Source: a virus. Taken from it: a stretch of 47,900 bases of DNA. The notes beneath the pieces were generated by a model. It was not told the origin of the DNA. It ran no database searches and saw nothing but the letters and a program-made list of their open reading frames with translations. The DNA is taken from IMG/VR virus record IMGVR_UViG_3300046330_000124, positions 1-47,900 of that record; one strand, written 5' to 3'. The translations under genes were made by a program, and so were the position numbers. Below, piece after piece: positions 1 through 47,900 of the stretch. Position 1 is the stretch's first letter, and every line of letters begins with the position of its first letter.

Positions 1-213
1 CTCATTTACAATAGCAGCATGATCCCATTCACCTTTGATGAACATGGAAGTATATCGCCCAGATTCATAAGATAAAAGGATGTCACCTGGTTTGATTCGC
101 ATCAACAATGAATCAATAATCTCAGTTGTAAATTCGTTCTCAATATATCCACGACGCTGAAACCATATTTGAATAGGTTTTAGAAATTGCAAAATGCGAC
201 TTCTTATTTGCAC
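1..213 (-). CDS. YiiX-like permuted papain hydrolase, N-terminal part (continues at 47900)
   Basis: This is the first 71 codons of a 185-aa protein whose remainder lies at 47900-47556; the codon ending at position 1 is followed in frame by the codon starting at 47900. It resembles permuted papain-like (YiiX / NlpC-P60 superfamily) amidohydrolases, which cleave peptide or amide bonds in cell-wall or lipid substrates. This part holds the PGDILL motif (residues 42-47) typical of the family start and WDHAAI with the presumed catalytic His65. The GTG start at 213 was chosen because AGGA lies six bases upstream; it overlaps the stop of the upstream lipoprotein gene. It ends the late operon beside spanin-like genes, so a role in lysis or wall processing is inferred. 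The substrate is unknown. Confidence 0.8.
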   Translation of the reverse strand, partial: MQIRSRILQFLKPIQIWFQRRGYIENEFTTEIIDSLLMRIKPGDILLSYESGRYTSMFIKGEWDHAAIVNE

Positions 214-488
214 TGTTTGTCCTGATATTTAAGATAACCTTTATTGAATTGTTCAGGTGTAATACAGATGTATCCGTTTTGACGAAGATCTAAAGGATTA
301 GTCTCAACAAACTGAGTCGTTATTGAACAGTCTTTATTGTCGAATGTAACCAACCGAGTGTTAACTTTATTCTCACGCATGTTGAGAGTGTGAACTTCAA
401 CTACTTCTTTACCTTTGCATCCACTAAGGGCGAGTAAAAAAATCGTCTTCAGCAGCAACAACTTCAGTATTTGTTTTTGTTGGGTCAC
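204..488 (-). CDS. Small outer-membrane lipoprotein, possible o-spanin
   Basis: A 94-aa protein with a basic start, a hydrophobic stretch (residues 7-21) and a lipobox LALSGC ending at Cys24. It should therefore be exported, cut by signal peptidase II and lipidated, leaving a mature part of about 71 residues. The mature part contains three more Cys residues. It starts with GTG, preceded by AGAGG, inside the end of the upstream membrane-protein gene (65-base overlap in another frame). This is the arrangement of Rz/Rz1 spanin pairs, which fuse inner and outer membranes at lysis. It is longer and less proline-rich than classical Rz1, so the spanin role is inference; the lipoprotein assignment is firm. 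Confidence 0.7.
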   Translation of the reverse strand: MTQQKQILKLLLLKTIFLLALSGCKGKEVVEVHTLNMRENKVNTRLVTFDNKDCSITTQFVETNPLDLRQNGYICITPEQFNKGYLKYQDKQCK

Positions 489-756
489 TTGTCACCTCTG
501 TGAGTTTAGCTAATTCTTCTTTACCTTCTTTGACGTGTAAGATATGATTCTTAGCGTGTTTTAGAAATGGTAAAACTACATATTTGAAAGCAGTTTTAAG
601 TATCCAACCATAAAAACCACCAGCAATAGAAGCAACATAATTACCACCATATTTCATAATCAGATCCAACAATGCAGATCCACTGTTGAATTTGAGCCAA
701 TCAACTATTGGGTCGTACCAGTTAGATTTAGTTTTAGTTGATTGACTCTCGCTCAT
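424..756 (-). CDS. Small membrane-associated protein, possible i-spanin or holin
   Basis: A 110-aa protein with a polar N-terminus, a hydrophobic/amphipathic middle (roughly residues 28-66, with a Gly-rich core YVASIAGGFYGWIL), a Lys/Glu-rich helix (about 66-88) and an acidic tail. The single hydrophobic region and the lipoprotein gene embedded in its 3' end suggest an inner-membrane lysis partner (i-spanin or holin). I do not recognise the family. It lies three bases after the stop of the upstream gene, in the same late operon. Hydrophobicity alone does not separate a holin from an i-spanin, since the hydrophobic part is not at the extreme N-terminus as in Rz. Confidence 0.6.
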   Translation of the reverse strand: MSESQSTKTKSNWYDPIVDWLKFNSGSALLDLIMKYGGNYVASIAGGFYGWILKTAFKYVVLPFLKHAKNHILHVKEGKEELAKLTEVTSDPTKTNTEVVAAEDDFFTRP

Positions 757-759
757 ATA

Positions 760-960
760 TTAACCGATTTTGATTTGGTTTAAGATAAGCTCAAGTAAAG
801 CGATATCTTTTTTAGCAATCTCAGTTACTAATTCGTAAGCTGAAATAGTTAATTTATTTTCAGACTTTAAAGAAGGTTTTCCATCTTTGTCAAAGTCTCC
901 GATAAATTCTGCTGTGATAATTACTTCACCTTGTTCATATTTGATTACTGGCTTGTTCAT
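760..960 (-). CDS. Small conserved-looking late protein of unknown function
   Basis: A 66-aa soluble protein with an AAAGGAG ribosome site eight bases before its ATG. It begins with beta-type segments (VIKYEQGEVIITAEF) and ends in a predicted amphipathic helix (ELVTEIAKKDIALLELILNQIKI). There are no Cys residues, signal or membrane segments. It sits between the tail-associated genes and the lysis group of the leftward operon and is followed three bases later by the membrane protein gene. I do not recognise the family; a virion-accessory or lysis-timing role would be guesswork. Confidence 0.6.
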   Translation of the reverse strand: MNKPVIKYEQGEVIITAEFIGDFDKDGKPSLKSENKLTISAYELVTEIAKKDIALLELILNQIKIG

Positions 961-1017
961 AAATACTCCTTTGTATTGTCTCTACATCATCCTAAAGTCA
1001 CAGTTATTAGTCAATAC

Positions 1018-1143
1018 CTATCGGCGTCTAGGTCTAAACATTGGACGCCAAAAGTCAGCGGTGTCCTCAATAACAACAGTTCCGTTAGGTGGGAAATAGA
1101 AACCTGTAAAATACGATTTGGTAAAATAACTACCTGCAAACAT
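1018..1143 (-). CDS. Aromatic-rich 41-aa virion-associated peptide
   Basis: A 41-aa reading frame whose ATG overlaps the TAA of the upstream tail gene (TAATG), so translation is probably coupled. It starts MFAGSYF and repeats the pattern SYF/GFYFPP, then ends in an Arg-rich tail (RPRRR). Short peptides with repeated G-x-YF and YFPP motifs occur after tail genes in many podovirus and siphovirus late operons; their function is not known to me. Evidence is the overlap, the spacing and the resemblance to this recurring peptide. About 57 bases separate it from the next gene. Confidence 0.55.
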   Translation of the reverse strand: MFAGSYFTKSYFTGFYFPPNGTVVIEDTADFWRPMFRPRRR

Positions 1144-2030
1144 TATAGCACATCCGTTGTTACTACATCTCTGTTACCATTTGTGTCAACATCTGCTGTG
1201 ATTCTAGTAACTGTATCATTTATATCTCTAATTTTAACCGTAGACATACCTGCACCTGAAAGTTTACCAGCAAGTGCAGAAAGCATCAAACGTAAAGAAC
1301 TTTTCAGTGAGTAACCAGGCTCAACAGGTTCGTCGAACATAGCGTTTACTATAGTTATAGGTTCAGTCATTGTTACAATTTCTGAAAGAGTACGCCCTGT
1401 TGATCCTGTAATTAAATGATCTGCCAATATAGTATCCCAAACTTCAGCTGCAATTTGAGCAGGCGTTGCTGTTCCTGTAGTTACCGACATATCTGCACTA
1501 ATATTAGCTGTTGCAAAATTTCCTGCATTAGTTAATAAAAAGCTAGCATCAAGCGAAGCCATTAAATCTATAATAGCGCCAAGTTGAGCATCTGTAATTG
1601 TCATACTCGCTGTAATAGAAGCTTGTAATGCCGATACCGCTGCAAGCTGAGCATCTGTTGTAGTTATTGATCCACTAATAGAAGCTAGTAAATTTGCAAT
1701 CTGATCAAGCTGTGCCTGAGTAATGTTTATAGATCCAGATAAATTAGCCTCAGCATTTATGCCACCTGCTAACATAGCTAGTGTTTCAACTATAGAAACT
1801 TCCATCTGTCTATAAGAACTCATGCCACCAGCCACTAAAGGCATTACCCAAGATCCTGGATGAACATAGCCGTTAGGTGTTCCAGATTTTTTTTCAACAG
1901 CACCTAGGTAACGATTTTTAAAGGCTGATTGAGGAGTAATAGTATTAGGAACTCCATACGAAGTAGTACCAGAATTAAATTCTCGATTGATTACTCCGTT
2001 TGAATTTGTATAGTTCCTAATTAAAGCCAT
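1143..2030 (-). CDS. Tail-associated structural protein with 21-residue repeats
   Basis: A 295-aa protein with three head-to-tail repeats of 21 residues at about 99-161, each with a segment like TITDAQL followed by a hydrophobic helix ending in LxAS. The C-terminal third (AAEVWDTIL, then SLRLMLSALAGKLSGAG, then IRDINDTVTRI) matches a module common at the end of phage tail or base proteins. No signal or membrane segment is seen. It lies directly after the two paralogous tail proteins in the late operon. The repeats probably form a helical or trimeric rod. A virion role is likely, but the exact position in the particle is unknown. Confidence 0.65.
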   Translation of the reverse strand: MALIRNYTNSNGVINREFNSGTTSYGVPNTITPQSAFKNRYLGAVEKKSGTPNGYVHPGSWVMPLVAGGMSSYRQMEVSIVETLAMLAGGINAEANLSGSINITQAQLDQIANLLASISGSITTTDAQLAAVSALQASITASMTITDAQLGAIIDLMASLDASFLLTNAGNFATANISADMSVTTGTATPAQIAAEVWDTILADHLITGSTGRTLSEIVTMTEPITIVNAMFDEPVEPGYSLKSSLRLMLSALAGKLSGAGMSTVKIRDINDTVTRITADVDTNGNRDVVTTDVL

Positions 2031-2033
2031 CTA

Positions 2034-3293
2034 TTATCCCCAAGCTGTTTCAATATGACCTAAGAAAGTTGTAGCTGCTGCTGTTGCCCCACCTGCTATA
2101 TAAATTAAACCAAGCTTTGCGCCATCTTGAACACGCTCTAAGCTTGGAATCATGTTAACAAAATCACGTTCATAATACACGTTGGCAGCTGGAATAGGAA
2201 TCATCGCTAACTCTTTATATAAAACTAAATCGTAATATGTATTTGTACCAGCAAGAGCTGATAAGTTACATGACTGTATTGATCTAATGCCATTGTCGTT
2301 ATTGGCCAACGGTAGTGGAAAGTAATTTCCTGCTGCGATTCCTGAATGAGTGATTTGACCCATTGGTGCTGAAGCTGTACAAGCGACAGTGAAAGGCATT
2401 TGTCTACTTGCTGTACCTGCTTCATTTGTATAATTCATTAAAAAGTTATGCGCGCCTGCACCGACTGTAGTGTTTGAATTTGCATAACCTTGACCTCTAG
2501 ATACCAAAAATGATCTAACTCCAGCCCCTGTTGTGTACCTAGGTAAATTGTTTGTGTTACCTAAAGTCTGTACGGATGCGGTACCAGCATCAATGTAAGG
2601 ATAAGCTCCTAATAAATCTACAACCAGTAACTGGCCAACACCTGTTGCAGCAGTCGTCATAAATCCTGCACTTAATAAATGTTTTGTATCTGGTGTTACG
2701 TTTCCACCGTGATACATAGAAGGATTATTTGAATCTGTCAGTGGATTAAACCCTGATGTTAAAGAAGTTAAACCGCCCCATTCGACTACTGAAATATTAC
2801 TTACAGTAAACACGCCTGTATTTACAGAAGCTTGTAAAACAAAACCTGCTGTTGAAGATGCTGTAATAAACTCAACAAATGTTGCTGCACTTGATCTTAA
2901 TGTTCCTGTTGCTCCTCCTAATGTAAAATTAACACTAGATGATGTGTACGCTGAGATCGTAAATTGAACTCGATATGTTCTACCTGAAACGATATTCACG
3001 TTTAATGAATCAGCTGTTAATGTCGTAGCTGTTCCGGATGTCTTTACAAAACCAGAAGTACCTGCCCAGCCAGTACCATTCGGTGTCCAATTAAATAAAC
3101 TAGTTGGAGCGTAACTATTTATTAAATGCTCGCCATACCCTGAAAATGTTGGCGAACCTGCTAATGTATTAAAATCATAAGCTCGACCAGCAACGCCTGC
3201 GAAGCCAGAATTTGTAATTTTATTAACTGTTGTTCTATTTTTTTTACCAGCCGTTAATTCTGATATTAAATCATCTGTACTGCTAAATCCCAT
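2034..3293 (-). CDS. Tail protein, paralogue of 3311-4165 with inserted beta-sandwich module
   Basis: A 419-aa protein that aligns along its length with the upstream 284-aa protein: both share VSPNTKYL/VTPDTKHL, LPRYT-x-GRGV/GAGV, MNYTN/INYTN, GIRSI/GIRSV and the final WG. Residues about 60-180 have no counterpart. They read like a carbohydrate-binding jelly roll (GRTYRVQFTISAY, then VNFTLGG, then FVLQASVNTGVFTVSNISVVEW), as in CBM families 4 and 9. The core family is one of phage structural proteins I cannot name. The insert suggests glycan contact, hence a receptor-binding or capsule-binding role by inference. The ATG follows a 17-base gap with the ribosome site AAGGAG. Confidence 0.7.
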   Translation of the reverse strand: MGFSSTDDLISELTAGKKNRTTVNKITNSGFAGVAGRAYDFNTLAGSPTFSGYGEHLINSYAPTSLFNWTPNGTGWAGTSGFVKTSGTATTLTADSLNVNIVSGRTYRVQFTISAYTSSSVNFTLGGATGTLRSSAATFVEFITASSTAGFVLQASVNTGVFTVSNISVVEWGGLTSLTSGFNPLTDSNNPSMYHGGNVTPDTKHLLSAGFMTTAATGVGQLLVVDLLGAYPYIDAGTASVQTLGNTNNLPRYTTGAGVRSFLVSRGQGYANSNTTVGAGAHNFLMNYTNEAGTASRQMPFTVACTASAPMGQITHSGIAAGNYFPLPLANNDNGIRSIQSCNLSALAGTNTYYDLVLYKELAMIPIPAANVYYERDFVNMIPSLERVQDGAKLGLIYIAGGATAAATTFLGHIETAWG

Positions 3294-3310
3294 TTAAAAC
3301 TCCTTGGGTT

Positions 3311-4165
3311 TTATCCCCATATTGATTGTAAATTACCATAAAATACCTGAACTGCCAGTGAAGCATTACCTGATCCGATCATTCCAATGTATGCGCCGTC
3401 TTGAATAACTGGCATATTCATACCTTGGTTGATTAAAAAATCTTTCTCAGCAGGCACTGAATTTTCTCTTATAGACATGCAACCTAAATCTTGAACTAAA
3501 ACTAATGCTAAAATCCCACCATTAGGGTTTTCAAAAGTAATAGATTCGACACTTCTTATTCCAGTGTCACCTTCAGCTAAAGGAATATGCCATCCAAATT
3601 GAGGATAAAATGTTCCACTATTTCCGGATGAAACCACACAACTTGCGCTACCCCATGTATTCGTAGTACATCGTTGAGATATTCTACCTGAAACACCGTT
3701 TTGATTTGTGTAATTGATTCTATATGCAGCATTGCCTGTATAAGTACCCTGAGATACTAACATCGCTTTAACGCCGCGACCGTCTGTATATCTTGGAAGC
3801 GTTACTGTGTTATCTAATAATTGCTCGTCTGTACTGTCCCCATCAATGAATGGATAATACAAAAGATAATCTAATATCACAAAATTAGAAGGTGAGGCAC
3901 TCATCATTGTAGCGCTCTTGAGATATTTGGTATTAGGCGAAACATTCTGGCCTAGCTGAATACCTTCACGAGATAACAACGTAGCTGCCACTAGAGGAGT
4001 AGAAGCATAGAAATTTGTGACGGGGTGACCTGGATACATAGAAAAGTCATACCACAACCCAGAAGAAGTGTTTGTTCCTTGCATAGTTTTACGGAAGGTC
4101 CCTCGGTGAGATTGACCTCCTTCAACTACTTTATCGACTAAATCTTTAATTGATTTAAATGGCAT
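3311..4165 (-). CDS. Tail/virion protein, short paralogue of 2034-3293
   Basis: A 284-aa protein homologous by eye to the following gene but without the inserted beta-sandwich. Conserved blocks include the N-terminal region before YDF, the LPRYTDGRGVKAML segment, the INYTN segment and the C-terminal QSIWG. No signal, membrane segment or enzyme motif is visible. Its start overlaps the end of the 59-aa gene upstream by 11 bases. The pair probably arose by tandem duplication. Position between small virion proteins and the repeat protein suggests a decoration or tail-tip component; the function is unproven. Confidence 0.65.
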   Translation of the reverse strand: MPFKSIKDLVDKVVEGGQSHRGTFRKTMQGTNTSSGLWYDFSMYPGHPVTNFYASTPLVAATLLSREGIQLGQNVSPNTKYLKSATMMSASPSNFVILDYLLYYPFIDGDSTDEQLLDNTVTLPRYTDGRGVKAMLVSQGTYTGNAAYRINYTNQNGVSGRISQRCTTNTWGSASCVVSSGNSGTFYPQFGWHIPLAEGDTGIRSVESITFENPNGGILALVLVQDLGCMSIRENSVPAEKDFLINQGMNMPVIQDGAYIGMIGSGNASLAVQVFYGNLQSIWG

Positions 4166-4334
4166 CTTCTACAACCTCTTGATTTGGAATCTCAACATCA
4201 ACAACAAATAAAGTCTTTAAGTATACAAACTTAATTTGTTGATCTATAGTTAAAGCCTGACCTGTTATCATTTGATTGATATACATATCGAACAAGGCTC
4301 TAGGTGTATGAATCATCATTTGATATTCATTCAT
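4155..4334 (-). CDS. 59-aa hypothetical protein
   Basis: A short reading frame (59 aa) whose ATG comes one base after the TAA of the upstream gene (TAATATG) and whose end overlaps the next gene by 11 bases; both are signs of a real coupled gene in this compact operon. The sequence is helical and Met-rich at the start (MNEYQMMIH), followed by ALTIDQQIKFVYLKTLFVVD and an acidic end. Small proteins of this type, placed after tail-fibre-like genes, may act as chaperones or adaptors. I do not recognise the family. Without it, the 170 bases between the flanking genes would be empty, which is unusual here. Confidence 0.55.
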   Translation of the reverse strand: MNEYQMMIHTPRALFDMYINQMITGQALTIDQQIKFVYLKTLFVVDVEIPNQEVVEDAI

Positions 4335-4335
4335 A

Positions 4336-4743
4336 TTAGTCTAGTGTAAAGACTAATGCCGCAGCACTGAACTGTGGCTGAATACCAGATGCTACTGACA
4401 CAGATGAATTTAATGCACCAGATACAATAATATTACCTGCTCCTGATGCTGTATCAACAATAGATACGTGAGTACATACTGCTGAACCACCAGAGCAAAC
4501 TGGAAACTGTTCTAAGTTTGTGTTGGATATTGTAGCACCTGATACAGTAATGTCTGAAGCTCTTGTTAAAGCTACTCGAGCATAACCTGTATAAGCTGCC
4601 TCACTTGTTACTGCTGTGCCTGCTTCACCTGGATCGGCTGTGTGAAGAGCTAGCCACAAATCTGTGTTAGCATTCCAAGGTAATGCTGTCGCCTTGAATA
4701 TCTGGTTAAGAACTGCTGTTTCTGCTGCGTTTGAAAATGACAT
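4336..4743 (-). CDS. Phage structural protein of the LHTADPG type
   Basis: A 135-aa protein with a pattern seen in many phage tail-module proteins: WLALHTADPGEAGTAV near residues 26-41, then YTGYARVAL, an N-x-x-x-FP segment, THVSIVDTASGAGN and a final beta strand. It is probably an all-beta virion protein. The start overlaps the last base of the upstream coiled-coil gene. Function in the family is not established as far as I know; it usually accompanies tail fibre genes. No catalytic motif is visible. Confidence 0.65.
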   Translation of the reverse strand: MSFSNAAETAVLNQIFKATALPWNANTDLWLALHTADPGEAGTAVTSEAAYTGYARVALTRASDITVSGATISNTNLEQFPVCSGGSAVCTHVSIVDTASGAGNIIVSGALNSSVSVASGIQPQFSAAALVFTLD

Positions 4744-5219
4744 TATAAACTCCCTTTAATTGACGCCAATTGAGTTTGAATAACTTCAAGTTTTTTAGAC
4801 TCTTCTAAGATTTGTGATTTGACAAATGCCAACTGAGCTATGTCTTTTTTTAACAAAGCTTCTACTTCTTTATTTTTATTGAGTAAAGAAGCGTGAATAT
4901 TGTTTGCATCAGCAGCAGACTTTGTAATCTTATCTTCTGCAATTTTTTGCGCATCCTTGGTAATCTCTAAAGCTTTAGATTCTGCATCTTTTAAAACGTC
5001 AGAAGCTCTTTGGTTATTGGAATTGATTGATTCGATGATCACATCGTTGTCTTTAGATAAAGTGTCACACTCTTTAATGAGTGTTACTTTTTTAATTTCT
5101 AATTCTTTAACATGATTCTCCAAAGAACCAAGTTTATCAATCTCATCAGCTGCTTCGATAAGACCTTTGAACATTACTGATAATCGTTTAATATTTTCTG
5201 ATGCTTCTTGTAATTTCAT
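4743..5219 (-). CDS. Coiled-coil virion-module protein
   Basis: A 158-aa protein made almost entirely of charged heptad-like helix, for example LKDAESKALEITKDAQKIAE and a C-terminal segment ending LASIKGSL. No hydrophobic signal or membrane segment is present, and there are no Cys pairs. It follows its upstream neighbour by one base and overlaps its downstream neighbour by one base. It probably forms an oligomeric coiled coil that joins or spaces tail proteins, or serves as a tail-fibre chaperone. The family is not recognised. Confidence 0.6.
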   Translation of the reverse strand: MKLQEASENIKRLSVMFKGLIEAADEIDKLGSLENHVKELEIKKVTLIKECDTLSKDNDVIIESINSNNQRASDVLKDAESKALEITKDAQKIAEDKITKSAADANNIHASLLNKNKEVEALLKKDIAQLAFVKSQILEESKKLEVIQTQLASIKGSL

Positions 5220-5220
5220 A

Positions 5221-5571
5221 TTACTTCCCTACCGTTAATAAATTTACATTGATTGATACTGCGGCTCCACCACTTACACTTGGTCGAATGAACCGAGTCA
5301 CTTGTAATACTTGTCTAACACCTGCTGTAGTGAAGCTCAGAGCTGCACCAGCCGTATCAGTTAATGTAGCATATGTTACACCATCGTTTGATCCTTCGAT
5401 AATACAAGTAGCTCCACCAAATGTTCCGCCTACTTGTACAGAGCGATCTGCAAATGATGGATTAGAAATTGGTGTACCAGTATCTGATGTTGCTAAAGCA
5501 GTCCAAGTAACTAAAGCTACTTTACCTAATGCTCCTGATAAGTTCGTTCCTGTGTTTTGAATTACTGCCAT
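5221..5571 (-). CDS. Small beta-rich virion protein
   Basis: A 116-aa protein preceded by the ribosome site AAAGGAG. It is rich in Thr, Ser, Ala and Val and has short beta strands such as GATCIIEGSNDGVTYATLTD and a final ISINVNLLTVG. The segment EGSNDGVTYATL is typical of small phage decoration or tail-associated beta proteins that occur in tandem with coiled-coil partners. No signal or membrane segment is seen. A structural role is inferred from composition and place in the operon; the specific role is unknown. Confidence 0.6.
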   Translation of the reverse strand: MAVIQNTGTNLSGALGKVALVTWTALATSDTGTPISNPSFADRSVQVGGTFGGATCIIEGSNDGVTYATLTDTAGAALSFTTAGVRQVLQVTRFIRPSVSGGAAVSINVNLLTVGK

Positions 5572-5583
5572 TTAAGACTCCTT

Positions 5584-5799
5584 TTAATTACTAATTGCTA
5601 AAACTATTTGTATTACAACTCCGACAATTGCTGAGATTACTACTGATCCTCCCACGATTTGCCATTTAAATTCAAGCATTGATGTTATATCTGTTGCCAT
5701 CAAGTCTAACTTGTCATTAAGCTCTGTGTCAAGTTTGTCTACTTTTTGATCTACCTTGGCTATGTCTTCTTTTAGCCAATCTAACATGCGTTGTTCCAT
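5584..5799 (-). CDS. XhlA-like membrane protein (coiled coil plus C-terminal TM)
   Basis: A 71-aa protein with an N-terminal charged coiled coil (about residues 8-40, DQKVDKLDTELNDKLD) and one C-terminal membrane segment (about 47-68, VGGSVVISAIVGVVIQIVL). This is the layout of the haemolysin XhlA family, found beside phage lysis genes and thought to help holins. The ATG at 5799 was preferred over a TTG one codon earlier because GAGG lies five bases upstream. It sits after a hairpin (5819-5840) and away from the endolysin gene, which is on the other strand. A second protein of the same layout occurs at 36065-36298. Confidence 0.6.
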   Translation of the reverse strand: MEQRMLDWLKEDIAKVDQKVDKLDTELNDKLDLMATDITSMLEFKWQIVGGSVVISAIVGVVIQIVLAISN

Positions 5800-5818
5800 C
5801 AATACCTCACTTAAAATG

Positions 5819-5840
5819 CTCCCACATTTTACAGTGGGAG
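5819..5840 (-). terminator. Hairpin, possible terminator or attenuator in the late operon
   Basis: A perfect 7-bp stem CTCCCAC/GTGGGAG with an 8-base loop lies just after the stop of the 5851-6225 gene. On the leftward strand it is followed by CATTTTAA, a short U-containing tail; on the other strand by an A/T-rich stretch. It could partly terminate late transcription after the tail-fibre group or protect mRNA ends. Confidence 0.5.
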
Positions 5841-5850
5841 TAAATTATTA

Positions 5851-6225
5851 TTACACCTTTGGTTTTAATAAGTCAGCGTAAGCGATCTCAGATGCAGACT
5901 CAGACGCTTGTTGCTCATTTAACTTAGTCAACATCTCAGCTTTAAAAGCTTCAACAGCTGCTTCGATTTGTGCTGGGATTGTTTCAATAGCCGCAGCTAA
6001 TTGAGCGATCTGAGCATTTAACGGTTCAGCAGTTGTCAAGATTGCAGCTTGGTATTCAGCTTCAGTGTAGATACCATCGTTAGCGATTGATCCACCGCCA
6101 ACAGCAAAACCTTCATTGTAAGCTGCACTTACTTCAGCTGCAATGTCTACTTTGATTGTTTCTAAAACTGTAATCTCTGCCTGTTTGGCTGCGATCAGTT
6201 GATCTAATTTTTCTGTTGATGCCAT
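5851..6225 (-). CDS. Ala/Glu-rich coiled-coil protein
   Basis: A 124-aa protein with two helical halves: STEKLDQLIAAKQAEITVLE at the start and a long Ala-rich helix (about 65-105, AQIAQLAAAIETIPAQIEAA) at the end, separated by a Gly-rich turn (FAVGGGSIANDGIYTEAEY, residues about 40-58). No signal peptide. An AAAGGGG ribosome site precedes the ATG. It lies between the glycine-rich adhesin-type protein and the XhlA-like protein, and may be a tail-fibre assembly or attachment factor. The family is not recognised. Confidence 0.6.
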   Translation of the reverse strand: MASTEKLDQLIAAKQAEITVLETIKVDIAAEVSAAYNEGFAVGGGSIANDGIYTEAEYQAAILTTAEPLNAQIAQLAAAIETIPAQIEAAVEAFKAEMLTKLNEQQASESASEIAYADLLKPKV

Positions 6226-6271
6226 TTTGTGTTCCCCTTTTATATTAAGCTCTCGTTATTGAGAGGTTTAT

Positions 6272-6940
6272 TTAATAATATTCTTCTACTACAATTAGTC
6301 CTGCTGACCCAGCTTGGCCTGCAAATCCAGAAGTTCCAGCCGTACCAGCCGTTCCTGCTGCTCCTACCGCGTAAGCATAAGTCGCAGAAGGAGAAGATAT
6401 TTGTGCATAACTATATCCACCAGCTCCACCACCATTACCAAGTAAAACAGCAACACCTGTTGAGTTACCACCACTACCGCCTGAACCTGAGTTTGCAGAA
6501 ACAGCCGCGTTAGTTCGGCCGCCGCCTCCGCCGTTAAAACCAGCTCCGCCCTCTGGTCCAGCGGTAAAGGTAGTAGCTGTATTGTATTGATGATAACTAC
6601 CTCCACCTGTTCCCGCAGCGGATAGAATAGTTAAGGCAGGACCATTGATAGTTGATGTTCCGCCTACTGCGCCAGTTGCGCCAATTCCTCCATCAGTTCC
6701 ACCGACTCCACCATTTGAAGTAATAAGAGATGATCCAAACGTACTGTCCCCACCAGTACCACCGTCACCAGCAGACGAGGCAGTGCCAGATCCAGCTCCA
6801 CCACCACCTGCTCCAACAACAGTCACTCGAATATATTTAACTCCTGCTGGAGTTGTATAAGTTCCAGATCCAGATGTGAATCTTTGAATCGTTGGAGCCG
6901 TTGGGCTTATCATTATACTTGGTATCTTAGTTAATGGCAT
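6272..6940 (-). CDS. Glycine-rich tail adhesin-type protein
   Basis: A 222-aa protein whose N-terminal part carries the phage glycine-rich module FTSGSGTYTTPAGVKYIRV followed by VTVVGAGGGG. The rest is runs of Gly separated by Ser, Ala and Thr, with hydrophobic strand ends such as AGLIVVEEYY at the C-terminus. Gly-rich regions of this kind can fold into polyglycine-II bundles as in the distal adhesins of T-even-like phages, and act at the receptor-binding tip. The assignment rests on composition and the module; a link to host range is inference. It follows the propeller-like tail protein in the same operon. Confidence 0.7.
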   Translation of the reverse strand: MPLTKIPSIMISPTAPTIQRFTSGSGTYTTPAGVKYIRVTVVGAGGGGAGSGTASSAGDGGTGGDSTFGSSLITSNGGVGGTDGGIGATGAVGGTSTINGPALTILSAAGTGGGSYHQYNTATTFTAGPEGGAGFNGGGGGRTNAAVSANSGSGGSGGNSTGVAVLLGNGGGAGGYSYAQISSPSATYAYAVGAAGTAGTAGTSGFAGQAGSAGLIVVEEYY

Positions 6941-6952
6941 TTATATATTCTC

Positions 6953-8869
6953 CTATACGTCCACTGGTTCAAAAAGCATTGCATCAAGAGTTCCCGAAAC
7001 AGGATTAGTCATAATTACTTTTGATCTTGATATACCTAATGTTGAAGCACTGGCTGGTGTTGCAGTAGGTGAGGCAGTCAAAGATACGTTAAAGTAAATG
7101 TTAACTAAACTATTACCTGATACGTTTGCCAATAAATATCCTAAAGCATTTGTTCCGTTATTTCTAAAAGGTATGAAAACTTTATCACTTTTTAGAACCG
7201 CTACGTTTGCAAATGATGATACAACTCCTGTGATTGTGTCAATCAATCCATCTCCCGAAGATGTAATGGTTGATCCATTTGACGAAGCTATTGCAAATAT
7301 TCCTGTGCTACCTGTTGCATTTGTAGCGACAGCTATAAATTTGGTCGAAGATAAAGCTGCGCATCTTAATGAGTTACATTGACCAATGGAAGATATTATA
7401 GCTTCTGTACCAAGAGTTATTGTCGTACCTGACACAGTAAAAGGTATTGCTCTTAAAACTGAACTTCTATTAAAAACACTGACATATGAAGTTAGACTTA
7501 ATTGTACAACAGTTGCAGACGTTGAAAACGATGCACCTGATATTGTTGTAACACCTGATACAGCTGAAATAATTCCACCTGATATTGTTAAAAAAGCTGC
7601 ATTAGAATTAAAAGTCCCTTGTCTGAATACTATCAGAACTTGAGTTGCCGATTGAGAGACAGCTGTCATTTTTCCGGCTACTTCAATCGTAATGGCTGTA
7701 CTTGTTTGGGCACCGACACTGATTGTTGATCCTGATATTGTTAATACTCGACCCATTAAGACCTGAGTACCTGTAGCAGCATAACACGCTAAAGCAGTAG
7801 TGGTTGTAAGTTTGGTGATAGAAAGTGCTCTATTGGTTGCGGCAGAATCTACCGTTACTATAGCTCCAAAGGTGATCACATTGTTTACAATATTCATCAC
7901 TACAGATTTTACAAACAGAGTAGTTACTTCATTCCATATAATAATGAATTGAGTGTCATTGAGTTGACACATTTCCGCAACAGCACCTGTATTATCAGCA
8001 GTTGAGATGGCTGTGTAAGCACTGTTGAAAAATTCAGTCATTGCTGTACTACCGTATGATTCATTACCAACAGCCCACACACCGTTTGCCGTAGTGTTAT
8101 CAGTTAAGTAAAAAGCAGCGCATTGACGTTTATCAATATGTGCGATTAAGTTTCCACCTGCATCTCGAATGTAGAGTGCAATCAATCCTGTATTCTTAAT
8201 AAAGAAAACTGCTCCACCTTCTTGAGTGGTTGTAGCGTCTGGTAAGATTACATTCGTATTTGCAACAGTTGATTCAATCATTTGAACTCTGTCACTTGTT
8301 GCAGTCAGTGTTAAATCAGAAGAAATAGAAGTTGTAGCTGATCCACCGTTGAGAGCACCTACTGCAAATTTACTACTTGTAATAGCACCAGTAGAAATCT
8401 TAACGTCTGTAACAGATCCATCACTTGGTACACCTGCGCTCAGTGCCGTACCATAATTGACTTGTATATTACCTGTTCCAGTTGGAGGAGCTTCAGTGAA
8501 AGTTAAAGTTGTAGTTGATATAGAGTAGGTAGCTTTTGCTTGATAGACACCATCAACAAATATGTGAGTATTTGTTATAGAGCCAGGATCACTTGTTAAA
8601 GTGAATATAGTTTGAGAACCTGTACCATTAAATGTATCAGATATAATATTTGATGGAGTTCCAGCTGAACCCAACTCAGCCCAGTCACCATTAGTGATAC
8701 CAGTTTTAAGAACATATGTTTTGGTATCAGAAACAACGTAACATTGAAGTCCTTGAAATCTACGACCTGCAACAATAGCATCACGAGCTGTAATGTCAGC
8801 CGCTGTAATACGATCATCTATTGGTTTTGTTGTCTGAACACCAAAGCTGTCTGTAATTAGAATACTCAT
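6953..8869 (-). CDS. Tail spike/fibre protein with about seven beta-propeller-like repeats
   Basis: A 638-aa protein. The N-terminal 60 residues (DSFGVQTTKPIDDRITAADI) and GTGSQTIFTLTSDPGS with IFVDGVYQ are typical attachment segments of phage tail fibres. From about residue 285 to the end there are six clear repeats and one partial repeat of 45-55 residues. Each has a short strand ending in a pattern such as LNDTQFIIIW, SATQVLIVFR, LTSYVSVFNR, LSSTKFIAVA or LKSDKVFIPF, then a return strand with an S/T-rich tip. This fits a seven-bladed beta-propeller. Receptor binding is inferred. Only three bases separate it from the upstream tail fibre gene. Confidence 0.7.
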   Translation of the reverse strand: MSILITDSFGVQTTKPIDDRITAADITARDAIVAGRRFQGLQCYVVSDTKTYVLKTGITNGDWAELGSAGTPSNIISDTFNGTGSQTIFTLTSDPGSITNTHIFVDGVYQAKATYSISTTTLTFTEAPPTGTGNIQVNYGTALSAGVPSDGSVTDVKISTGAITSSKFAVGALNGGSATTSISSDLTLTATSDRVQMIESTVANTNVILPDATTTQEGGAVFFIKNTGLIALYIRDAGGNLIAHIDKRQCAAFYLTDNTTANGVWAVGNESYGSTAMTEFFNSAYTAISTADNTGAVAEMCQLNDTQFIIIWNEVTTLFVKSVVMNIVNNVITFGAIVTVDSAATNRALSITKLTTTTALACYAATGTQVLMGRVLTISGSTISVGAQTSTAITIEVAGKMTAVSQSATQVLIVFRQGTFNSNAAFLTISGGIISAVSGVTTISGASFSTSATVVQLSLTSYVSVFNRSSVLRAIPFTVSGTTITLGTEAIISSIGQCNSLRCAALSSTKFIAVATNATGSTGIFAIASSNGSTITSSGDGLIDTITGVVSSFANVAVLKSDKVFIPFRNNGTNALGYLLANVSGNSLVNIYFNVSLTASPTATPASASTLGISRSKVIMTNPVSGTLDAMLFEPVDV

Positions 8870-8872
8870 GAA

Positions 8873-10144
8873 CTACCTCTTAAATGTATACTGGTACGAT
8901 CCAGCAACGACAGGGTTATTAAAAGCGTAGATTCGATAAGACTGTGCAGTTGCATCAAGACCTGTGATATTGGCTGTCGTTAATGTCCAAGCACCAATAG
9001 TCTCGAATCCGTTCACATCCAAGATGCTTGTTAAAGCTCCGTAAGATGCAGGATATGCAAAGTAAAACACATCTGTATCAATTGCTGAGAACACTACAAT
9101 TTTAGTTGCAGTTGATACAATAATATCTTTAGTAAGTGCAGCAACTTGTGCAGGTGTTAAACCAGCAGGATCTGCTCCGTAGTAATAAGGGTAAACAAAA
9201 GAGTATGTTGTATTTGCAGTAACTGTTGTGGGTCCACCAGTGTCACCATTGTCATCCACTTGTGCAGAGAATGAAGTGTTGTCTGTGAACGCTGGAGCGT
9301 ACACTGTTGTCTCTACTCCACCTGTTGGAATAGTTCCAGTCTTGGTATCAAGTAAAGTTACACCTTGATAGAAGCGAACCTCAGCAATTGGATCAGAACG
9401 CTTAGCTACTGTTGCAGTTAATGTGATTCCAGAAACTGAAGCACCTTTTTCACGAAGTGAATTTGATGATCCACCTAATGAGATTGTTGGTGGAGTGTAA
9501 GTAATTTGAATAATTTTATCTAAGGTATCTTGAAGATCAGTTGAAGTGAATTGCTCATTGAATCGTGCAGAGTAACCATCATAAGGTAATACGATTGCAT
9601 CAGATGTCAGACCTGCATCAGTCACAATGTCACCGATTGATTTTATTTCGATCACTAAACCTGTGTCGTCAAATACCGGAATACCGAAAGGTATTGGTTG
9701 AGTTGATATCTCAGTGTTAAGTCCTGTTGTATAACTTGCAGTATCACCAAAGCTTAAAGCACGAGATGACTTCTCAAACAACCGCTGAATAAGCGTTACG
9801 CAATAATCTAAAGCTTGTTCAATTTGTTTAAGTTTAAAGTCTTGTTGCTCTCTAAATTGAAACTCTTGCTTTGGTGATTCAATTCCAAGCTTCAAATAAA
9901 GCTTACGACCTACCGCTAAGTTCGCAGGCAGCGTAATAGATCCACCACCACGAACAGCGTCGAAGGTGACCGATGTGACGTTTATTAAGTCGTCACCGTT
10001 CTCAACGAATACTGGAAGACCTGTGGTGGTATTAAACACCATGATCAACAGTTCATCAGCCGACTTGATTTTGAATGGAAATGTATAGGTTGCAAGATTC
10101 CCTGCACCCACGTAAGAGACAAATTTTACATAATTATTTACCAT
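8873..10144 (-). CDS. Tail fibre protein with T7 gp17-like N-terminal domain
   Basis: A 423-aa protein. Residues 1-140 resemble the T7 gp17 N-terminal domain that docks fibres on the tail: YVGAGNLATYTFPFKIKSAD, then LNV/LINVTSVTF with GGSITLP, and EFQFREQQDFKLKQIEQALD. The rest is beta-rich and probably forms a trimeric shaft and tip, with an immunoglobulin-like segment around residues 220-310 (TLTATVAKRSDPIAEVRFYQ) followed by a C-terminal beta domain. It lies between the internal virion proteins and the propeller-like protein, as expected for a fibre that anchors further receptor-binding proteins. Confidence 0.8.
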   Translation of the reverse strand: MVNNYVKFVSYVGAGNLATYTFPFKIKSADELLIMVFNTTTGLPVFVENGDDLINVTSVTFDAVRGGGSITLPANLAVGRKLYLKLGIESPKQEFQFREQQDFKLKQIEQALDYCVTLIQRLFEKSSRALSFGDTASYTTGLNTEISTQPIPFGIPVFDDTGLVIEIKSIGDIVTDAGLTSDAIVLPYDGYSARFNEQFTSTDLQDTLDKIIQITYTPPTISLGGSSNSLREKGASVSGITLTATVAKRSDPIAEVRFYQGVTLLDTKTGTIPTGGVETTVYAPAFTDNTSFSAQVDDNGDTGGPTTVTANTTYSFVYPYYYGADPAGLTPAQVAALTKDIIVSTATKIVVFSAIDTDVFYFAYPASYGALTSILDVNGFETIGAWTLTTANITGLDATAQSYRIYAFNNPVVAGSYQYTFKR

Positions 10145-10160
10145 ACTTAAATACTATATG

Positions 10161-13100
10161 TTACAGACGAGTTGTCAACTTCTGAATTGCTGCAACCTTC
10201 TGTTCCTTAGCTAGACCCATATTATCTATCATCCTGTCAACACCATAAGTTTTAATGTAGTTTTTAATATTAGATCTAACTTGTTTTATAGTTACTTTAC
10301 TTAAGTCTAGATTTCTTGCACCAGTACCAGTTACACCAAGTAGTGCCATAGGATTGGATAGCAATGCGTCTTTACTAATGATAGAGAGTGCTTTACTGCG
10401 TTCTCCGGCCTGTAACACAGGTATTCCGTCTGTCTCACCTAGAATATGCAGGCTATAAAGATTTGTAAAACTTGGCGTAATTTGTTCTTTTTCAAGACGA
10501 TAATAATTTTTAGCCGTAAGCTTCCACATTGCTTTATTTTGCGCCTTGTCACTGTCTTCACCGTAAGGAGGAGTGTCACCTAGACCAAGCTCAGGATATT
10601 GTTTTGACAAAGGTCTCCAAGTCCCTGGTTTAAATTGCCATCTTCCGGCTGCTCCATCAGAGTGGTAAGCATTTGGGTCATTGTTGGACTCAGCAAAAGA
10701 TGCAATTCTCATGAACACTTTCACGGAAGCTTTTTCACTTTCAGAGAACGTCTGAGTTTTATTTACGTCAGCTAAGTAGACTTCATCACCTTCTGGGTTC
10801 TCAAATTTACTTGTCACTTCTGTAGCTTTTTTTACAGTCTCAAGTAATTCTTTTTTATTACCATCAACTTCATCTATCATACTTGTCGCATCGTCATTGA
10901 TCTGTTGGATTGCACCTTCTTCTGTAGGAAAACCAACATCATTTGTAATGTTTTCTATGACATCAAATACATTCGCACCGAAGTCTAAATTAGTTAAATC
11001 TTCACCTGTTGCTAGGTCGTACAAGTATTTAGCAGGTTTTGCTGGAACATTGAACGCACCTAATGTTCTAACAACAGATTTCATTTGTTTATTGCTAAAC
11101 TCAAAATCCACTGGTGACCAAGCTAAATCTATCGCTGCGTTTCCTGCAATATAAACGTCTCCGATAAATCCGTAAAGAGGAATGGAAGGAGTTCGTTTCA
11201 TGTCATTCTGCATGAAGTAAGTAAAGTCTCTTAATCCCAAGAATGAATCAGCTACTTGATATGCTCCACCTTTTAAATAATCTGACCATTCCTTTTCTTC
11301 TTCTTCGCCTTTAAGGACTCCTCTGATTGCTCCTATGTACGCCGCTGGTAGTACAGCGTTTACTAAGAAAGCATTAGCTAGTTTAGCTGAAATGATTGTT
11401 CTATGTTTAATCTTGTCTGATACAGACATATCTGTTGTGTCCATCCAATCAAGTTTTGCATCATATCCAGCTTGAATAAACTTATTAGTTATAACATTCA
11501 TCTGAGAATAAAATTGTGTAAAAAGTTTTATTACACCCTCTTGTCTTTGGGCAGCAGACTTATCCATTATGTCATTGGACTCAAGCTCTGTTCTAATTAC
11601 ACTGTTGGCATAGTTAATTGCTGCTGCTTGATCTCCGGCTTTGATGCCTTTAATCTTGCCTGCGTCAGCAAGTCTTTTAGCTGTCACCCAAGTCGCAGCG
11701 TTCATTCTTAAATTGATTTGAGTAAGTCCATAAAAGGCCATCTTATTGTTAGTGTCGATAATATTATTGAGTGTTTTATTTCCGGTCTTAGGAGTGTTAT
11801 CAAACTCCGCACCCTGAGATACTACATCCAATTGCTTCATTCGATTTCTAAAATCTGGTGAAACTTTAGCAATTTCAGCAACAACACTATTTAATACAGA
11901 GCTTCTCATTGCCGTAAAATTAGTCAAAGATCTTATGTAGTCTTGACTTACATCTACTAATGCGCCGAGAGGACTAACGTGATCTTTTGTAAATCTATCC
12001 CACACCGGAATTGTAGAAGTAGGCTGAATTAAAGCTGTACCTATGTTGTAACCAAGTGTTGATAATTGAAAACCTGTTAAGAATTTAGATATTATTTTAC
12101 GCCCAACATCTTGGTATCCTGATGTCTCTTTTGGTTTGTCTGCCAAAGATTCAACCCATCCAACAAGTGCTCCGTAATTAGTTTCACCTAAAACATTGTA
12201 GATATCTTTTTGAATTGATTCGTTTCCTAACAATTGTCCGATGTCTCTAAGTGGTGCTCTGAAAGCTATATCATGAGTAATCTCATTAACGGCTTTAGAA
12301 TAAACACTATAATCAAAATTGAGCATTGATCCTGAATTAAATCCTTCACGTTCAATATTGTGACTGTTTATTGTCATAATAGACGCTTTATATTTAGCTT
12401 CTTTTTGGATCTGGTTTAGACCCTTCATATTTATTCTGTCCCAAGACAACTGATTTCGTTTAGTTGCAATAGGGTAAAATCCACCTTTATATTTTTTACC
12501 ACCGACAGAAAAAGCTTTAGGTTCTACTTTCTCAGGAATACTGTCTCCGACTTCTTTCAAAGTGTTAACATTCTCTTCCCAAAGAGATCCATCAAAAGAG
12601 TCCCAGTGCTTCTGTACTAAGTCCCAGTCTTTCTCAGTCAAGTGTCTGCTCAGAACACGAAAGACTTTATCTTCAGTCATTTTCAATGTTTTAGACACAG
12701 CATCAATATTTCCAGCATTTCCCATATTTAATGCAATAGTTAATACATCAAGTTTTGTAACTTTGGTTTTACTAAAAGCTCTAGTTGCAATCAGATCTGG
12801 ATCATTGATTTCAGTATATCCAAGATTAAAAAACTCTTTTTTACCGTAAGTCTCTATTGCACTTTTGATATAGTCTTCTGTATTAGATTTAATATTAGAC
12901 TCATAAATACGTCCGTATTCAGCTGGTTCCCAAAAGGTTTTAGTAAAGTATTTAGACGGATCTTTGTGATCTAAAATGGTATCGAATATTGTTTTCTCTA
13001 CTCTGATGTGAGCACCAATAAATGTGTCAGTCGCTTTCGCAAGACGAGTCACACCTGATTCATCTTGTCTAATATCAGCTGTTTCAAATCGTGAAGCCTT

Positions 13101-16100
13101 GTAATCAGGACGATTAGCAAGCTTTGCATTTACTGTATTTGCTACATCTGCAATAGTGACCTGTTCATTTATGAAGTCACGTTTTGCAATAAGTTTTGAT
13201 TTCTTTCTGGCAGTATCATGAATTGCCAACGCTGTTTCAGATAACGCCAATGCAGCTTGTGCTGATAAATCATTTACACTTTGTCTAGTGTCAAGATACT
13301 TGGAAGGTATTTGATGGTCTAGATTAGACTCTTGATCTTCCAACCAGTTAAGATACGACTGCTTAGTCTTGTCATCTGTTTTACGATTAAAGCTGATGAC
13401 ATCTGTTATATCACTAAAAGCATCTTGATAGATTGGTCCTGCATCACTCAATACTTTCATTGACTCTTTATTAGCAAGCTTTGCAATCTTCTTGATGTTT
13501 CTATTTAATTTACGATTGATCTTGTAAACCTCTGCTCTAACCAATGCGTTTAGTGCAGCGTTCTCTTTGTTCTTCATAGTACCGTAAATGTCACCTTTAT
13601 TGAATAAAGTTACGGCTCGATTGTTCATTCGTTTTTCGTTTACTTCAAAAGTCTTAGCGTTTAGCTCTCTTACTTTTAAAGCTGACCCGATCTCTACAGC
13701 TTTTATTTTTAAATCATCTAATGATCTCAGCGGTAATGCTGCTCTTTTAAATCCTTCTTTAACAGTAGACTTGTATCCGTCCATTAAAGTGCTTAACTCT
13801 TTTAGGTGCATCCTAGCTTGTCGAGACAACACTTCAGTAATATCAGAGTCTCTGAATCCAATCTCTTCTTCTGACACAGCCTTAAGTTCTGCGGTACGCT
13901 CTTCGACCATGTCGTCTATTACTTTTTGTCTTGGTTCAGCAAGTGTCAAATCGTTAAACATATCGTCTACTGATTGATATCCGAGTAGCTGTGCTGACTC
14001 AACTGCGTCGATTCCGTTCTTGTCGAATACTTTATATTTTTTTAATTTCTTAGAGTCTGTTAAATTCTTAAATTTAGTAGGAACAGTTTCAGGATTGATA
14101 GCATATTTAGATGTTGTTCTAGGTTTACCGTCGTTTAATAGTAAATCAAACTCTGTGATCCCAGCGTTTGGATTCATAAAAGCGTCAATAGTATCGTAAG
14201 CTTTATAATTCTTAAGATCTTCTTTTAGTTCCTGGATCTCAACTTCTTTTTGTACTTCTACATCCAGTCTTACGAATTTACCGATCTTTTTCTTTTCAAT
14301 CTCAATTTCAGTATCTGCTACTTCTTTTCTAACAGTTCTCACGTCTTGTTCTAGTTTAGATACAACTGTCTCAGGTAAAGCAGCTCGAACTGAGTCTGGT
14401 ATTACTGGTTGATTTACATAGTCTTCAACGCTTCCAAATTCATCTAACTTAACTTCTTCTAACTGAGCCAACTGATTTATAATCGAAGCTTTCTCTTTAG
14501 GATCATTTACTTCGTCAATTTTTGACTCAAGCTCTGCGGCTTTCTTTTTATTAGCATCAATTTTATTTAAGTAATCATCAATATGACTAGACAATGGTGC
14601 ATCAGGTGTTTCAGATTGAGCGTCTAACATTTGCTCATCACTATCTAAAAGTTTGAAAAATTTATCACGACTTACTGGGAATATACTATCATCTGTTGGA
14701 AGTTCAACACCTGTAATTTTTGTGAAATTTTCAGCTTTAGTTCTATCATCAGCAATAATTTGTTTAACCTTATCACTGTGAACATAAACATTCTGATCTC
14801 CATGTAGATCTGACATAATGTCATCGTATACTACAGATGATTTGTTTTTTAATTCAGAAGTCTTCAATGCCTCTCTTGCGTTGATCATAGCTCTTTGATG
14901 TAAATCAAATCTTGCTATTTTCTGTACATCTTCTTTTTGTCCACGAATAGTAAACGTCGGCTTTTTGTCACCTTTACCTATAGCTCCTGACTCACCTAAA
15001 TTTTTAAGTTCAGTGTAGGTCTTTGCCACAGCTTTACCAGATCCTGCTATTACACCGGATGTTGCTGTACCTGCTGCGCCACTTTTAGCTAATCTATATT
15101 GAATGTCAGGATCTTCAAATATTGTTACTGGGTCTAAAGACTCACCTTTAGCGTAGCGTTCCCCAATGATTGAAGTCATCTCTTGTGCCATCTCGATCAT
15201 TCCATTAGAACCGTGATCGACAGCTACTTTACCAAGAGCCGCAACAGTTGCCATTGCTGTCTTGTTTGTTGCAATTTTAGCGGCAACCTTTTTAGTAATA
15301 TATAAATCTTTAACACCTGGAGTAAGTTTAGCGATACCCTTGGTTAACAAAGCATCTAAAGCGGCATTAACCATTCCTGTAGCTTGTGATATTTGTTTTA
15401 TTTCAGCCTTATCAGCATTTGGAATCTCTTCCAAAAGTTGTCCGTACATAGAACCTGTAGCTTGTTTGTATGACTTTTCAATAATTGCAGCTGTAGAACT
15501 TAGTTTAAATCCTGTGGCAGCACCTGGAACAGCACCCACTCCACCTGCATTAAATCCAATTACTCCACCGAGTGCGGTTGATCCTATTATTAGAGGAGCA
15601 CGTTCTTTGGCGTTTTTAGCGATTGTACCCAATCCGCTACCAACTGCACCAGAAATGTCTTCGATAAAATTCTCACTGTAATCAGGAAGACTTCTTAGTT
15701 TTAAAGTAGTGTCTATAAGTTTTTGCTTGTCGTCATCTGTAAATGCGTCAGGAGCGATACCTAGTTGGTTTACAGGAGCGTCGCTCATCATTTGTTTGTA
15801 GAACAATTCACTATTGTCGATCTCCAAAGAAGACCGTTCTCCTGCGCCTTGAGAGAAAGCGTCAAACACACGTACAGTTTTATCAAAAATAGATCGTTCT
15901 TTTTGATTCCCCAAAACAGTCGTAGCCATTTGAGGACTTGATTGACTAACCTTGGTAACTTTAGGATGTACATCTACTTTAGTCGATTCAAACTTTAAAG
16001 CTTTATAGATATCTGGATTTTGATAAGTGTATTCAGGACTAACGTCGTTTAATACATAACTTTCTACACTGTTCACTGATTTATCGTAGTCGTTATCCGC

Positions 16101-16133
16101 GTTAAGTTCTACGAGGTTTTTATCTTGTTCCAT
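10161..16133 (-). CDS. Giant internal ejection protein with C-terminal lytic transglycosylase
   Basis: A 1990-aa protein, the largest in the genome. It corresponds to the large core protein of podoviruses (T7 gp16-like role), which leaves the capsid on infection and helps build a channel through the envelope. A Gly-rich hydrophobic segment at about residues 180-208 and another at about 1585-1610 could enter the membrane; long charged helices fill residues about 390-1000. A lytic transglycosylase (SLT-type) domain lies at about 1805-1900, with the likely catalytic Glu1815 in SFAESNNDPNAY and the following GRWQF and YSLHILGE motifs. T7 gp16 carries this domain at the other end. Confidence is high for ejection protein and transglycosylase; the rest is inference. 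Confidence 0.85.
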   Translation of the reverse strand: MEQDKNLVELNADNDYDKSVNSVESYVLNDVSPEYTYQNPDIYKALKFESTKVDVHPKVTKVSQSSPQMATTVLGNQKERSIFDKTVRVFDAFSQGAGERSSLEIDNSELFYKQMMSDAPVNQLGIAPDAFTDDDKQKLIDTTLKLRSLPDYSENFIEDISGAVGSGLGTIAKNAKERAPLIIGSTALGGVIGFNAGGVGAVPGAATGFKLSSTAAIIEKSYKQATGSMYGQLLEEIPNADKAEIKQISQATGMVNAALDALLTKGIAKLTPGVKDLYITKKVAAKIATNKTAMATVAALGKVAVDHGSNGMIEMAQEMTSIIGERYAKGESLDPVTIFEDPDIQYRLAKSGAAGTATSGVIAGSGKAVAKTYTELKNLGESGAIGKGDKKPTFTIRGQKEDVQKIARFDLHQRAMINAREALKTSELKNKSSVVYDDIMSDLHGDQNVYVHSDKVKQIIADDRTKAENFTKITGVELPTDDSIFPVSRDKFFKLLDSDEQMLDAQSETPDAPLSSHIDDYLNKIDANKKKAAELESKIDEVNDPKEKASIINQLAQLEEVKLDEFGSVEDYVNQPVIPDSVRAALPETVVSKLEQDVRTVRKEVADTEIEIEKKKIGKFVRLDVEVQKEVEIQELKEDLKNYKAYDTIDAFMNPNAGITEFDLLLNDGKPRTTSKYAINPETVPTKFKNLTDSKKLKKYKVFDKNGIDAVESAQLLGYQSVDDMFNDLTLAEPRQKVIDDMVEERTAELKAVSEEEIGFRDSDITEVLSRQARMHLKELSTLMDGYKSTVKEGFKRAALPLRSLDDLKIKAVEIGSALKVRELNAKTFEVNEKRMNNRAVTLFNKGDIYGTMKNKENAALNALVRAEVYKINRKLNRNIKKIAKLANKESMKVLSDAGPIYQDAFSDITDVISFNRKTDDKTKQSYLNWLEDQESNLDHQIPSKYLDTRQSVNDLSAQAALALSETALAIHDTARKKSKLIAKRDFINEQVTIADVANTVNAKLANRPDYKASRFETADIRQDESGVTRLAKATDTFIGAHIRVEKTIFDTILDHKDPSKYFTKTFWEPAEYGRIYESNIKSNTEDYIKSAIETYGKKEFFNLGYTEINDPDLIATRAFSKTKVTKLDVLTIALNMGNAGNIDAVSKTLKMTEDKVFRVLSRHLTEKDWDLVQKHWDSFDGSLWEENVNTLKEVGDSIPEKVEPKAFSVGGKKYKGGFYPIATKRNQLSWDRINMKGLNQIQKEAKYKASIMTINSHNIEREGFNSGSMLNFDYSVYSKAVNEITHDIAFRAPLRDIGQLLGNESIQKDIYNVLGETNYGALVGWVESLADKPKETSGYQDVGRKIISKFLTGFQLSTLGYNIGTALIQPTSTIPVWDRFTKDHVSPLGALVDVSQDYIRSLTNFTAMRSSVLNSVVAEIAKVSPDFRNRMKQLDVVSQGAEFDNTPKTGNKTLNNIIDTNNKMAFYGLTQINLRMNAATWVTAKRLADAGKIKGIKAGDQAAAINYANSVIRTELESNDIMDKSAAQRQEGVIKLFTQFYSQMNVITNKFIQAGYDAKLDWMDTTDMSVSDKIKHRTIISAKLANAFLVNAVLPAAYIGAIRGVLKGEEEEKEWSDYLKGGAYQVADSFLGLRDFTYFMQNDMKRTPSIPLYGFIGDVYIAGNAAIDLAWSPVDFEFSNKQMKSVVRTLGAFNVPAKPAKYLYDLATGEDLTNLDFGANVFDVIENITNDVGFPTEEGAIQQINDDATSMIDEVDGNKKELLETVKKATEVTSKFENPEGDEVYLADVNKTQTFSESEKASVKVFMRIASFAESNNDPNAYHSDGAAGRWQFKPGTWRPLSKQYPELGLGDTPPYGEDSDKAQNKAMWKLTAKNYYRLEKEQITPSFTNLYSLHILGETDGIPVLQAGERSKALSIISKDALLSNPMALLGVTGTGARNLDLSKVTIKQVRSNIKNYIKTYGVDRMIDNMGLAKEQKVAAIQKLTTRL

Positions 16134-16149
16134 GATACCTACTTAATAT

Positions 16150-17853
16150 TTAAAGTTTATCTAAAGAGTCTTGGATTTCTTTTCTCTCTTGCTCTTTTGT
16201 TTTCTCTACAGGAACATTTTTAGGTTTTGAACTAAAGAAGTCAAACCCAAAAAATGGCTTAGATTTTTGAGAAGTTACAAAAGACTGAACCTTGTTTTTA
16301 ATATAATCGTTTGTAACCTTTGAGTTCTGTACATATTGATCTCGATCTAGTGTGTCAAACTCTTCAACTAGCTGATCTTGAAACTCTTGCCATTTTTTCA
16401 AAGACTTCTTGTTTAGACTTTGTCCATCTTTTTTCAATATACCCGATGCTATCATTTGTTGTTTGGCTCTACTTAATATATGAGCACGAGTTTCAGTACC
16501 TAAAGACTTAGTTTTTTGATCTTTAGAATTTTCCCACTCTTTTAAATACTTATTGTAATCTTTTGAATCAAGACCTGTAGTCATAGAATCAAAAGCAGCA
16601 CGATTAGGAACTTCTTTTATTTTGTTAGTCTCAAGAAGTTTGTCCATTTTATCTATCGTTTTATAATCTGATTCGTCTGGACGTTTGACCATCGACTCAA
16701 GTGAACTCTTTTGTCTACTATCCAAGTCCGACCACATACGTGCGATCTTTGGATCATTACGCATTTCTGAAACTGTATTAAATCGTTTAGTCGGATCAGA
16801 CTGACGAGCATATATACTCTCGTGAGCCTTACTATAAAGATCGTCTCGTATTTGTTTTGCTGCTTTGTCTCTTTTTATTTGATCGGAATTTACAAGATCT
16901 GCGACTTCTTTCTTTTTCTCAAAGTCTTCGATCTTCTCAATAGCTTCAAATTGTTGGTTACGAGGTACAGTTTTTATAATGTTTTCAGCTGTAGTTAGAA
17001 TGTCCTTGTTCTTTACAGCTTTAGTTATTTTTGTAGTTAATTCTGGTTTATTTAAACCGATCACATCTGTTGAATAGCGATCATAAATAGCCTTGGCTTT
17101 ATCAGTTTGACCAATAGCCAATAGGTTCTCGACACTTGACTGAATCGCTTCAGCTTTAGATTTATTAGATTGTATTCCTACAACGTCAGAGTATATAGGT
17201 TGACCATCTTTACCTGTCATTGTTGCGCCTGTGTGATAAGCTAAACTTTTAATGTTGGCATCAATGTCGTTTAAGTTTTTGTCAAACTCTTCAAATGATT
17301 TAGGGTCTGATGGATTGATTTTAGTCGCCAAGATTGCAGCGTCATTTTTTCTATTGCGAGTAGAGTCTTCTGTAATCTTAATTTTACGAGCTTGATCTCT
17401 GACAAAATACGCTTCATTAGCATTTTCATTCATTGATCTAGTTTCTTGAGCAATTAGATTCTCTATTACTACTCTACGTTCAGGATTGTTACCATACGTC
17501 TTAACCGCATAATCTGTTTGATCTTTTATTGTCTGTTGATAAGTAAGATAACGATTCGCATAGTCTGAACCATCTACCGCACCTTTAGTTAAAGCGTTGT
17601 ACGGATCTTGAGAATTAGATCTAATACTAAGAGCTGCTTCTTTAGCGTTCATTTCAAAATCTTTTTCTTCTTTTTTTTCTTGTTTATCATATCCTTTTTC
17701 ATAACCTTCACTAAAATCTTCAACAACTTTACCGACAGCTTTTCCAATGCGAGCAACATTCTCTACATCACTTGGAACATTTAATTGACTACGACCCACA
17801 GAAGCAGATGCTACTGGTTTATTGCGTCCTACTCGTGGTATTGAAACTGGCAT
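16150..17853 (-). CDS. Internal virion/ejection protein (T7 gp15-like position)
   Basis: A 567-aa highly charged, mostly helical protein. The N-terminus (VSIPRVGRNKPVASASVG) and following ENVARIGKAVGKVVEDFSEG resemble the start of internal core proteins of podoviruses; residues about 75-400 are Lys/Asp/Glu-rich helices. It lies between the 173-aa Ala/Gln-rich protein and the giant transglycosylase protein, matching the gp14-gp15-gp16 order of T7-like ejection proteins. No catalytic motif, signal peptide or membrane segment is seen. Identification is from gene order and composition rather than clear sequence similarity. Confidence 0.7.
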   Translation of the reverse strand: MPVSIPRVGRNKPVASASVGRSQLNVPSDVENVARIGKAVGKVVEDFSEGYEKGYDKQEKKEEKDFEMNAKEAALSIRSNSQDPYNALTKGAVDGSDYANRYLTYQQTIKDQTDYAVKTYGNNPERRVVIENLIAQETRSMNENANEAYFVRDQARKIKITEDSTRNRKNDAAILATKINPSDPKSFEEFDKNLNDIDANIKSLAYHTGATMTGKDGQPIYSDVVGIQSNKSKAEAIQSSVENLLAIGQTDKAKAIYDRYSTDVIGLNKPELTTKITKAVKNKDILTTAENIIKTVPRNQQFEAIEKIEDFEKKKEVADLVNSDQIKRDKAAKQIRDDLYSKAHESIYARQSDPTKRFNTVSEMRNDPKIARMWSDLDSRQKSSLESMVKRPDESDYKTIDKMDKLLETNKIKEVPNRAAFDSMTTGLDSKDYNKYLKEWENSKDQKTKSLGTETRAHILSRAKQQMIASGILKKDGQSLNKKSLKKWQEFQDQLVEEFDTLDRDQYVQNSKVTNDYIKNKVQSFVTSQKSKPFFGFDFFSSKPKNVPVEKTKEQERKEIQDSLDKL

Positions 17854-17862
17854 AATTATTTC

Positions 17863-18384
17863 CTATCTTTTTTTGTTCGCATCTTTTTTGGCACTCTTAG
17901 CACCAGAAGAACTACCGTAAGCTTTTGCTCCGGCACCAATGGCTCCAGCATATCCTGATATTAGGGTACTTTGAGCTTGGCGTGATGCTGCGTTTTGATT
18001 TAACGCAGACTGTTCTCTAATAGCACTTGCTTCACGTTTGAATTTATCAGAAGTTTGTAAAGCTTGCTTCTCTAAGTCTTGTTTGTTTAAAGCTATATTT
18101 AATTTAGACTCTTGTACGATATCAGCAGCTGCTCCGGCTTGAGAAGTGTCTACTCCTGCTTGTGCAAAAAATGCAGTTTGTTGATCGGATGCTTTTGTTG
18201 CATCACCTACGAATCGAGCTTGACCAGCTTGACCTTCGCGATACGCTTCAGCTGCATCCATTTCAGCTAGACGAGCGTTTAGTTCAGCAATTCTTGCTTG
18301 TTCTTCTGCGTTGTCTTCAATGGCATTGGCTTGTTCGTGTGCCTGCCATACGCTTACAGCAGCTACAGCTAATAATGCAAACAT
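17863..18384 (-). CDS. Internal virion protein (T7 gp14-like position)
   Basis: A 173-aa Ala/Gln-rich protein with an N-terminal hydrophobic segment (MFALLAVAAVSVWQ), a long helix (about 18-50), and a Gly/Ala-rich hydrophobic segment near the C-terminus (LISGYAGAIGAGAKAYG) followed by a Lys-rich tail. The QAGVDTSQAGAAADIVQE block around residue 75 is a pattern common in podovirus internal virion protein B homologues. In T7, gp14 inserts into the outer membrane on ejection. Gene order (tail nozzle, this gene, then two larger internal proteins) supports the call. The GATCCTCC on the other strand supplies a good ribosome site (GGAGGATC) before the ATG. Confidence 0.75.
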   Translation of the reverse strand: MFALLAVAAVSVWQAHEQANAIEDNAEEQARIAELNARLAEMDAAEAYREGQAGQARFVGDATKASDQQTAFFAQAGVDTSQAGAAADIVQESKLNIALNKQDLEKQALQTSDKFKREASAIREQSALNQNAASRQAQSTLISGYAGAIGAGAKAYGSSSGAKSAKKDANKKR

Positions 18385-18393
18385 GCGATCCTC

Positions 18394-21066
18394 CTAAGTA
18401 GATACATCTAGTATAAGCGAAACTATTTCCAAAGGTAAAGGATCAACTTGTCGAATACAGACCTTACCGTTAAGTCCCCAGTCACTATATGGTCGATATC
18501 TGCGACTTACGACTTTCTCGGCTATCGGCATGTTCGCTTGATCATCCTCTGACCACATGTCAGCGTCTTCCATTCCTTGGACTTTACCATCGGTAGGGAA
18601 CACACCTGACACGTAGGCTCCTCTAGTTCTAGAGTAGCGTACTACAACATCATTGACTATTTTGGAGTCTAACGATAAGGATCCATCCTTGGAATCAATC
18701 TCAAGAGTTTCAACGTCTGACGTATAAGGTAGACCTACAACAGTGATATGTTTCGGATCTGGTAAATTTAAAATTCCACCAGCTCCAACAGTCAATACTG
18801 TAGTGTGTTCGATATTATTGTTAGGTGAAGACAAAACATCACCGTCGCCAATGACACTGACTTCACGACCTTCAAGATGCTCTAATCCTATCACTTGCGT
18901 GTGACATTCAAATATTTCAAACGTAACTGGAACACTCGGTGACTGTAAAGACTCTGGAAGTTCACGATCAGGACGGAACACCGCTTCCCCAGGAGCACCT
19001 ACAACAGCCGATATAAGCTCTAGATAAACACGCTCTGCTCTATCTTCTGTATATGCAATGAATGTCTCACCGATTCGATCTGTAAAGTATGTTCCTACAG
19101 GACCTTCGTACTTAAGATCTTCTGACCAATCTCCCTCAAATAGTGCCAAGCTAATGATAACCGGAACACCGTTCACTAATTGAAAAGATAAAGACGAGTG
19201 AGAGAAAGTGCGTAATGTTTCAGGAGTTAATAAGATTCTTTTACTGAATATCTCAATTGTTCTCACACCTTGGCGATTAACAACAGCTATCAAGTATTCT
19301 AATCCTGTACTCTCTTCACGATATGTAATTACTGACTCGTACTCTCCATCAGTATTATGTTTTGTCCAAGCTAACAATTGAGCGTCAGGCTCGTAAGTCA
19401 AAGTTAAAGCTGTTCCATCGTCCATGACAACAAACAACACTGGATTGTCACCATTTAAAAATGTCCAAGACTTAACTTTTTTACCGTAGAACAAATGGTT
19501 ATTGTAAAGTGAAATGTCTGTTGCAACCATTGATTTAATGTTGTCATCAAAAGATAACGTCTTGATACTATTAGTTGTTTTATCAACAAACAAAACCCCA
19601 TAAGGAGTCAACATTGGTGGTATATTCTCATCAGTAATCCAGTTACCGATTTTACGAATAAGTGGATTTAACGAAGATAAAGGTTCATCTGATCCACCGT
19701 ACCACACACCTTTAGATGTAAAAATAATTACACCGCTTGCATCCAGTACATCAAGAATACGCGGTCTGTTTACACCTACTTTTAAATTAAAAGGAGTAGC
19801 ATCCGTAAGTGGAAAATCTCTTAAATAATAATTAGGAATATTTACCTTACTTGCAAACAAGACATCGTCGTCCATCAACAACAAACGAGAGTTATAATTA
19901 TTAAGGTTTGTAACCTTATAAAACTCAAGCGTTGAGTCTTCTATGTCTTTTAAATTTACAGGAAGTCCAGGTGGAGGATTTGTGTAATCAGCATCTTGTC
20001 CGTAATCAATATATTCTACATCTATCGAAAGACCAGTAAGATCTCCAATGTTGTTAGACACTTGACCAATTAAACCCCAACCTTCTGGACTAGATCCAGG
20101 TGCAGACAATTCGTTAGGTTTACGATACACATTAAAATGACTAATCTTTTCAGCATATTTTGGTTCAAATATAGAAAGATCATTTATTGTAAATAGAGTA
20201 GATTGAGTCCCTGTCGGTATTTTTACATAAGTAGAAGTAAGAGGATCTGTAGATATATAAGAAGAAACTCTGCGAATCAAAGACTCTTGATCATCTGTTG
20301 TAACACATGTAATTCCATAAATTACATTATGTCCAACTCGCGCAAGCATGTTAGCTTGAGTATCGTTGTAATTCATTGTGATAGCTGGAGCATTTTTAAA
20401 CGCTGGATAAGTTACGTCTACACCATAATAACCAGCTAGTCCTGTTTGTAAAAAAACCCAATTGGCATTTAATATTCCACCTTGGAGTTGATAAATATTA
20501 CCAGTCGAAGATATGTAAACTTTCATGGAAACATATCTGTTCCCAGCTGCTATAGCATCTCTTGCGGTATTATCAACATAGGTCTCAATATATTTAGAAC
20601 GACGAACCACATTGGTTCCATCGAATCTAAAGGCTTCTAGGTTCTTGTCTTTACATGCAACATATACCCAATACTGTTTAGAGTTAGGTACAATCACATC
20701 CTCAACAGTTTCAAATTTTAATTTAATAAGATCATCTGCTGTATAATCTGTAGCAGTAGTTGCACTAGGTGCATTGTTACGATAATTCTCGGTCTCTAAG
20801 TCTGTAAGGTCGTACGCTCGCACGTAACCTACGCCGAACTCTAACAAGTATGCCAAGTTCTCAGGAACGTAAATTCTGACGTTCTCATCATTGTTTGATG
20901 TAGTGTTCAAAAACCAAGTACCTGGAAAATTAACCAAGCGACCTGTTTTATTTACGAAGACATTGAGTGCGGTTTTTAAACCAGAATAATAAGATTTAAT
21001 ATCTGTCTTGTCGTGCAACGAGGGATCTAATTCCCCTGACGCAAAACTAGCTTTTTTAGAATACAT
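18394..21066 (-). CDS. Tail nozzle / tubular protein B-like
   Basis: An 890-aa protein beginning MYSKKASFASGELDPSL, a conserved opening of podovirus tail-stabilisation or nozzle proteins, followed by YYSGLKTALNVFVNKTGRLVN-type sequence (residues about 25-45). The body is beta-rich. It ends with conserved blocks RRYRPYSDWGLNGKVCI and LPLEIVSLILD. The ATG at 21066 is used because it overlaps the TAA of the adaptor gene (TAATG); a start further upstream would run into that gene. In the particle it should form the distal tube below the adaptor ring and portal. The next gene begins the internal ejection proteins. Confidence 0.75.
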   Translation of the reverse strand: MYSKKASFASGELDPSLHDKTDIKSYYSGLKTALNVFVNKTGRLVNFPGTWFLNTTSNNDENVRIYVPENLAYLLEFGVGYVRAYDLTDLETENYRNNAPSATTATDYTADDLIKLKFETVEDVIVPNSKQYWVYVACKDKNLEAFRFDGTNVVRRSKYIETYVDNTARDAIAAGNRYVSMKVYISSTGNIYQLQGGILNANWVFLQTGLAGYYGVDVTYPAFKNAPAITMNYNDTQANMLARVGHNVIYGITCVTTDDQESLIRRVSSYISTDPLTSTYVKIPTGTQSTLFTINDLSIFEPKYAEKISHFNVYRKPNELSAPGSSPEGWGLIGQVSNNIGDLTGLSIDVEYIDYGQDADYTNPPPGLPVNLKDIEDSTLEFYKVTNLNNYNSRLLLMDDDVLFASKVNIPNYYLRDFPLTDATPFNLKVGVNRPRILDVLDASGVIIFTSKGVWYGGSDEPLSSLNPLIRKIGNWITDENIPPMLTPYGVLFVDKTTNSIKTLSFDDNIKSMVATDISLYNNHLFYGKKVKSWTFLNGDNPVLFVVMDDGTALTLTYEPDAQLLAWTKHNTDGEYESVITYREESTGLEYLIAVVNRQGVRTIEIFSKRILLTPETLRTFSHSSLSFQLVNGVPVIISLALFEGDWSEDLKYEGPVGTYFTDRIGETFIAYTEDRAERVYLELISAVVGAPGEAVFRPDRELPESLQSPSVPVTFEIFECHTQVIGLEHLEGREVSVIGDGDVLSSPNNNIEHTTVLTVGAGGILNLPDPKHITVVGLPYTSDVETLEIDSKDGSLSLDSKIVNDVVVRYSRTRGAYVSGVFPTDGKVQGMEDADMWSEDDQANMPIAEKVVSRRYRPYSDWGLNGKVCIRQVDPLPLEIVSLILDVST

Positions 21067-21680
21067 TATGACAACCTTGCTTTGACTAAAGTCGAGCGCA
21101 TCCATTCAGGTTGATAGATAGATGTCTCAGATGCGTCTTTGCGTTTAGCTTCTATAATAGCTTTTTCATATCGCATTTCAATACTACGAATTACATTCTC
21201 TGAATTTTTACCAACAATTAATGGAGCCGCAGATTGTGCAAGTCTTAATGAAATACAAAGAACCGCTTCAGCGTTAAGATCTCCAATGTTTATGTCATAT
21301 GGAATAAACTCAGCACGAGCGTTTTGTTTATCGGTAAATATTACTTTTACTCCGTCGAGCATTTGGACCTTGCGATCAACAGATGTCTCTTCGTCGTCAG
21401 TAATAACACCAGATTCGATTCGTCTCAAGAACGCACAATTAACTGGATACCTATAAGCATAAGTCCAGTCTTCATTAGGGTCAACTTCAAGCAATTCTAA
21501 ATCCGCAGTCATAGCTGTAGAATCTAAATCCATCTCTTGGAGCATGATTTGAAACGACGTATCCCAGAGATTATTTAAAGTAAGTGCTTCTGTTGACGTA
21601 TCTGTTTCAGAATTTGAAATTCTTTTTTGAAGAAACAACGCGCTCAAAGCAAGATTAAAAATCTTTGTTTTATCCCACAT
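21066..21680 (-). CDS. Head-tail adaptor / tail tubular protein A-like
   Basis: A 204-aa mostly helical protein with an opening typical of adaptors (KIFNLALSALFLQKRI, then LNNLWDTSFQIMLQEMDL), a middle ending WTYAYRYPVNCAFLRRI, and a helical C-terminus (VLCISLRLAQSAAPLIVGKN, then YEKAIIEAKRKDA). The WTYAYRYP block is a hallmark of podovirus tail tubular A / gp4-like adaptors that bind below the portal. It lies just upstream of the nozzle gene with a TAATG overlap, as in other short-tailed phages. Confidence 0.8.
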   Translation of the reverse strand: MWDKTKIFNLALSALFLQKRISNSETDTSTEALTLNNLWDTSFQIMLQEMDLDSTAMTADLELLEVDPNEDWTYAYRYPVNCAFLRRIESGVITDDEETSVDRKVQMLDGVKVIFTDKQNARAEFIPYDINIGDLNAEAVLCISLRLAQSAAPLIVGKNSENVIRSIEMRYEKAIIEAKRKDASETSIYQPEWMRSTLVKARLS

Positions 21681-21693
21681 TGTTCACCTCTAA

Positions 21694-21885
21694 TTACTTA
21701 ATAATTTTCATCCATTTTTTAGAAACCAGATTTTCTGGGATTTCTAAAACATCACCTGGATTTACTCGTTTTCTGTCGTACCAACCCATAAGAGTTGCTT
21801 CAACTTTAACAAGTTTGATTTCTGATTGATTTTCAATTTTGGTGGCAGATTGCTCTGCCACCTTCTTAAATAAATTCTCAGCCAC
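21694..21885 (-). CDS. 63-aa protein between capsid cement and tail adaptor
   Basis: A 63-aa basic protein with a ribosome site AGGAG seven bases before the ATG. Residues 25-45 read KVEATLMGWYDRKRVNPGDV, then LEIPENLV: a short beta-barrel-like segment (GWYDRKRVNPGDVLEI) seen in small phage head-completion proteins, ending in a Trp/Lys-rich strand (KKWMKII). It is conserved in position in Bordetella-BPP-1-like late modules as far as I recall, but its role is unknown. It may be a minor virion or connector protein. Confidence 0.55.
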   Translation of the reverse strand: MAENLFKKVAEQSATKIENQSEIKLVKVEATLMGWYDRKRVNPGDVLEIPENLVSKKWMKIIK

Positions 21886-21900
21886 AAAATACTCCTAAGC

Positions 21901-22347
21901 TTAAATTGTACTGTAAACTTTAGGGAAATATTTGTCTTTAATTGCGATTTCTTTTGTAGGAACTAGAAATCCAGATAAAGTCACAGTCGGTGCAGTTCCA
22001 CCAACAGCTGTTACTCTGAAAGACAAGTACCGTTTAGAAATTGAACCTTGCTCGATAGTTAACGTAACTTGTCTATCAACCGCTAAAGCAGCTGGTAAAA
22101 CAGATTTAGTAACTAATACGTCAGGTGATGACATATTTGCAGCAGAAGATTGCAATACTTCTAAAGTGTAAGAAGTTGCTGTTACAGTTCCAGCCGGAGC
22201 AGTAGTTGCTACGATTAAACCTGAAAACATCTCACCGATAGAAATGTCGATTCCTTCTTTACCAAGGTCATATACATCAGTAGAGAGCGTTGCACCTGTA
22301 GTGAACGCTTGCTTTACCATTAGTTGATTTTGAATATCATGAAACAT
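21901..22347 (-). CDS. Bbp16-like capsid cement protein
   Basis: A 148-aa beta-rich protein directly downstream of the major capsid gene. Blocks such as TTGATLSTDVYDLGK (about 16-30), SYTLEVLQSSAANMSSPDV and a C-terminal SGFLVPTKE fit the Bbp16 family from Bordetella phage BPP-1, whose members decorate and stabilise HK97-type capsids. The recognition is from memory of the family pattern (phage DLG and YLSFRVTAVGGTAPT strand), not from alignment. A ribosome site AAAGGAG precedes the ATG. No signal or membrane segment. Confidence 0.7.
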   Translation of the reverse strand: MFHDIQNQLMVKQAFTTGATLSTDVYDLGKEGIDISIGEMFSGLIVATTAPAGTVTATSYTLEVLQSSAANMSSPDVLVTKSVLPAALAVDRQVTLTIEQGSISKRYLSFRVTAVGGTAPTVTLSGFLVPTKEIAIKDKYFPKVYSTI

Positions 22348-22362
22348 CTTTTATCTCCTTTA

Positions 22363-23367
22363 TTAAACTACTGTTGCTTCAGTTGACAATAATGCGTCAG
22401 TTACACGAATCGGAGCACCTTCAAAATGTAAAAGCATTTGGCCTTCATAATTTTGGAAAGTTAATCCGCCGCCTGCTGATACAGAACTACGAACTTGTTT
22501 GTGTAAGATTGCGTGAGCGATACGATTCATGTAAATGATAGCTCCATTTGCATCGTCAAGTCTATAACGTGCCGTGATTAACAAGTCTTGTAAATCAGCA
22601 GCAGATACGTTGGCGATCAAATTTGACGTATCAATGTTACAGATACGAACAGCTTGACGATAATCTTTTACTACTAAACCATGATCAATCTCGAAAGATT
22701 CATCATAACCGTAATAAGTTCCTGCGTTTCCATTTTCGTCTAATCCTTGGATTTGAACGTGTGAAGATCCTGGAGAGCGATCAGTACGTTTTAAACCAAC
22801 AGATGTTCCAGCTGGATGAACTCCGAAGATAGAGTTTGAACCCCAGTTAACCATCAAGATTGACATGTTATCTGAACCAGCTCCACCAGCAGAAACAACT
22901 TGTTTAGAAGTGTCTACAGCAGAATTAAGAGTGTAATATACATCGTTAAATCCAAGATCTTTATCGCCATTTCCAGACGGAGATCCGTAGATCATTAAAC
23001 GAGCATGCTCATTAGCCATTGCTTGAATGTGACCTTGTGCTTGATTCCAACGGTTCATACCAACACGTTCCATACCGCCACGCTCTGCTACTTTTGCATC
23101 CATTACTGAACGAGTCTCAAAGTGAGCAGCTGTAAACGTGCGCTCTTCGATTCCTGTCTTTGATGGTGCAACAGCTTGGTTAGCTTTGCGGTAAACTGGT
23201 GCTGGAAGATAAGAACGAATTGATTCTTTATGAATCGTTTTTTCATTCATCTCTTGATAAGGAATGTCCATTAACATTGGATTTTTCAATGTTAGAACTT
23301 CAGCTACCTTATCGCCTTTTTTTGCTACGTCGGCTAATGTTACAAAGCCTATACCCTTAGTTGCCAT
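22363..23367 (-). CDS. Major capsid protein
   Basis: A 334-aa protein located between scaffold and cement genes, the usual place of the major capsid protein. The N-terminal 60 residues (GFVTLADVAKKGDKVAEVLT) form the arm, followed by segments rich in small residues and a C-terminal strand ending in EGAPIRVTDALLSTEATVV, typical of HK97-fold podovirus capsids of the BPP-1/epsilon15 kind (ERTFTAAHFETRSVMDAKVAE and the MIYGSPSGNGDKD loop). No Cys-rich or catalytic motif. The AAGGAG ribosome site precedes the ATG by nine bases. Proteolytic maturation is not indicated, since no protease gene is present. Confidence 0.85.
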   Translation of the reverse strand: MATKGIGFVTLADVAKKGDKVAEVLTLKNPMLMDIPYQEMNEKTIHKESIRSYLPAPVYRKANQAVAPSKTGIEERTFTAAHFETRSVMDAKVAERGGMERVGMNRWNQAQGHIQAMANEHARLMIYGSPSGNGDKDLGFNDVYYTLNSAVDTSKQVVSAGGAGSDNMSILMVNWGSNSIFGVHPAGTSVGLKRTDRSPGSSHVQIQGLDENGNAGTYYGYDESFEIDHGLVVKDYRQAVRICNIDTSNLIANVSAADLQDLLITARYRLDDANGAIIYMNRIAHAILHKQVRSSVSAGGGLTFQNYEGQMLLHFEGAPIRVTDALLSTEATVV

Positions 23368-23394
23368 AGTTTAAAACTCCTTGTTTTAATTGTT

Positions 23395-24210
23395 TTATAA
23401 CTTGTAAAAATTTTTAAGAAAGCTTTGATCGTCAGTTCCGCTGCTCGGCTCGTGACCACCGTTCACCATTTGCTCAGACCCTAAAAGGATTTTGTGCAAA
23501 GAATGTAAATCTTTCATAATATCAGGAGGCAGTATTCCACCCGACTTTGTCAACATATTTATAGTATTTGGAAAAAACTTTTCTACTATAGTGTCAACAC
23601 GCTTTAAATTGGTATGGAACTGCTCACCACCAAAATCCTTATCGGACTTTAGTCCATTATACCAATCCTGTTTTTGTTGTGCGCGAGCTGCTTCAACTTT
23701 AACTTTTTGTTCAGCTTCATACGTCTCAATTACTTTAGCTTGTTCTTTTGTGAATTTAGCAAAAGACTCTGTTGCTTCTTTGCTTAACCCATTAGCTTTA
23801 GCAAAATCTTTAACTAACTGAACAGCTTCTGGAGCTAGTCCTGTTTCGTCGAATTTAATTTCATCAGCTGGAGCAGCTTGTGCCGGAGCTGCTGGATCTG
23901 CCGCTTTATTCGCGGTAGCTGTGGCTGGGTCAACATAACCTGTTCCAGTTCCAGGAGCTGGTTCTTTGTATCCTGAAGCACCTGGTTTCGGAGCTTCTTG
24001 GTTCGGAGCTGCTTCTTGTGTTTGTTGTTCTTTTGCTTTGGCTGCTTCTGGGGCCGCCGTGCCTGGGTACATTGCTTTAAGGGCATCAATTTCTCCAGTC
24101 CCTTGCGCTTGACTCGTCGCAGGAGTCTCCGATTTTTGCGTGGTTGTTCCACCTCCGCCACTATTATTCTCCGTCGCTTGATTCATTAACATATGGTTTT
24201 CTTTCAGCAT
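23395..24210 (-). CDS. Scaffold-type capsid assembly protein
   Basis: A 271-aa acidic, helical protein upstream of the major capsid gene. It has a low-complexity Ala/Pro/Gln/Glu-rich first half (to about residue 125, e.g. AAPNQEAPKPGASG) and a long charged helix from about 135 to 200 (EATESFAKFTKEQAKVIETY). This is the usual make-up of phage scaffolds that guide procapsid assembly and then leave. The ATG at 24210 follows AGGGAG and overlaps the end of the upstream gene by 47 bases; inner ATGs six and eight codons downstream are also possible. No protease domain is present. Confidence 0.75.
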   Translation of the reverse strand: MLKENHMLMNQATENNSGGGGTTTQKSETPATSQAQGTGEIDALKAMYPGTAAPEAAKAKEQQTQEAAPNQEAPKPGASGYKEPAPGTGTGYVDPATATANKAADPAAPAQAAPADEIKFDETGLAPEAVQLVKDFAKANGLSKEATESFAKFTKEQAKVIETYEAEQKVKVEAARAQQKQDWYNGLKSDKDFGGEQFHTNLKRVDTIVEKFFPNTINMLTKSGGILPPDIMKDLHSLHKILLGSEQMVNGGHEPSSGTDDQSFLKNFYKL

Positions 24211-24484
24211 CCTGTCTCCCTTTTTCTATCTCAGTTATAAGTTGTCCAGTCAAATCTGGCGCGGCTTCTAAAACTATTTTATATATTGAATTTCCAGCAC
24301 GAAGATATGACATGTATTCCAACAAGTCTTCCCCTTTTATCCCGACAGGAGGGTAATCTCCGACACAAAAATTCTTGAATAAATACTTAATGAAGTTTCG
24401 TCCGTGACCCATACTCATAACAACTTGAATACTCTTTAGAGTATTTTGGTGATCAATGGCATCTAGTCTTTCCTGTTCAGTCAT
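24164..24484 (-). CDS. Bbp19-like protein
   Basis: A 106-aa protein between portal and scaffold genes. It carries the signature GHGRNFIKYLFKNFCVGD (about 27-44) and the later RAGNSIYKIVLEAAPDL (about 63-79), resembling Bbp19 of Bordetella phage BPP-1 and relatives in many podoviruses, where the pattern GHGRRFM...LL and R-x-G-R/N-S...I/L-x-EAAP is conserved. Its function is unknown to me. The gene follows the portal stop by one base and overlaps the scaffold start by 47 bases, so the three are probably translated together. Confidence 0.75.
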   Translation of the reverse strand: MTEQERLDAIDHQNTLKSIQVVMSMGHGRNFIKYLFKNFCVGDYPPVGIKGEDLLEYMSYLRAGNSIYKIVLEAAPDLTGQLITEIEKGRQDAERKPYVNESSDGE

Positions 24485-26209
24485 TTATTCCTCTATAGGA
24501 GTCTGATCTATCTTTTTAGCGGTTGCAATATCTAATTTCGCACCTGCTAATGCTGGAATAGATTCATTCAACATTTGTTGACGTTGAGCATCCTGAGCGT
24601 TTTTCTCACGACGTGCATCGACTTCCTGTTGAGGACGATTCAATCCTGCTGGTAAATAAAGTCTATCTTCATATAAATCAGCAAGTTTATCTAAATTAGC
24701 TTTTTGGAAAATACTAGGATCCATTTGACCAACATTGGCAATCATGCCCATATAACGATCAATACTTGGTAGATCCGCAGCGCGTTGAGCCTGTGCAAAA
24801 ACTGATATAAATACAGTTTTTAATGATGATCCCGACAACTCTTCTGGTGCCGGACCAACATATGGATCTTCAAACATCGCGTAATCTGCTAAGAAGTCGA
24901 CTAAAGGATTATTTAAGGTGTGATCTAATGACTGTAAGGCTGGACCGATTACGAGCTGCTGTTCGCTTAATACAGCGTTTACTTCAGCCGCAGTACGAGT
25001 CTTAGGGTTCTGAGTTAAGAATAACATAAAGTCTTCGTAGTACATGCGTCTGACCATATTACGAAGGTCTCCGATGTCCTCATTCAATGTCGCTATCGCT
25101 GGACTCATTTGGAACAACTGCTTCGCTCCACCTTGCGCACCTTGATATGAATCAAGAGGAACATAGGCTCCAGGATTAGTATTGATATAAGACTTACGAA
25201 GTGATGCAGGACCTTGCATCGGAGGACGCAACATTAAGTCAATAGCTACGTCTTTGTTTAAAGCCTTTTTATTCAAAGACTTAATACAACCAAGTGCCAT
25301 TGTAGTTGGACCTGTCTCACCATAGGCAAAGTTATTTGACGAGTCACCACGAAAAGCAATAAATGGTTTACGAGTGCGATAATTAACTCTCAAGAATCTC
25401 TTATCGTCGTCTGTGCTAATGTCATTGTTATTACCGTAATAAACACCATATCCAGATACGTCATCATATCCCATTACTTCATAAGTTAATGAGACCCATT
25501 TTCGGTTTGATCCACCTTCAGGCATCTCGTTATCGAAGAAGCCGTTAGGTTTAATTTGCTCACATATAGTGACTTCCGCTGTATAGTTCCCAGCCTCAAA
25601 GAGACTACGTACACGATTGCTAAACGACGACCAGTCCCATTCACCGTTCTTTTTAGTTCCATAAGTTTCTACCACATTCTTAACTGTCATAGGGAACTCA
25701 CGTACTAATACGTTTGCTACACCTGTGTTGTCGTTCATTAAGTAAAAAGTACCTGGAGTTAATACATGAAAGTGAGGACCTGTCGGTAACTCATCTATAT
25801 ATAAACAAGACGTATCATAAATTCCATATAAACCATAACCACGAGATAAAGCATGATAAAGATTAGAAGATGTTCCGATAGATAAGCATCGCTCATTTAA
25901 ATTCTGCATCCACTCTTTAACTGGTTCATAACCATTTAAGTCTTTATCTGGGTGAGCAAACTTAAACCATGCACGAGTTGTAGAAGTATTACCCTCCATG
26001 AACCCTGCAACGAACGATCTATGAGCTACAACGTGAGTAAGATCTACGATATGATGATTGTCTCGCTTACCTTTTTGTCGACCCAACATATGTTTGGTAG
26101 TGTTAGGTGCGACCCAAAGACCTTTGTCGATCCAGTCCTGTTTGATTGTCTCAAATTCGTTTCTTAAAACACCACGCAGGTATTCGCAATCGCGTTTAGA
26201 ATAATCCAT
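24485..26209 (-). CDS. Portal (head-tail connector) protein
   Basis: A 574-aa protein matching the bacteriophage head-to-tail connector family of podoviruses. Features include the N-terminal helical region, a middle segment YGETGPTTMALGCIKSLNKK, the conserved MLRPPMQGPASL and AYVPLDSY, and LTQNPKTRTAAEVNAVLSEQ in the stem/clip region. Twelve copies should form the ring through which DNA is packaged. It lies two genes after the large terminase, from which the motor docks on the portal. The C-terminus is Gln-rich. The start overlaps the last base of the 99-aa gene upstream. Confidence 0.85.
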   Translation of the reverse strand: MDYSKRDCEYLRGVLRNEFETIKQDWIDKGLWVAPNTTKHMLGRQKGKRDNHHIVDLTHVVAHRSFVAGFMEGNTSTTRAWFKFAHPDKDLNGYEPVKEWMQNLNERCLSIGTSSNLYHALSRGYGLYGIYDTSCLYIDELPTGPHFHVLTPGTFYLMNDNTGVANVLVREFPMTVKNVVETYGTKKNGEWDWSSFSNRVRSLFEAGNYTAEVTICEQIKPNGFFDNEMPEGGSNRKWVSLTYEVMGYDDVSGYGVYYGNNNDISTDDDKRFLRVNYRTRKPFIAFRGDSSNNFAYGETGPTTMALGCIKSLNKKALNKDVAIDLMLRPPMQGPASLRKSYINTNPGAYVPLDSYQGAQGGAKQLFQMSPAIATLNEDIGDLRNMVRRMYYEDFMLFLTQNPKTRTAAEVNAVLSEQQLVIGPALQSLDHTLNNPLVDFLADYAMFEDPYVGPAPEELSGSSLKTVFISVFAQAQRAADLPSIDRYMGMIANVGQMDPSIFQKANLDKLADLYEDRLYLPAGLNRPQQEVDARREKNAQDAQRQQMLNESIPALAGAKLDIATAKKIDQTPIEE

Positions 26210-26508
26210 TATAATCCTAAAAACTCTGACAGCATGTCAGGTTGTTGTTTTTTACTTCCACCAAGGCTTTGCTCACGAAAAAAGATACTCGCTAAACGAG
26301 ATGAGTTTACGTCAAATCTTTCTTTTTTACGTGCTTCTTCTGTCTGAACTCTTGCTAGTTCTACAAAAGGAGCATTTGCTAATTCTTCTTTTTTCTTCTT
26401 TTCTTCTTTGGTTTCATTGCTCTCACCTGGACCACTACCTATAGCACTCTGAGAACCAAATGTTTGATCATACGCATTTTGAAAGCTATCAAAAAAACCA
26501 TTACCCAT
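26209..26508 (-). CDS. 99-aa protein between terminase and portal
   Basis: A 99-aa highly charged protein with a flexible start (SGPGESNETKEEKKKKEE at about 24-42) and a helical C-terminal half that ends PDMLSEFLGL. It ends by overlapping the portal ATG. No family recognised. In several podoviruses a small charged protein sits between terminase and portal genes and may join packaging or procapsid assembly; that role is inference. The 55 bases between it and the terminase hold only its ribosome-binding region (GAGGG before the ATG). Confidence 0.55.
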   Translation of the reverse strand: MGNGFFDSFQNAYDQTFGSQSAIGSGPGESNETKEEKKKKEELANAPFVELARVQTEEARKKERFDVNSSRLASIFFREQSLGGSKKQQPDMLSEFLGL

Positions 26509-26563
26509 AAACTTCCCTCGCTATCTTATCATTTCAAATAAGTCTAGCAGATAAGTCAAGTTT

Positions 26564-28108
26564 TTAAAAGTCTTTATATGGATCGTATTCCACTTGAGGG
26601 TGGTCTAGTTCGTAAACATCCCTTACCTCTTGTGTAGTATTCTCCGGTAGCCGATCAATTATATGCCTGCTGAACCTTAAAACAAAAGCATCTGACATAT
26701 CTGGAGAACCTCCAACACGCTTTCTAATGTCATCTTTTGGTTCGGCCTGCTTCTTTAATGTTGTTCTGTTTCTCGTGCCTTTAGTCCAGCATAACTCTTT
26801 TTTAAGTTTGTCTCGCCACTCATCTTTTGCAACGTCAATTATTCCACCAGTTGCTAACCACTTCTCCGCCTCGTAATACATCTGCGCTCGCATGTTCTGA
26901 TACTGAGAGTCTTTGAACTCAGGTGTATCATTTGGAGTAGACGCAAAACTTACCAGCTCCCAGTTGTATCTATTTTGTGCTTGAGCAAACGAGAACACCG
27001 CACTACCCTCGGCCTGATCTATCAACACATGATCCACTTTATACTCACGCTCCAACGCACACATCTTCTGATAAGTGTAGACGTGAGTTTGTCCTTCTTC
27101 TTTATTCAATTTATAATAGTCTACAAGTTTTGAATACCGTCCTTGATGGATGAAAATCGCACAGTAATCTCCCCCAGTCCAAGCTAAATCGGCAGTCATT
27201 ATACAAGGTAGAAAGCTTTGAGAACTAATGTCAAAGTCTGTCACACTCATGGCTTGTTCTACACGACTTGCTGATATAATCGAGTCTTTCGACGACTTCC
27301 GCGGTAAACCTCTTACTCGAACCCTAAAGTCATCATGGTCCTCGTTTCCGCCACACTCACGAAGTATCTCGTCAGTGAACGCTTTGGAAACGTGCGATAG
27401 AGTTCGTGTATCAATTCTTACCCCACGCCAATCAGGACTTATCATCTTCTGTTCAAACGCCGACTCTGGATCATCGGAATTGGCCATTGCAAGCCAAACC
27501 TTTATTGTATCCACATCCGTCATCGCACCATTGGCATACTTCCATACAACCGATGGAATACCTGCCGACTCCTCAAACCATAGTAATATTGCATTATTTT
27601 TATTATGAAGTCCTGATATCGCAGCTGGATTATTCTCATCCCAGGTAAATTGATCCGTTCTCCAATTCTCCCTCAACCTCTCATCTCGACTTTTGATCGA
27701 CTCTCCAAGCTTCTCAAACGTCTCGTTAAAGTACCGAGCACGGTTACACCACACGTCCAACTCCGGCCATACTATCGACTTCAACTGACTATGTGTATTG
27801 GCTGTCACTCGTGCTCGCAGCTTTTGAGAATACATGAGCATTATATTTGTCATTGAACCAAAGGCTGTCTTGGCTGATCCATTCCCACTCGACAACGCTA
27901 ACTTATAAGGTATGTCTCTAGTTGCTGGGTCTTTGAAGTGTTTCGACATTAGTCGCCACTCTTGCAGCTGCCAGTCATAAGGAGCAGCGTTCTCAAGGTC
28001 CGTCCCCTCTTCACCAAAAGGAAATATAATGTACACCAGTTTCTCATAGTCGTATCTGTACTTCTCTATCAACTGACCAAACGCTTTGAAGTCTTCCATT
28101 TTACTCAT
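26564..28108 (-). CDS. Terminase large subunit
   Basis: A 514-aa packaging ATPase-nuclease. Walker A-like SSGNGSAKT spans residues 73-81, and ILLWFEES (about 174-181) is the Walker B with catalytic Glu. The RNase H-like nuclease domain shows MTADLAWTGGD (Asp307), VLIDQ (Asp364) and GSPDMSDAF (Asp470/Asp473). The ATG at 28108 is chosen because it overlaps the sigma-factor TGA (ATGA) and has GGAG eight bases upstream; an earlier start inside the sigma gene would be required otherwise. It acts with the small subunit encoded two genes upstream. The packaging mode (direct terminal repeats, cos or headful) cannot be told by eye. Confidence 0.9.
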   Translation of the reverse strand: MSKMEDFKAFGQLIEKYRYDYEKLVYIIFPFGEEGTDLENAAPYDWQLQEWRLMSKHFKDPATRDIPYKLALSSGNGSAKTAFGSMTNIMLMYSQKLRARVTANTHSQLKSIVWPELDVWCNRARYFNETFEKLGESIKSRDERLRENWRTDQFTWDENNPAAISGLHNKNNAILLWFEESAGIPSVVWKYANGAMTDVDTIKVWLAMANSDDPESAFEQKMISPDWRGVRIDTRTLSHVSKAFTDEILRECGGNEDHDDFRVRVRGLPRKSSKDSIISASRVEQAMSVTDFDISSQSFLPCIMTADLAWTGGDYCAIFIHQGRYSKLVDYYKLNKEEGQTHVYTYQKMCALEREYKVDHVLIDQAEGSAVFSFAQAQNRYNWELVSFASTPNDTPEFKDSQYQNMRAQMYYEAEKWLATGGIIDVAKDEWRDKLKKELCWTKGTRNRTTLKKQAEPKDDIRKRVGGSPDMSDAFVLRFSRHIIDRLPENTTQEVRDVYELDHPQVEYDPYKDF

Positions 28109-28578
28109 TTTAAATACTCCAATAACTCTGCACTCACCTTCAACCACCCATGTCTATAGTTGGCTTTAGTCGTGTCATAATTCCATCCATACATCCGACT
28201 CACCTCAACTAAAGGTACACCCTCAACGAGCCGCATCCACACCACTCGTAGTTGCTTCCCCTCTAACCGCTTGGTTAGTATGTCCTCGATGTCACGCATG
28301 TCGAAGTGTCCCATCACTCTTGGGTCATACACTCCGTCGGTCTCCATCGCATCACGCTTGTCGCGTCGTAATGCGTTCTTAGCCATGTTGTGAGCAATGA
28401 TATAGAACCAACCCTTTAGTCGACTCTCATCACCTAACTGCGAAGCTCTCTCGGCCATCCTCACCACCGCATCCGCTACGACATCACGACACCAATGCTT
28501 GTCACGACCATATCGACTGAGCGATCTCTCAATCACACCTCTATGTAAAGCTATCTCACTCCACTGTGCCTCAGTCAT
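28105..28578 (-). CDS. Phage ECF-type RNA polymerase sigma factor
   Basis: A 157-aa protein with the two conserved parts of extracytoplasmic-function sigma factors. Region 2 is at about 29-72 (ADAVVRMAERA, then SRLKGWFYIIAHNMAKNALRR), and region 4 is at about 105-155 (LEGKQLRVVWMRLVEGVPLV, then a turn and SRMYGWNYDTTKANYRHGW). It lies between the two terminase genes with overlaps at both ends (8 and 4 bases). It should direct host RNA polymerase to phage promoters, probably late ones, replacing the missing single-subunit polymerase. The promoter motif is unknown. It could instead act as an inhibitor of host sigma; the intact region 2 and 4 favour a working factor. Confidence 0.85.
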   Translation of the reverse strand: MTEAQWSEIALHRGVIERSLSRYGRDKHWCRDVVADAVVRMAERASQLGDESRLKGWFYIIAHNMAKNALRRDKRDAMETDGVYDPRVMGHFDMRDIEDILTKRLEGKQLRVVWMRLVEGVPLVEVSRMYGWNYDTTKANYRHGWLKVSAELLEYLK

Positions 28579-29242
28579 CTACCTCTACCTTACTTGCCTC
28601 TATAGCAAAGCTATTTTTAATAGGGTCATCGGACAAACGTAGTGTATCTGTTACATCACGACCCAACGCACGCTCCTCCGCCTTAGCCAGCAGTACCGCA
28701 GCCAAGTTCCCACCGATCTCGTGTTTGATAGTGGTCTCGTCTTTAAAGACTCCGTCATATTTCCCGATCATCTCTAGACCACGAAGTTTGTCGTAGAACT
28801 CGATTGTTTTAATGTAACCTGTGTGTACGTCCATACCATTGATGTCCTTCTCCCACACCTCGCGCACGACCATCTTTTTAATAGCACGACGAGTAGAGGC
28901 TGGAATGTCATCAATAGCTTTTACGGTTCCGTCTTTATGGAAGACATCTATCGGGTCATACTGAGCTATCTCATTTGTTCGCTCTAAGATCTCGCTTGCA
29001 TCGAAGTTAGCTTTACGACCGGATATAAGGTTTATCTGTTTGATACACTCCTGTACGTCAGGTTTATTTAGTATTGTTACACCTTGAGTGGGTTTAAGGC
29101 CAACAAGCTTTGCTGCTTCACCTGCGTGTCGACACTGAAGGTAGACGTTGATGAAGCCAACAATTAATGGATCCATAGAGTGTTGCGGTTCCAAGTATTG
29201 ATAGATCAGGGAGTCGATTGTAGGTTGTACAGCTTTATTCAT
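28571..29242 (-). CDS. Terminase small subunit
   Basis: A 223-aa protein with an N-terminal helix-turn-helix region (FINVYLQCRHAGEAAKLVGL, then a following PDVQECI segment, about 30-68) that should bind the packaging site. The blocks YDPIDVFHKDGTVKAIDDIP (about 94-113) and the later IEFYDKLRGLEMIGKY are typical of the Terminase_2 family of podovirus small subunits. It is the first gene of the leftward block, next to the control region. No strong sigma70 promoter is visible directly upstream on its strand. Confidence 0.85.
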   Translation of the reverse strand: MNKAVQPTIDSLIYQYLEPQHSMDPLIVGFINVYLQCRHAGEAAKLVGLKPTQGVTILNKPDVQECIKQINLISGRKANFDASEILERTNEIAQYDPIDVFHKDGTVKAIDDIPASTRRAIKKMVVREVWEKDINGMDVHTGYIKTIEFYDKLRGLEMIGKYDGVFKDETTIKHEIGGNLAAVLLAKAEERALGRDVTDTLRLSDDPIKNSFAIEASKVEVDD

Positions 29243-29720
29243 ATTATTTAATTGTTTGTCGAAGTGGGGGATAGTGTCAAGAGTGTTACAGTGTTTAGGT
29301 TAATAAAATCTAGAGTTTTTACATGTTAAACATTGTAACGTCTGGAAAAGATTGGAAAAATATATCAAAATTTTTTACAGGAAAAAGATTAGGAAAAATT
29401 ACGAAAAATATTGGAGGCCTCCCCACACACCACCGCACAAACTTTATTTTTTGATGCCACCCTAACGATTCTTTTCATCCTCAAACATTTTTCATCACAA
29501 TGTAACACTCGCACCACGTTGTGCATATCTTACAATTCATCATGTAAATCATTCAGTCTTTAAAGTTTTATAACAATTGCACGTGGCATACGACTTGGCA
29601 CACACAATGCAATGTATATCAATACGTTCGATATGACACATTATGCTTAAATATACGACAGCGTAATAGGCTCACCATTGAACGATCGACAACGGACGCA
29701 ACATAAGACAAGGGGATAAA
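29243..29720. promoter_or_regulatory. Divergent control region, left part
   Basis: 478 bases without a convincing gene between the small terminase and the 29721 reading frame. The area is AT-rich with A-runs (29343-29410) and a GGAGGCCTCC palindrome at 29413-29422. It contains scattered relatives of the AAACAWTGTTT motif (AAACATTGTAAC at 29328, ACAATGTAAC at 29497). The same ten bases TGTAACACTC occur rightward at 29501-29510 and leftward at 29290-29281. A TTGACA box lies on the leftward strand near 29270-29280, but no good -10 follows at normal spacing. Likely holds the late promoter and perhaps part of an origin. Confidence 0.5.
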
Positions 29721-29963
29721 TTGAAACATAACCAACAAGACATTAAAGGCAATGAACAAGACATAACGAACGTAAAACTGATCAATGACATTGTGATAAT
29801 GATCCAAAAGATGGAAAATAGTAAACATTGTAACAGTGACCTTAAACATTGTTTATATTTTAAAGACGTACTTAAACAATGTTTACTTGAACGAGACGAA
29901 ACAATGTTTAATATTAGGTTGAAAGCCTTAAACAATGTAATATCTAAACAATGTTTATTGTAA
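29721..29963 (+). CDS. 80-aa reading frame lying within the operator-like repeats
   Basis: An 80-aa frame with TTG start, preceded by AAGGGG six bases upstream. The first 45 residues are ordinary (IKGNEQDITNVKLINDIVIM), but from there the protein is made of repeated KHC or KQC units (SKHCNS, LKHCLY, LKQCLL, SKQCLL) because the AAACAWTGTTT elements run through it. It may be a real early peptide, or a chance frame in a DNA element. The opposite strand holds two hydrophobic frames (29619-29935) that look like mirrors of this sequence. I cannot decide between coding and non-coding. Confidence 0.3.
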   Translation: MKHNQQDIKGNEQDITNVKLINDIVIMIQKMENSKHCNSDLKHCLYFKDVLKQCLLERDETMFNIRLKALNNVISKQCLL

Positions 29964-30055
29964 GTGTTACAATGTAATATCTAAACAATGTTTCACATTA
30001 ACGCGACGAGTCTGCATAAATATGCAAACATTGTTTAAAAAATAAACATTGTCAC
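29823..30055. repeat. Array of AAACAWTGTTT near-palindromes (operator or iteron array)
   Basis: About ten copies of an 11-bp motif that is a palindrome apart from its central base. Copies begin at 29823, 29844, 29874, 29899, 29930, 29946, 29968 (variant TTACAATGTAA), 29983, 30026 and 30044, separated by 15-43 bases. Some copies have one half changed to TGTAA. Such a cluster can be an array of operators for a dimeric DNA-binding protein, or iterons of a replication origin. It lies directly upstream of the rightward promoter and between the two transcription blocks. The 36988-37191 HTH protein is a possible binder, by inference only. Confidence 0.7.
29932..29993. repeat. 25-bp perfect direct repeat
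   Basis: The same 25 bases occur at 29932-29956 and 29969-29993, 37 bases from start to start, with 12 bases between. Each copy joins one ACAATGTAA half-changed motif to one complete AAACAATGTTT motif through the linker TATCT. The second copy begins just after the stop codon of the 29721 frame. The exact identity over the linker shows that the unit is longer than the 11-bp motif. Confidence 0.85.
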
Positions 30056-30075
30056 ACCAAGTCATGACAAAAAAC

Positions 30076-30104
30076 TTGATTTTTTCAAGAAGTCATGCTA
30101 AAAT
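30076..30104 (+). promoter_or_regulatory. Sigma70-type early promoter
   Basis: TTGATT at 30076-30081, a 17-base spacer and TAAAAT at 30099-30104 form a good host-type promoter pointing to the early genes. Transcription would begin near 30111, within the inverted repeat TTATTGTT-T-AACAATAA (30109-30125). The -35 box is inside a small hairpin CTTGA/TCAAG, and the GTCATGAC palindrome at 30061-30068 lies just upstream. The repeat array upstream could control it. Confidence 0.65.
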
Positions 30105-30108
30105 TAAA

Positions 30109-30125
30109 TTATTGTTTAACAATAA
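30109..30125. promoter_or_regulatory. Inverted repeat at the predicted early transcription start
   Basis: TTATTGTT-T-AACAATAA is a palindrome of 8-bp arms around one central base. It covers the expected +1 of the promoter at 30076-30104, the classical place of an operator that blocks initiation. Its AACAAT arm resembles the half-site of the upstream AAACAAT motif, so the same protein may bind. Confidence 0.55.
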
Positions 30126-30194
30126 TGGGTAAAAGGTTATACCTTTGGAGGAGCTTCTCTGAAGCGAAGCCTCCTCAGATAACTTTCCCATTAT
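30122..30194 (+). ncRNA. Structured 5' leader or small RNA element
   Basis: A 73-nt segment closed by a perfect 8-bp stem ATAATGGG (30122-30129) / CCCATTAT (30187-30194). Inside are AAAGGT-TAT-ACCTTT (30132-30146) and GAGGAG (30148-30153) / CTCCTC (30171-30176), which encloses a further GCTTC-TCT-GAAGC hairpin (30153-30165). The strand 30131-30140 can alternatively pair with ATAACTTT (30179-30186), so two folds compete. It is not a tRNA (no T-loop sequence). No U-run follows, so it is not a plain terminator. It would be at the very 5' end of the early transcript. Leader control, RNA stability or an independent RNA are possible. Confidence 0.55.
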
Positions 30195-30326
30195 AAAAAC
30201 GAATACTTTTTAATTTTAGACCTCTAAATGTGAGCTTTAAAACCAATATAGTAGATATGAGATCAAAATCGCTATGCAATGTAATAACTCGCTATTATTA
30301 CACTAACAATAAGAAAAGGGACAATC
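30195..30326 (+). promoter_or_regulatory. Early leader region before first gene
   Basis: The 132 bases between the structured element and the first early gene are AT-rich and hold no gene. A TGCAATGTAATAAC element near 30275 recalls the half-changed repeat motif. The ribosome site AAAAGGG is seven bases before the ATG at 30327. No second clear promoter was found. Confidence 0.4.
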
Positions 30327-30617
30327 ATGAAACAATCCGTAAACAAGTGGACATTCCACGACGCTTTCAAAGGTATTCAATACGAGCGTAATTTCTCATA
30401 TCAAGGATTAAATGTATTATTCGACTATTTAGAATCATACGAACAAGACACCGACACTGAGATAGAGTTAGACGTCACATCACTGTGCTGTGACTATACA
30501 GAGGCTGAAATAGCTACTGTATTGGCTGATTATGGTTATTCAGATATTGACGAGTTGAGAGACAATACGACAGTGATTGAGGTCGATGACGAGACTGTAA
30601 TATATGGAGCGCATTGA
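30327..30617 (+). CDS. First early protein, unknown function
   Basis: A 96-aa acidic protein, the first gene of the rightward block. The start is supported by AAAAGGG upstream. It has a helix-rich N-terminus (WTFHDAFKGIQYERNFSYQG), a pair of adjacent Cys (LCCDY, about 51-55) and a very acidic C-terminus (VIEVDDETVIYGAH). Acidic small early proteins often bind host proteins such as RNA polymerase or nucleases, but nothing in the sequence shows the target. It is followed by the next gene with a two-base gap to ATG. Confidence 0.7.
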   Translation: MKQSVNKWTFHDAFKGIQYERNFSYQGLNVLFDYLESYEQDTDTEIELDVTSLCCDYTEAEIATVLADYGYSDIDELRDNTTVIEVDDETVIYGAH

Positions 30618-30619
30618 TT

Positions 30620-30988
30620 ATGAAAATATCAATTACATGGGAAGTTGAGGACATTAAGGTCGATCATCCTGAGTTGACCATAGATCAATGCTGTATAGTT
30701 TTAGACTATTTAAAAGTGAATCATGAAGCTAGTGTTGGTATAAATTGGGATGTGATCAAGCAAGCAGTTTTAGATTTAAAAGACTATGGTCGTAATTTTA
30801 ATATTGCAAAATATAGATATTCTGAATTAAGTCCAGAAGCTAAAGCTATGGCTCGTCAGGACTATTGGATGGGTGCAAATGATTACACACGAGCAAAATA
30901 TACAATCGAGGAGTGTGGTGAGTTTTGTGAAGATACAGAGGATGATACATTTTACAATATTGAAGGTGAGGTCATATCAAACGATTGA
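30620..30988 (+). CDS. Early protein, unknown function
   Basis: A 122-aa acidic protein. The ATG at 30620 is preferred to the in-frame TTG two codons before it, which overlaps the preceding stop. The N-terminal half looks like an alpha/beta fold (ISITWEVEDIKVDHPELTID, then QCCIVLDYL); the C-terminus is acidic with Cys residues (CGEFCEDTEDDTFYNIEGE). The CC pair is shared with the gene before it (LCCDY), a small hint that the two are related or co-operate. No family recognised. Confidence 0.65.
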   Translation: MKISITWEVEDIKVDHPELTIDQCCIVLDYLKVNHEASVGINWDVIKQAVLDLKDYGRNFNIAKYRYSELSPEAKAMARQDYWMGANDYTRAKYTIEECGEFCEDTEDDTFYNIEGEVISND

Positions 30989-31063
30989 CATATATAAGTA
31001 GTAGGCTTTATACCGTATAGCGTATAAGGTAATTGTGCTTTATTCAAACAAAAGGATAAAACA

Positions 31064-31333
31064 ATGGAATCAATTTATAAGAAATATTACAAAAAAGGCA
31101 CTGAGTATATATTCACAGATGCAGAGATATCGGATGCGGTTATTAAAAAGCAGCAATCTGCAATTATTGACTTATTGGTTAAGAAAAAAGAAGTTGAAAG
31201 CCTACAAGCACAGATCGGTAATGTATTAGAGTACTGTGAAGTGAATAACATTCAATTGGAAAACGAAGAATATAGAGCAGTGGCAGTTAGTTATTTCAAA
31301 GGTAAGTTTTGGCAAATATACAACAGAGTTTAA
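31064..31333 (+). CDS. Early helical protein, unknown function
   Basis: An 89-aa charged helical protein (ISDAVIKKQQSAIIDLLVKK, then EVESLQAQI) ending in a beta-type segment YRAVAVSYFKGKFWQIYNRV. AAAGGATAAAACA provides the ribosome site. The 75 bases before it contain an imperfect inverted repeat (ACCGTATA/TATAAGGT near 31010-31030), perhaps regulatory. A strong hairpin with a T-run follows 17 bases after its stop, so this gene may end the first early unit. Function unknown. Confidence 0.65.
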   Translation: MESIYKKYYKKGTEYIFTDAEISDAVIKKQQSAIIDLLVKKKEVESLQAQIGNVLEYCEVNNIQLENEEYRAVAVSYFKGKFWQIYNRV

Positions 31334-31349
31334 CGCACAATATCACAAA

Positions 31350-31385
31350 TTGACGTAGTGTTAGCTACGTCATATTTTATTTTTA
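31350..31385 (+). terminator. Perfect hairpin with T-run, also readable as a promoter
   Basis: TGACGTAG (31351-31358) and CTACGTCA (31365-31372) form a perfect 8-bp stem with a six-base loop, followed by TATTTTATTTTTAT, a classical rho-independent terminator. The same bases also read as TTGACG (31350-31355), a 17-base spacer and TATTTT (31373-31378), a fair sigma70 promoter with a palindromic spacer. The next gene begins at 31435, so either or both functions are possible. Confidence 0.7.
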
Positions 31386-31434
31386 TAAACAACACTCGAG
31401 AGTCGCTCCTCGGGTATTCACAAAGGGACAGACA

Positions 31435-31956
31435 ATGATACAAGATCTATACAATTTAAGTAAACATGTAGCCTCGTCAGATACCTCAAGATACCATTTA
31501 AATGGTGTTCAGGTAGACAAGCATAGCTCAGACGATAAAAAGCGTGTGTTGGTCGCTACAGACGGTCATATTATGGGTGTAATTAAGTGTGACAGTGACC
31601 TAGACATTGGTTTTTATCATTCAGATGTAATCAAAACAGCTTACAAAATGAGTGAATTAGATCAAGACTATAGTGCTATTTTAAAGCCTGATGCAGCCGT
31701 TAAATTTCCAAAATGGCAGATGTTCAATGCAACATGGGATAAGACGTTAACACATACTCCTGAGAAATTAGAGCCAGTATTGGTTAATACTGCAATTGCT
31801 TTTAATCCTGATTTATTATCACGTATTAAAAAAGGTTTAGGACTACGCAAAGCACAAGGTGTTGAGATCATCATGCGTGATCCGTTAAGTGCTGTACGAG
31901 TCAATTGTAGTGATACAACTCGACATGGTGTTATGATGCCAATGAGGGCTTTATAA
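31435..31956 (+). CDS. Truncated sliding-clamp-like protein (DnaN-like)
   Basis: A 173-aa protein resembling part of the bacterial beta sliding clamp, which tethers DNA polymerase to DNA. Residues 20-45 (RYHLNGVQVD, then VLVATDGH) match the clamp second-domain opening (RYYLNG, LVATDGHRLA). The end, residues 121-173, matches the last clamp domain (LSRIKKGLG, then IIMRDPLSAVRVN and GVMMPMRAL, like VMPMRL). Normal bacterial clamps have about 366 residues in three domains; here about one and a half remain, so the ring, if formed, would need more subunits. AAAGGGA precedes the ATG. It may serve the phage family B polymerase or trap host clamp partners. Confidence 0.65.
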   Translation: MIQDLYNLSKHVASSDTSRYHLNGVQVDKHSSDDKKRVLVATDGHIMGVIKCDSDLDIGFYHSDVIKTAYKMSELDQDYSAILKPDAAVKFPKWQMFNATWDKTLTHTPEKLEPVLVNTAIAFNPDLLSRIKKGLGLRKAQGVEIIMRDPLSAVRVNCSDTTRHGVMMPMRAL

Positions 31957-32027
31957 TGTGTTATTTAGTTGGGTTTTTCATATTAGGTGGACTTTATTCA
32001 ATGGTGGTATTTTTATGTGGTATTTAA
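31956..32027 (+). CDS. 23-aa membrane peptide frame
   Basis: A 23-residue hydrophobic frame (MCYLVGFFILGGLYSMVVFL) whose ATG overlaps the TAA of the clamp-like gene (TAATG). Its length equals a single membrane helix. The next gene starts within its last 13 bases. It may be a real small membrane protein or a translational link; there is no further evidence. Confidence 0.35.
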   Translation: MCYLVGFFILGGLYSMVVFLCGI

Positions 32028-32176
32028 GTGATATATTAAGTTTACGGACGATGTACTATATTATTCTAGGGATTGCTATCATGATAGCAGGAATAAATGC
32101 ATTAGAGAGTGATCGACTGATACAAGAAAATGAGATCTTGAGAACTGAGATGACGAAATGCATGATGAAGCAGTAA
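32015..32176 (+). CDS. Small single-span membrane protein
   Basis: A 53-aa protein with one membrane segment (about residues 13-30, MYYIILGIAIMIAGINAL) followed by a charged coiled coil (ESDRLIQENEILRTEMTK). The layout, membrane anchor plus coiled coil, is like small phage membrane proteins of unknown role, and recalls i-spanins. The ATG at 32015 gives the protein that begins just before the membrane segment; an earlier in-frame start would add a second hydrophobic stretch in the overlapping region. The end overlaps the next gene by 19 bases. Confidence 0.5.
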   Translation: MWYLSDILSLRTMYYIILGIAIMIAGINALESDRLIQENEILRTEMTKCMMKQ

Positions 32177-32565
32177 ATTCGTTGATTGAACAATATAACT
32201 TGAGACAAGATCAATATAATTATGTTGTGAATAAGTCTGATATGTTTGACAAAGATCCAAAGATTAAAAACGCTGATCGGTATTTTAATCGTAAGATTAA
32301 CTTGGTTAAGAAAATGACTCATGCAGGTTATGGTCAAGAGTTTGATAAATATAATAAAACTAAAAATGACTTCACTCGTTTGACATTCTATTTTGAGACT
32401 AGACCGATATCAGCGTTTAGAGACTACGAAAGACGCATTGAGATGTTTGAATTTAATAACTTATTCTTAGCTCGTCAGTTTGTAATACGAAGTGTCGTAA
32501 TGTTAATGATTGATGACATGGTTGAAAGTGAGAGACTATTTAAAGAGAGTGAAGGGTATATATGA
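32158..32565 (+). CDS. Helical early protein, unknown function
   Basis: A 135-aa protein with charged helices (SLIEQYNLRQDQYNYVVN at the start, then NADRYFNRKINLVKKMTHAG and TRPISAFRDYERRIEMFEF). No Cys pairs, signal or membrane segment. It starts inside the end of the membrane protein gene and is followed by about 46 bases (32566-32611) with only a 17-codon frame. Family not recognised; overlaps support that it is a true gene of this compact set. Confidence 0.6.
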   Translation: MHDEAVNSLIEQYNLRQDQYNYVVNKSDMFDKDPKIKNADRYFNRKINLVKKMTHAGYGQEFDKYNKTKNDFTRLTFYFETRPISAFRDYERRIEMFEFNNLFLARQFVIRSVVMLMIDDMVESERLFKESEGYI

Positions 32566-32611
32566 TTAAAATATTATTGATATGTGTGACAAAAGCCACT
32601 TGGATACCAGC

Positions 32612-32752
32612 ATGAACCGCTTAATAATTAAAATATATTACTTCTTTAAAAGTCTTGGATGCCAACACGCATTTTTTATCCAGAAAGAATCGTCTGGATT
32701 TATTGTTTACCAGTGTAGTGAGTGTCTTGATACAATAGGGATTCAAAAATGA
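32612..32752 (+). CDS. 46-aa Cys/His small protein
   Basis: A 46-aa frame with a zinc-knuckle-like arrangement: GCQHAFF around residues 16-22 and YQCSEC at about 34-39. The pattern C-x-H ... C-x-x-C fits small phage proteins with a Zn site of the KCLFGH...CxxC kind. There is no strong ribosome site before its ATG, which lowers confidence. Its end overlaps the start of the next frame by four bases (ATGA). Confidence 0.45.
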   Translation: MNRLIIKIYYFFKSLGCQHAFFIQKESSGFIVYQCSECLDTIGIQK

Positions 32753-32886
32753 CACTAATCGTATTTATAAAACGAATGTTCATCCGAAACAATCAACCGA
32801 TAGTTGCCAAACAAGGCATAAAAACTATAACTATTTACCCAAATGGTGACAGGAGTATTAAGTATGACACTAATCGAACAAATTAA
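32749..32886 (+). CDS. 45-aa basic small protein
   Basis: A 45-aa basic frame (MTLIVFIKRMFIRNNQPIVA, later TITIYPNGDRSIKYD) starting in the ATGA overlap with the gene before it; AGGG lies nine bases upstream. Its first 13 bases (ATGACACTAATCG) are identical to the start of the next gene at 32864. The frame ends 23 bases inside that next gene. It may be a fragment left by a local duplication or a small early gene. Confidence 0.4.
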   Translation: MTLIVFIKRMFIRNNQPIVAKQGIKTITIYPNGDRSIKYDTNRTN

Positions 32887-33106
32887 ATTAGAAATAGAGC
32901 GTATGACAGAAGACTATACAGATTTACATGAAGGCGGCGGTCTAGCATTTTTTGAAGGTGCTCAGTCACTCTTGCCCGTTATAGAAAAGCTATTTAAAGA
33001 CCGCAACAATTCATTTCATATAGCTTATGAATATTATGGAGGCGCGTCTTCTGTAATTGAAAAACTTGATGTCGAACTACTCTCAATATTACGAGGTGAG
33101 ACGTGA
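32864..33106 (+). CDS. 80-aa early protein, unknown function
   Basis: An 80-aa acidic protein. The ATG at 32864 is preferred to one seven codons earlier since AGGAG lies eight bases upstream of it. The sequence TEDYTDLHEGGGLAFFEGAQ (about 15-34) followed by LLPVIEKLFKDR resembles small phage proteins with the pattern FxxGAxxxLP...L, often found in early clusters of Gram-negative phages and uncharacterised. The end overlaps the next GTG start (GTGA). Confidence 0.55.
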   Translation: MTLIEQIKLEIERMTEDYTDLHEGGGLAFFEGAQSLLPVIEKLFKDRNNSFHIAYEYYGGASSVIEKLDVELLSILRGET

Positions 33107-33297
33107 GCAATTACACACATCAAAACTACACTTTGTCCGCAGGCGCAGACCCAGTTAAAGAAGCGTGGAGCAATCTAATTAAGTCGGCAAAAATCGTAGC
33201 AAGTCCATTTTGTGAAGAAACTATTATATTGGTATCGCTTGAAACAATGCAAAAGCTAACTGAAATTGGATGTGTAAAACATAAGGAGTCAAAATGA
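33103..33297 (+). CDS. 64-aa early protein
   Basis: A 64-aa frame with GTG start overlapping the upstream stop and GAGGTGAG just before it. The core reads VKEAWSNLIKSAKIVASPFC, then an alternating hydrophobic strand (EETIILVSLETMQKLTEI) and a Cys/His-containing tail. No family recognised. It ends four bases into the next small gene. Confidence 0.5.
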   Translation: MSNYTHQNYTLSAGADPVKEAWSNLIKSAKIVASPFCEETIILVSLETMQKLTEIGCVKHKESK

Positions 33298-33422
33298 TTC
33301 AAAAGATTAAATGCTTTTTCGGATTTCACGAGATGTGGCAAGACCCAGATTTTCAACCGTCTAGAACCATAACGTGCAAACACTGTTGGTACTATGACCT
33401 TAGAGGACGAGGTTCAAAATGA
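33294..33422 (+). CDS. 42-aa zinc-ribbon-like small protein (DUF1660-like pattern)
   Basis: A 42-aa frame with AAGGAGTC seven bases before the ATG. It has IKCFFGFHEMW (residues 5-15) and TCKHCWYYD (about 27-35), that is C-x4-H and C-x-x-C. This is the pattern of the small phage DUF1660-type proteins (LFGHKW...CxxCG), presumably a one-zinc fold of unknown role. Four-base overlaps at both ends mark it as part of the same translation chain. Confidence 0.6.
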   Translation: MIQKIKCFFGFHEMWQDPDFQPSRTITCKHCWYYDLRGRGSK

Positions 33423-33790
33423 ATCAGCAAATTAAACGATATGCTTTCACTGAAATATTGATAAGCGGAATTGTTTGCTATCACAAGGCACCAGCTAGTC
33501 ACGGCGAATATGTTCTCTTTTCTGATTACCAAGCTGCAATGAGCGAACTAGAGAGCCAAGTAAGGATCATGAACGCAAAAATGCTGACGGAACACTCGAC
33601 GTCTCTAAGGCTAAAAGACGCCGAGCTTTATATTTCAAATATGGAAGCTAGAAAAGATAGGCTTCAAGCCAAGCTCGATAAGGCGATATTCTTTCTGAAG
33701 CTACACCCTAGATATAATGACGACATGACAGAACGGGCGTTATTTGTAGACGTACAACAGTTTTTATTAGAACTGAAAGAAGGTAAGTGA
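33419..33790 (+). CDS. Coiled-coil early protein (Ead/Ea22-like layout)
   Basis: A 123-aa protein. The segment HGEYVLFSDYQAAMSELESQ (about 28-47) followed by a long charged coiled coil resembles the Ead/Ea22-type early proteins of Gram-negative phages, in which YVLxSDYxAL leads into a helix. Their function is not known. It starts with overlap to the preceding small gene and ends overlapping the membrane protein gene (TGATG). Confidence 0.55.
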   Translation: MNQQIKRYAFTEILISGIVCYHKAPASHGEYVLFSDYQAAMSELESQVRIMNAKMLTEHSTSLRLKDAELYISNMEARKDRLQAKLDKAIFFLKLHPRYNDDMTERALFVDVQQFLLELKEGK

Positions 33791-33981
33791 TGAGACAGTT
33801 ATTATGGGATTTTGCTGCTATGATTTATTTATTGCTTTCTATTGGACTCTTTTTGTGGATTCTAAGTATTGGCATCTGTTTGAGTGATTATTACAACCTG
33901 TTTTATTTGGAGCGAGGACTTGTGCTTGCCATTATTTTATTTCTCATAGTTTTTATTATTATGTTGGGGTATTTTAAATGA
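33790..33981 (+). CDS. 63-aa protein with two membrane segments
   Basis: A 63-aa hydrophobic protein with two predicted membrane helices: residues about 8-30 (AAMIYLLLSIGLFLWILSIG) and 40-61 (GLVLAIILFLIVFIIMLGYF). The short charged turn between them (SDYYNLFYLER) fits a hairpin of the holin or superinfection-exclusion type. The ATG at 33790 overlaps the upstream stop. The amidase gene lies seven hundred bases further on, so a holin role is possible but not shown. Confidence 0.55.
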   Translation: MRQLLWDFAAMIYLLLSIGLFLWILSIGICLSDYYNLFYLERGLVLAIILFLIVFIIMLGYFK

Positions 33982-34244
33982 ATAAACAAACATATAGAGA
34001 GTATTTTGTAGTAGATTCTGAGAAAATTAACAGACGACCTACTAGAGTATATAACACATACCCTTCATGGCTAGAAGGATTTGTAGAAATTATTCACGTC
34101 ATAGAAATCGCAGCCCTAACCGAAGCCAATGCCAGAATAGAGAAGCTGAGAATAGCATTGCGCGATATAACTATTTGTTCTAGTAGAGACGATGCTAGCT
34201 ACAGAGCGAGTTCTGCGCTTAAAGAAGATGATGGTGGGGTATGA
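33978..34244 (+). CDS. Early protein with Ead-like C-terminus
   Basis: An 88-aa protein. The N-terminal half (YREYFVVDSEKINRRPTRVY) is not recognised. The C-terminal half (EANARIEKLRIALRDITICS, then ASYRASSAL) matches the helix-plus-ASxAL ending of phage Ea22/Ead-type early proteins. Overlaps of four bases on both sides link it to the neighbours. Function unknown; such genes are often dispensable in the phages that carry them. Confidence 0.5.
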   Translation: MNKQTYREYFVVDSEKINRRPTRVYNTYPSWLEGFVEIIHVIEIAALTEANARIEKLRIALRDITICSSRDDASYRASSALKEDDGGV

Positions 34245-34489
34245 GTCATATAATCGGTAAGGTCTACGAAGTGAATAAAGAAAATATGAATAAGTTGATT
34301 GCGGAGTTGGATATGACTCGTGAAAAACTAAGATTAACAGTAAACGAATTATTAGATTTAAAACGTAAATCAGAAAAAGCTATAAATGCCTTAGAGAGTG
34401 TAACTAATACAGAAATAGGAACTGATTTTACTGTGGTAGATTCTTTAGTACTACAGAAAGCACTTAATACTCTATCGGGTATAAAATGA
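34241..34489 (+). CDS. Helical early protein
   Basis: An 82-aa protein almost wholly charged helix (KENMNKLIAELDMTREKLRL, then VNELLDLKRKSEKAINALE), ending VVDSLVLQKALNTLSGIK. No Cys, signal or membrane segment. GGTGGGG precedes the ATG, which overlaps the upstream stop. Probably a coiled-coil dimer. Function unknown. Confidence 0.5.
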   Translation: MSHIIGKVYEVNKENMNKLIAELDMTREKLRLTVNELLDLKRKSEKAINALESVTNTEIGTDFTVVDSLVLQKALNTLSGIK

Positions 34490-34671
34490 ATAATTATCCA
34501 CCAGGATTCGATCCACAAATGTTAGAAGATGACTCAAAACCGATACCTTTTGATCAATTACTAACCGAACATGGTGATTGTGAGTGGTGTCATAGAAAAG
34601 ATCTTGATCTATTTAAAGGTCAATGTGAAACTTGCTACAACTCTGATCCAGAGTTTTTTGAAAAGGAATAA
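34486..34671 (+). CDS. Small double-CxxC zinc-finger protein
   Basis: A 61-aa acidic protein with two Cys pairs, CEWC (about 32-35) and CETC (about 47-50), spaced by 11 residues; this should form a single zinc ribbon. The N-terminus is Pro/Asp-rich (NNYPPGFDPQMLEDDSKPIP). Such proteins often bind nucleic acid or a protein partner. Its ATG overlaps the upstream stop (ATGA) and its stop lies one base before the amidase ATG. Confidence 0.6.
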   Translation: MNNYPPGFDPQMLEDDSKPIPFDQLLTEHGDCEWCHRKDLDLFKGQCETCYNSDPEFFEKE

Positions 34672-34672
34672 T

Positions 34673-35572
34673 ATGAATAGAGAAGATTTATACACTATTC
34701 GATGGTTTGCGAAAAAAATTAAACAGGAATCAACCGATCCTCATGTTGATTCACTATGTGACCAACAGATTGCTTTGATCTCACAAGTATTGGGTGAAGC
34801 AGTACCGGAAGATGTAAAGCCTGAAGAGCCTGATCGTCCCGATACTAATCCTACAGTACCTGTAACTACACCTAAACCAGTGTTTTTGACTAAACTTGGT
34901 GAGAAGAAACTTTGGTATCCAGATGCGATTCAAGTCCCAAAGATGAAGGCTAAAGGAAATTATCCTAATAATTATCCAGCAGGGGTCGTTGTACATTTTA
35001 CAGCTGGTAGATATGAAAATGGTTTTGAAAATGCTAAATCATCTTGTGCTTACGGAGCTACTCAAGGTTATTTATATATGTGCATGGGTACTGACGGTAA
35101 GATTGCACAACCTAATAATCTATCTGAGTGGGGTTATCATGCTGGTGAGTCCGCATGGGAAATTAACGGTAAAAAAGTCAAAGGTGTTTCAGATCGACTA
35201 ATGGGGATGGAAATGTGTAATCCTGGACGATTGGGATTGAAAAACGGAAAGTATTATACATATTACGACACTAGCTTTAAAAACCCTATTGAACCTAAAG
35301 ATGTTCGCATCATTAAAGAGAGCAAGGACTCTCAATTTGCAGGCGCATATTTACCTTATACTAAAGAGCAAGAGGCGGCACTAGTTAAATTCTTACTTTG
35401 GATGAAGTGGAATAATCCAAGTGTATTTAATTTCGACTATGTTTTAGGTCATTGCGAAGTGGCTGGAATGCGTGGAATAGGTTACTGGAGAAAAAACGAT
35501 CCGTCAGGGGCACTTTCTATGGACATGGATTCATTTAGAGCTTTACTTAAAAAAGAATATGCGAAGTTATAA
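34673..35572 (+). CDS. N-acetylmuramoyl-L-alanine amidase endolysin
   Basis: A 299-aa endolysin that should cut the amide bond between N-acetylmuramic acid and the peptide of peptidoglycan. Residues 1-60 are an acidic helical/linker region; the amidase_2 domain follows at about 75-295. Likely zinc ligands are His108 (VVVHFTAG), His260 (LGHCEV) and Asp276 (KNDPSGAL), with GYHAG around His156 in the active site. The ATG at 34673 has AAGGA seven bases upstream. There is no signal peptide, so a holin is needed for release. Its 3' end abuts the inserted HNH gene. Confidence 0.85.
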   Translation: MNREDLYTIRWFAKKIKQESTDPHVDSLCDQQIALISQVLGEAVPEDVKPEEPDRPDTNPTVPVTTPKPVFLTKLGEKKLWYPDAIQVPKMKAKGNYPNNYPAGVVVHFTAGRYENGFENAKSSCAYGATQGYLYMCMGTDGKIAQPNNLSEWGYHAGESAWEINGKKVKGVSDRLMGMEMCNPGRLGLKNGKYYTYYDTSFKNPIEPKDVRIIKESKDSQFAGAYLPYTKEQEAALVKFLLWMKWNNPSVFNFDYVLGHCEVAGMRGIGYWRKNDPSGALSMDMDSFRALLKKEYAKL

Positions 35573-36045
35573 TGGTTAAACATGGAATGAATAAAACCAC
35601 CGAATACACAATTTGGGAAGGCATCAAGCAAAGATGCCTTAATTCAAAAAATAAATGCTATTATAAATACGGCGGACGCGGCATTGATGTTTGCGAAAAG
35701 TGGTTAAAATTTGAAGGGTTCTTTGAAGATATGGGACATCGACCATCAAAAGATTATTCTATTGATAGGATCAATAACGACCTTGGTTATTCTAAAGAAA
35801 ACTGTAAATGGTCAACCCGAAGTGAACAGAATAGAAACATTGGTAAGAAAAAAGGAAGTTCAGACTACAAGGGTGTTCACTTCAGAAAAGACACGGGAAA
35901 ATATTCAGTCAGTATTTATCACGAGGGTAAGAATAAATATTTTGGGTGCTATTTAGATCCGAAAGAGGCAGCGATTGAATATGATAAAATTTGCTGGGCT
36001 AAATTCAATGACAAAAGATACCTCAACTTTCCAGAGAACTACTAA
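35572..36045 (+). CDS. HNH homing-type endonuclease with AP2 DNA-binding domain
   Basis: A 157-aa protein. The N-terminal half contains the HNH-type fold found in phage free-standing homing nucleases (TIWEGIKQRCLNSKNKCYY, then SIDRINNDLGYSKENCKW at about 63-80). The C-terminal half is an AP2-like DNA-binding domain (about 97-150, SSDYKGVHFRKDTGKYSVSI with YFGCYLDPKEAAIEYD). The ATG overlaps the amidase stop (TAATG). A 28-base imperfect repeat flanks the gene, near 35544-35573 and 36041-36066, as expected for insertion of a mobile gene. It may nick related phage DNA and copy itself there. Confidence 0.85.
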   Translation: MVKHGMNKTTEYTIWEGIKQRCLNSKNKCYYKYGGRGIDVCEKWLKFEGFFEDMGHRPSKDYSIDRINNDLGYSKENCKWSTRSEQNRNIGKKKGSSDYKGVHFRKDTGKYSVSIYHEGKNKYFGCYLDPKEAAIEYDKICWAKFNDKRYLNFPENY

Positions 36046-36064
36046 AAAAGGAGTATGCGAAACT

Positions 36065-36298
36065 ATGAAAATGAGTGAAAAAATCATTAAAGAAACAAAC
36101 AGAGCATTTTCTTTAGTACAAGAAGATACAAAAGAATTATTTGATCGAGTAGAGCAATTAGAATCAAAATTAAATCAAATAGAAGTCTCAGTCATTGAAG
36201 ACTTACGTCATGTTTTACGAATGACTTTAATTTGTTTACTTGGTTCAGCAGGTCTTGTTATAATTATTTATAAAATTTTTAACCATTACGTTGGGTAA
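36065..36298 (+). CDS. XhlA-like coiled-coil membrane protein
   Basis: A 77-aa protein with an N-terminal coiled coil (about 14-45, VQEDTKELFDRVEQLESKLN) and a C-terminal membrane segment (about 52-70, MTLICLLGSAGLVIIIYKIF). This matches the XhlA layout known next to endolysins; only the HNH gene separates it from the amidase. AAAAAGGAG lies 12 bases before the ATG. It may be the holin partner. The gene at 5584-5799 has the same layout. Confidence 0.6.
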   Translation: MKMSEKIIKETNRAFSLVQEDTKELFDRVEQLESKLNQIEVSVIEDLRHVLRMTLICLLGSAGLVIIIYKIFNHYVG

Positions 36299-36397
36299 TG
36301 GTCAATAGCACAAGGGTTTAATAGTATTACCTTTCGAGACGTGTTTACCGAGCGTTGTGTATCTTCGGTTAAATTTTAAATCAGGAGGGACACTGAT
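36299..36397 (+). promoter_or_regulatory. Intergenic gap before replication genes
   Basis: About 99 bases with no gene. ACCGA and TCGGT with a 13-base spacer (near 36350-36372), followed by TTAAATTTTAAAT, could be a weak terminator. The strong ribosome site AGGAGGG lies eight bases before the next ATG. No clear promoter was seen. Confidence 0.35.
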
Positions 36398-37000
36398 ATG
36401 AGACCTAAATTACCACGTGCAATGCGTGAAACATACTTAAGTAACTTTAAATTTCCTTACGACTTTAATAAAAACCGAGACTTTTATTTAAACAATAAAC
36501 CGTTTTTAAATCTAATGGTTCAGTTGTTAATCACTCGTGAATTAACTAAGAAAACATTCTTTAGAGGTATTCCAAAAGAGTTTAAAATACGAGACACTGA
36601 TTGGTATCCTGACAATGAGTTGTTACAAGAGAAGCTTCAAATTTATAAACTTGTTCAAGTCTTGTATGTTGGACGAACAAAACCTTACGCTCTTGTTGAT
36701 CTTTTAAAATATGCGTATCGAGTTGATATAGATATTTTTAAATGCACAGAAGACGATAAAGGTAATATTACTTTTGATAATATTAAAATCATGGAAGCTT
36801 GTTTATATAAATTAAACGAGTCCGGTATGGTTGAGATATCTAATTACGAGTACCCTAATGGTGTATCATATCAGTATATAAGACCAAGTATTGCACTTAA
36901 AACAATTAAATCATCTAAGTCAGATATCCGAGTAGCAAACAGAATTAAAACAGCATCAGACAATGTCAAACAAGGTAAGGTTCCGTCGTGGAAAAAATAG
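36398..37000 (+). CDS. 200-aa protein opening the replication module
   Basis: A 200-aa basic protein with a very good ribosome site. It starts MRPKLPRAMRETYLSNFKFP and has a middle region with two helix-rich parts (LVDLLKYAYRVDIDIFKCTE, then IMEACLYKLNESGMVEISNY) that read like a winged-helix DNA-binding domain, the last strand being SYQYIRPSI. The C-terminus is basic. It could be an origin-binding or regulatory protein because it precedes an HTH protein and the helicase. Family not recognised; the wing is inferred from the pattern only. Confidence 0.6.
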   Translation: MRPKLPRAMRETYLSNFKFPYDFNKNRDFYLNNKPFLNLMVQLLITRELTKKTFFRGIPKEFKIRDTDWYPDNELLQEKLQIYKLVQVLYVGRTKPYALVDLLKYAYRVDIDIFKCTEDDKGNITFDNIKIMEACLYKLNESGMVEISNYEYPNGVSYQYIRPSIALKTIKSSKSDIRVANRIKTASDNVKQGKVPSWKK

Positions 37001-37191
37001 AGAAGCAACAATTACTTAACAATTTTTTAACAGGTTTTAATATGTCACCTCAAGACTTTGCAATGCTTATGTCAATGAACAAACTCTCAATTAAATATTG
37101 GTTGAGCGGTGAGCGTGAGATGCCAGACCACGTCGCTAAACTTTTAAATATGTTTATGCGTAATCCAAGTTTGTTGAACGAGTTTTACTAA
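36988..37191 (+). CDS. Small HTH DNA-binding protein
   Basis: A 67-aa protein with GTG start, AAGG eight bases upstream and a 13-base overlap with the gene before. Residues about 16-52 (MSPQDFAMLMSMNKLSIKYW, then LSGEREMPDHVAKLLNMF) show a Cro/XRE-type helix-turn-helix: a first helix, turn, recognition helix and a following W-x-x-G segment. It could repress early transcription through the AAACAWTGTTT sites at 29823-30055; this is inference. The next gene starts with a TAATG overlap. Confidence 0.7.
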   Translation: MEKIEKQQLLNNFLTGFNMSPQDFAMLMSMNKLSIKYWLSGEREMPDHVAKLLNMFMRNPSLLNEFY

Positions 37192-38867
37192 TGAAAAAAC
37201 AGTTACGAGAATATCAGATTGAGATAAAAGATCGAGTATATAAAGAGTATTCAAAAGGTAAAAGATCAATTCTTTTAGTGTTGCCAACTGGATGTGGAAA
37301 AACCGTAACATTCGTTTCAATGGTAGAAGAAATATCACGAAATGAACAGTTCGGTGAGAATCATTCGAGTGCTATCATGGTTCACAGAAAAGAATTACTT
37401 GCACAGATTAGTTTAACTTTAGCAGGGGAAGGTATTGTTCATAATATTATTGCACCTGCTGCAACAATAAGAAATATTATTGCACTTCAACGTCAACAGT
37501 ACGGTAAACAATTTTATAATCACAATTCAAACGTGACGATTCTTTCAGTCGATACACTTAATTCTAGAATTTCCAGATATGGTGACTGGGCTAAAGGTAT
37601 TAAATTTATAGTCGTAGATGAAGCGGCTCATGTGTTGAAAGCCAACAAGTGGGGACGTGCTGTAGATTTATTTCCACAAGCTCGGATACTCGGTGTGACT
37701 GCTACTCCACAAAGACTAGATAAAAAAGGTTTAGGTATTGAAACAGACGGAGTGTTTGAGAAAATAATAGTAGGTGTTACTCCTCGTTGGGCTATTGATA
37801 ATGGATACTTATCTAAATATAAAATCGTAGCACCTAAGTCAGACTACGAACAATACTTAGGTCATAATAAAAGTACAACATCTGATTACTCCAAAGAACA
37901 AATGTCAGACGCAAGTGAGAAGTCTCAAATTGTTGGAGACGTTGTGCAAAACTATCAAAAGTTTGCAGCCGGAAAACAGTCAATTGTTTTTGCTTCTGAT
38001 ATTGCAAGCGCAAGACGAATGGAAAAAGAATTTTTAGATGTTGGAATACCTGCAAAGTTATTGACAGGTGAGAGTTCTGACAAAGAACGCTTCGACGGTG
38101 TTCAAGCTTTTAAAGACAATAAGATAAATGTTTTATTAAATGTTGATTTGTTTGACGAAGGATTTGACATAGCGGTTAGTAAAGATAAAAAGATAGTCGA
38201 GATAGTATCACTTGCAAGACCTACCATGAGTCTAGGAAAGTATCTTCAAACTATCGGTCGAGCATTACGTCCTGCACCTAATAAAGAATACGCTTTAATT
38301 ATTGATCATGTTGGTAATATTAAACGTCATGGTTTACCTTGTACCGAACGTAAGTGGTCTTTAGATCGTCCAGAGAAGCGTCGTAATCTTGAGAGCTTGG
38401 TGAGGATTTGTAACGGTTGTGCGGCAGCTTATGAGAGGTCATTAACAGAGTGTCCGTTTTGTGGATTAGAAGCGACAAGCAAGACTCGTGACGGTGGTGG
38501 TCGCACTCCTCCCGATCAAGTGGATGGAGATCTGTTTTTAATTGATCCTGATACACTGAGAGAGCTTGAACATGCGACTATACTAGAGACTCCAGAGTCT
38601 ATAGGACAACGTGTCGGTGCAGCAGCAGGCTTGATAGCTGGTAAAAGTGCAGCTAAAAAACAAAGAGAGCGTATCGAAGTACAGCAAAAGTTAGCAGAAG
38701 TCGTAGCTAATTGGGCTGGTCAGATGAAGTCAAAAGGTATGACAGATCGACAGATACACAAAGAGTATTATATTAAATTTGGTAAAACTATTTCACAAAG
38801 TTTAGCAGAACCAAGGTTACAAATGACAGAGATGATAGAGGAGTTAAGTGATTATGCAACCATCTAA
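37191..38867 (+). CDS. RadD-like superfamily 2 DNA helicase
   Basis: A 558-aa DEAD/DEAH-type helicase. Motif I is LPTGCGKT (31-38), motif II VVDEAAH (about 141-147), motif III GVTATPQRLD (about 168-177), and motif VI QTIGRALRP (about 355-363). A Cys4 zinc element CNGC...CPFCG follows the helicase core at about 405-425, as in RadD/YejH of enterobacteria. It should unwind or remodel DNA during replication or recombination. The ATG overlaps the HTH gene stop and the end overlaps the nuclease gene. Confidence 0.85.
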   Translation: MKKQLREYQIEIKDRVYKEYSKGKRSILLVLPTGCGKTVTFVSMVEEISRNEQFGENHSSAIMVHRKELLAQISLTLAGEGIVHNIIAPAATIRNIIALQRQQYGKQFYNHNSNVTILSVDTLNSRISRYGDWAKGIKFIVVDEAAHVLKANKWGRAVDLFPQARILGVTATPQRLDKKGLGIETDGVFEKIIVGVTPRWAIDNGYLSKYKIVAPKSDYEQYLGHNKSTTSDYSKEQMSDASEKSQIVGDVVQNYQKFAAGKQSIVFASDIASARRMEKEFLDVGIPAKLLTGESSDKERFDGVQAFKDNKINVLLNVDLFDEGFDIAVSKDKKIVEIVSLARPTMSLGKYLQTIGRALRPAPNKEYALIIDHVGNIKRHGLPCTERKWSLDRPEKRRNLESLVRICNGCAAAYERSLTECPFCGLEATSKTRDGGGRTPPDQVDGDLFLIDPDTLRELEHATILETPESIGQRVGAAAGLIAGKSAAKKQRERIEVQQKLAEVVANWAGQMKSKGMTDRQIHKEYYIKFGKTISQSLAEPRLQMTEMIEELSDYATI

Positions 38868-39270
38868 TGAATCAGAAGTCGGTCAACTGATCCAATTAAA
38901 AGCAAGTCAAGAGTCCTCTATCTTGTTCCGAAATAATTCGGGTGCTTTTAAAGATGCGACAGGGCGACCAGTACGCTTTGGTCTAGGTAATGTATCTAAG
39001 AAATTTAATGCTCATATGAAGTCGTCTGACTATATTGGGATCACAAGAGTTGTTATTACTCCAGAGATGGTCGGTAAAACTGTAGGAGTTTTTACAGCTG
39101 TTGAGGTTAAAGAACCTAACTGGACTTGGTCTGGTACGGAAAGAGAATTAGCACAAGAAAAATACATTAAAGTAATTCAGTCACATGGCAGCATAGGATT
39201 TTTTGCCAAAAGTGTTGACGACTACATAAATGGAATAGAAGATTATATTTTTAGAGCAAGCGCAAAGTAG
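38854..39270 (+). CDS. VRR-NUC family nuclease
   Basis: A 138-aa PD-(D/E)XK nuclease of the VRR-NUC type, which acts on branched DNA. The pattern is complete: Glu8 (NESEVG), RNNSGAF (26-32), Asp59 (SSDYIGI), Glu84-x-Lys86 (AVEVKEP) and Gln101 (AQEKYI). The ATG at 38854 was chosen over an in-frame GTG two codons before, as GAGG lies seven to eight bases upstream of it. The gene ends in a hairpin. Stand-alone VRR-NUC proteins are common in phage replication modules beside helicases and can resolve Holliday or flap structures. Confidence 0.85.
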   Translation: MQPSNESEVGQLIQLKASQESSILFRNNSGAFKDATGRPVRFGLGNVSKKFNAHMKSSDYIGITRVVITPEMVGKTVGVFTAVEVKEPNWTWSGTERELAQEKYIKVIQSHGSIGFFAKSVDDYINGIEDYIFRASAK

Positions 39271-39317
39271 CTCTTTGCGTTCATGGTACGATGGGAGTTT
39301 TGTCCCCTCTCATCGTA
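39261..39317 (+). terminator. Two adjacent hairpins between nuclease and primase genes
   Basis: First hairpin: CGCAAAG (39261-39267) / CTTTGCG (39273-39279), a perfect 7-bp stem with a five-base loop that contains the TAG stop of the nuclease. Second: TACGATGGGAG (39287-39297) / CTCTCATCGTA (39307-39317), an 11-bp stem with one G-U pair and a nine-base loop. After the second hairpin comes TCGCTCACTTTTTACT, which gives a U-run about 12 bases downstream. Partial termination or mRNA-end protection is possible. Confidence 0.55.
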
Positions 39318-39357
39318 TCGCTCACTTTTTACTAACAGAGGACAAGGGACGATCAAC

Positions 39358-41271
39358 ATGTTCAAGATATTTCCAGCGACTTTAACATCTGACAACAAAA
39401 AGATTCCGTTGATACGCGATTGGCAATCGTTAGCAACTGATAACCAAGAGCAGATTGTAAAGTGGCAACAACAATTTGGATCTCATTTAACATTCTGGGG
39501 AATACCATGTGGGTCTACCAATGGTATCATTGCATTAGATATTGATATTAAAACCGTAGACGGTTTCCAGTCTATCGTCGATAACAACTTAGACATTCCT
39601 GAAACTATGTCACAAACTACAATGACTGGTGGTAAACATTACGTTTATAAATTACCAGAGGGTTTGACTGTAGGTAATACTACAGGGACTTATGGTAAAG
39701 GTATTGATACTCGCGGTCAGGGCGGTTGGATTGCGTACTATGGCTTCGACAAGACTCCAATGGTTGATGCTCCTGAGTGGTTACTTAAACCTAAAGAGAA
39801 GAGCACAAAAGAGATCCATAATAATTTTAAAATTGAACAAAAGTTTGCAGAAGAAATGCTTGTTGAGATTTGTTACGATGTTATTAACGCTCCTCCAGGG
39901 GAATCAAATGACTTACTTAATAAGAAATCTTTCCAAGCTGCACAGGATTTAATATCTACAGGTAGTCTGCCTCATGAGACAGTATTTAATTATCTGTTTC
40001 AAGCTGCTAAACAACGTGGAAAAACTGATCACGAAGCAAGAGCTACAATCAACTCCGGTATAAATGCTGGTATTAAAGTGGCTCCGACTATTAACTGTCC
40101 TTTTACTCCACAGCCTGTCCAAAATATGGCAACCGATCCTACTCGTTGGACACCACCTGAGACAACATTCGATGGTATGATGGACGAGAGTAAGCTTAGA
40201 AAACCTCAGCTATTTAAAGACTGGTCAACTGAAGACATTCACATTACTACGGCAGACGGTGGTACAGGTAAGACGACGCTTGCGCTATATGAGTCTGTTT
40301 GTCTTGCGTTAGGTGAGAGGTTCTTAGGGTTTGAATGTTTACAACCAGGAGCTAAGACTTTGTTTTTAATCGGTGAGGATGACACTGAGAAGACTGTATC
40401 GGTATTAGGTGCAATATGTCGTCAGATGAAACTAACACCAGAACGATTTGAAAAAGTTAGAAAAAGTATATTCATTAAAAAAGATACTGACATGTGCTTC
40501 ATAACCAAAGATAGACTTGGCTTCTTACATCCGAATCATTCAGCGTTGGAGAAGTTATTGCAAGCCATTAACGATATCAAACCCAAGCGTATTGTGATAG
40601 ATCCAATCGCATCATTTTGGGGAAGTGAAGCGGCTCTTAATGATATGTCAAAGGCGGTGGCTAAGTTTGCGGGACTCTTACGTGATAGATCAGGTGCTCA
40701 AGTAGAGTTGATCAATCACATGGGTAAGTCGTCGTCTCAGTCCAAAGATGTAACTCAATTTGCTGGTCGAGGGGGATCAGCGTTACCTTCACACTCTCGT
40801 GTTGGTCGAGTCTATAGATCATTGGATAAGAATGAGTATTTTGATCTGACAGGTAACACTCTAGAACAAGGTCAAGCACTTCCCTTGTTCTGTCAGGTTA
40901 CTAAGTTTACCGACGGAAGTCCTTTGCTTAACAATCCTTTCACTATATTTAGAACTAATTATTCGTTTGAGAGAGTAAATATTACTAAAGAATTAGAAGA
41001 AGAAGTCGATACGAAAGCAGACATTGAGTACGTGTATGAGTTCTTGAGAGAAGCTAGACTTGGTGGTAAATATGTCACCAAAGAAATGACTATCTCTATG
41101 ATGCGTCAGCACATGAGTAAAGATAGAACGGTTGATGCGTTAAACATTTTACAATTTAAAGGGTTCGATAATAAGAAAATAGATTATGTCGACAATCCTG
41201 ACATGAGTAAGAGCAAGGTTATAATTTTTACAGACCTTAGTGGTCAAGAAATAGGAAAGGAGAATCTATGA
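39358..41271 (+). CDS. Primase-polymerase and RecA-like helicase fusion
   Basis: A 637-aa replication protein. Residues 1-165 form a bifunctional primase/polymerase domain: ALDIDIKT (Asp61, Asp63), GGKHYVYKLP (His94) and GIDTRGQGGWIAYYG (115-129). Residues about 285-480 form a RecA/RepA-type ATPase with Walker A TADGGTGKTT (298-307) and Walker B RIVIDPIASFWG (Asp415). It should make primers and unwind the fork. The ATG at 39358 follows AAGGGA; an ATG further upstream lies inside the hairpin region. The last bases overlap the Lys-rich peptide gene (ATGA). Confidence 0.85.
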   Translation: MFKIFPATLTSDNKKIPLIRDWQSLATDNQEQIVKWQQQFGSHLTFWGIPCGSTNGIIALDIDIKTVDGFQSIVDNNLDIPETMSQTTMTGGKHYVYKLPEGLTVGNTTGTYGKGIDTRGQGGWIAYYGFDKTPMVDAPEWLLKPKEKSTKEIHNNFKIEQKFAEEMLVEICYDVINAPPGESNDLLNKKSFQAAQDLISTGSLPHETVFNYLFQAAKQRGKTDHEARATINSGINAGIKVAPTINCPFTPQPVQNMATDPTRWTPPETTFDGMMDESKLRKPQLFKDWSTEDIHITTADGGTGKTTLALYESVCLALGERFLGFECLQPGAKTLFLIGEDDTEKTVSVLGAICRQMKLTPERFEKVRKSIFIKKDTDMCFITKDRLGFLHPNHSALEKLLQAINDIKPKRIVIDPIASFWGSEAALNDMSKAVAKFAGLLRDRSGAQVELINHMGKSSSQSKDVTQFAGRGGSALPSHSRVGRVYRSLDKNEYFDLTGNTLEQGQALPLFCQVTKFTDGSPLLNNPFTIFRTNYSFERVNITKELEEEVDTKADIEYVYEFLREARLGGKYVTKEMTISMMRQHMSKDRTVDALNILQFKGFDNKKIDYVDNPDMSKSKVIIFTDLSGQEIGKENL

Positions 41272-41345
41272 AAAAGATGGTAACTAAAAAAGTAGCACCT
41301 AAGAAAGTAGTTAAAACTACAGCTAAAAAAGCAATCAAGAAGTAA
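41268..41345 (+). CDS. 25-aa lysine-rich peptide
   Basis: A 25-residue frame with AAGGAG seven bases before its ATG, overlapping the upstream stop. Eleven residues are Lys, in a histone H1-like pattern (KKVAPKKVVK, then AKKAIKK). It has no acidic residues. It should bind DNA or RNA non-specifically, for instance to compact or shield phage DNA or as a helicase cofactor. The hairpin terminator follows within ten bases. Low-complexity frames can arise by chance, but the ribosome site and overlap favour a gene. Confidence 0.55.
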   Translation: MKKMVTKKVAPKKVVKTTAKKAIKK

Positions 41346-41351
41346 TTCTTG

Positions 41352-41385
41352 TGCGGAGACCTAAACCACCTCCGCATCATTTTGC
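41352..41385 (+). terminator. Hairpin terminator after Lys-rich peptide
   Basis: TGCGGAG (41352-41358) and CTCCGCA (41370-41376) form a perfect 7-bp GC-rich stem with an 11-base loop, followed by TCATTTTGC. The tail is short in U, so termination may be partial. Confidence 0.6.
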
Positions 41386-41433
41386 TTGCTTTAATTAAAT
41401 AATATATTAAACTTAACAAACAAGGAGAAAAAT
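41386..41433 (+). promoter_or_regulatory. Short gap with ribosome site
   Basis: AT-rich gap between the hairpin and the next gene; AAGGAG lies about seven to eight bases before the ATG at 41434. TTAATTAAATAATATATTAAAC could hold a promoter -10, but no matching -35 is evident. Confidence 0.3.
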
Positions 41434-41586
41434 ATGTGGTCACATAAGAAATACAAAGAGTTATTTACAGGAAGCTACGGATACCTAAAGAAAGATAGAG
41501 TGTTTCAATTAACGTCTCAGTCTGGTAAAAAAGTTATTAGCTTCGAGTCGTTTCAACAAGCTAAGAAACAAGGCTGGACTAAATGA
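41434..41586 (+). CDS. 50-aa basic protein
   Basis: A 50-aa basic protein with CAAGGAG before the ATG. The sequence WSHKKYKELFTGSYGYLKKD then VFQLTSQSGKKVISFESFQQ reads as two short beta-hairpins with many aromatic and Lys residues, ending AKKQGWTK. Small basic proteins in phage replication modules may bind nucleic acids. Family not recognised. The end overlaps the next ATG by four bases (ATGA). Confidence 0.55.
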   Translation: MWSHKKYKELFTGSYGYLKKDRVFQLTSQSGKKVISFESFQQAKKQGWTK

Positions 41587-42098
41587 AATTAGAAATCACA
41601 TTCACAACACTTGCTGATTTGAAAAAACAATTAGGTGATTTACTAGAAGATATGGAAGTGTCACACATTCAGTCGGGTTTTGATCTTTTTGTGAAGGAAT
41701 CAATTCAAGAATTACCTGAGTCTATTCCAACAGAAGAGATAAAAGTTGAGCAACCAAAGCAACCACGAGCTACTCGTAAGCCTAAAGTTGAAGTCAAAGA
41801 AGAAGAAGTTGTAATTGCTCCGATCGTAGCTGAAGTAAAGGTTGAAGCAGAAATGACTATACCTAATTCAGATGTTCCTAAGAACTTTTACTCTGAGTCA
41901 GAGTTCATTAGAAATTTTGCACAGGTTATCAATCATTTGTTGTCGTCGAAATCTGTTGATCAAAAGTACATACAAGATAAATGTATGAAGTATGGAATAG
42001 CTTTCATCTACGCTTTGTCATCTGACAAACCAAAGATGATTCAGTTTTATTCTGAGCTGGTCAATGAAGGTATCGTAACTAAAAAGGGTGATTACTAA
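41583..42098 (+). CDS. 171-aa two-part protein with charged linker
   Basis: A 171-aa protein: an N-terminal part with a coiled coil (FTTLADLKKQLGDLLEDMEV), a Pro/Lys/Glu/Val-rich linker (about 50-95, e.g. QPKQPRATRKPKVEVKEEEV) and a C-terminal helical domain (about 105-171, SESEFIRNFAQVINHLLSSK then KMIQFYSELVNEGI). The tail domain looks like a small protein-binding module. It lies in the recombination part of the replication block. No family recognised. A link between replication proteins is possible. Confidence 0.6.
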   Translation: MKLEITFTTLADLKKQLGDLLEDMEVSHIQSGFDLFVKESIQELPESIPTEEIKVEQPKQPRATRKPKVEVKEEEVVIAPIVAEVKVEAEMTIPNSDVPKNFYSESEFIRNFAQVINHLLSSKSVDQKYIQDKCMKYGIAFIYALSSDKPKMIQFYSELVNEGIVTKKGDY

Positions 42099-42099
42099 T

Positions 42100-43188
42100 A
42101 TGGAACAGGGACAAGAGATAGTAATACGAAGTAGTTCTTTACCGAGAATCATGGTCTGTAACGGATCGTTAAGTTTAAAGACTCCTCCACAAGAAGACTC
42201 AGATGTAGCCAAAGAAGGTACAGCGTTTCATGAGCTTGTAGAGTCAATCCATAAGGGTCTACTTGTTGCTGAGACTGCAAAGAACGGTGTAATTTTTGAT
42301 GGTGATATGTATCACTATGCAAATAAAGTGCTACCACTTATTCCACTTGATGCCCAATGTGAAACTGAGATTGAGTTTCCAGTCGTAGATAGTATCAAGG
42401 TAAAAGGTCATCTGGATTATTGTTGGGAAGAAGACGGTGGTGACACACTGGTTGTAATGGATATTAAATATGGTCACAGAATTGTAGAGGTTAAAGACAA
42501 CTGGCAACTTATATCTTACGGTATTGGCGAGTTGGTAAAGCGTCAAAGACAATACAACAAGATCATACTTAGAGTCATTCAACCAAGACCACATCACTGG
42601 AATGGTTTTGTAAGAGATGAAGTTTTGACGACAGAAAAAATGTTTGAATACTATCAGTTCATGCAAGAAACATTACAGGTTTATAAAGAAGGTAACATCC
42701 GATTCAATACGTCAGACAAGTGTAGATATTGTCCGGCATTGCAACAGGAGTGTCCGGCTATAAACAAAGCTTTCTTCAACGCGGTAGATGTGTCATTGAA
42801 CGACAAAGTTCAAGACAACTTAACAGATGATGAAATATCTAACATACTTAAATTATATGACAGAGTTAAAGATATATTCAAAGTTAAGATTGATGCTATC
42901 CAAGATCTTGCAAAGAAGAGATTAAAAGAGGGTGCGTCAATTAGAGGTTATTCTTTACAACCAACTTTTAGTAACAGAAAATGGTCAAGCTCATTAGATG
43001 CGGAAGCATTTAAAATTATGTCAACCTTTGATTTAACAGAGAAGACATTAATGAGTCCGGCACAAGCTGAGAAAAAAGGTGTACCTAAAGAATTAGTAGC
43101 AAGCTTTACAGAAACAGTTCAAACAGGTTTTAAATTAGCAGAAGTAGACGAAACATTATTAGCAAACAAATTGTTCAACAACAACTAA
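42100..43188 (+). CDS. DUF2800 Cas4/AddB-like Fe-S nuclease
   Basis: A 362-aa PD-(D/E)XK exonuclease-type protein with a predicted 4Fe-4S cluster. Nuclease residues are HEL (His44-Glu45), GHLDY (Asp106), VMDIKYG (Asp121, Lys123) and NWQLISY (Gln136). Cluster Cys are Cys20 and then CRYCPALQQEC (Cys208, 211, 218), the Cas4/AddB arrangement. DUF2800 genes travel with DUF2815 and a DNA polymerase in many phages and probably work in recombination. The ATG at 42100 is chosen although a GTG at 42088 is in frame, because the ribosome site sits too close to the GTG. Confidence 0.8.
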   Translation: MEQGQEIVIRSSSLPRIMVCNGSLSLKTPPQEDSDVAKEGTAFHELVESIHKGLLVAETAKNGVIFDGDMYHYANKVLPLIPLDAQCETEIEFPVVDSIKVKGHLDYCWEEDGGDTLVVMDIKYGHRIVEVKDNWQLISYGIGELVKRQRQYNKIILRVIQPRPHHWNGFVRDEVLTTEKMFEYYQFMQETLQVYKEGNIRFNTSDKCRYCPALQQECPAINKAFFNAVDVSLNDKVQDNLTDDEISNILKLYDRVKDIFKVKIDAIQDLAKKRLKEGASIRGYSLQPTFSNRKWSSSLDAEAFKIMSTFDLTEKTLMSPAQAEKKGVPKELVASFTETVQTGFKLAEVDETLLANKLFNNN

Positions 43189-43204
43189 ACAAAAGGAAAA
43201 TAAA

Positions 43205-43405
43205 ATGACTGAAAAACAATACGATAACTATTTACCATATTTAGAAAGATTCGATATAATAAACGACGCTTTTACTAAATTTTACAGTGAAAATTTGTCA
43301 ACACAAACTCCAGATAGATTGACAGCGTTGCTGTGTATCACTATTATGGATTCTTTTTATAAATTAGATTGCACTTTAGACACTATTGAAAATAAATTAA
43401 ACTAA
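43205..43405 (+). CDS. 66-aa helical protein between nuclease and binding protein
   Basis: A 66-aa protein with helices YDNYLPYLERFDIINDAFTK then TALLCITIMDSFYKLDCTLD. It is placed between DUF2800 and DUF2815 genes that usually lie next to each other. The 22 bases before and including its ATG (43186-43207) are repeated exactly at the next gene (43407-43428). That suggests the gene was inserted together with a copy of the leader. The family is not recognised; it might be a regulator of the nuclease. Confidence 0.6.
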   Translation: MTEKQYDNYLPYLERFDIINDAFTKFYSENLSTQTPDRLTALLCITIMDSFYKLDCTLDTIENKLN

Positions 43406-43425
43406 ATAAACAAAAGGAAAATAAA

Positions 43426-44214
43426 ATGTCACAAGAAAAAATATCAATGTTAGTACAAGGTCGCATCATCTGGAAATCAGGTGATCTATTCAAAGGTCAA
43501 CCACAAGTTGACTACAACACTAAGGCTCCAAAGCTAGATAAGATGGGTAAACAAGCTGTTCAATACGGTTTTGGTTTAGCTGTTCCAAAGGTAGATCAAC
43601 ATGGTCAACCTAATCAACAACTTCAAGCATTGTTAAATACTATCCACGATGAGGCACGTAAGCTTTATCAAAGCGGTGTAGTACCTCCAGCATTTGCATA
43701 TAAATATAAAGATGGCGACACAGCTATTGATGAAAAAGGGATGCCTTACAACATCCGTGAAGGTTACGCAGGACACGTTGTGTTTGCTGCAACTACATTA
43801 ATTGCTATTCGCTGGTTTAAATACGAGAACGGTGGCAACATTGCTATCAACGAGGGTGTTAAGAATGGTGACTATGTTAACGTAGCACTAGACATCAAAG
43901 CTCACACAGCTGTTGGTCAAGGTAAACCAGGTATGTATCTTAATCCGTCAGCTGTTCAATTAGTTGGATACGGTAAAGAGATTGTTAACGTACCACAAGG
44001 TGATTCGTTCTTCGGATTAGCTGCTCCAGTTGTACCAATGGGTGCATCAACTATTCCAGTTGCTCCGAATGGTGGAGTGTTTACACCTCCTCCAACACAA
44101 GCTCCGAACCCTTATCATAATGTTTTACCGACTCCGTTCCAACCTCCAGTACAAAATCAAGCTGTTCCACAACAACAAGCTGCACCAACTCCGTTCCCTT
44201 TTCCAACGCGCTAA
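43426..44214 (+). CDS. DUF2815 single-strand-DNA-binding-type protein
   Basis: A 262-aa protein of the DUF2815 type, regarded as an OB-fold single-strand DNA-binding protein. The N-terminal region (MLVQGRIIWKSGDLFKGQPQ) and the later REGYAGHVVFAATT, KYENGGNIAINEGVKNGDYV and YLNPSAVQLVGYG blocks match the family. The last 60 residues are Pro/Gln/Ala-rich (PPPTQAPNPYHN, then PFQPPVQ) with a basic end rather than an acidic tip. It should coat single strands for replication and recombination. AAAAGGAAAATAAA precedes the ATG. A strong terminator follows. Confidence 0.8.
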   Translation: MSQEKISMLVQGRIIWKSGDLFKGQPQVDYNTKAPKLDKMGKQAVQYGFGLAVPKVDQHGQPNQQLQALLNTIHDEARKLYQSGVVPPAFAYKYKDGDTAIDEKGMPYNIREGYAGHVVFAATTLIAIRWFKYENGGNIAINEGVKNGDYVNVALDIKAHTAVGQGKPGMYLNPSAVQLVGYGKEIVNVPQGDSFFGLAAPVVPMGASTIPVAPNGGVFTPPPTQAPNPYHNVLPTPFQPPVQNQAVPQQQAAPTPFPFPTR

Positions 44215-44233
44215 TCGCTTCTCTCTTAACGCT

Positions 44234-44266
44234 TGTCCCGACGTTTAAATCGGGACACTTTTATTT
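44234..44266 (+). terminator. Rho-independent terminator just before the polymerase gene
   Basis: TGTCCCGA (44234-44241) and TCGGGACA (44250-44257) form a perfect 8-bp stem with an eight-base loop, followed by CTTTTATTT. The polymerase ATG starts at 44267, within ten bases of the stem, so polymerase expression depends on read-through, antitermination or hairpin opening. Confidence 0.8.
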
Positions 44267-46204
44267 ATGCGAAAATACTTAACGTACGACCTTGAGGTCA
44301 TGCCAAATATATTCACGTTCTGTTGTTACATTGAAGACATCAATCAATGGTTTCTTTATGAGATATCTGATCGTAAGGATCAGAAGCAAGAGCTTGTCGA
44401 TTTTTTAAACTGGGCTTGTAAAGAGGACTATTACTTTGTTGGCTATAACAATGTTGGTTTTGACTACGAGTTTCTTCACGCTTTGTTAATGAACTCTTCT
44501 AGATTTACTTGGCAATTTGCTGCTGAGCTTTGTCAAATTTTAATCAGCTGGGATAGAGAACAAAGATTTCCTATTAGATTTAAAGATCGTTTAATTAAAC
44601 AAATAGATTTATATTTGATCAACCACTTCAACAATAAAGCTCGTGCTACGTCACTAAAAGCTTTACAGTTTAACATGCGTTGCGAGTCTGTAGAAGACTT
44701 ACCTTTTGATATCAAACCTTTGACAGACGAAGAGAAAGATATATTGATTCAATACAACTTTCATGATGTTAAAGAAACCCACACCTTCTTTAAAAAATGT
44801 AGACACTTGATAGAAATGCGACACGACCTTGAAGCAACAGGTATGATTTATGGTGACGTATTAAATTACTCAGATGTTAAAATAGGTTCAGAGTTCTTGA
44901 TTAAACAAATAGGTCGAGACAAGTGTTACAAAGACGGACAGATGCTTCAGACTCAACGATACTCTGTTAACTTAAAGGATGTTATACTTCCAAAGATTGA
45001 GTTCCGTGACGACTCTTATGATGAAGTACATGATTGGTTTAGAACACAAACTTGGTACAGAGACAAAGAGAACAACATTAAGTTAGAGAAAACCATCAAT
45101 GGATTTACATTTGACTTCGGTCTTGGTGGACTTCACGCATCAGTTGAGAGTAAAACATTTGTAACAAATGATGAGTGGACTATCGTAGATCTAGATGTTG
45201 CTTCACTTTATCCGAGTATCTCAATTGCTAATAACTTATATCCTGAACACCTGGGTCAGACGTTTGTTGAGAAGTACAAGAACTTAAAAGCTGAACGCTT
45301 TAATCATAAGAAAGGTACACCTTTAAACGCCATGTTTAAATTGGCGTTAAATGGCGCATTTGGTAATAGTAATAACCAATACTCACCGTTCTACGATCCG
45401 AAATACATGTTAAGTATAACCATAAATGGTCAGCTTCAAATCCTTCAATTGGCTGAACAGCTATTCTCAGTCCCTCATGTTGTACCGATCCAAGTTAACA
45501 CCGATGGTATTACCTGTTATGTCAGAAATGATATGCGATATTTATTTAATCTTCATAGAGACGAATGGCAGAAGGACACAGGATTAGAGTTGGAAGAAGT
45601 CGAGTATTCTAAGATGTACATCCGAGATGTAAATTCGTATATGGCACTTACTAAGACAGGTAAGATTAAAGCTAAGGGTGCTTACTGGTATCCCGAAACT
45701 GATTCCGATTATGATGGATTCTGGAATAAGGACTTCTCATCAATGGTAGTGCAAAAGTCTATTCGTCATGTGCTGTTGGATGGTGTTAATCCTCACCACA
45801 TCGTGCGACTGTTCACTGATCCGTATGATTTCATGCTTCGATACAAGACTCCTCCTGGTGCCAAGGTAATGATCGGTGACAAGCCTTGCTCTAAAACTGT
45901 TCGATACTATGTGTCAAAGTCTGGCTTCCCTATGCAGAAGATATCTATTCCGAAAGGTCAGATGGGTACTTGGAAACGTAAGAACTCTCTCAGTGATGAA
46001 TATTTTCAGAGCATCATGAAAGAGATTCCCGAAGGTACATGGGATGCAAGGATTCATACCGCCAACAAATCTAAATACGATACTGTTGTCACTTCGATTG
46101 AATCTGGTAAGCTTGTCAAACATTGTAATGACATCCACAATTTTAATTGGGACGATGTGGACTTCGATTACTATGCAAAAGAAGTGGAGAAGTTAGTCAT
46201 ATGA
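44267..46204 (+). CDS. Family B DNA polymerase, compact
   Basis: A 645-aa replicative polymerase. The proofreading domain is complete: ExoI YDLEV (Asp8, Glu10), ExoII YNNVGFDYEF (60-69) and ExoIII YNFHD (Tyr163, Asp167). Polymerase motif A is VDLDVASLYPSIS (Asp308/Asp310), motif B KLALNGAFG (Lys358-Asn362) and motif C VNTDGI (Asn411-Thr-Asp413), where the usual first Asp is Asn. Only about 48 residues separate A and B, so there is no TPR1-type insert; a protein-primed mechanism is unlikely, consistent with the separate primase. No ribosome site is visible before the ATG, but later starts would remove ExoI. The end overlaps the next gene (ATGA). Confidence 0.85.
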   Translation: MRKYLTYDLEVMPNIFTFCCYIEDINQWFLYEISDRKDQKQELVDFLNWACKEDYYFVGYNNVGFDYEFLHALLMNSSRFTWQFAAELCQILISWDREQRFPIRFKDRLIKQIDLYLINHFNNKARATSLKALQFNMRCESVEDLPFDIKPLTDEEKDILIQYNFHDVKETHTFFKKCRHLIEMRHDLEATGMIYGDVLNYSDVKIGSEFLIKQIGRDKCYKDGQMLQTQRYSVNLKDVILPKIEFRDDSYDEVHDWFRTQTWYRDKENNIKLEKTINGFTFDFGLGGLHASVESKTFVTNDEWTIVDLDVASLYPSISIANNLYPEHLGQTFVEKYKNLKAERFNHKKGTPLNAMFKLALNGAFGNSNNQYSPFYDPKYMLSITINGQLQILQLAEQLFSVPHVVPIQVNTDGITCYVRNDMRYLFNLHRDEWQKDTGLELEEVEYSKMYIRDVNSYMALTKTGKIKAKGAYWYPETDSDYDGFWNKDFSSMVVQKSIRHVLLDGVNPHHIVRLFTDPYDFMLRYKTPPGAKVMIGDKPCSKTVRYYVSKSGFPMQKISIPKGQMGTWKRKNSLSDEYFQSIMKEIPEGTWDARIHTANKSKYDTVVTSIESGKLVKHCNDIHNFNWDDVDFDYYAKEVEKLVI

Positions 46205-46473
46205 AAAGTTTCCTTACAGCACGAGAAAAAGAATTGTTCAGCATGAACGAATTGGAAATCATAAACATACTCGGTAAAAATAAAATGAAGATCAAAGATG
46301 TCAGTGATTCTTTATATGACGGTTATGCCAAACCAGTACACGCAACGGTTGTTACGGCTAACGCTATTAGTCGAATCAATAAGAAATGTATTCATCACAA
46401 ATTAAATTTCAGGGTTTGTTACGATGGGTCAAACGGACGTGGTGGAAAATCGGTTAAATTAAAAATGAGCTAG
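46201..46473 (+). CDS. Winged-helix-like small protein
   Basis: A 90-aa basic protein starting in the ATGA overlap with the polymerase gene; GGAGAAG lies upstream. The pattern MKSFLTAREKELFSMNELEI, then IKDVSDSLYDGYAKPVHATV and ISRINKKCIHHKLNFRV resembles the winged-helix of response-regulator output domains: two helices, recognition helix and C-terminal beta hairpin. The end GGKSVKLKMS fits the wing strand. It may bind DNA and regulate genes or assist the polymerase. No phosphoacceptor domain is present. Confidence 0.6.
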   Translation: MKSFLTAREKELFSMNELEIINILGKNKMKIKDVSDSLYDGYAKPVHATVVTANAISRINKKCIHHKLNFRVCYDGSNGRGGKSVKLKMS

Positions 46474-46526
46474 ACCTAGACCATTAACTGGTTGAGTTTT
46501 TATATTCTTTCCTGCCCAATTGAGGG
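46474..46526 (+). promoter_or_regulatory. Short gap before the exonuclease gene
   Basis: 53 bases with a weak hairpin (ACCA-TTAAC-TGGT near 46492) followed by TGAGTTTTTAT, which could act as a weak terminator. GAGGG lies only one base before the ATG at 46527, so a slightly later TTG start is possible. Confidence 0.35.
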
Positions 46527-47294
46527 ATGAAGATATTGATTTTTGATATCGAGACAGCTCCAATAAAAGCTTATGTTTGGGGACTTTGGGATCAGAACGT
46601 CGCTTTAAATCAAATCCACACAGACTGGTTCATCCTCTCATGGTCTGCTAAGTGGTATAAAGATTCACCTAAAAATATATTATATCGAGACCAACGTAAT
46701 GCGAAGAACGTAGAGAATGATAAGAAGACTCTCTTAGCCATTTGGAAACTACTCGACGAAGCTGATGTTGTTATTACTCAGAACGGTAAGAAGTTTGATC
46801 AAAAGAAACTTAACGCTCGTTTCATTTTAAATGGAATGAAACCTCCAAGTCCATATCAACACGTAGATACACTTCAGATTGCCAAGAAACACTTCGCATT
46901 TACCAGCAATAAACTTGAGTACATGACTGATAAGCTATGCACCAAGTATAAAAAGATTACCAACAAAGGTCGTAAGTTCTTTGGATTTGCTCTATGGGAC
47001 GAATGTCTAAAGGGTAACTTAGTTGCTTGGCGTGAAATGGAAAAGTATAATAAGTATGACGTACTGTCTTTAGAGGAGCTTTACACTAAGCTTCAAGTCT
47101 GGGACACCTCTATCAACTTCAGTATCTACGATGATGGTCTTCGTCCTATGTGTAATTGTGGAAGCTTTCAATTAGAAAAACGGGGCTTTTTTATTACATC
47201 ACGGGGTAAATATCAACGCTATCAATGTAAGAAGTGTGCCAAGTGGCACAGCTCTACAAAGTCAATCAAGCGAATTGACGTAAAGGCTATATGA
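46527..47294 (+). CDS. DEDD-type 3'-5' exonuclease with C-terminal zinc ribbon
   Basis: A 255-aa RNase H-fold nuclease. Key residues are Asp7 and Glu9 (FDIETAP), Asn86 and Asp91 (QNGKKFD), Asp114 (HVDTL) and Tyr174-Asp178 (YNKYD), the exonuclease set also seen in YprB-like proteins. A Cys4 zinc ribbon follows (CNC at 209-211 and CKKC at 234-237). It is separate from the exonuclease domain inside the polymerase, so it may act on host DNA, RNA ends or recombination intermediates. The ATG at 46527 keeps DIET close to the start. The end overlaps the next gene. Confidence 0.75.
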   Translation: MKILIFDIETAPIKAYVWGLWDQNVALNQIHTDWFILSWSAKWYKDSPKNILYRDQRNAKNVENDKKTLLAIWKLLDEADVVITQNGKKFDQKKLNARFILNGMKPPSPYQHVDTLQIAKKHFAFTSNKLEYMTDKLCTKYKKITNKGRKFFGFALWDECLKGNLVAWREMEKYNKYDVLSLEELYTKLQVWDTSINFSIYDDGLRPMCNCGSFQLEKRGFFITSRGKYQRYQCKKCAKWHSSTKSIKRIDVKAI

Positions 47295-47518
47295 AAATTG
47301 TTGAAGTAACTTGGGTAGATGCTCAATCTCGTGATGCTTGGGAAGATATTAAGACAGTTACGAATGATTTGGCACTGGTTAAAAGTGTTGGGTATTTGTT
47401 TTACAAGGACAAAAAACTTGTTACCCTAGCTTTAAACAATGATACAACCAATGAGACTTTGTCTTGTGTGATGCATATTCCACAAGGTTGCATTAAAAAG
47501 ATACGCTATTTAAAATAG
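47291..47518 (+). CDS. 75-aa protein at the end of the rightward block
   Basis: A 75-aa protein starting in the ATGA overlap. It looks like a small beta-rich fold: KIVEVTWVDAQSRDAWEDIK, then YLFYKDKKLVTLALNND and IPQGCIKKIRYLK. Small phage proteins with the pattern VTWVDA..., KSVGYL and P-x-G-CIKKI occur in replication modules and are uncharacterised (recalled, not aligned). It ends seven bases before the convergent hairpin, so it is the last gene of the rightward unit. Confidence 0.6.
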   Translation: MKIVEVTWVDAQSRDAWEDIKTVTNDLALVKSVGYLFYKDKKLVTLALNNDTTNETLSCVMHIPQGCIKKIRYLK

Positions 47519-47524
47519 ACTATA

Positions 47525-47551
47525 CTCCATATATCGCGTCGCTTTATGGAG
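47525..47551. terminator. Convergent-end hairpin
   Basis: CTCCATA (47525-47531) and TATGGAG (47545-47551) form a perfect 7-bp stem with a 13-base loop between the two convergent gene blocks. The rightward side is followed by CTAACTATTTCC and the leftward by AGTATAGTC, so U-runs are poor. It probably serves as a two-way end for both transcription units. Confidence 0.5.
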
Positions 47552-47555
47552 CTAA

Positions 47556-47900
47556 CTATTTCCTAGAATTGTAAATCAAACTTAAGTGTCTTGAGTTAAG
47601 GTAGTCGATAGGTAATATGTCGTCGTCTGCATCTATATGATCCATGAAAAATTTATTAAACGGAAGATAACAATGATACACAAGTTCAGAACAATAAATA
47701 GTCTTGTCGTCTTTTGTAAAACTATAATCATAATTTCTACCAACAAAATCATTGGATTTTTTGGCAGACTCTATTGCTGATTCGGCTAAGTATCGCAGCA
47801 CACAGATGTGATTCTTTTTCCATAACCACTCTTCTAGTTTTACTTTACGAACTCCACCTATATTTTTACTGTTAACAAACTTATCACCAACAGCTTCAAC
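47556..47900 (-). CDS. YiiX-like permuted papain hydrolase, C-terminal part (continues from position 1)
   Basis: Codons 72-185 plus stop of the gene that starts at 213. The frame is open from 47900 to the TAG at 47556 and joins in frame to the codon ending at position 1, giving VNE|VEAVGDK across the window ends. This part supplies the presumed acidic residue Glu73 (VEAVG), LEEWLW (about 93-98) and the nucleophile Cys141 in YCSELVYHCY. His65 from the other part, Glu73 and Cys141 make the expected set in the permuted order. The gene is the last of the late operon and ends four bases from the convergent hairpin. Confidence 0.8.
   Translation of the reverse strand, partial: VEAVGDKFVNSKNIGGVRKVKLEEWLWKKNHICVLRYLAESAIESAKKSNDFVGRNYDYSFTKDDKTIYCSELVYHCYLPFNKFFMDHIDADDDILPIDYLNSRHLSLIYNSRK

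Follow-up and report, generated by a model that had tools for sequence, protein, structure and literature searches.

A Peptidase C92 Hydrolase Gene Divided between the Ends of a 47.9-kb Virus Record: Evidence for a Circular Map and a Probable Small Gap at the Join

The Gene Crossing the Record Ends

The window analyzed here, 47,900 bp in length, comprises the IMG/VR virus record IMGVR_UViG_3300046330_000124 in full. A leftward gene for a C92 hydrolase was found to be divided between its two ends. The 5′ part (positions 1..213, minus strand, read from 213 to 1) has 71 open codons from a GTG start, and its translation finishes with ...GEWDHAAIVNE, in which the WDHAAI motif holds the family His. 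The 3′ part (47556..47900, minus strand) has 114 open codons, VEAVGDK...YCSELV...YNSRK, followed by a stop, and holds the Glu (VEAVG) and the Cys (YCSEL). Joined 5′ to 3′, the two halves form a single frame of 185 aa which passes from base 1 to base 47900 without a shift, just as the sequence-only reading had described. The motifs follow in the order PGDILL, WDHAAI, VEAVG and YCSEL, which that reading had given as correct for the family and which the joined protein bears out. Six-frame reading across the join gave 190 open codons in the frame of this gene, with no more than 45 in any other.

Directly upstream of the hydrolase gene, and overlapping it, is a gene for a small protein of 94 aa (204..488, minus strand) with a lipobox-like LALSGC motif and a weak match to phrog_5705 (unknown function), which is in turn overlapped by an upstream gene for a 110-aa protein (424..756, minus strand). 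Counterparts of both are present at the same position in the two relatives described below (L002 and L007). It is possible that the small genes at 204-756 and the hydrolase gene make up a lysis or envelope cassette; an Amidase_2 endolysin is encoded away from it (34571-35572, plus strand). On the other side of the junction, the last annotated rightward gene (46527..47294, plus strand) encodes a DNA polymerase exonuclease subunit (phrog_403, E 7.6e-90) and faces the hydrolase gene where the two arms of the genome converge. The 3′–5′ exonuclease subunit is encoded in the window as a gene separate from that of the DNA polymerase (44267..46204, plus strand; phrog_1252). The sign of the GC skew changes at ~30 kb (29242-30327), at the start of two divergent arms which converge at the record ends.

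Membership of the Peptidase C92 Family

In a profile search, the joined 185-aa protein matched Peptidase_C92 (PF05708) with 65.5 bits (E 7.9e-18), above the gathering cut-off of 27 bits, while for the halves alone, which match consecutive stretches of the profile, the scores were 14.4 and 45.3 bits. The corresponding proteins of the two relatives scored 55.5 and 63.6 bits. Residues H65, E73 and C141 of the joined protein occupy columns which are invariant with YiiX, YaeF and others, and His, Glu and Cys are all present only in the joined protein and in neither half. Their order, His-Glu-Cys, is the one common to this permuted papain-like YiiX/YaeF family. The search of the joined protein which the sequence-only reading had proposed placed it in the family but far below the cut-offs of the YiiX and YaeF equivalogs (NCBIfam NF007458 and NF008552), with 33.7 bits against a cut-off of 216 and 21.2 bits against a cut-off of 279, respectively. 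Judged by its sequence, the split gene belongs to the C92 family and encodes a YiiX/YaeF-type hydrolase, but is neither YiiX nor YaeF proper.

Scans of bacterial genomes found no relatives of this protein. In named phages the only relative found was a partial match (29%) in an unannotated record of 4.3 kb. Among the other terminase or polymerase relatives of the window it was found only in record G002. The late arm ends with the hydrolase gene, and at this place Vibrio phage MZH0603 (MN592897, 43,006 bp) has genes of the lysis type, for TMhelix proteins and a DD-peptidase. The protein may attack the envelope of the host during lysis, a tentative guess.

Genome Organization and Phage Identity

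The window encodes a capsid protein, terminase, head-tail adaptor and tail-tube proteins, together with an internal virion protein and a complete set of replication genes. The terminase large subunit (26564-28147, minus strand) matches those of epsilon15-type phages, with ~31% identity to that of epsilon15 itself, and terminase and capsid show 31–35% identity to the epsilon15/phiV10 podoviruses. The phage would be a tailed one whose capsid and terminase are akin to those of epsilon15-type podoviruses. Among named genomes, the closest one found is that of MZH0603, with 40% identity for DNA polymerase and 33% for capsid; its layout is like that of the window in that leftward head and tail genes meet rightward replication genes.

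The terminase small subunit is encoded at 28571-29242 (minus strand), the whole terminase region (26564..29242) being distant from the junction. Between the two subunit genes lies a gene for a sigma-70 region 2-like protein of 157 aa (28105-28578, minus strand; PF04542, E 9e-8; phrog_1740), which is also found in the relatives G001 (47%) and L018 (25%). On the basis of this match it is possibly a late-gene sigma factor.

The tail-protein genes look as if they had been duplicated and exchanged. The N-terminal part of the protein encoded at 6953-8869 (minus strand) resembles, by shared matches, residues 177-222 of that encoded at 18394-21105 (minus strand), and in L002 modules of the proteins encoded at 8873-10144 and 6953-8869 are present in several copies.

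Relatives Spanning the Join

Two relatives carry the C92 protein unbroken through the point at which the window is cut. The first, L002, is encoded on contig G001 (IMG/VR 3300049919_000150, 45,171 bp) and is 58% identical to the joined protein; the second, L007, is 48% identical and continues through the cut point within the unbroken contig of record G002. On one of these proteins the N-terminal half aligned to residues 10-79 (E 1.9e-31) and the C-terminal half to residues 84-198 (E 1.5e-44), and each half, placed alone, fell on the matching part of the other as well. As both halves match successive parts of the same protein in two relatives, the in-frame junction is not due to chance, in agreement with the sequence-only reading.

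Colinearity of contig G001 with the window extends around the circle and through the join. The shared order runs from terminase, portal, capsid and tail genes to the C92 gene, and then, on the opposite strand, to DNA polymerase, single-strand binding protein, exonuclease, primase and helicase, with identities of 64% for terminase, 68% for capsid and 58% for the C92 protein. The tail protein encoded at 8873..10144 (minus strand; 50.8% to G001) and the DNA polymerase (62.5% to G001) have their counterparts in G001 on the near side and the far side, respectively, of the C92 gene. G001 differs from the window in having extra copies of tail genes and, at the junction, four additional residues, and no counterpart of the exonuclease-subunit gene at 46527-47294 was found in it. 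It is also opened at a different place, in the terminase small-subunit gene, whereas the window is opened in the C92 gene. This contig served as a control, as its own ends do not join: the cut terminase small-subunit gene is without its remainder at the other end. A cut gene need not find its other half, and for this reason the join in the window is meaningful.

Three full-length terminase relatives have sizes close to the 47,900 bp of the window, namely G008 (48,032 bp), G014 (48,837 bp) and G013 (44,923 bp). Their ends overlap by 79 bp, 98 bp and 98 bp (with two mismatches), respectively, each at a different gene, that of G013 being inside DNA polymerase. These look like assembly overlaps on arbitrarily cut circles; a terminal repeat at a fixed place would look different. 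The proposals that the window is a whole genome, that it was opened at an arbitrary point and that its gene order can be read around a circle are supported by these comparisons: colinearity with G001 and the 44.9–48.8 kb of the relatives indicate an essentially complete phage, the relatives are opened elsewhere (G001, G008, G014 and G013) or run through the cut point, and the order in G001 matches that of the window through the join.

A Four-Residue Shortfall at the Junction

The two relatives read DHAAIVDDELFVIEAVGD and DHAVIVSSRGTVVEAVGD where the join gives DHAAIVNE-VEAVGD, which is four residues short exactly at the junction. When 20 residues from each side were placed without gaps, exactly four residues of the relative were left between them, in L002 and L007 alike. 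It had been held that a relative continuing differently after residue 71 would speak against the join; both relatives do depart from it there in a mild form, by four extra residues, after which the frame resumes. L002, L007, Escherichia coli YaeF and a Priestia protein have a spacing of 11 between the invariant His and Glu, and E. coli YiiX has one of 14. In the joined protein it is only 7, outside the normal spacing of 11 or 14 in the members measured, and the deficit falls exactly at the join.

No direct or inverted terminal repeats were found between the window ends, which lack an identical overlap of the kind seen in G008, G014 and G013. It is probable, given the four additional residues in both relatives, the His-Glu spacing of 7 and the absence of an end overlap, that ~12 bases are missing from the record where position 47900 meets position 1. 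The intact gene would then probably have the normal His-Glu spacing, the shortfall being a gap in the record. A search for the exact DNA pattern across the join, with 0–30 bases allowed between its sides, matched no other viral contig, and no near-identical contig from another sample showing the missing bases was found. An AlphaFold model of a relative's C92 protein had a mean pLDDT of 44, too low to position the four residues.

Interpretation of the Record Ends

The window had been described as a closed circle. That its ends neighbor each other is supported by the crossing gene and the colinear relatives; exact closure is not, the join being about four codons short. The reading which we consider likely is that of a complete or near-complete tailed-phage genome with a circular map, cut arbitrarily in the C92 gene and with ~12 bases lost, i.e., a gapped circularization. 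DNA with a circular map would have been assembled and then opened at an arbitrary point within the hydrolase gene, and ~12 bases, corresponding to four codons located between those for the catalytic His and Glu, would have been lost from the record at the cut through assembly or trimming and not through a real deletion.

A circular assembly map is expected where the DNA of a tailed phage is terminally redundant, permuted, or replicating as concatemers. The virion DNA of tailed phages is usually linear with redundant or permuted ends, and that of this phage would presumably be the same. A circular map is no proof of circular virion DNA or of a closed DNA circle.

Losses of this kind have been reported. 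Flye assemblies had missing bases at the start or end in 13 of 22 cases, the worst being a 13-bp deletion (PMC8442456), and this assembler often leaves out tens of bases at the start or end of a circular contig (PMC6966772). Short-read assemblies of T7-like phages lose the terminal repeats and become linearized mid-genome (PMC10438801). The gap in the window is similar in size to that of the published Flye gapped circularization, but here it was deduced from protein relatives and not from reads. A gap left by a long-read assembler would be the best-documented candidate for the cause. The junction gap would seem to be an ordinary assembly artefact and no biological surprise.

Alternatively, the record could be an exact circle, the phage having a C92 protein truly four residues shorter through a 12-bp in-frame deletion at the contig cut. 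Such a deletion would be in keeping with the unbroken frame at the join and with the internal consistency of the record. However, it would need to fall exactly at an arbitrary cut (~1 in 185 for the C92 gene alone) and would take the His-Glu segment below the 11 or 14 of the C92 proteins measured, and an exact circle would be expected to show an end overlap as in G008 and G014, unless this had been trimmed. We regard this explanation as unlikely.

Less probable again is a linear genome which physically terminates at the record ends in short cohesive 3′ overhangs of ~12 nt, lost when the library was blunted. Known cohesive ends are about 12 nt in size, which the gap matches, and the window has no end overlap. 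Cohesive-end sites normally adjoin the terminase small-subunit gene, but here that gene (28571-29242) lies ~29 kb or ~19 kb from the ends, which fall inside the conserved hydrolase gene; moreover, the relatives either are opened in different genes, where their ends overlap by 79–98 bp, or are unbroken through the C92 gene. Cohesive ends at a cut within a gene, far from the terminase genes at 26564-29242, are unlikely. The associated proposal of a podovirus which cuts its genome inside a conserved hydrolase gene, loses its ~12-nt cohesive end in the library and has the gene whole only after circularization in the host is more doubtful still. A near-complete linear fragment whose two ends are adjacent by coincidence would fit the lack of a terminal repeat, but is highly improbable, as random ends would fall within 12 bp and in frame on a 48 kb circle with a chance of ~10^-4 (our own estimate) and as the truncated control G001 has ends which do not join.

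The gene order of the window wraps around, and the gene set of the phage is probably complete. A C92 gene called on the rotated sequence would look whole, yet be without about four codons between two catalytic residues, and the 185-aa protein is not fit for annotation as it stands. Matching both ends of a contig to a relative's protein is a cheap test for gapped closure in other viral records.

A grouping of contig ends on the upstream side of the terminase was considered as a sign of physical ends there and was rejected, the positions being scattered and the set small (n = 13). Eight of these 13 terminase relatives (L018, L019, L021, L022, L023, L025, L026, and L027) have a contig end at most 1.9 kb upstream of the large-subunit gene, and none of the 13 has one within 1.9 kb downstream of it. 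The upstream ends may mark a packaging start or a variable region.

Follow-up and report, generated by a model that had tools for sequence, protein, structure and literature searches.

A clade-wide cluster of ACA-N-TGT palindromes at the early/late gene boundary of uncultured podoviruses, with a small XRE-type protein as candidate binder

Introduction

To our knowledge, little has been learned of how early and late transcription are controlled in the many uncultured podoviruses that have no recognised RNA polymerase gene. The locus described here raises this question: a short palindrome is repeated about ten times between two divergent operons, and we asked which protein reads the repeats and what they do at this place. 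The window, i.e. the whole stretch of DNA analysed, is an entire IMG/VR virus record (47.9 kb, GC 0.377) from an uncultured, lytic-looking virus of bacteria. Podovirus head genes are located on the minus strand, the large terminase subunit (TerL) is about 31% identical to that of epsilon15, and a replication block encoding helicase, primase-polymerase, exonuclease, SSB and DNA polymerase is located on the plus strand. The tyrosine integrase family PF00589 was matched neither in the window nor in 14 relatives, with positive controls; the virus is a podovirus without a detectable tyrosine integrase. Since none was detected, a lysogeny operator of the CI/Cro type, serving temperate immunity, is unlikely. 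An ECF-sigma-like protein (28105-28578, minus strand; Sigma70_r2, 9e-08) is encoded between the terminase genes and overlaps them; homologues were recovered from G008 and G009 alone, the relatives closest to the window.

Results

Features of the control region and of the candidate binders are listed in Table 1.

Table 1. Coordinates of the array, the flanking genes, the predicted promoters and the candidate binding proteins in the window.
Feature	Position	Strand	Remarks
Small terminase subunit (TerS)	28571..29242	-	phrog_51; first late gene, divergent from early block
Early/late intergenic region	29243-30326		1,084 bp; contains array
Predicted late promoter before TerS	29251..29280	-	TTGACA-18-AACAAT, consensus match only
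Two outlying sites by TerS promoter	29286..29340	.	cores 29288 (ACAGTGT), 29330 (ACATTGT)
Outlying site	29495..29505	.	core 29497
Outlying imperfect site	29786..29796	.	core 29788
Main operator array (putative)	29823..30054	.	10 ACAWTGT palindromes, 6 perfect AAACAWTGTTT
Predicted early promoter	30076..30104	+	TTGATT-17-TAAAAT, TG before -10; consensus match only
First early gene	30327..30617	+	phrog_9974, function-unknown family
XRE/Cro-type HTH protein, proposed array binder	36988..37191	+	67 aa; conservation, fold, recognition-helix covariation
Winged-helix protein, second candidate binder	46201..46473	+	after DNA polymerase; conserved; less supported

A sequence-only reading of the window had described about ten near-palindromes at 29823-30055. 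Counting confirmed ten ACAWTGT cores (starting at 29825, 29846, 29876, 29901, 29932, 29948, 29969, 29985, 30028 and 30046), six of them within perfect AAACAWTGTTT copies that occur nowhere else in the record. One arm is changed in the four imperfect copies, to TGTAA as had been described or, in the last copy, to TGTCA instead; the context of core 29969 reads GTTACAATGTAAT. The mixed spacing was likewise borne out, the measured distances between centres being 21, 30, 25, 31, 16, 21, 16, 43 and 18 bp, with no single helical phase. As that reading had proposed, the array divides the late from the early block, since it lies between the divergent operons.

Ten of the 20 ACAWTGT cores of the genome fall within 233 bp, i.e. 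0.5% of the record (binomial, 1e-18). The intergenic region contains 13 cores, compared to 0.52 expected under a first-order Markov model (maximum 5 in 5,000), and for the perfect copies six were observed and 0.013 expected under the null. The clustering of the cores together with both null comparisons excludes a chance origin of the array. Four outlying sites on the late-gene side belong to the same set, and the two located closest to TerS have their centres 11 bp and 53 bp from the predicted TerS -35 element, on its upstream side. When any central base is allowed, 14 of 25 ACANTGT sites are found in the 2.6 kb that precede the gene for the small terminase subunit, where 1.4 are expected; the motif is thus not equally frequent across the genome, which had been named as an observation that would speak against the array.

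To collect relatives, single-protein and alignment searches were performed with the large terminase, yielding 65 viral loci. Up to 4.2 kb upstream of TerL was surveyed in 55 of these loci and the window, counting every gapped palindrome whose arms are three or four bases long and whose gap spans 0-8 bases, without preselecting a motif. ACA-N-TGT ranked first of 576 three-base-arm palindromes by enrichment upstream of TerL (271 copies upstream versus 73 downstream, 8.2-fold; at least three copies in 28 loci) and AACA-N-TGTT ranked first of those with four-base arms (98 versus 5), although near-duplicate loci in the sample, e.g. L052/L104 and L117/L119, mean that such site and locus counts overstate independence. 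The largest arrays comprise 20-25 sites (L091, L121); some TerL relatives showed no array in the stretch examined. The array therefore recurs upstream of the terminase in relatives, and the expectation that it might be missing from them did not hold.

Motif cores are constant in these genomes, whereas the flanks vary by genome (AAACAnTGTTT, TGAACAnTGTTCA, ATACAnTGTAT). The centre base is A/T in 87% of the sites and the next base outside the core in about 90%. Outer bases are AAAC in the window, TGAAC in G023, G028 and G042, ATAC in G016 and TAC in G022; versions of the site are AAACAATGTTT (window), ATACAATGTAT (G016) and TGAACAATGTTCA (G023). Neighbouring sites in the relatives are preferentially 12-13 bp apart (22 observed versus 4.5 in a jitter null, which reached at most 13 in 500 runs), in contrast to the 16-43 bp found in the window.

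The gene for a small XRE/Cro-type protein is located directly before the helicase gene in the window, inside the early block, and is present in all sampled relatives whose contig has a complete early region. Its AF2 model consists of five helices (pLDDT 94); the modelled fold is of the HTH_3 type with the third helix as recognition helix, as in members of the XRE/Cro-CI family. At E 0.01 the window protein has no Pfam match of its own, and among 13 homologues 11 match HTH_3 and eight match MqsA_antitoxin.

Comparison of the XRE proteins with the sites of the same genomes points to a connection between the two. The residue before the invariant Trp of the recognition helix is Leu in genomes with GAAC flanks (G023, G028, G042; weaker in G025), His in those with TAC flanks (G016, G022, G015) and Tyr in the window with AAAC. 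Only two of 62 alignment columns separate the four GAAC from the three TAC genomes, and both are located in the recognition helix. According to our own alignment, these positions presumably correspond to residues 29 and 33 of the 434 repressor. The combination of GAAC and Leu occurs in two separate branches of the primase-polymerase tree, where G042 (Leu) groups with G010 (Tyr) and G019 (His) with support 100/97, apart from the main Leu group. Judged from these sequences, recognition helix and palindrome flanks seem to change in concert. Seven or eight genomes, with only about two independent origins, underlie the association. Flanks are mixed in G019 (His), and for G009, G010 and G024 (Tyr) the DNA examined contains few sites or none. 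Fixed differences between the same groups are also present in the primase-polymerase (2/625 columns), the helicase (5/528) and the DNA polymerase (3/91). Taken together, the association is good but not conclusive evidence for the XRE protein as binder, and the 67-residue protein is the best candidate.

Two further proteins had been named as possible binders beside the XRE protein, and neither held up to the same degree. The first (36398-37000, 200 aa) was found in a single close relative, G009. The second is the winged-helix protein, which could bind the array as an early/late switch or as a replication regulator. It has a conserved DNA-binding fold (AF2, pLDDT 91) and is present in all relatives having that part of the genome, but no fixed difference tracks the flanks and one Lys column separates the groups partly, so that covariation comparable to that of the XRE protein is not seen. 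Moreover, the protein of G042 has a GRGGK-type wing as in G010- and G016-like genomes, yet G042 has GAAC sites like G023, and a fold search returned generic winged helices only. We regard binding by this protein as unlikely.

The variation of the flanks also bears on the idea that the sites belong to a host regulator, e.g. host LexA, that is exploited or titrated by the phage. Some copies read TTACATTGTAA and formally fit TTACN3GTAA, which we take to be the LexA box of Bdellovibrio. The typical site in the window is, however, AAACN3GTTT, and the flanks vary from one related phage to another in step with a phage protein. Both points disfavour a host regulator, which we consider very improbable.

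Other searches covered the array region, TerS and the host. The array region had no nucleotide match in phage records, TerS as query gave no confirmed relatives, and the terminase alignment had no match in bacterial and archaeal genomes; hence no host genome was found. A direct search for the array in viral contigs gave 26 matches, most of which comprise two or three sites and come from unrelated phages that lack this XRE protein, and L025 (the same contig as L129) was the sole match belonging to the clade of the window. In eight contigs (L021, L022, L027, L028, L029, L030, L037 and L039) a pair of AAACAWTGTTT with flanking C/G is spaced exactly 27 bp apart; the contigs with this pair are unrelated phages (GC 0.43-0.53), and an XRE protein of this family is absent from the stretch examined. 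The DNA polymerase relatives L005-L012 contain no perfect AAACAWTGTTT. No ACA-N-TGT array was present in the scanned parts of Vibrio MZH0603 and Edwardsiella PEi21, which have a related polymerase, and the parts scanned of MZH0603 encode at best a distant Cro-type protein. L005 and L006 (G001, G002) share the replication block with the window (DNA polymerase 52% identical), but nothing in them matches its terminase or head module, a pattern that reads as evidence of module exchange. In the divergent gap between helicase and exonuclease of seven genomes (G015, G016, G021, G022, G023, G026 and G029) ten ACA-N-TGT were counted versus 3.3 expected, some of which are ACA-ATG start-codon contexts.

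Promoters were predicted by consensus, and the matches in this AT-rich region are about as many as expected by chance (8 versus 6.1). The candidate early promoter is located just past the last array site, 27 bp from its centre, which agrees with the earlier statement that the array precedes the early promoter. Many relatives have a TTGACA near TerS. In about nine loci, sites lie 11-75 bp upstream of the -35 element of the predicted TerS promoter and seldom overlap the promoter itself, an arrangement that is more usual for activation than for blockage.

Two additional elements were observed in this region. A leader at 30122-30197 (plus strand), downstream of the early promoter candidate and ahead of the first early gene, is strongly folded (z -3.6) without a U-tract; it had no Rfam match, and the RNA family search of the region returned sub-threshold miRNA models only. 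Another conserved element, about 95 nt long, is found upstream of TerS in 29 of 56 loci (29370-29463, minus strand, in the window) and reads AGGGGGTGGGTCAAAAAT...TGTAAAGGTCG..TCAAAAA..TTGTG..AATTTT, followed by T-rich repeats. It may be a cos/packaging site, since contig L110 starts inside it.

The array had been proposed to be either an operator array or an iteron-type replication origin. In favour of an origin, or of another cluster bound by an initiator, are the density of the repeats, the AT-rich DNA around them, a replisome encoded by the phage and, in the window, a switch of GC-skew sign at the array. In relatives, however, the skew follows the coding strand: there the helicase and primase genes, on the same side of the array but opposite in strand, are opposite in skew, and the proposed skew check does not point to an origin. 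The units are palindromes at mixed spacing and therefore without direction, unlike classical iterons, and the outlying sites adjoin predicted TerS promoters. Iteron origins have direct repeats bound by a Rep initiator and an adjacent rep gene, and no Rep-type initiator was present among the window proteins scanned. We consider an origin quite unlikely, and an additional replication role of the region is possible. The operator alternative is favoured because of the position upstream of the small terminase gene in many genomes, the dyad symmetry and the covariation of flanks and XRE helix.

Discussion

The array is probably an operator cluster for the phage's own XRE protein, located between the rightward early operon and the leftward, terminase-first late operon and acting as an early-to-late feedback switch. 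Each site, a palindrome of 4+3+4 to 5+3+5 bp, would be read by one homodimer. Filling could be cooperative as the regulator accumulates, given that the sites are numerous and, in relatives, frequently 12-13 bp from one another. Build-up of the XRE protein would feed back on the array, which is natural because its gene sits in the early block. A filled array would most likely turn down early transcription, and XRE bound just upstream of the -35 element of the terminase promoter would permit or activate late transcription. This direction is favoured because the sites lie off the TerS promoter and the early promoter candidate is located just past the last site. That the protein binds directly, acts as a dimer, fills the sites cooperatively and regulates in the direction given (early repression, late activation or both) is our inference.

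Neither clustered operators in phages nor small regulators of the XRE type are new in kind. The closest solved relatives of the window protein are HigA2 and MqsA (sequence 5.7e-06 and 2e-04, respectively; fold TM 0.77-0.78). MqsA binds TTAACCT-GGA-AGGTTAA, a palindrome around a 3-bp spacer with a geometry comparable to the array sites (PMC5422877); MqsA and HigA2 use one or two palindromes instead of an array, and a toxin partner was not recognised in the window. C proteins, also close to the window protein among solved structures, are small XRE dimers whose usual 11-bp site, GACTTATAGTC, has the same 4+3+4 layout and which form a cooperative multi-site switch (PMC4321490), but they use two sites of another sequence, and restriction-modification genes were not recognised in the window.

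Aca1 of Pseudomonas phage JBD30, a small XRE-type repressor and HTH dimer, binds GGCACACTGTGCC/GGCACAATGTGCC with an ACA-N-TGT core, and its operator GGCACA-N-TGTGCC shares this centre with the array sites (PMC9410881). The Aca HTH proteins and the window protein have a similar fold (TM 0.67-0.68); sequence similarity is marginal (E 0.45-0.52), and the best Aca match in the PDB is Aca2 (E 0.0088, compared to 0.45 for Aca1). Aca proteins act at one or two sites in one promoter beside the acr gene (PMC9410906), in contrast to the 10-25 sites between early and late operons here. Stoperators of cluster A (L5-like) mycobacteriophages are many copies of one repressor site per genome, with phage-dependent immune specificity (PMC9283540, PMC6550527). 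They are asymmetric and distributed genome-wide inside transcription units, whereas the sites of the window are palindromic and clustered at one control region, which contains all six perfect copies and the 14 ACANTGT sites mentioned above, and no tyrosine integrase was found in the window or the 14 relatives. As far as our searches reach, the novelty lies in a clade-wide clustered array of up to 25 palindromes whose core is fixed and whose flanks differ by lineage, apparently in step with the recognition helix, in phages in which no lysogeny module was detected.

A more far-reaching version is doubtful: a lytic clade would control its early-to-late switch by an ordered cooperative XRE complex on 10-25 operators, and its lineages would drift to private operator codes by paired changes of helix and flanks. 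If true, related phages would be mutually blind or interfere in co-infection, an immunity-like code without lysogeny.

With the 67-residue protein and its short DNA site, one podovirus clade without a recognised RNA polymerase gene gains a concrete candidate regulator-operator pair. One core combined with flanks that differ between lineages makes the clade a natural series for the joint change of operator specificity and recognition helix.

Follow-up and report, generated by a model that had tools for sequence, protein, structure and literature searches.

A half-size relative of the beta sliding clamp in phages appears to keep the partner-docking pocket and to have lost the dimer interface

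The window (the whole stretch of DNA analysed, 47,900 nucleotides of IMG/VR record IMGVR_UViG_3300046330_000124) carries at 31435–31956 on its plus strand an intact open reading frame, from ATG to stop, that encodes a 173-residue protein, here called P0001 or the mini-clamp (Table 1). The gene is preceded by a likely ribosome-binding site and, further 5', by a terminator-like hairpin, one of six such sites in the surrounding 4-kb region where 1.4 would be expected. Promoter-like matches in the region are not above chance (23 against 18.7 expected), and models of defence systems find no match. As the original prediction held, the gene lies early and apart from the replication genes, the PolB-like polymerase (44267–46204, PHROG 1252) being 12 kb away. 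Two other ORFs in the early and replication region, 36398–37000 and 41583–42098, gave weak and odd Pfam matches below the cut-off, to a phage head N-terminal domain and to Wadjet JetA. A megablast search with positions 30000–47900, the half of the window that holds the early and replication genes, returned no match.

Table 1. The mini-clamp gene, its flanking signals and the clamp segments recognized within it.
Feature	Position	Strand	Basis
Terminator-like hairpin and T-rich tail, directly 5' of the gene	31351..31372	+	9-pair stem
Weak sigma-70-like promoter match TTGACG-17-TATTTT, overlapping the hairpin	31350..31378	+	sequence match
AGGGA, likely ribosome-binding site, 6 nt 5' of the start	31424..31428	+	sequence read
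Mini-clamp gene P0001, 173 aa	31435..31956	+	open frame; PHROG 3007 5.8e-12; TIGR00663 3.5e-5
First half of domain 2, residues 1–58	31435..31608	+	E. coli DnaN alignment; TIGR00663 133–184
RYHLNG = DnaN R152–G157; pocket R152 and L155 kept	31489..31506	+	alignment
ATDGH = DnaN A171–H175; pocket T172, G174 and H175 kept	31555..31569	+	alignment
Second half of domain 2, residues 59–101, ending KFPKWQMF = DnaN 240–247	31609..31737	+	alignment
Linker, residues 102–117, at the site of the missing first half of domain 3	31738..31785	+	alignment
Second half of domain 3, residues 118–173	31786..31953	+	alignment; TIGR00663 317–366 weak
VMMPMR = DnaN V360–R365, C-terminal wall of the pocket	31930..31947	+	alignment

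Several independent models relate P0001 to the bacterial beta clamp and bear out its description as a half-size sliding-clamp relative. The DnaN model TIGR00663 aligns residues 10–55 with model positions 142–184 (E 3.5e-5), at a score of 22.9 bits that is far under the DnaN equivalog cut-off of 137.65 bits. Run against the window DNA, the same model matches at 31435–31599 (model positions 133–184) and, as a very weak tail match (E 4.5), at 31792–31947 (317–366); the two matches are collinear, both fall inside the P0001 gene and there are none elsewhere in the window. Further matches are to PHROG 947, ‘DNA polymerase processivity factor’ (8e-6), to PHROG 3007 (5.8e-12, with residues 12–172 covering profile positions 17–186 of 190) and, below the cut-off, to Pfam PF02767 (0.004). 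Because P0001 has no close relatives by tblastn in GenBank phages and none in viral contigs, relatives were reached via a family profile, and when this 47-member profile (P0001 included) was compared with the PDB the significant matches were all beta clamps (best 2e-29). The resemblance to DnaN is thus beyond chance, and the protein is, as far as sequence models can tell, clamp-derived.

The family aligns to E. coli DnaN at about 134–252 and about 312–366, segments that were chosen from the alignment itself; residues can be mapped exactly within the conserved blocks but only approximately outside them. P0001 accordingly consists of an essentially complete domain 2 fused to the latter half of domain 3. 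Like the rest of the family it lacks domain 1 and the front half of domain 3, and none of the neighbouring ORFs scanned for the missing half matches clamp domains. The original prediction joined the start of domain 2 to the end of domain 3; the collinear order of the two pieces stands, but essentially the whole of domain 2 is kept, as is evident from KFPKW (P0001 residues 90–94), which matches RFPDY at DnaN 240–244. Its estimate of one to one and a half domains can be narrowed on the same alignment to one and a half. Within KFPKWQMF, P242 is kept while R246 and V247 are replaced by M and F, and the linker that follows is longer in P0001 than in its relatives. In enterobacterial members (e.g. 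L020, L024, L028) a short KxPTKF segment takes the place of the helix-like stretch in the latter half of domain 2; a family-wide loss of this helix was considered and dropped, since only the enterobacterial subgroup looks so and the stretch is kept in many other members and in P0001.

On profile and tree evidence, P0001 is a divergent member of the widespread phage family PHROG 3007, in which it forms the longest branch. Other members, such as Escherichia phage TheodorHerzl gp07, Snoke gp006 and Sodalis phage SO-1 gp7, share its length class (about 165–250 residues), build and pocket residues, and the family occurs in laboratory phages of E. coli K-12, TheodorHerzl among them. One of the scans of viral contigs gave 274 matching stretches. 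Of the 114 distinct ORFs extracted, nearly all are 165–260 residues long, bar three short fragments, and the sole full-length clamp among them is the E. coli control. A 325-residue reading (L040) holds a typical mini-clamp in its C-terminal part. The mini-clamp profile also scores E. coli DnaN strongly, and the PHROG 3007 profile has matches in nine bacterial control genomes, presumably at dnaN. In Edwardsiella phage PEi21 (L011, 14310–14879) two ORFs in different frames make up the gene, and the parts are 73 nt apart both there and in the related phage PVN06, an equal spacing that indicates either a frameshift or a broken gene common to both phages.

The family is therefore not new to the databases, where its members are called ‘DNA polymerase III beta subunit’, ‘sliding clamp’, ‘DNA polymerase III sliding clamp’ or ‘RusA-like Holliday junction resolvase’; a genome paper also names a member ‘sliding clamp’, by prediction only (PMC9825357). 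No functional study of PHROG 3007 was found in the literature searched, in which its function is apparently unstudied. The resolvase label, given to PHROG 3007 and carried into RefSeq records NC_021342, NC_013600, NC_048112 and NC_054645, appears wrong for clamp-related proteins. Nothing besides the label speaks for a RusA-like resolvase, an identity that we regard as refuted and to which we would assign practically no probability: the RusA model in Pfam matches 0 of the 47 aligned members, whereas Pfam beta-clamp domain 2 matches 39, the clamp PHROG 947 matches 44 and PHROG 3007 itself all 47, and the significant PDB matches are clamps without exception.

What the retained segments hold can be judged from the residues listed for the DnaN partner pocket (18 residues), dimer interface and DNA contacts in a review (PMC11139829). 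All 18 pocket residues lie inside segments 134–252 and 312–366, none of the 14 dimer-interface residues is retained in the family, and a single one of six DNA contacts remains, the position of Q149, usually as Asn. Pocket columns of the family average 3.31 bits of information against 1.38 elsewhere (none of 100,000 permutations was as high), with 77 per cent identity to E. coli DnaN at pocket columns and 18 per cent at the others. P0001 itself is identical to E. coli DnaN at 12 of 18 pocket residues and 16 of the 156 others (Fisher 2.9e-7); besides its two substitutions in KFPKWQMF it has L instead of Y323, and loss of these three residues, which sets it apart from other members, may weaken its pocket. 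The new finding, as read from the alignment, is that the pocket falls wholly within the retained pieces and is strongly conserved, while the dimer interface is wholly lost. Such conservation argues that docking has been maintained and says nothing about its purpose; since the same residues are conserved in true clamps, it cannot separate a decoy from a clamp.

The loss of the interface bears on whether these proteins could encircle DNA. By the interface residues in PMC11139829, the native ring closes where the front half of domain 3 meets the back half of domain 1 in the next subunit; the mini-clamp has neither of these halves, so the usual closure is impossible. The original prediction had offered a ring of more subunits loaded for the phage polymerase, and three half-domains in each of four subunits would indeed give the usual twelve half-domains, as a matter of arithmetic only. 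Native ends, however, pair with first halves of domains, and because both remaining ends here are second halves, no existing interface should be able to close such a homo-oligomer. With all listed interface residues lost as well, the mini-clamp is scarcely conceivable as a classical ring clamp, and judging by which halves provide the pocket and interface residues, the retained piece looks like a contiguous arc around the pocket.

The carrier phages make a ring for the phage polymerase still harder to sustain. The clamp superfamily includes T4 gp45, the trimeric phage clamp (PF02916), to which neither P0001 nor the other 46 members have a Pfam match, and one T4-like carrier, Morganella phage vB_Mm5 (Straboviridae), already has its own gp45 about 52 kb from its mini-clamp (L025, 3746–4264). 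A PolA match is present in 15 of 40 carrier records and a close match to the PolB-like PHROG 1252 in three, with a weak one in Mm5, and no DNA polymerase is annotated in the carriers LPST10, Skarpretter and Obolenskvirus ZC3, so that the family stands beside unrelated polymerases or none that is annotated. Conversely, of the phages checked that have a polymerase of the window's type, most are without the gene, among them MZH0603, P106B, Barba19A, KpV52, phi_270 and AAM22. The varied polymerases, the carriers with none annotated and these six phages together imply that the gene is not tied to one polymerase and is dispensable to the window's type, and that a multi-subunit ring loaded for the phage polymerase is very improbable.

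A clamp relative need not close a ring to serve a polymerase. Herpesvirus UL42 has the clamp fold but partners the virus's own polymerase without forming a closed ring, and a mini-clamp of this kind, a monomer or dimer that binds DNA, would tether a phage polymerase with neither ring nor loader. The gene lies directly behind the DNA polymerase gene in PEi21 (PolB-like) and in four PolA-type contigs, and the family is more basic than DnaN (median pI 6.6, P0001 8.5, E. coli DnaN 5.2), both of which fit such a factor. In the window, however, the polymerase is 12 kb away and in many carriers it is distant; the carriers' polymerases vary or, unlike that of UL42, are absent from the annotation, and phages with the same polymerase type do without the gene. 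No clamp-binding motif was found with the patterns used in the PolA-type polymerases examined, including those that adjoin the gene, and the QIDLY stretch of the PolB-like type was rejected as evidence of clamp binding because phages have it whether or not they carry the gene. We rank this open processivity factor third and consider it quite unlikely. In a wider search for clamp-binding peptides, the strict motif occurs 0 times in the window proteins where 0.45 would be expected, and two looser forms occur six times each (4.9 and 2.2 expected), counts that are not clearly above chance.

Elsewhere the gene keeps other company. Often it is a lone gene on the opposite strand within virion operons, a position like that of an accessory gene, and in others it sits in operons with methyltransferase and dUTPase genes; among 54 members whose neighbours were called with a simple ORF caller, both neighbours are on the same strand in 30 and both on the other strand in 7. 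Phages expected to rely on the host replisome also retain the mini-clamp. In the main rival to the reading preferred below, the protein would be an adaptor that docks host motif proteins (Pol III, ligase, clamp loader, repair proteins) and ties them through another surface to phage DNA or the phage replisome. The pocket evidence applies equally to an adaptor, which would suit carriers with no annotated polymerase and the family neighbourhoods that hold DNA polymerase, primase, dUTPase and methyltransferase genes. In the family alignment, however, no additional domain and no other surface stands out as conserved, and genomic positions are highly variable; we judge an adaptor unlikely, though a better candidate than a UL42-like factor.

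The reading we prefer, to which we would give not quite an even chance, is that of a soluble mimic of the pocket that competes for clamp-binding proteins, probably those of the host. The part of the clamp that is kept is exactly the docking pocket, and for this reason the original suggestion of a decoy for host clamp partners is favoured. The unrelated polymerases of the carriers, the six phages that lack the gene, its frequent solitary place within virion operons and the adjoining PolA-type polymerases devoid of a clamp-binding motif point the same way. What the sequence shows is homology, segment content and pocket conservation, and we infer the fold, a soluble ringless state, binding, a host target and a benefit to the phage. 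A beta-clamp relative that has shed its ring-making parts would be made as a soluble protein and would bind partner proteins through their short clamp-binding motifs (QLxLF type). These partners would most likely be the host's: Pol III alpha, clamp-loader delta, Hda, translesion polymerases, MutL and others. Docking of motif proteins away from a ring would be the simplest common function and would entail competition with the host clamp, by which replication and repair machinery could be biased during infection.

Other points weigh against a mimic, besides the ambiguity of pocket conservation and the three pocket residues lost in P0001. A strong decoy would harm phages that have no polymerase of their own and depend on host Pol III, and the position directly behind a polymerase gene in PEi21 and the four PolA-type contigs fits a role in replication. 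Where carriers depend on Pol III, a total block is improbable, and mild competition or selective re-routing would be the better fit. Single clamp-binding motifs bind the clamp rather weakly, so that loosely held partners should be hit more than a working replisome, and weak competition of this sort would let phages that rely on host Pol III carry the gene. A phage protein aimed at the clamp pathway has a precedent in Twort Gp168, an inhibitor of the S. aureus clamp that binds the DNA channel of the host clamp (PMC11139829), whereas the mini-clamp, on the preferred reading, would mimic the clamp itself and capture the proteins that dock on it.

Extended to the family, the proposal is that many unrelated phages carry a soluble beta-clamp pocket mimic, a clamp trimmed to its pocket that competes for or re-routes the host's clamp-binding proteins, and here our confidence falls somewhat further below even. 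Database records name these proteins sliding clamps or resolvases, but their sequence points to a clamp trimmed to its docking pocket, with no sign of a resolvase. If the proposal is true, these proteins would make up a class of host-takeover protein that copies a hub instead of binding it. Should they bind clamp partners, they would be a general phage tool for redirecting host replication and repair, and also a natural scaffold against the clamp hub, which is an antibiotic target.
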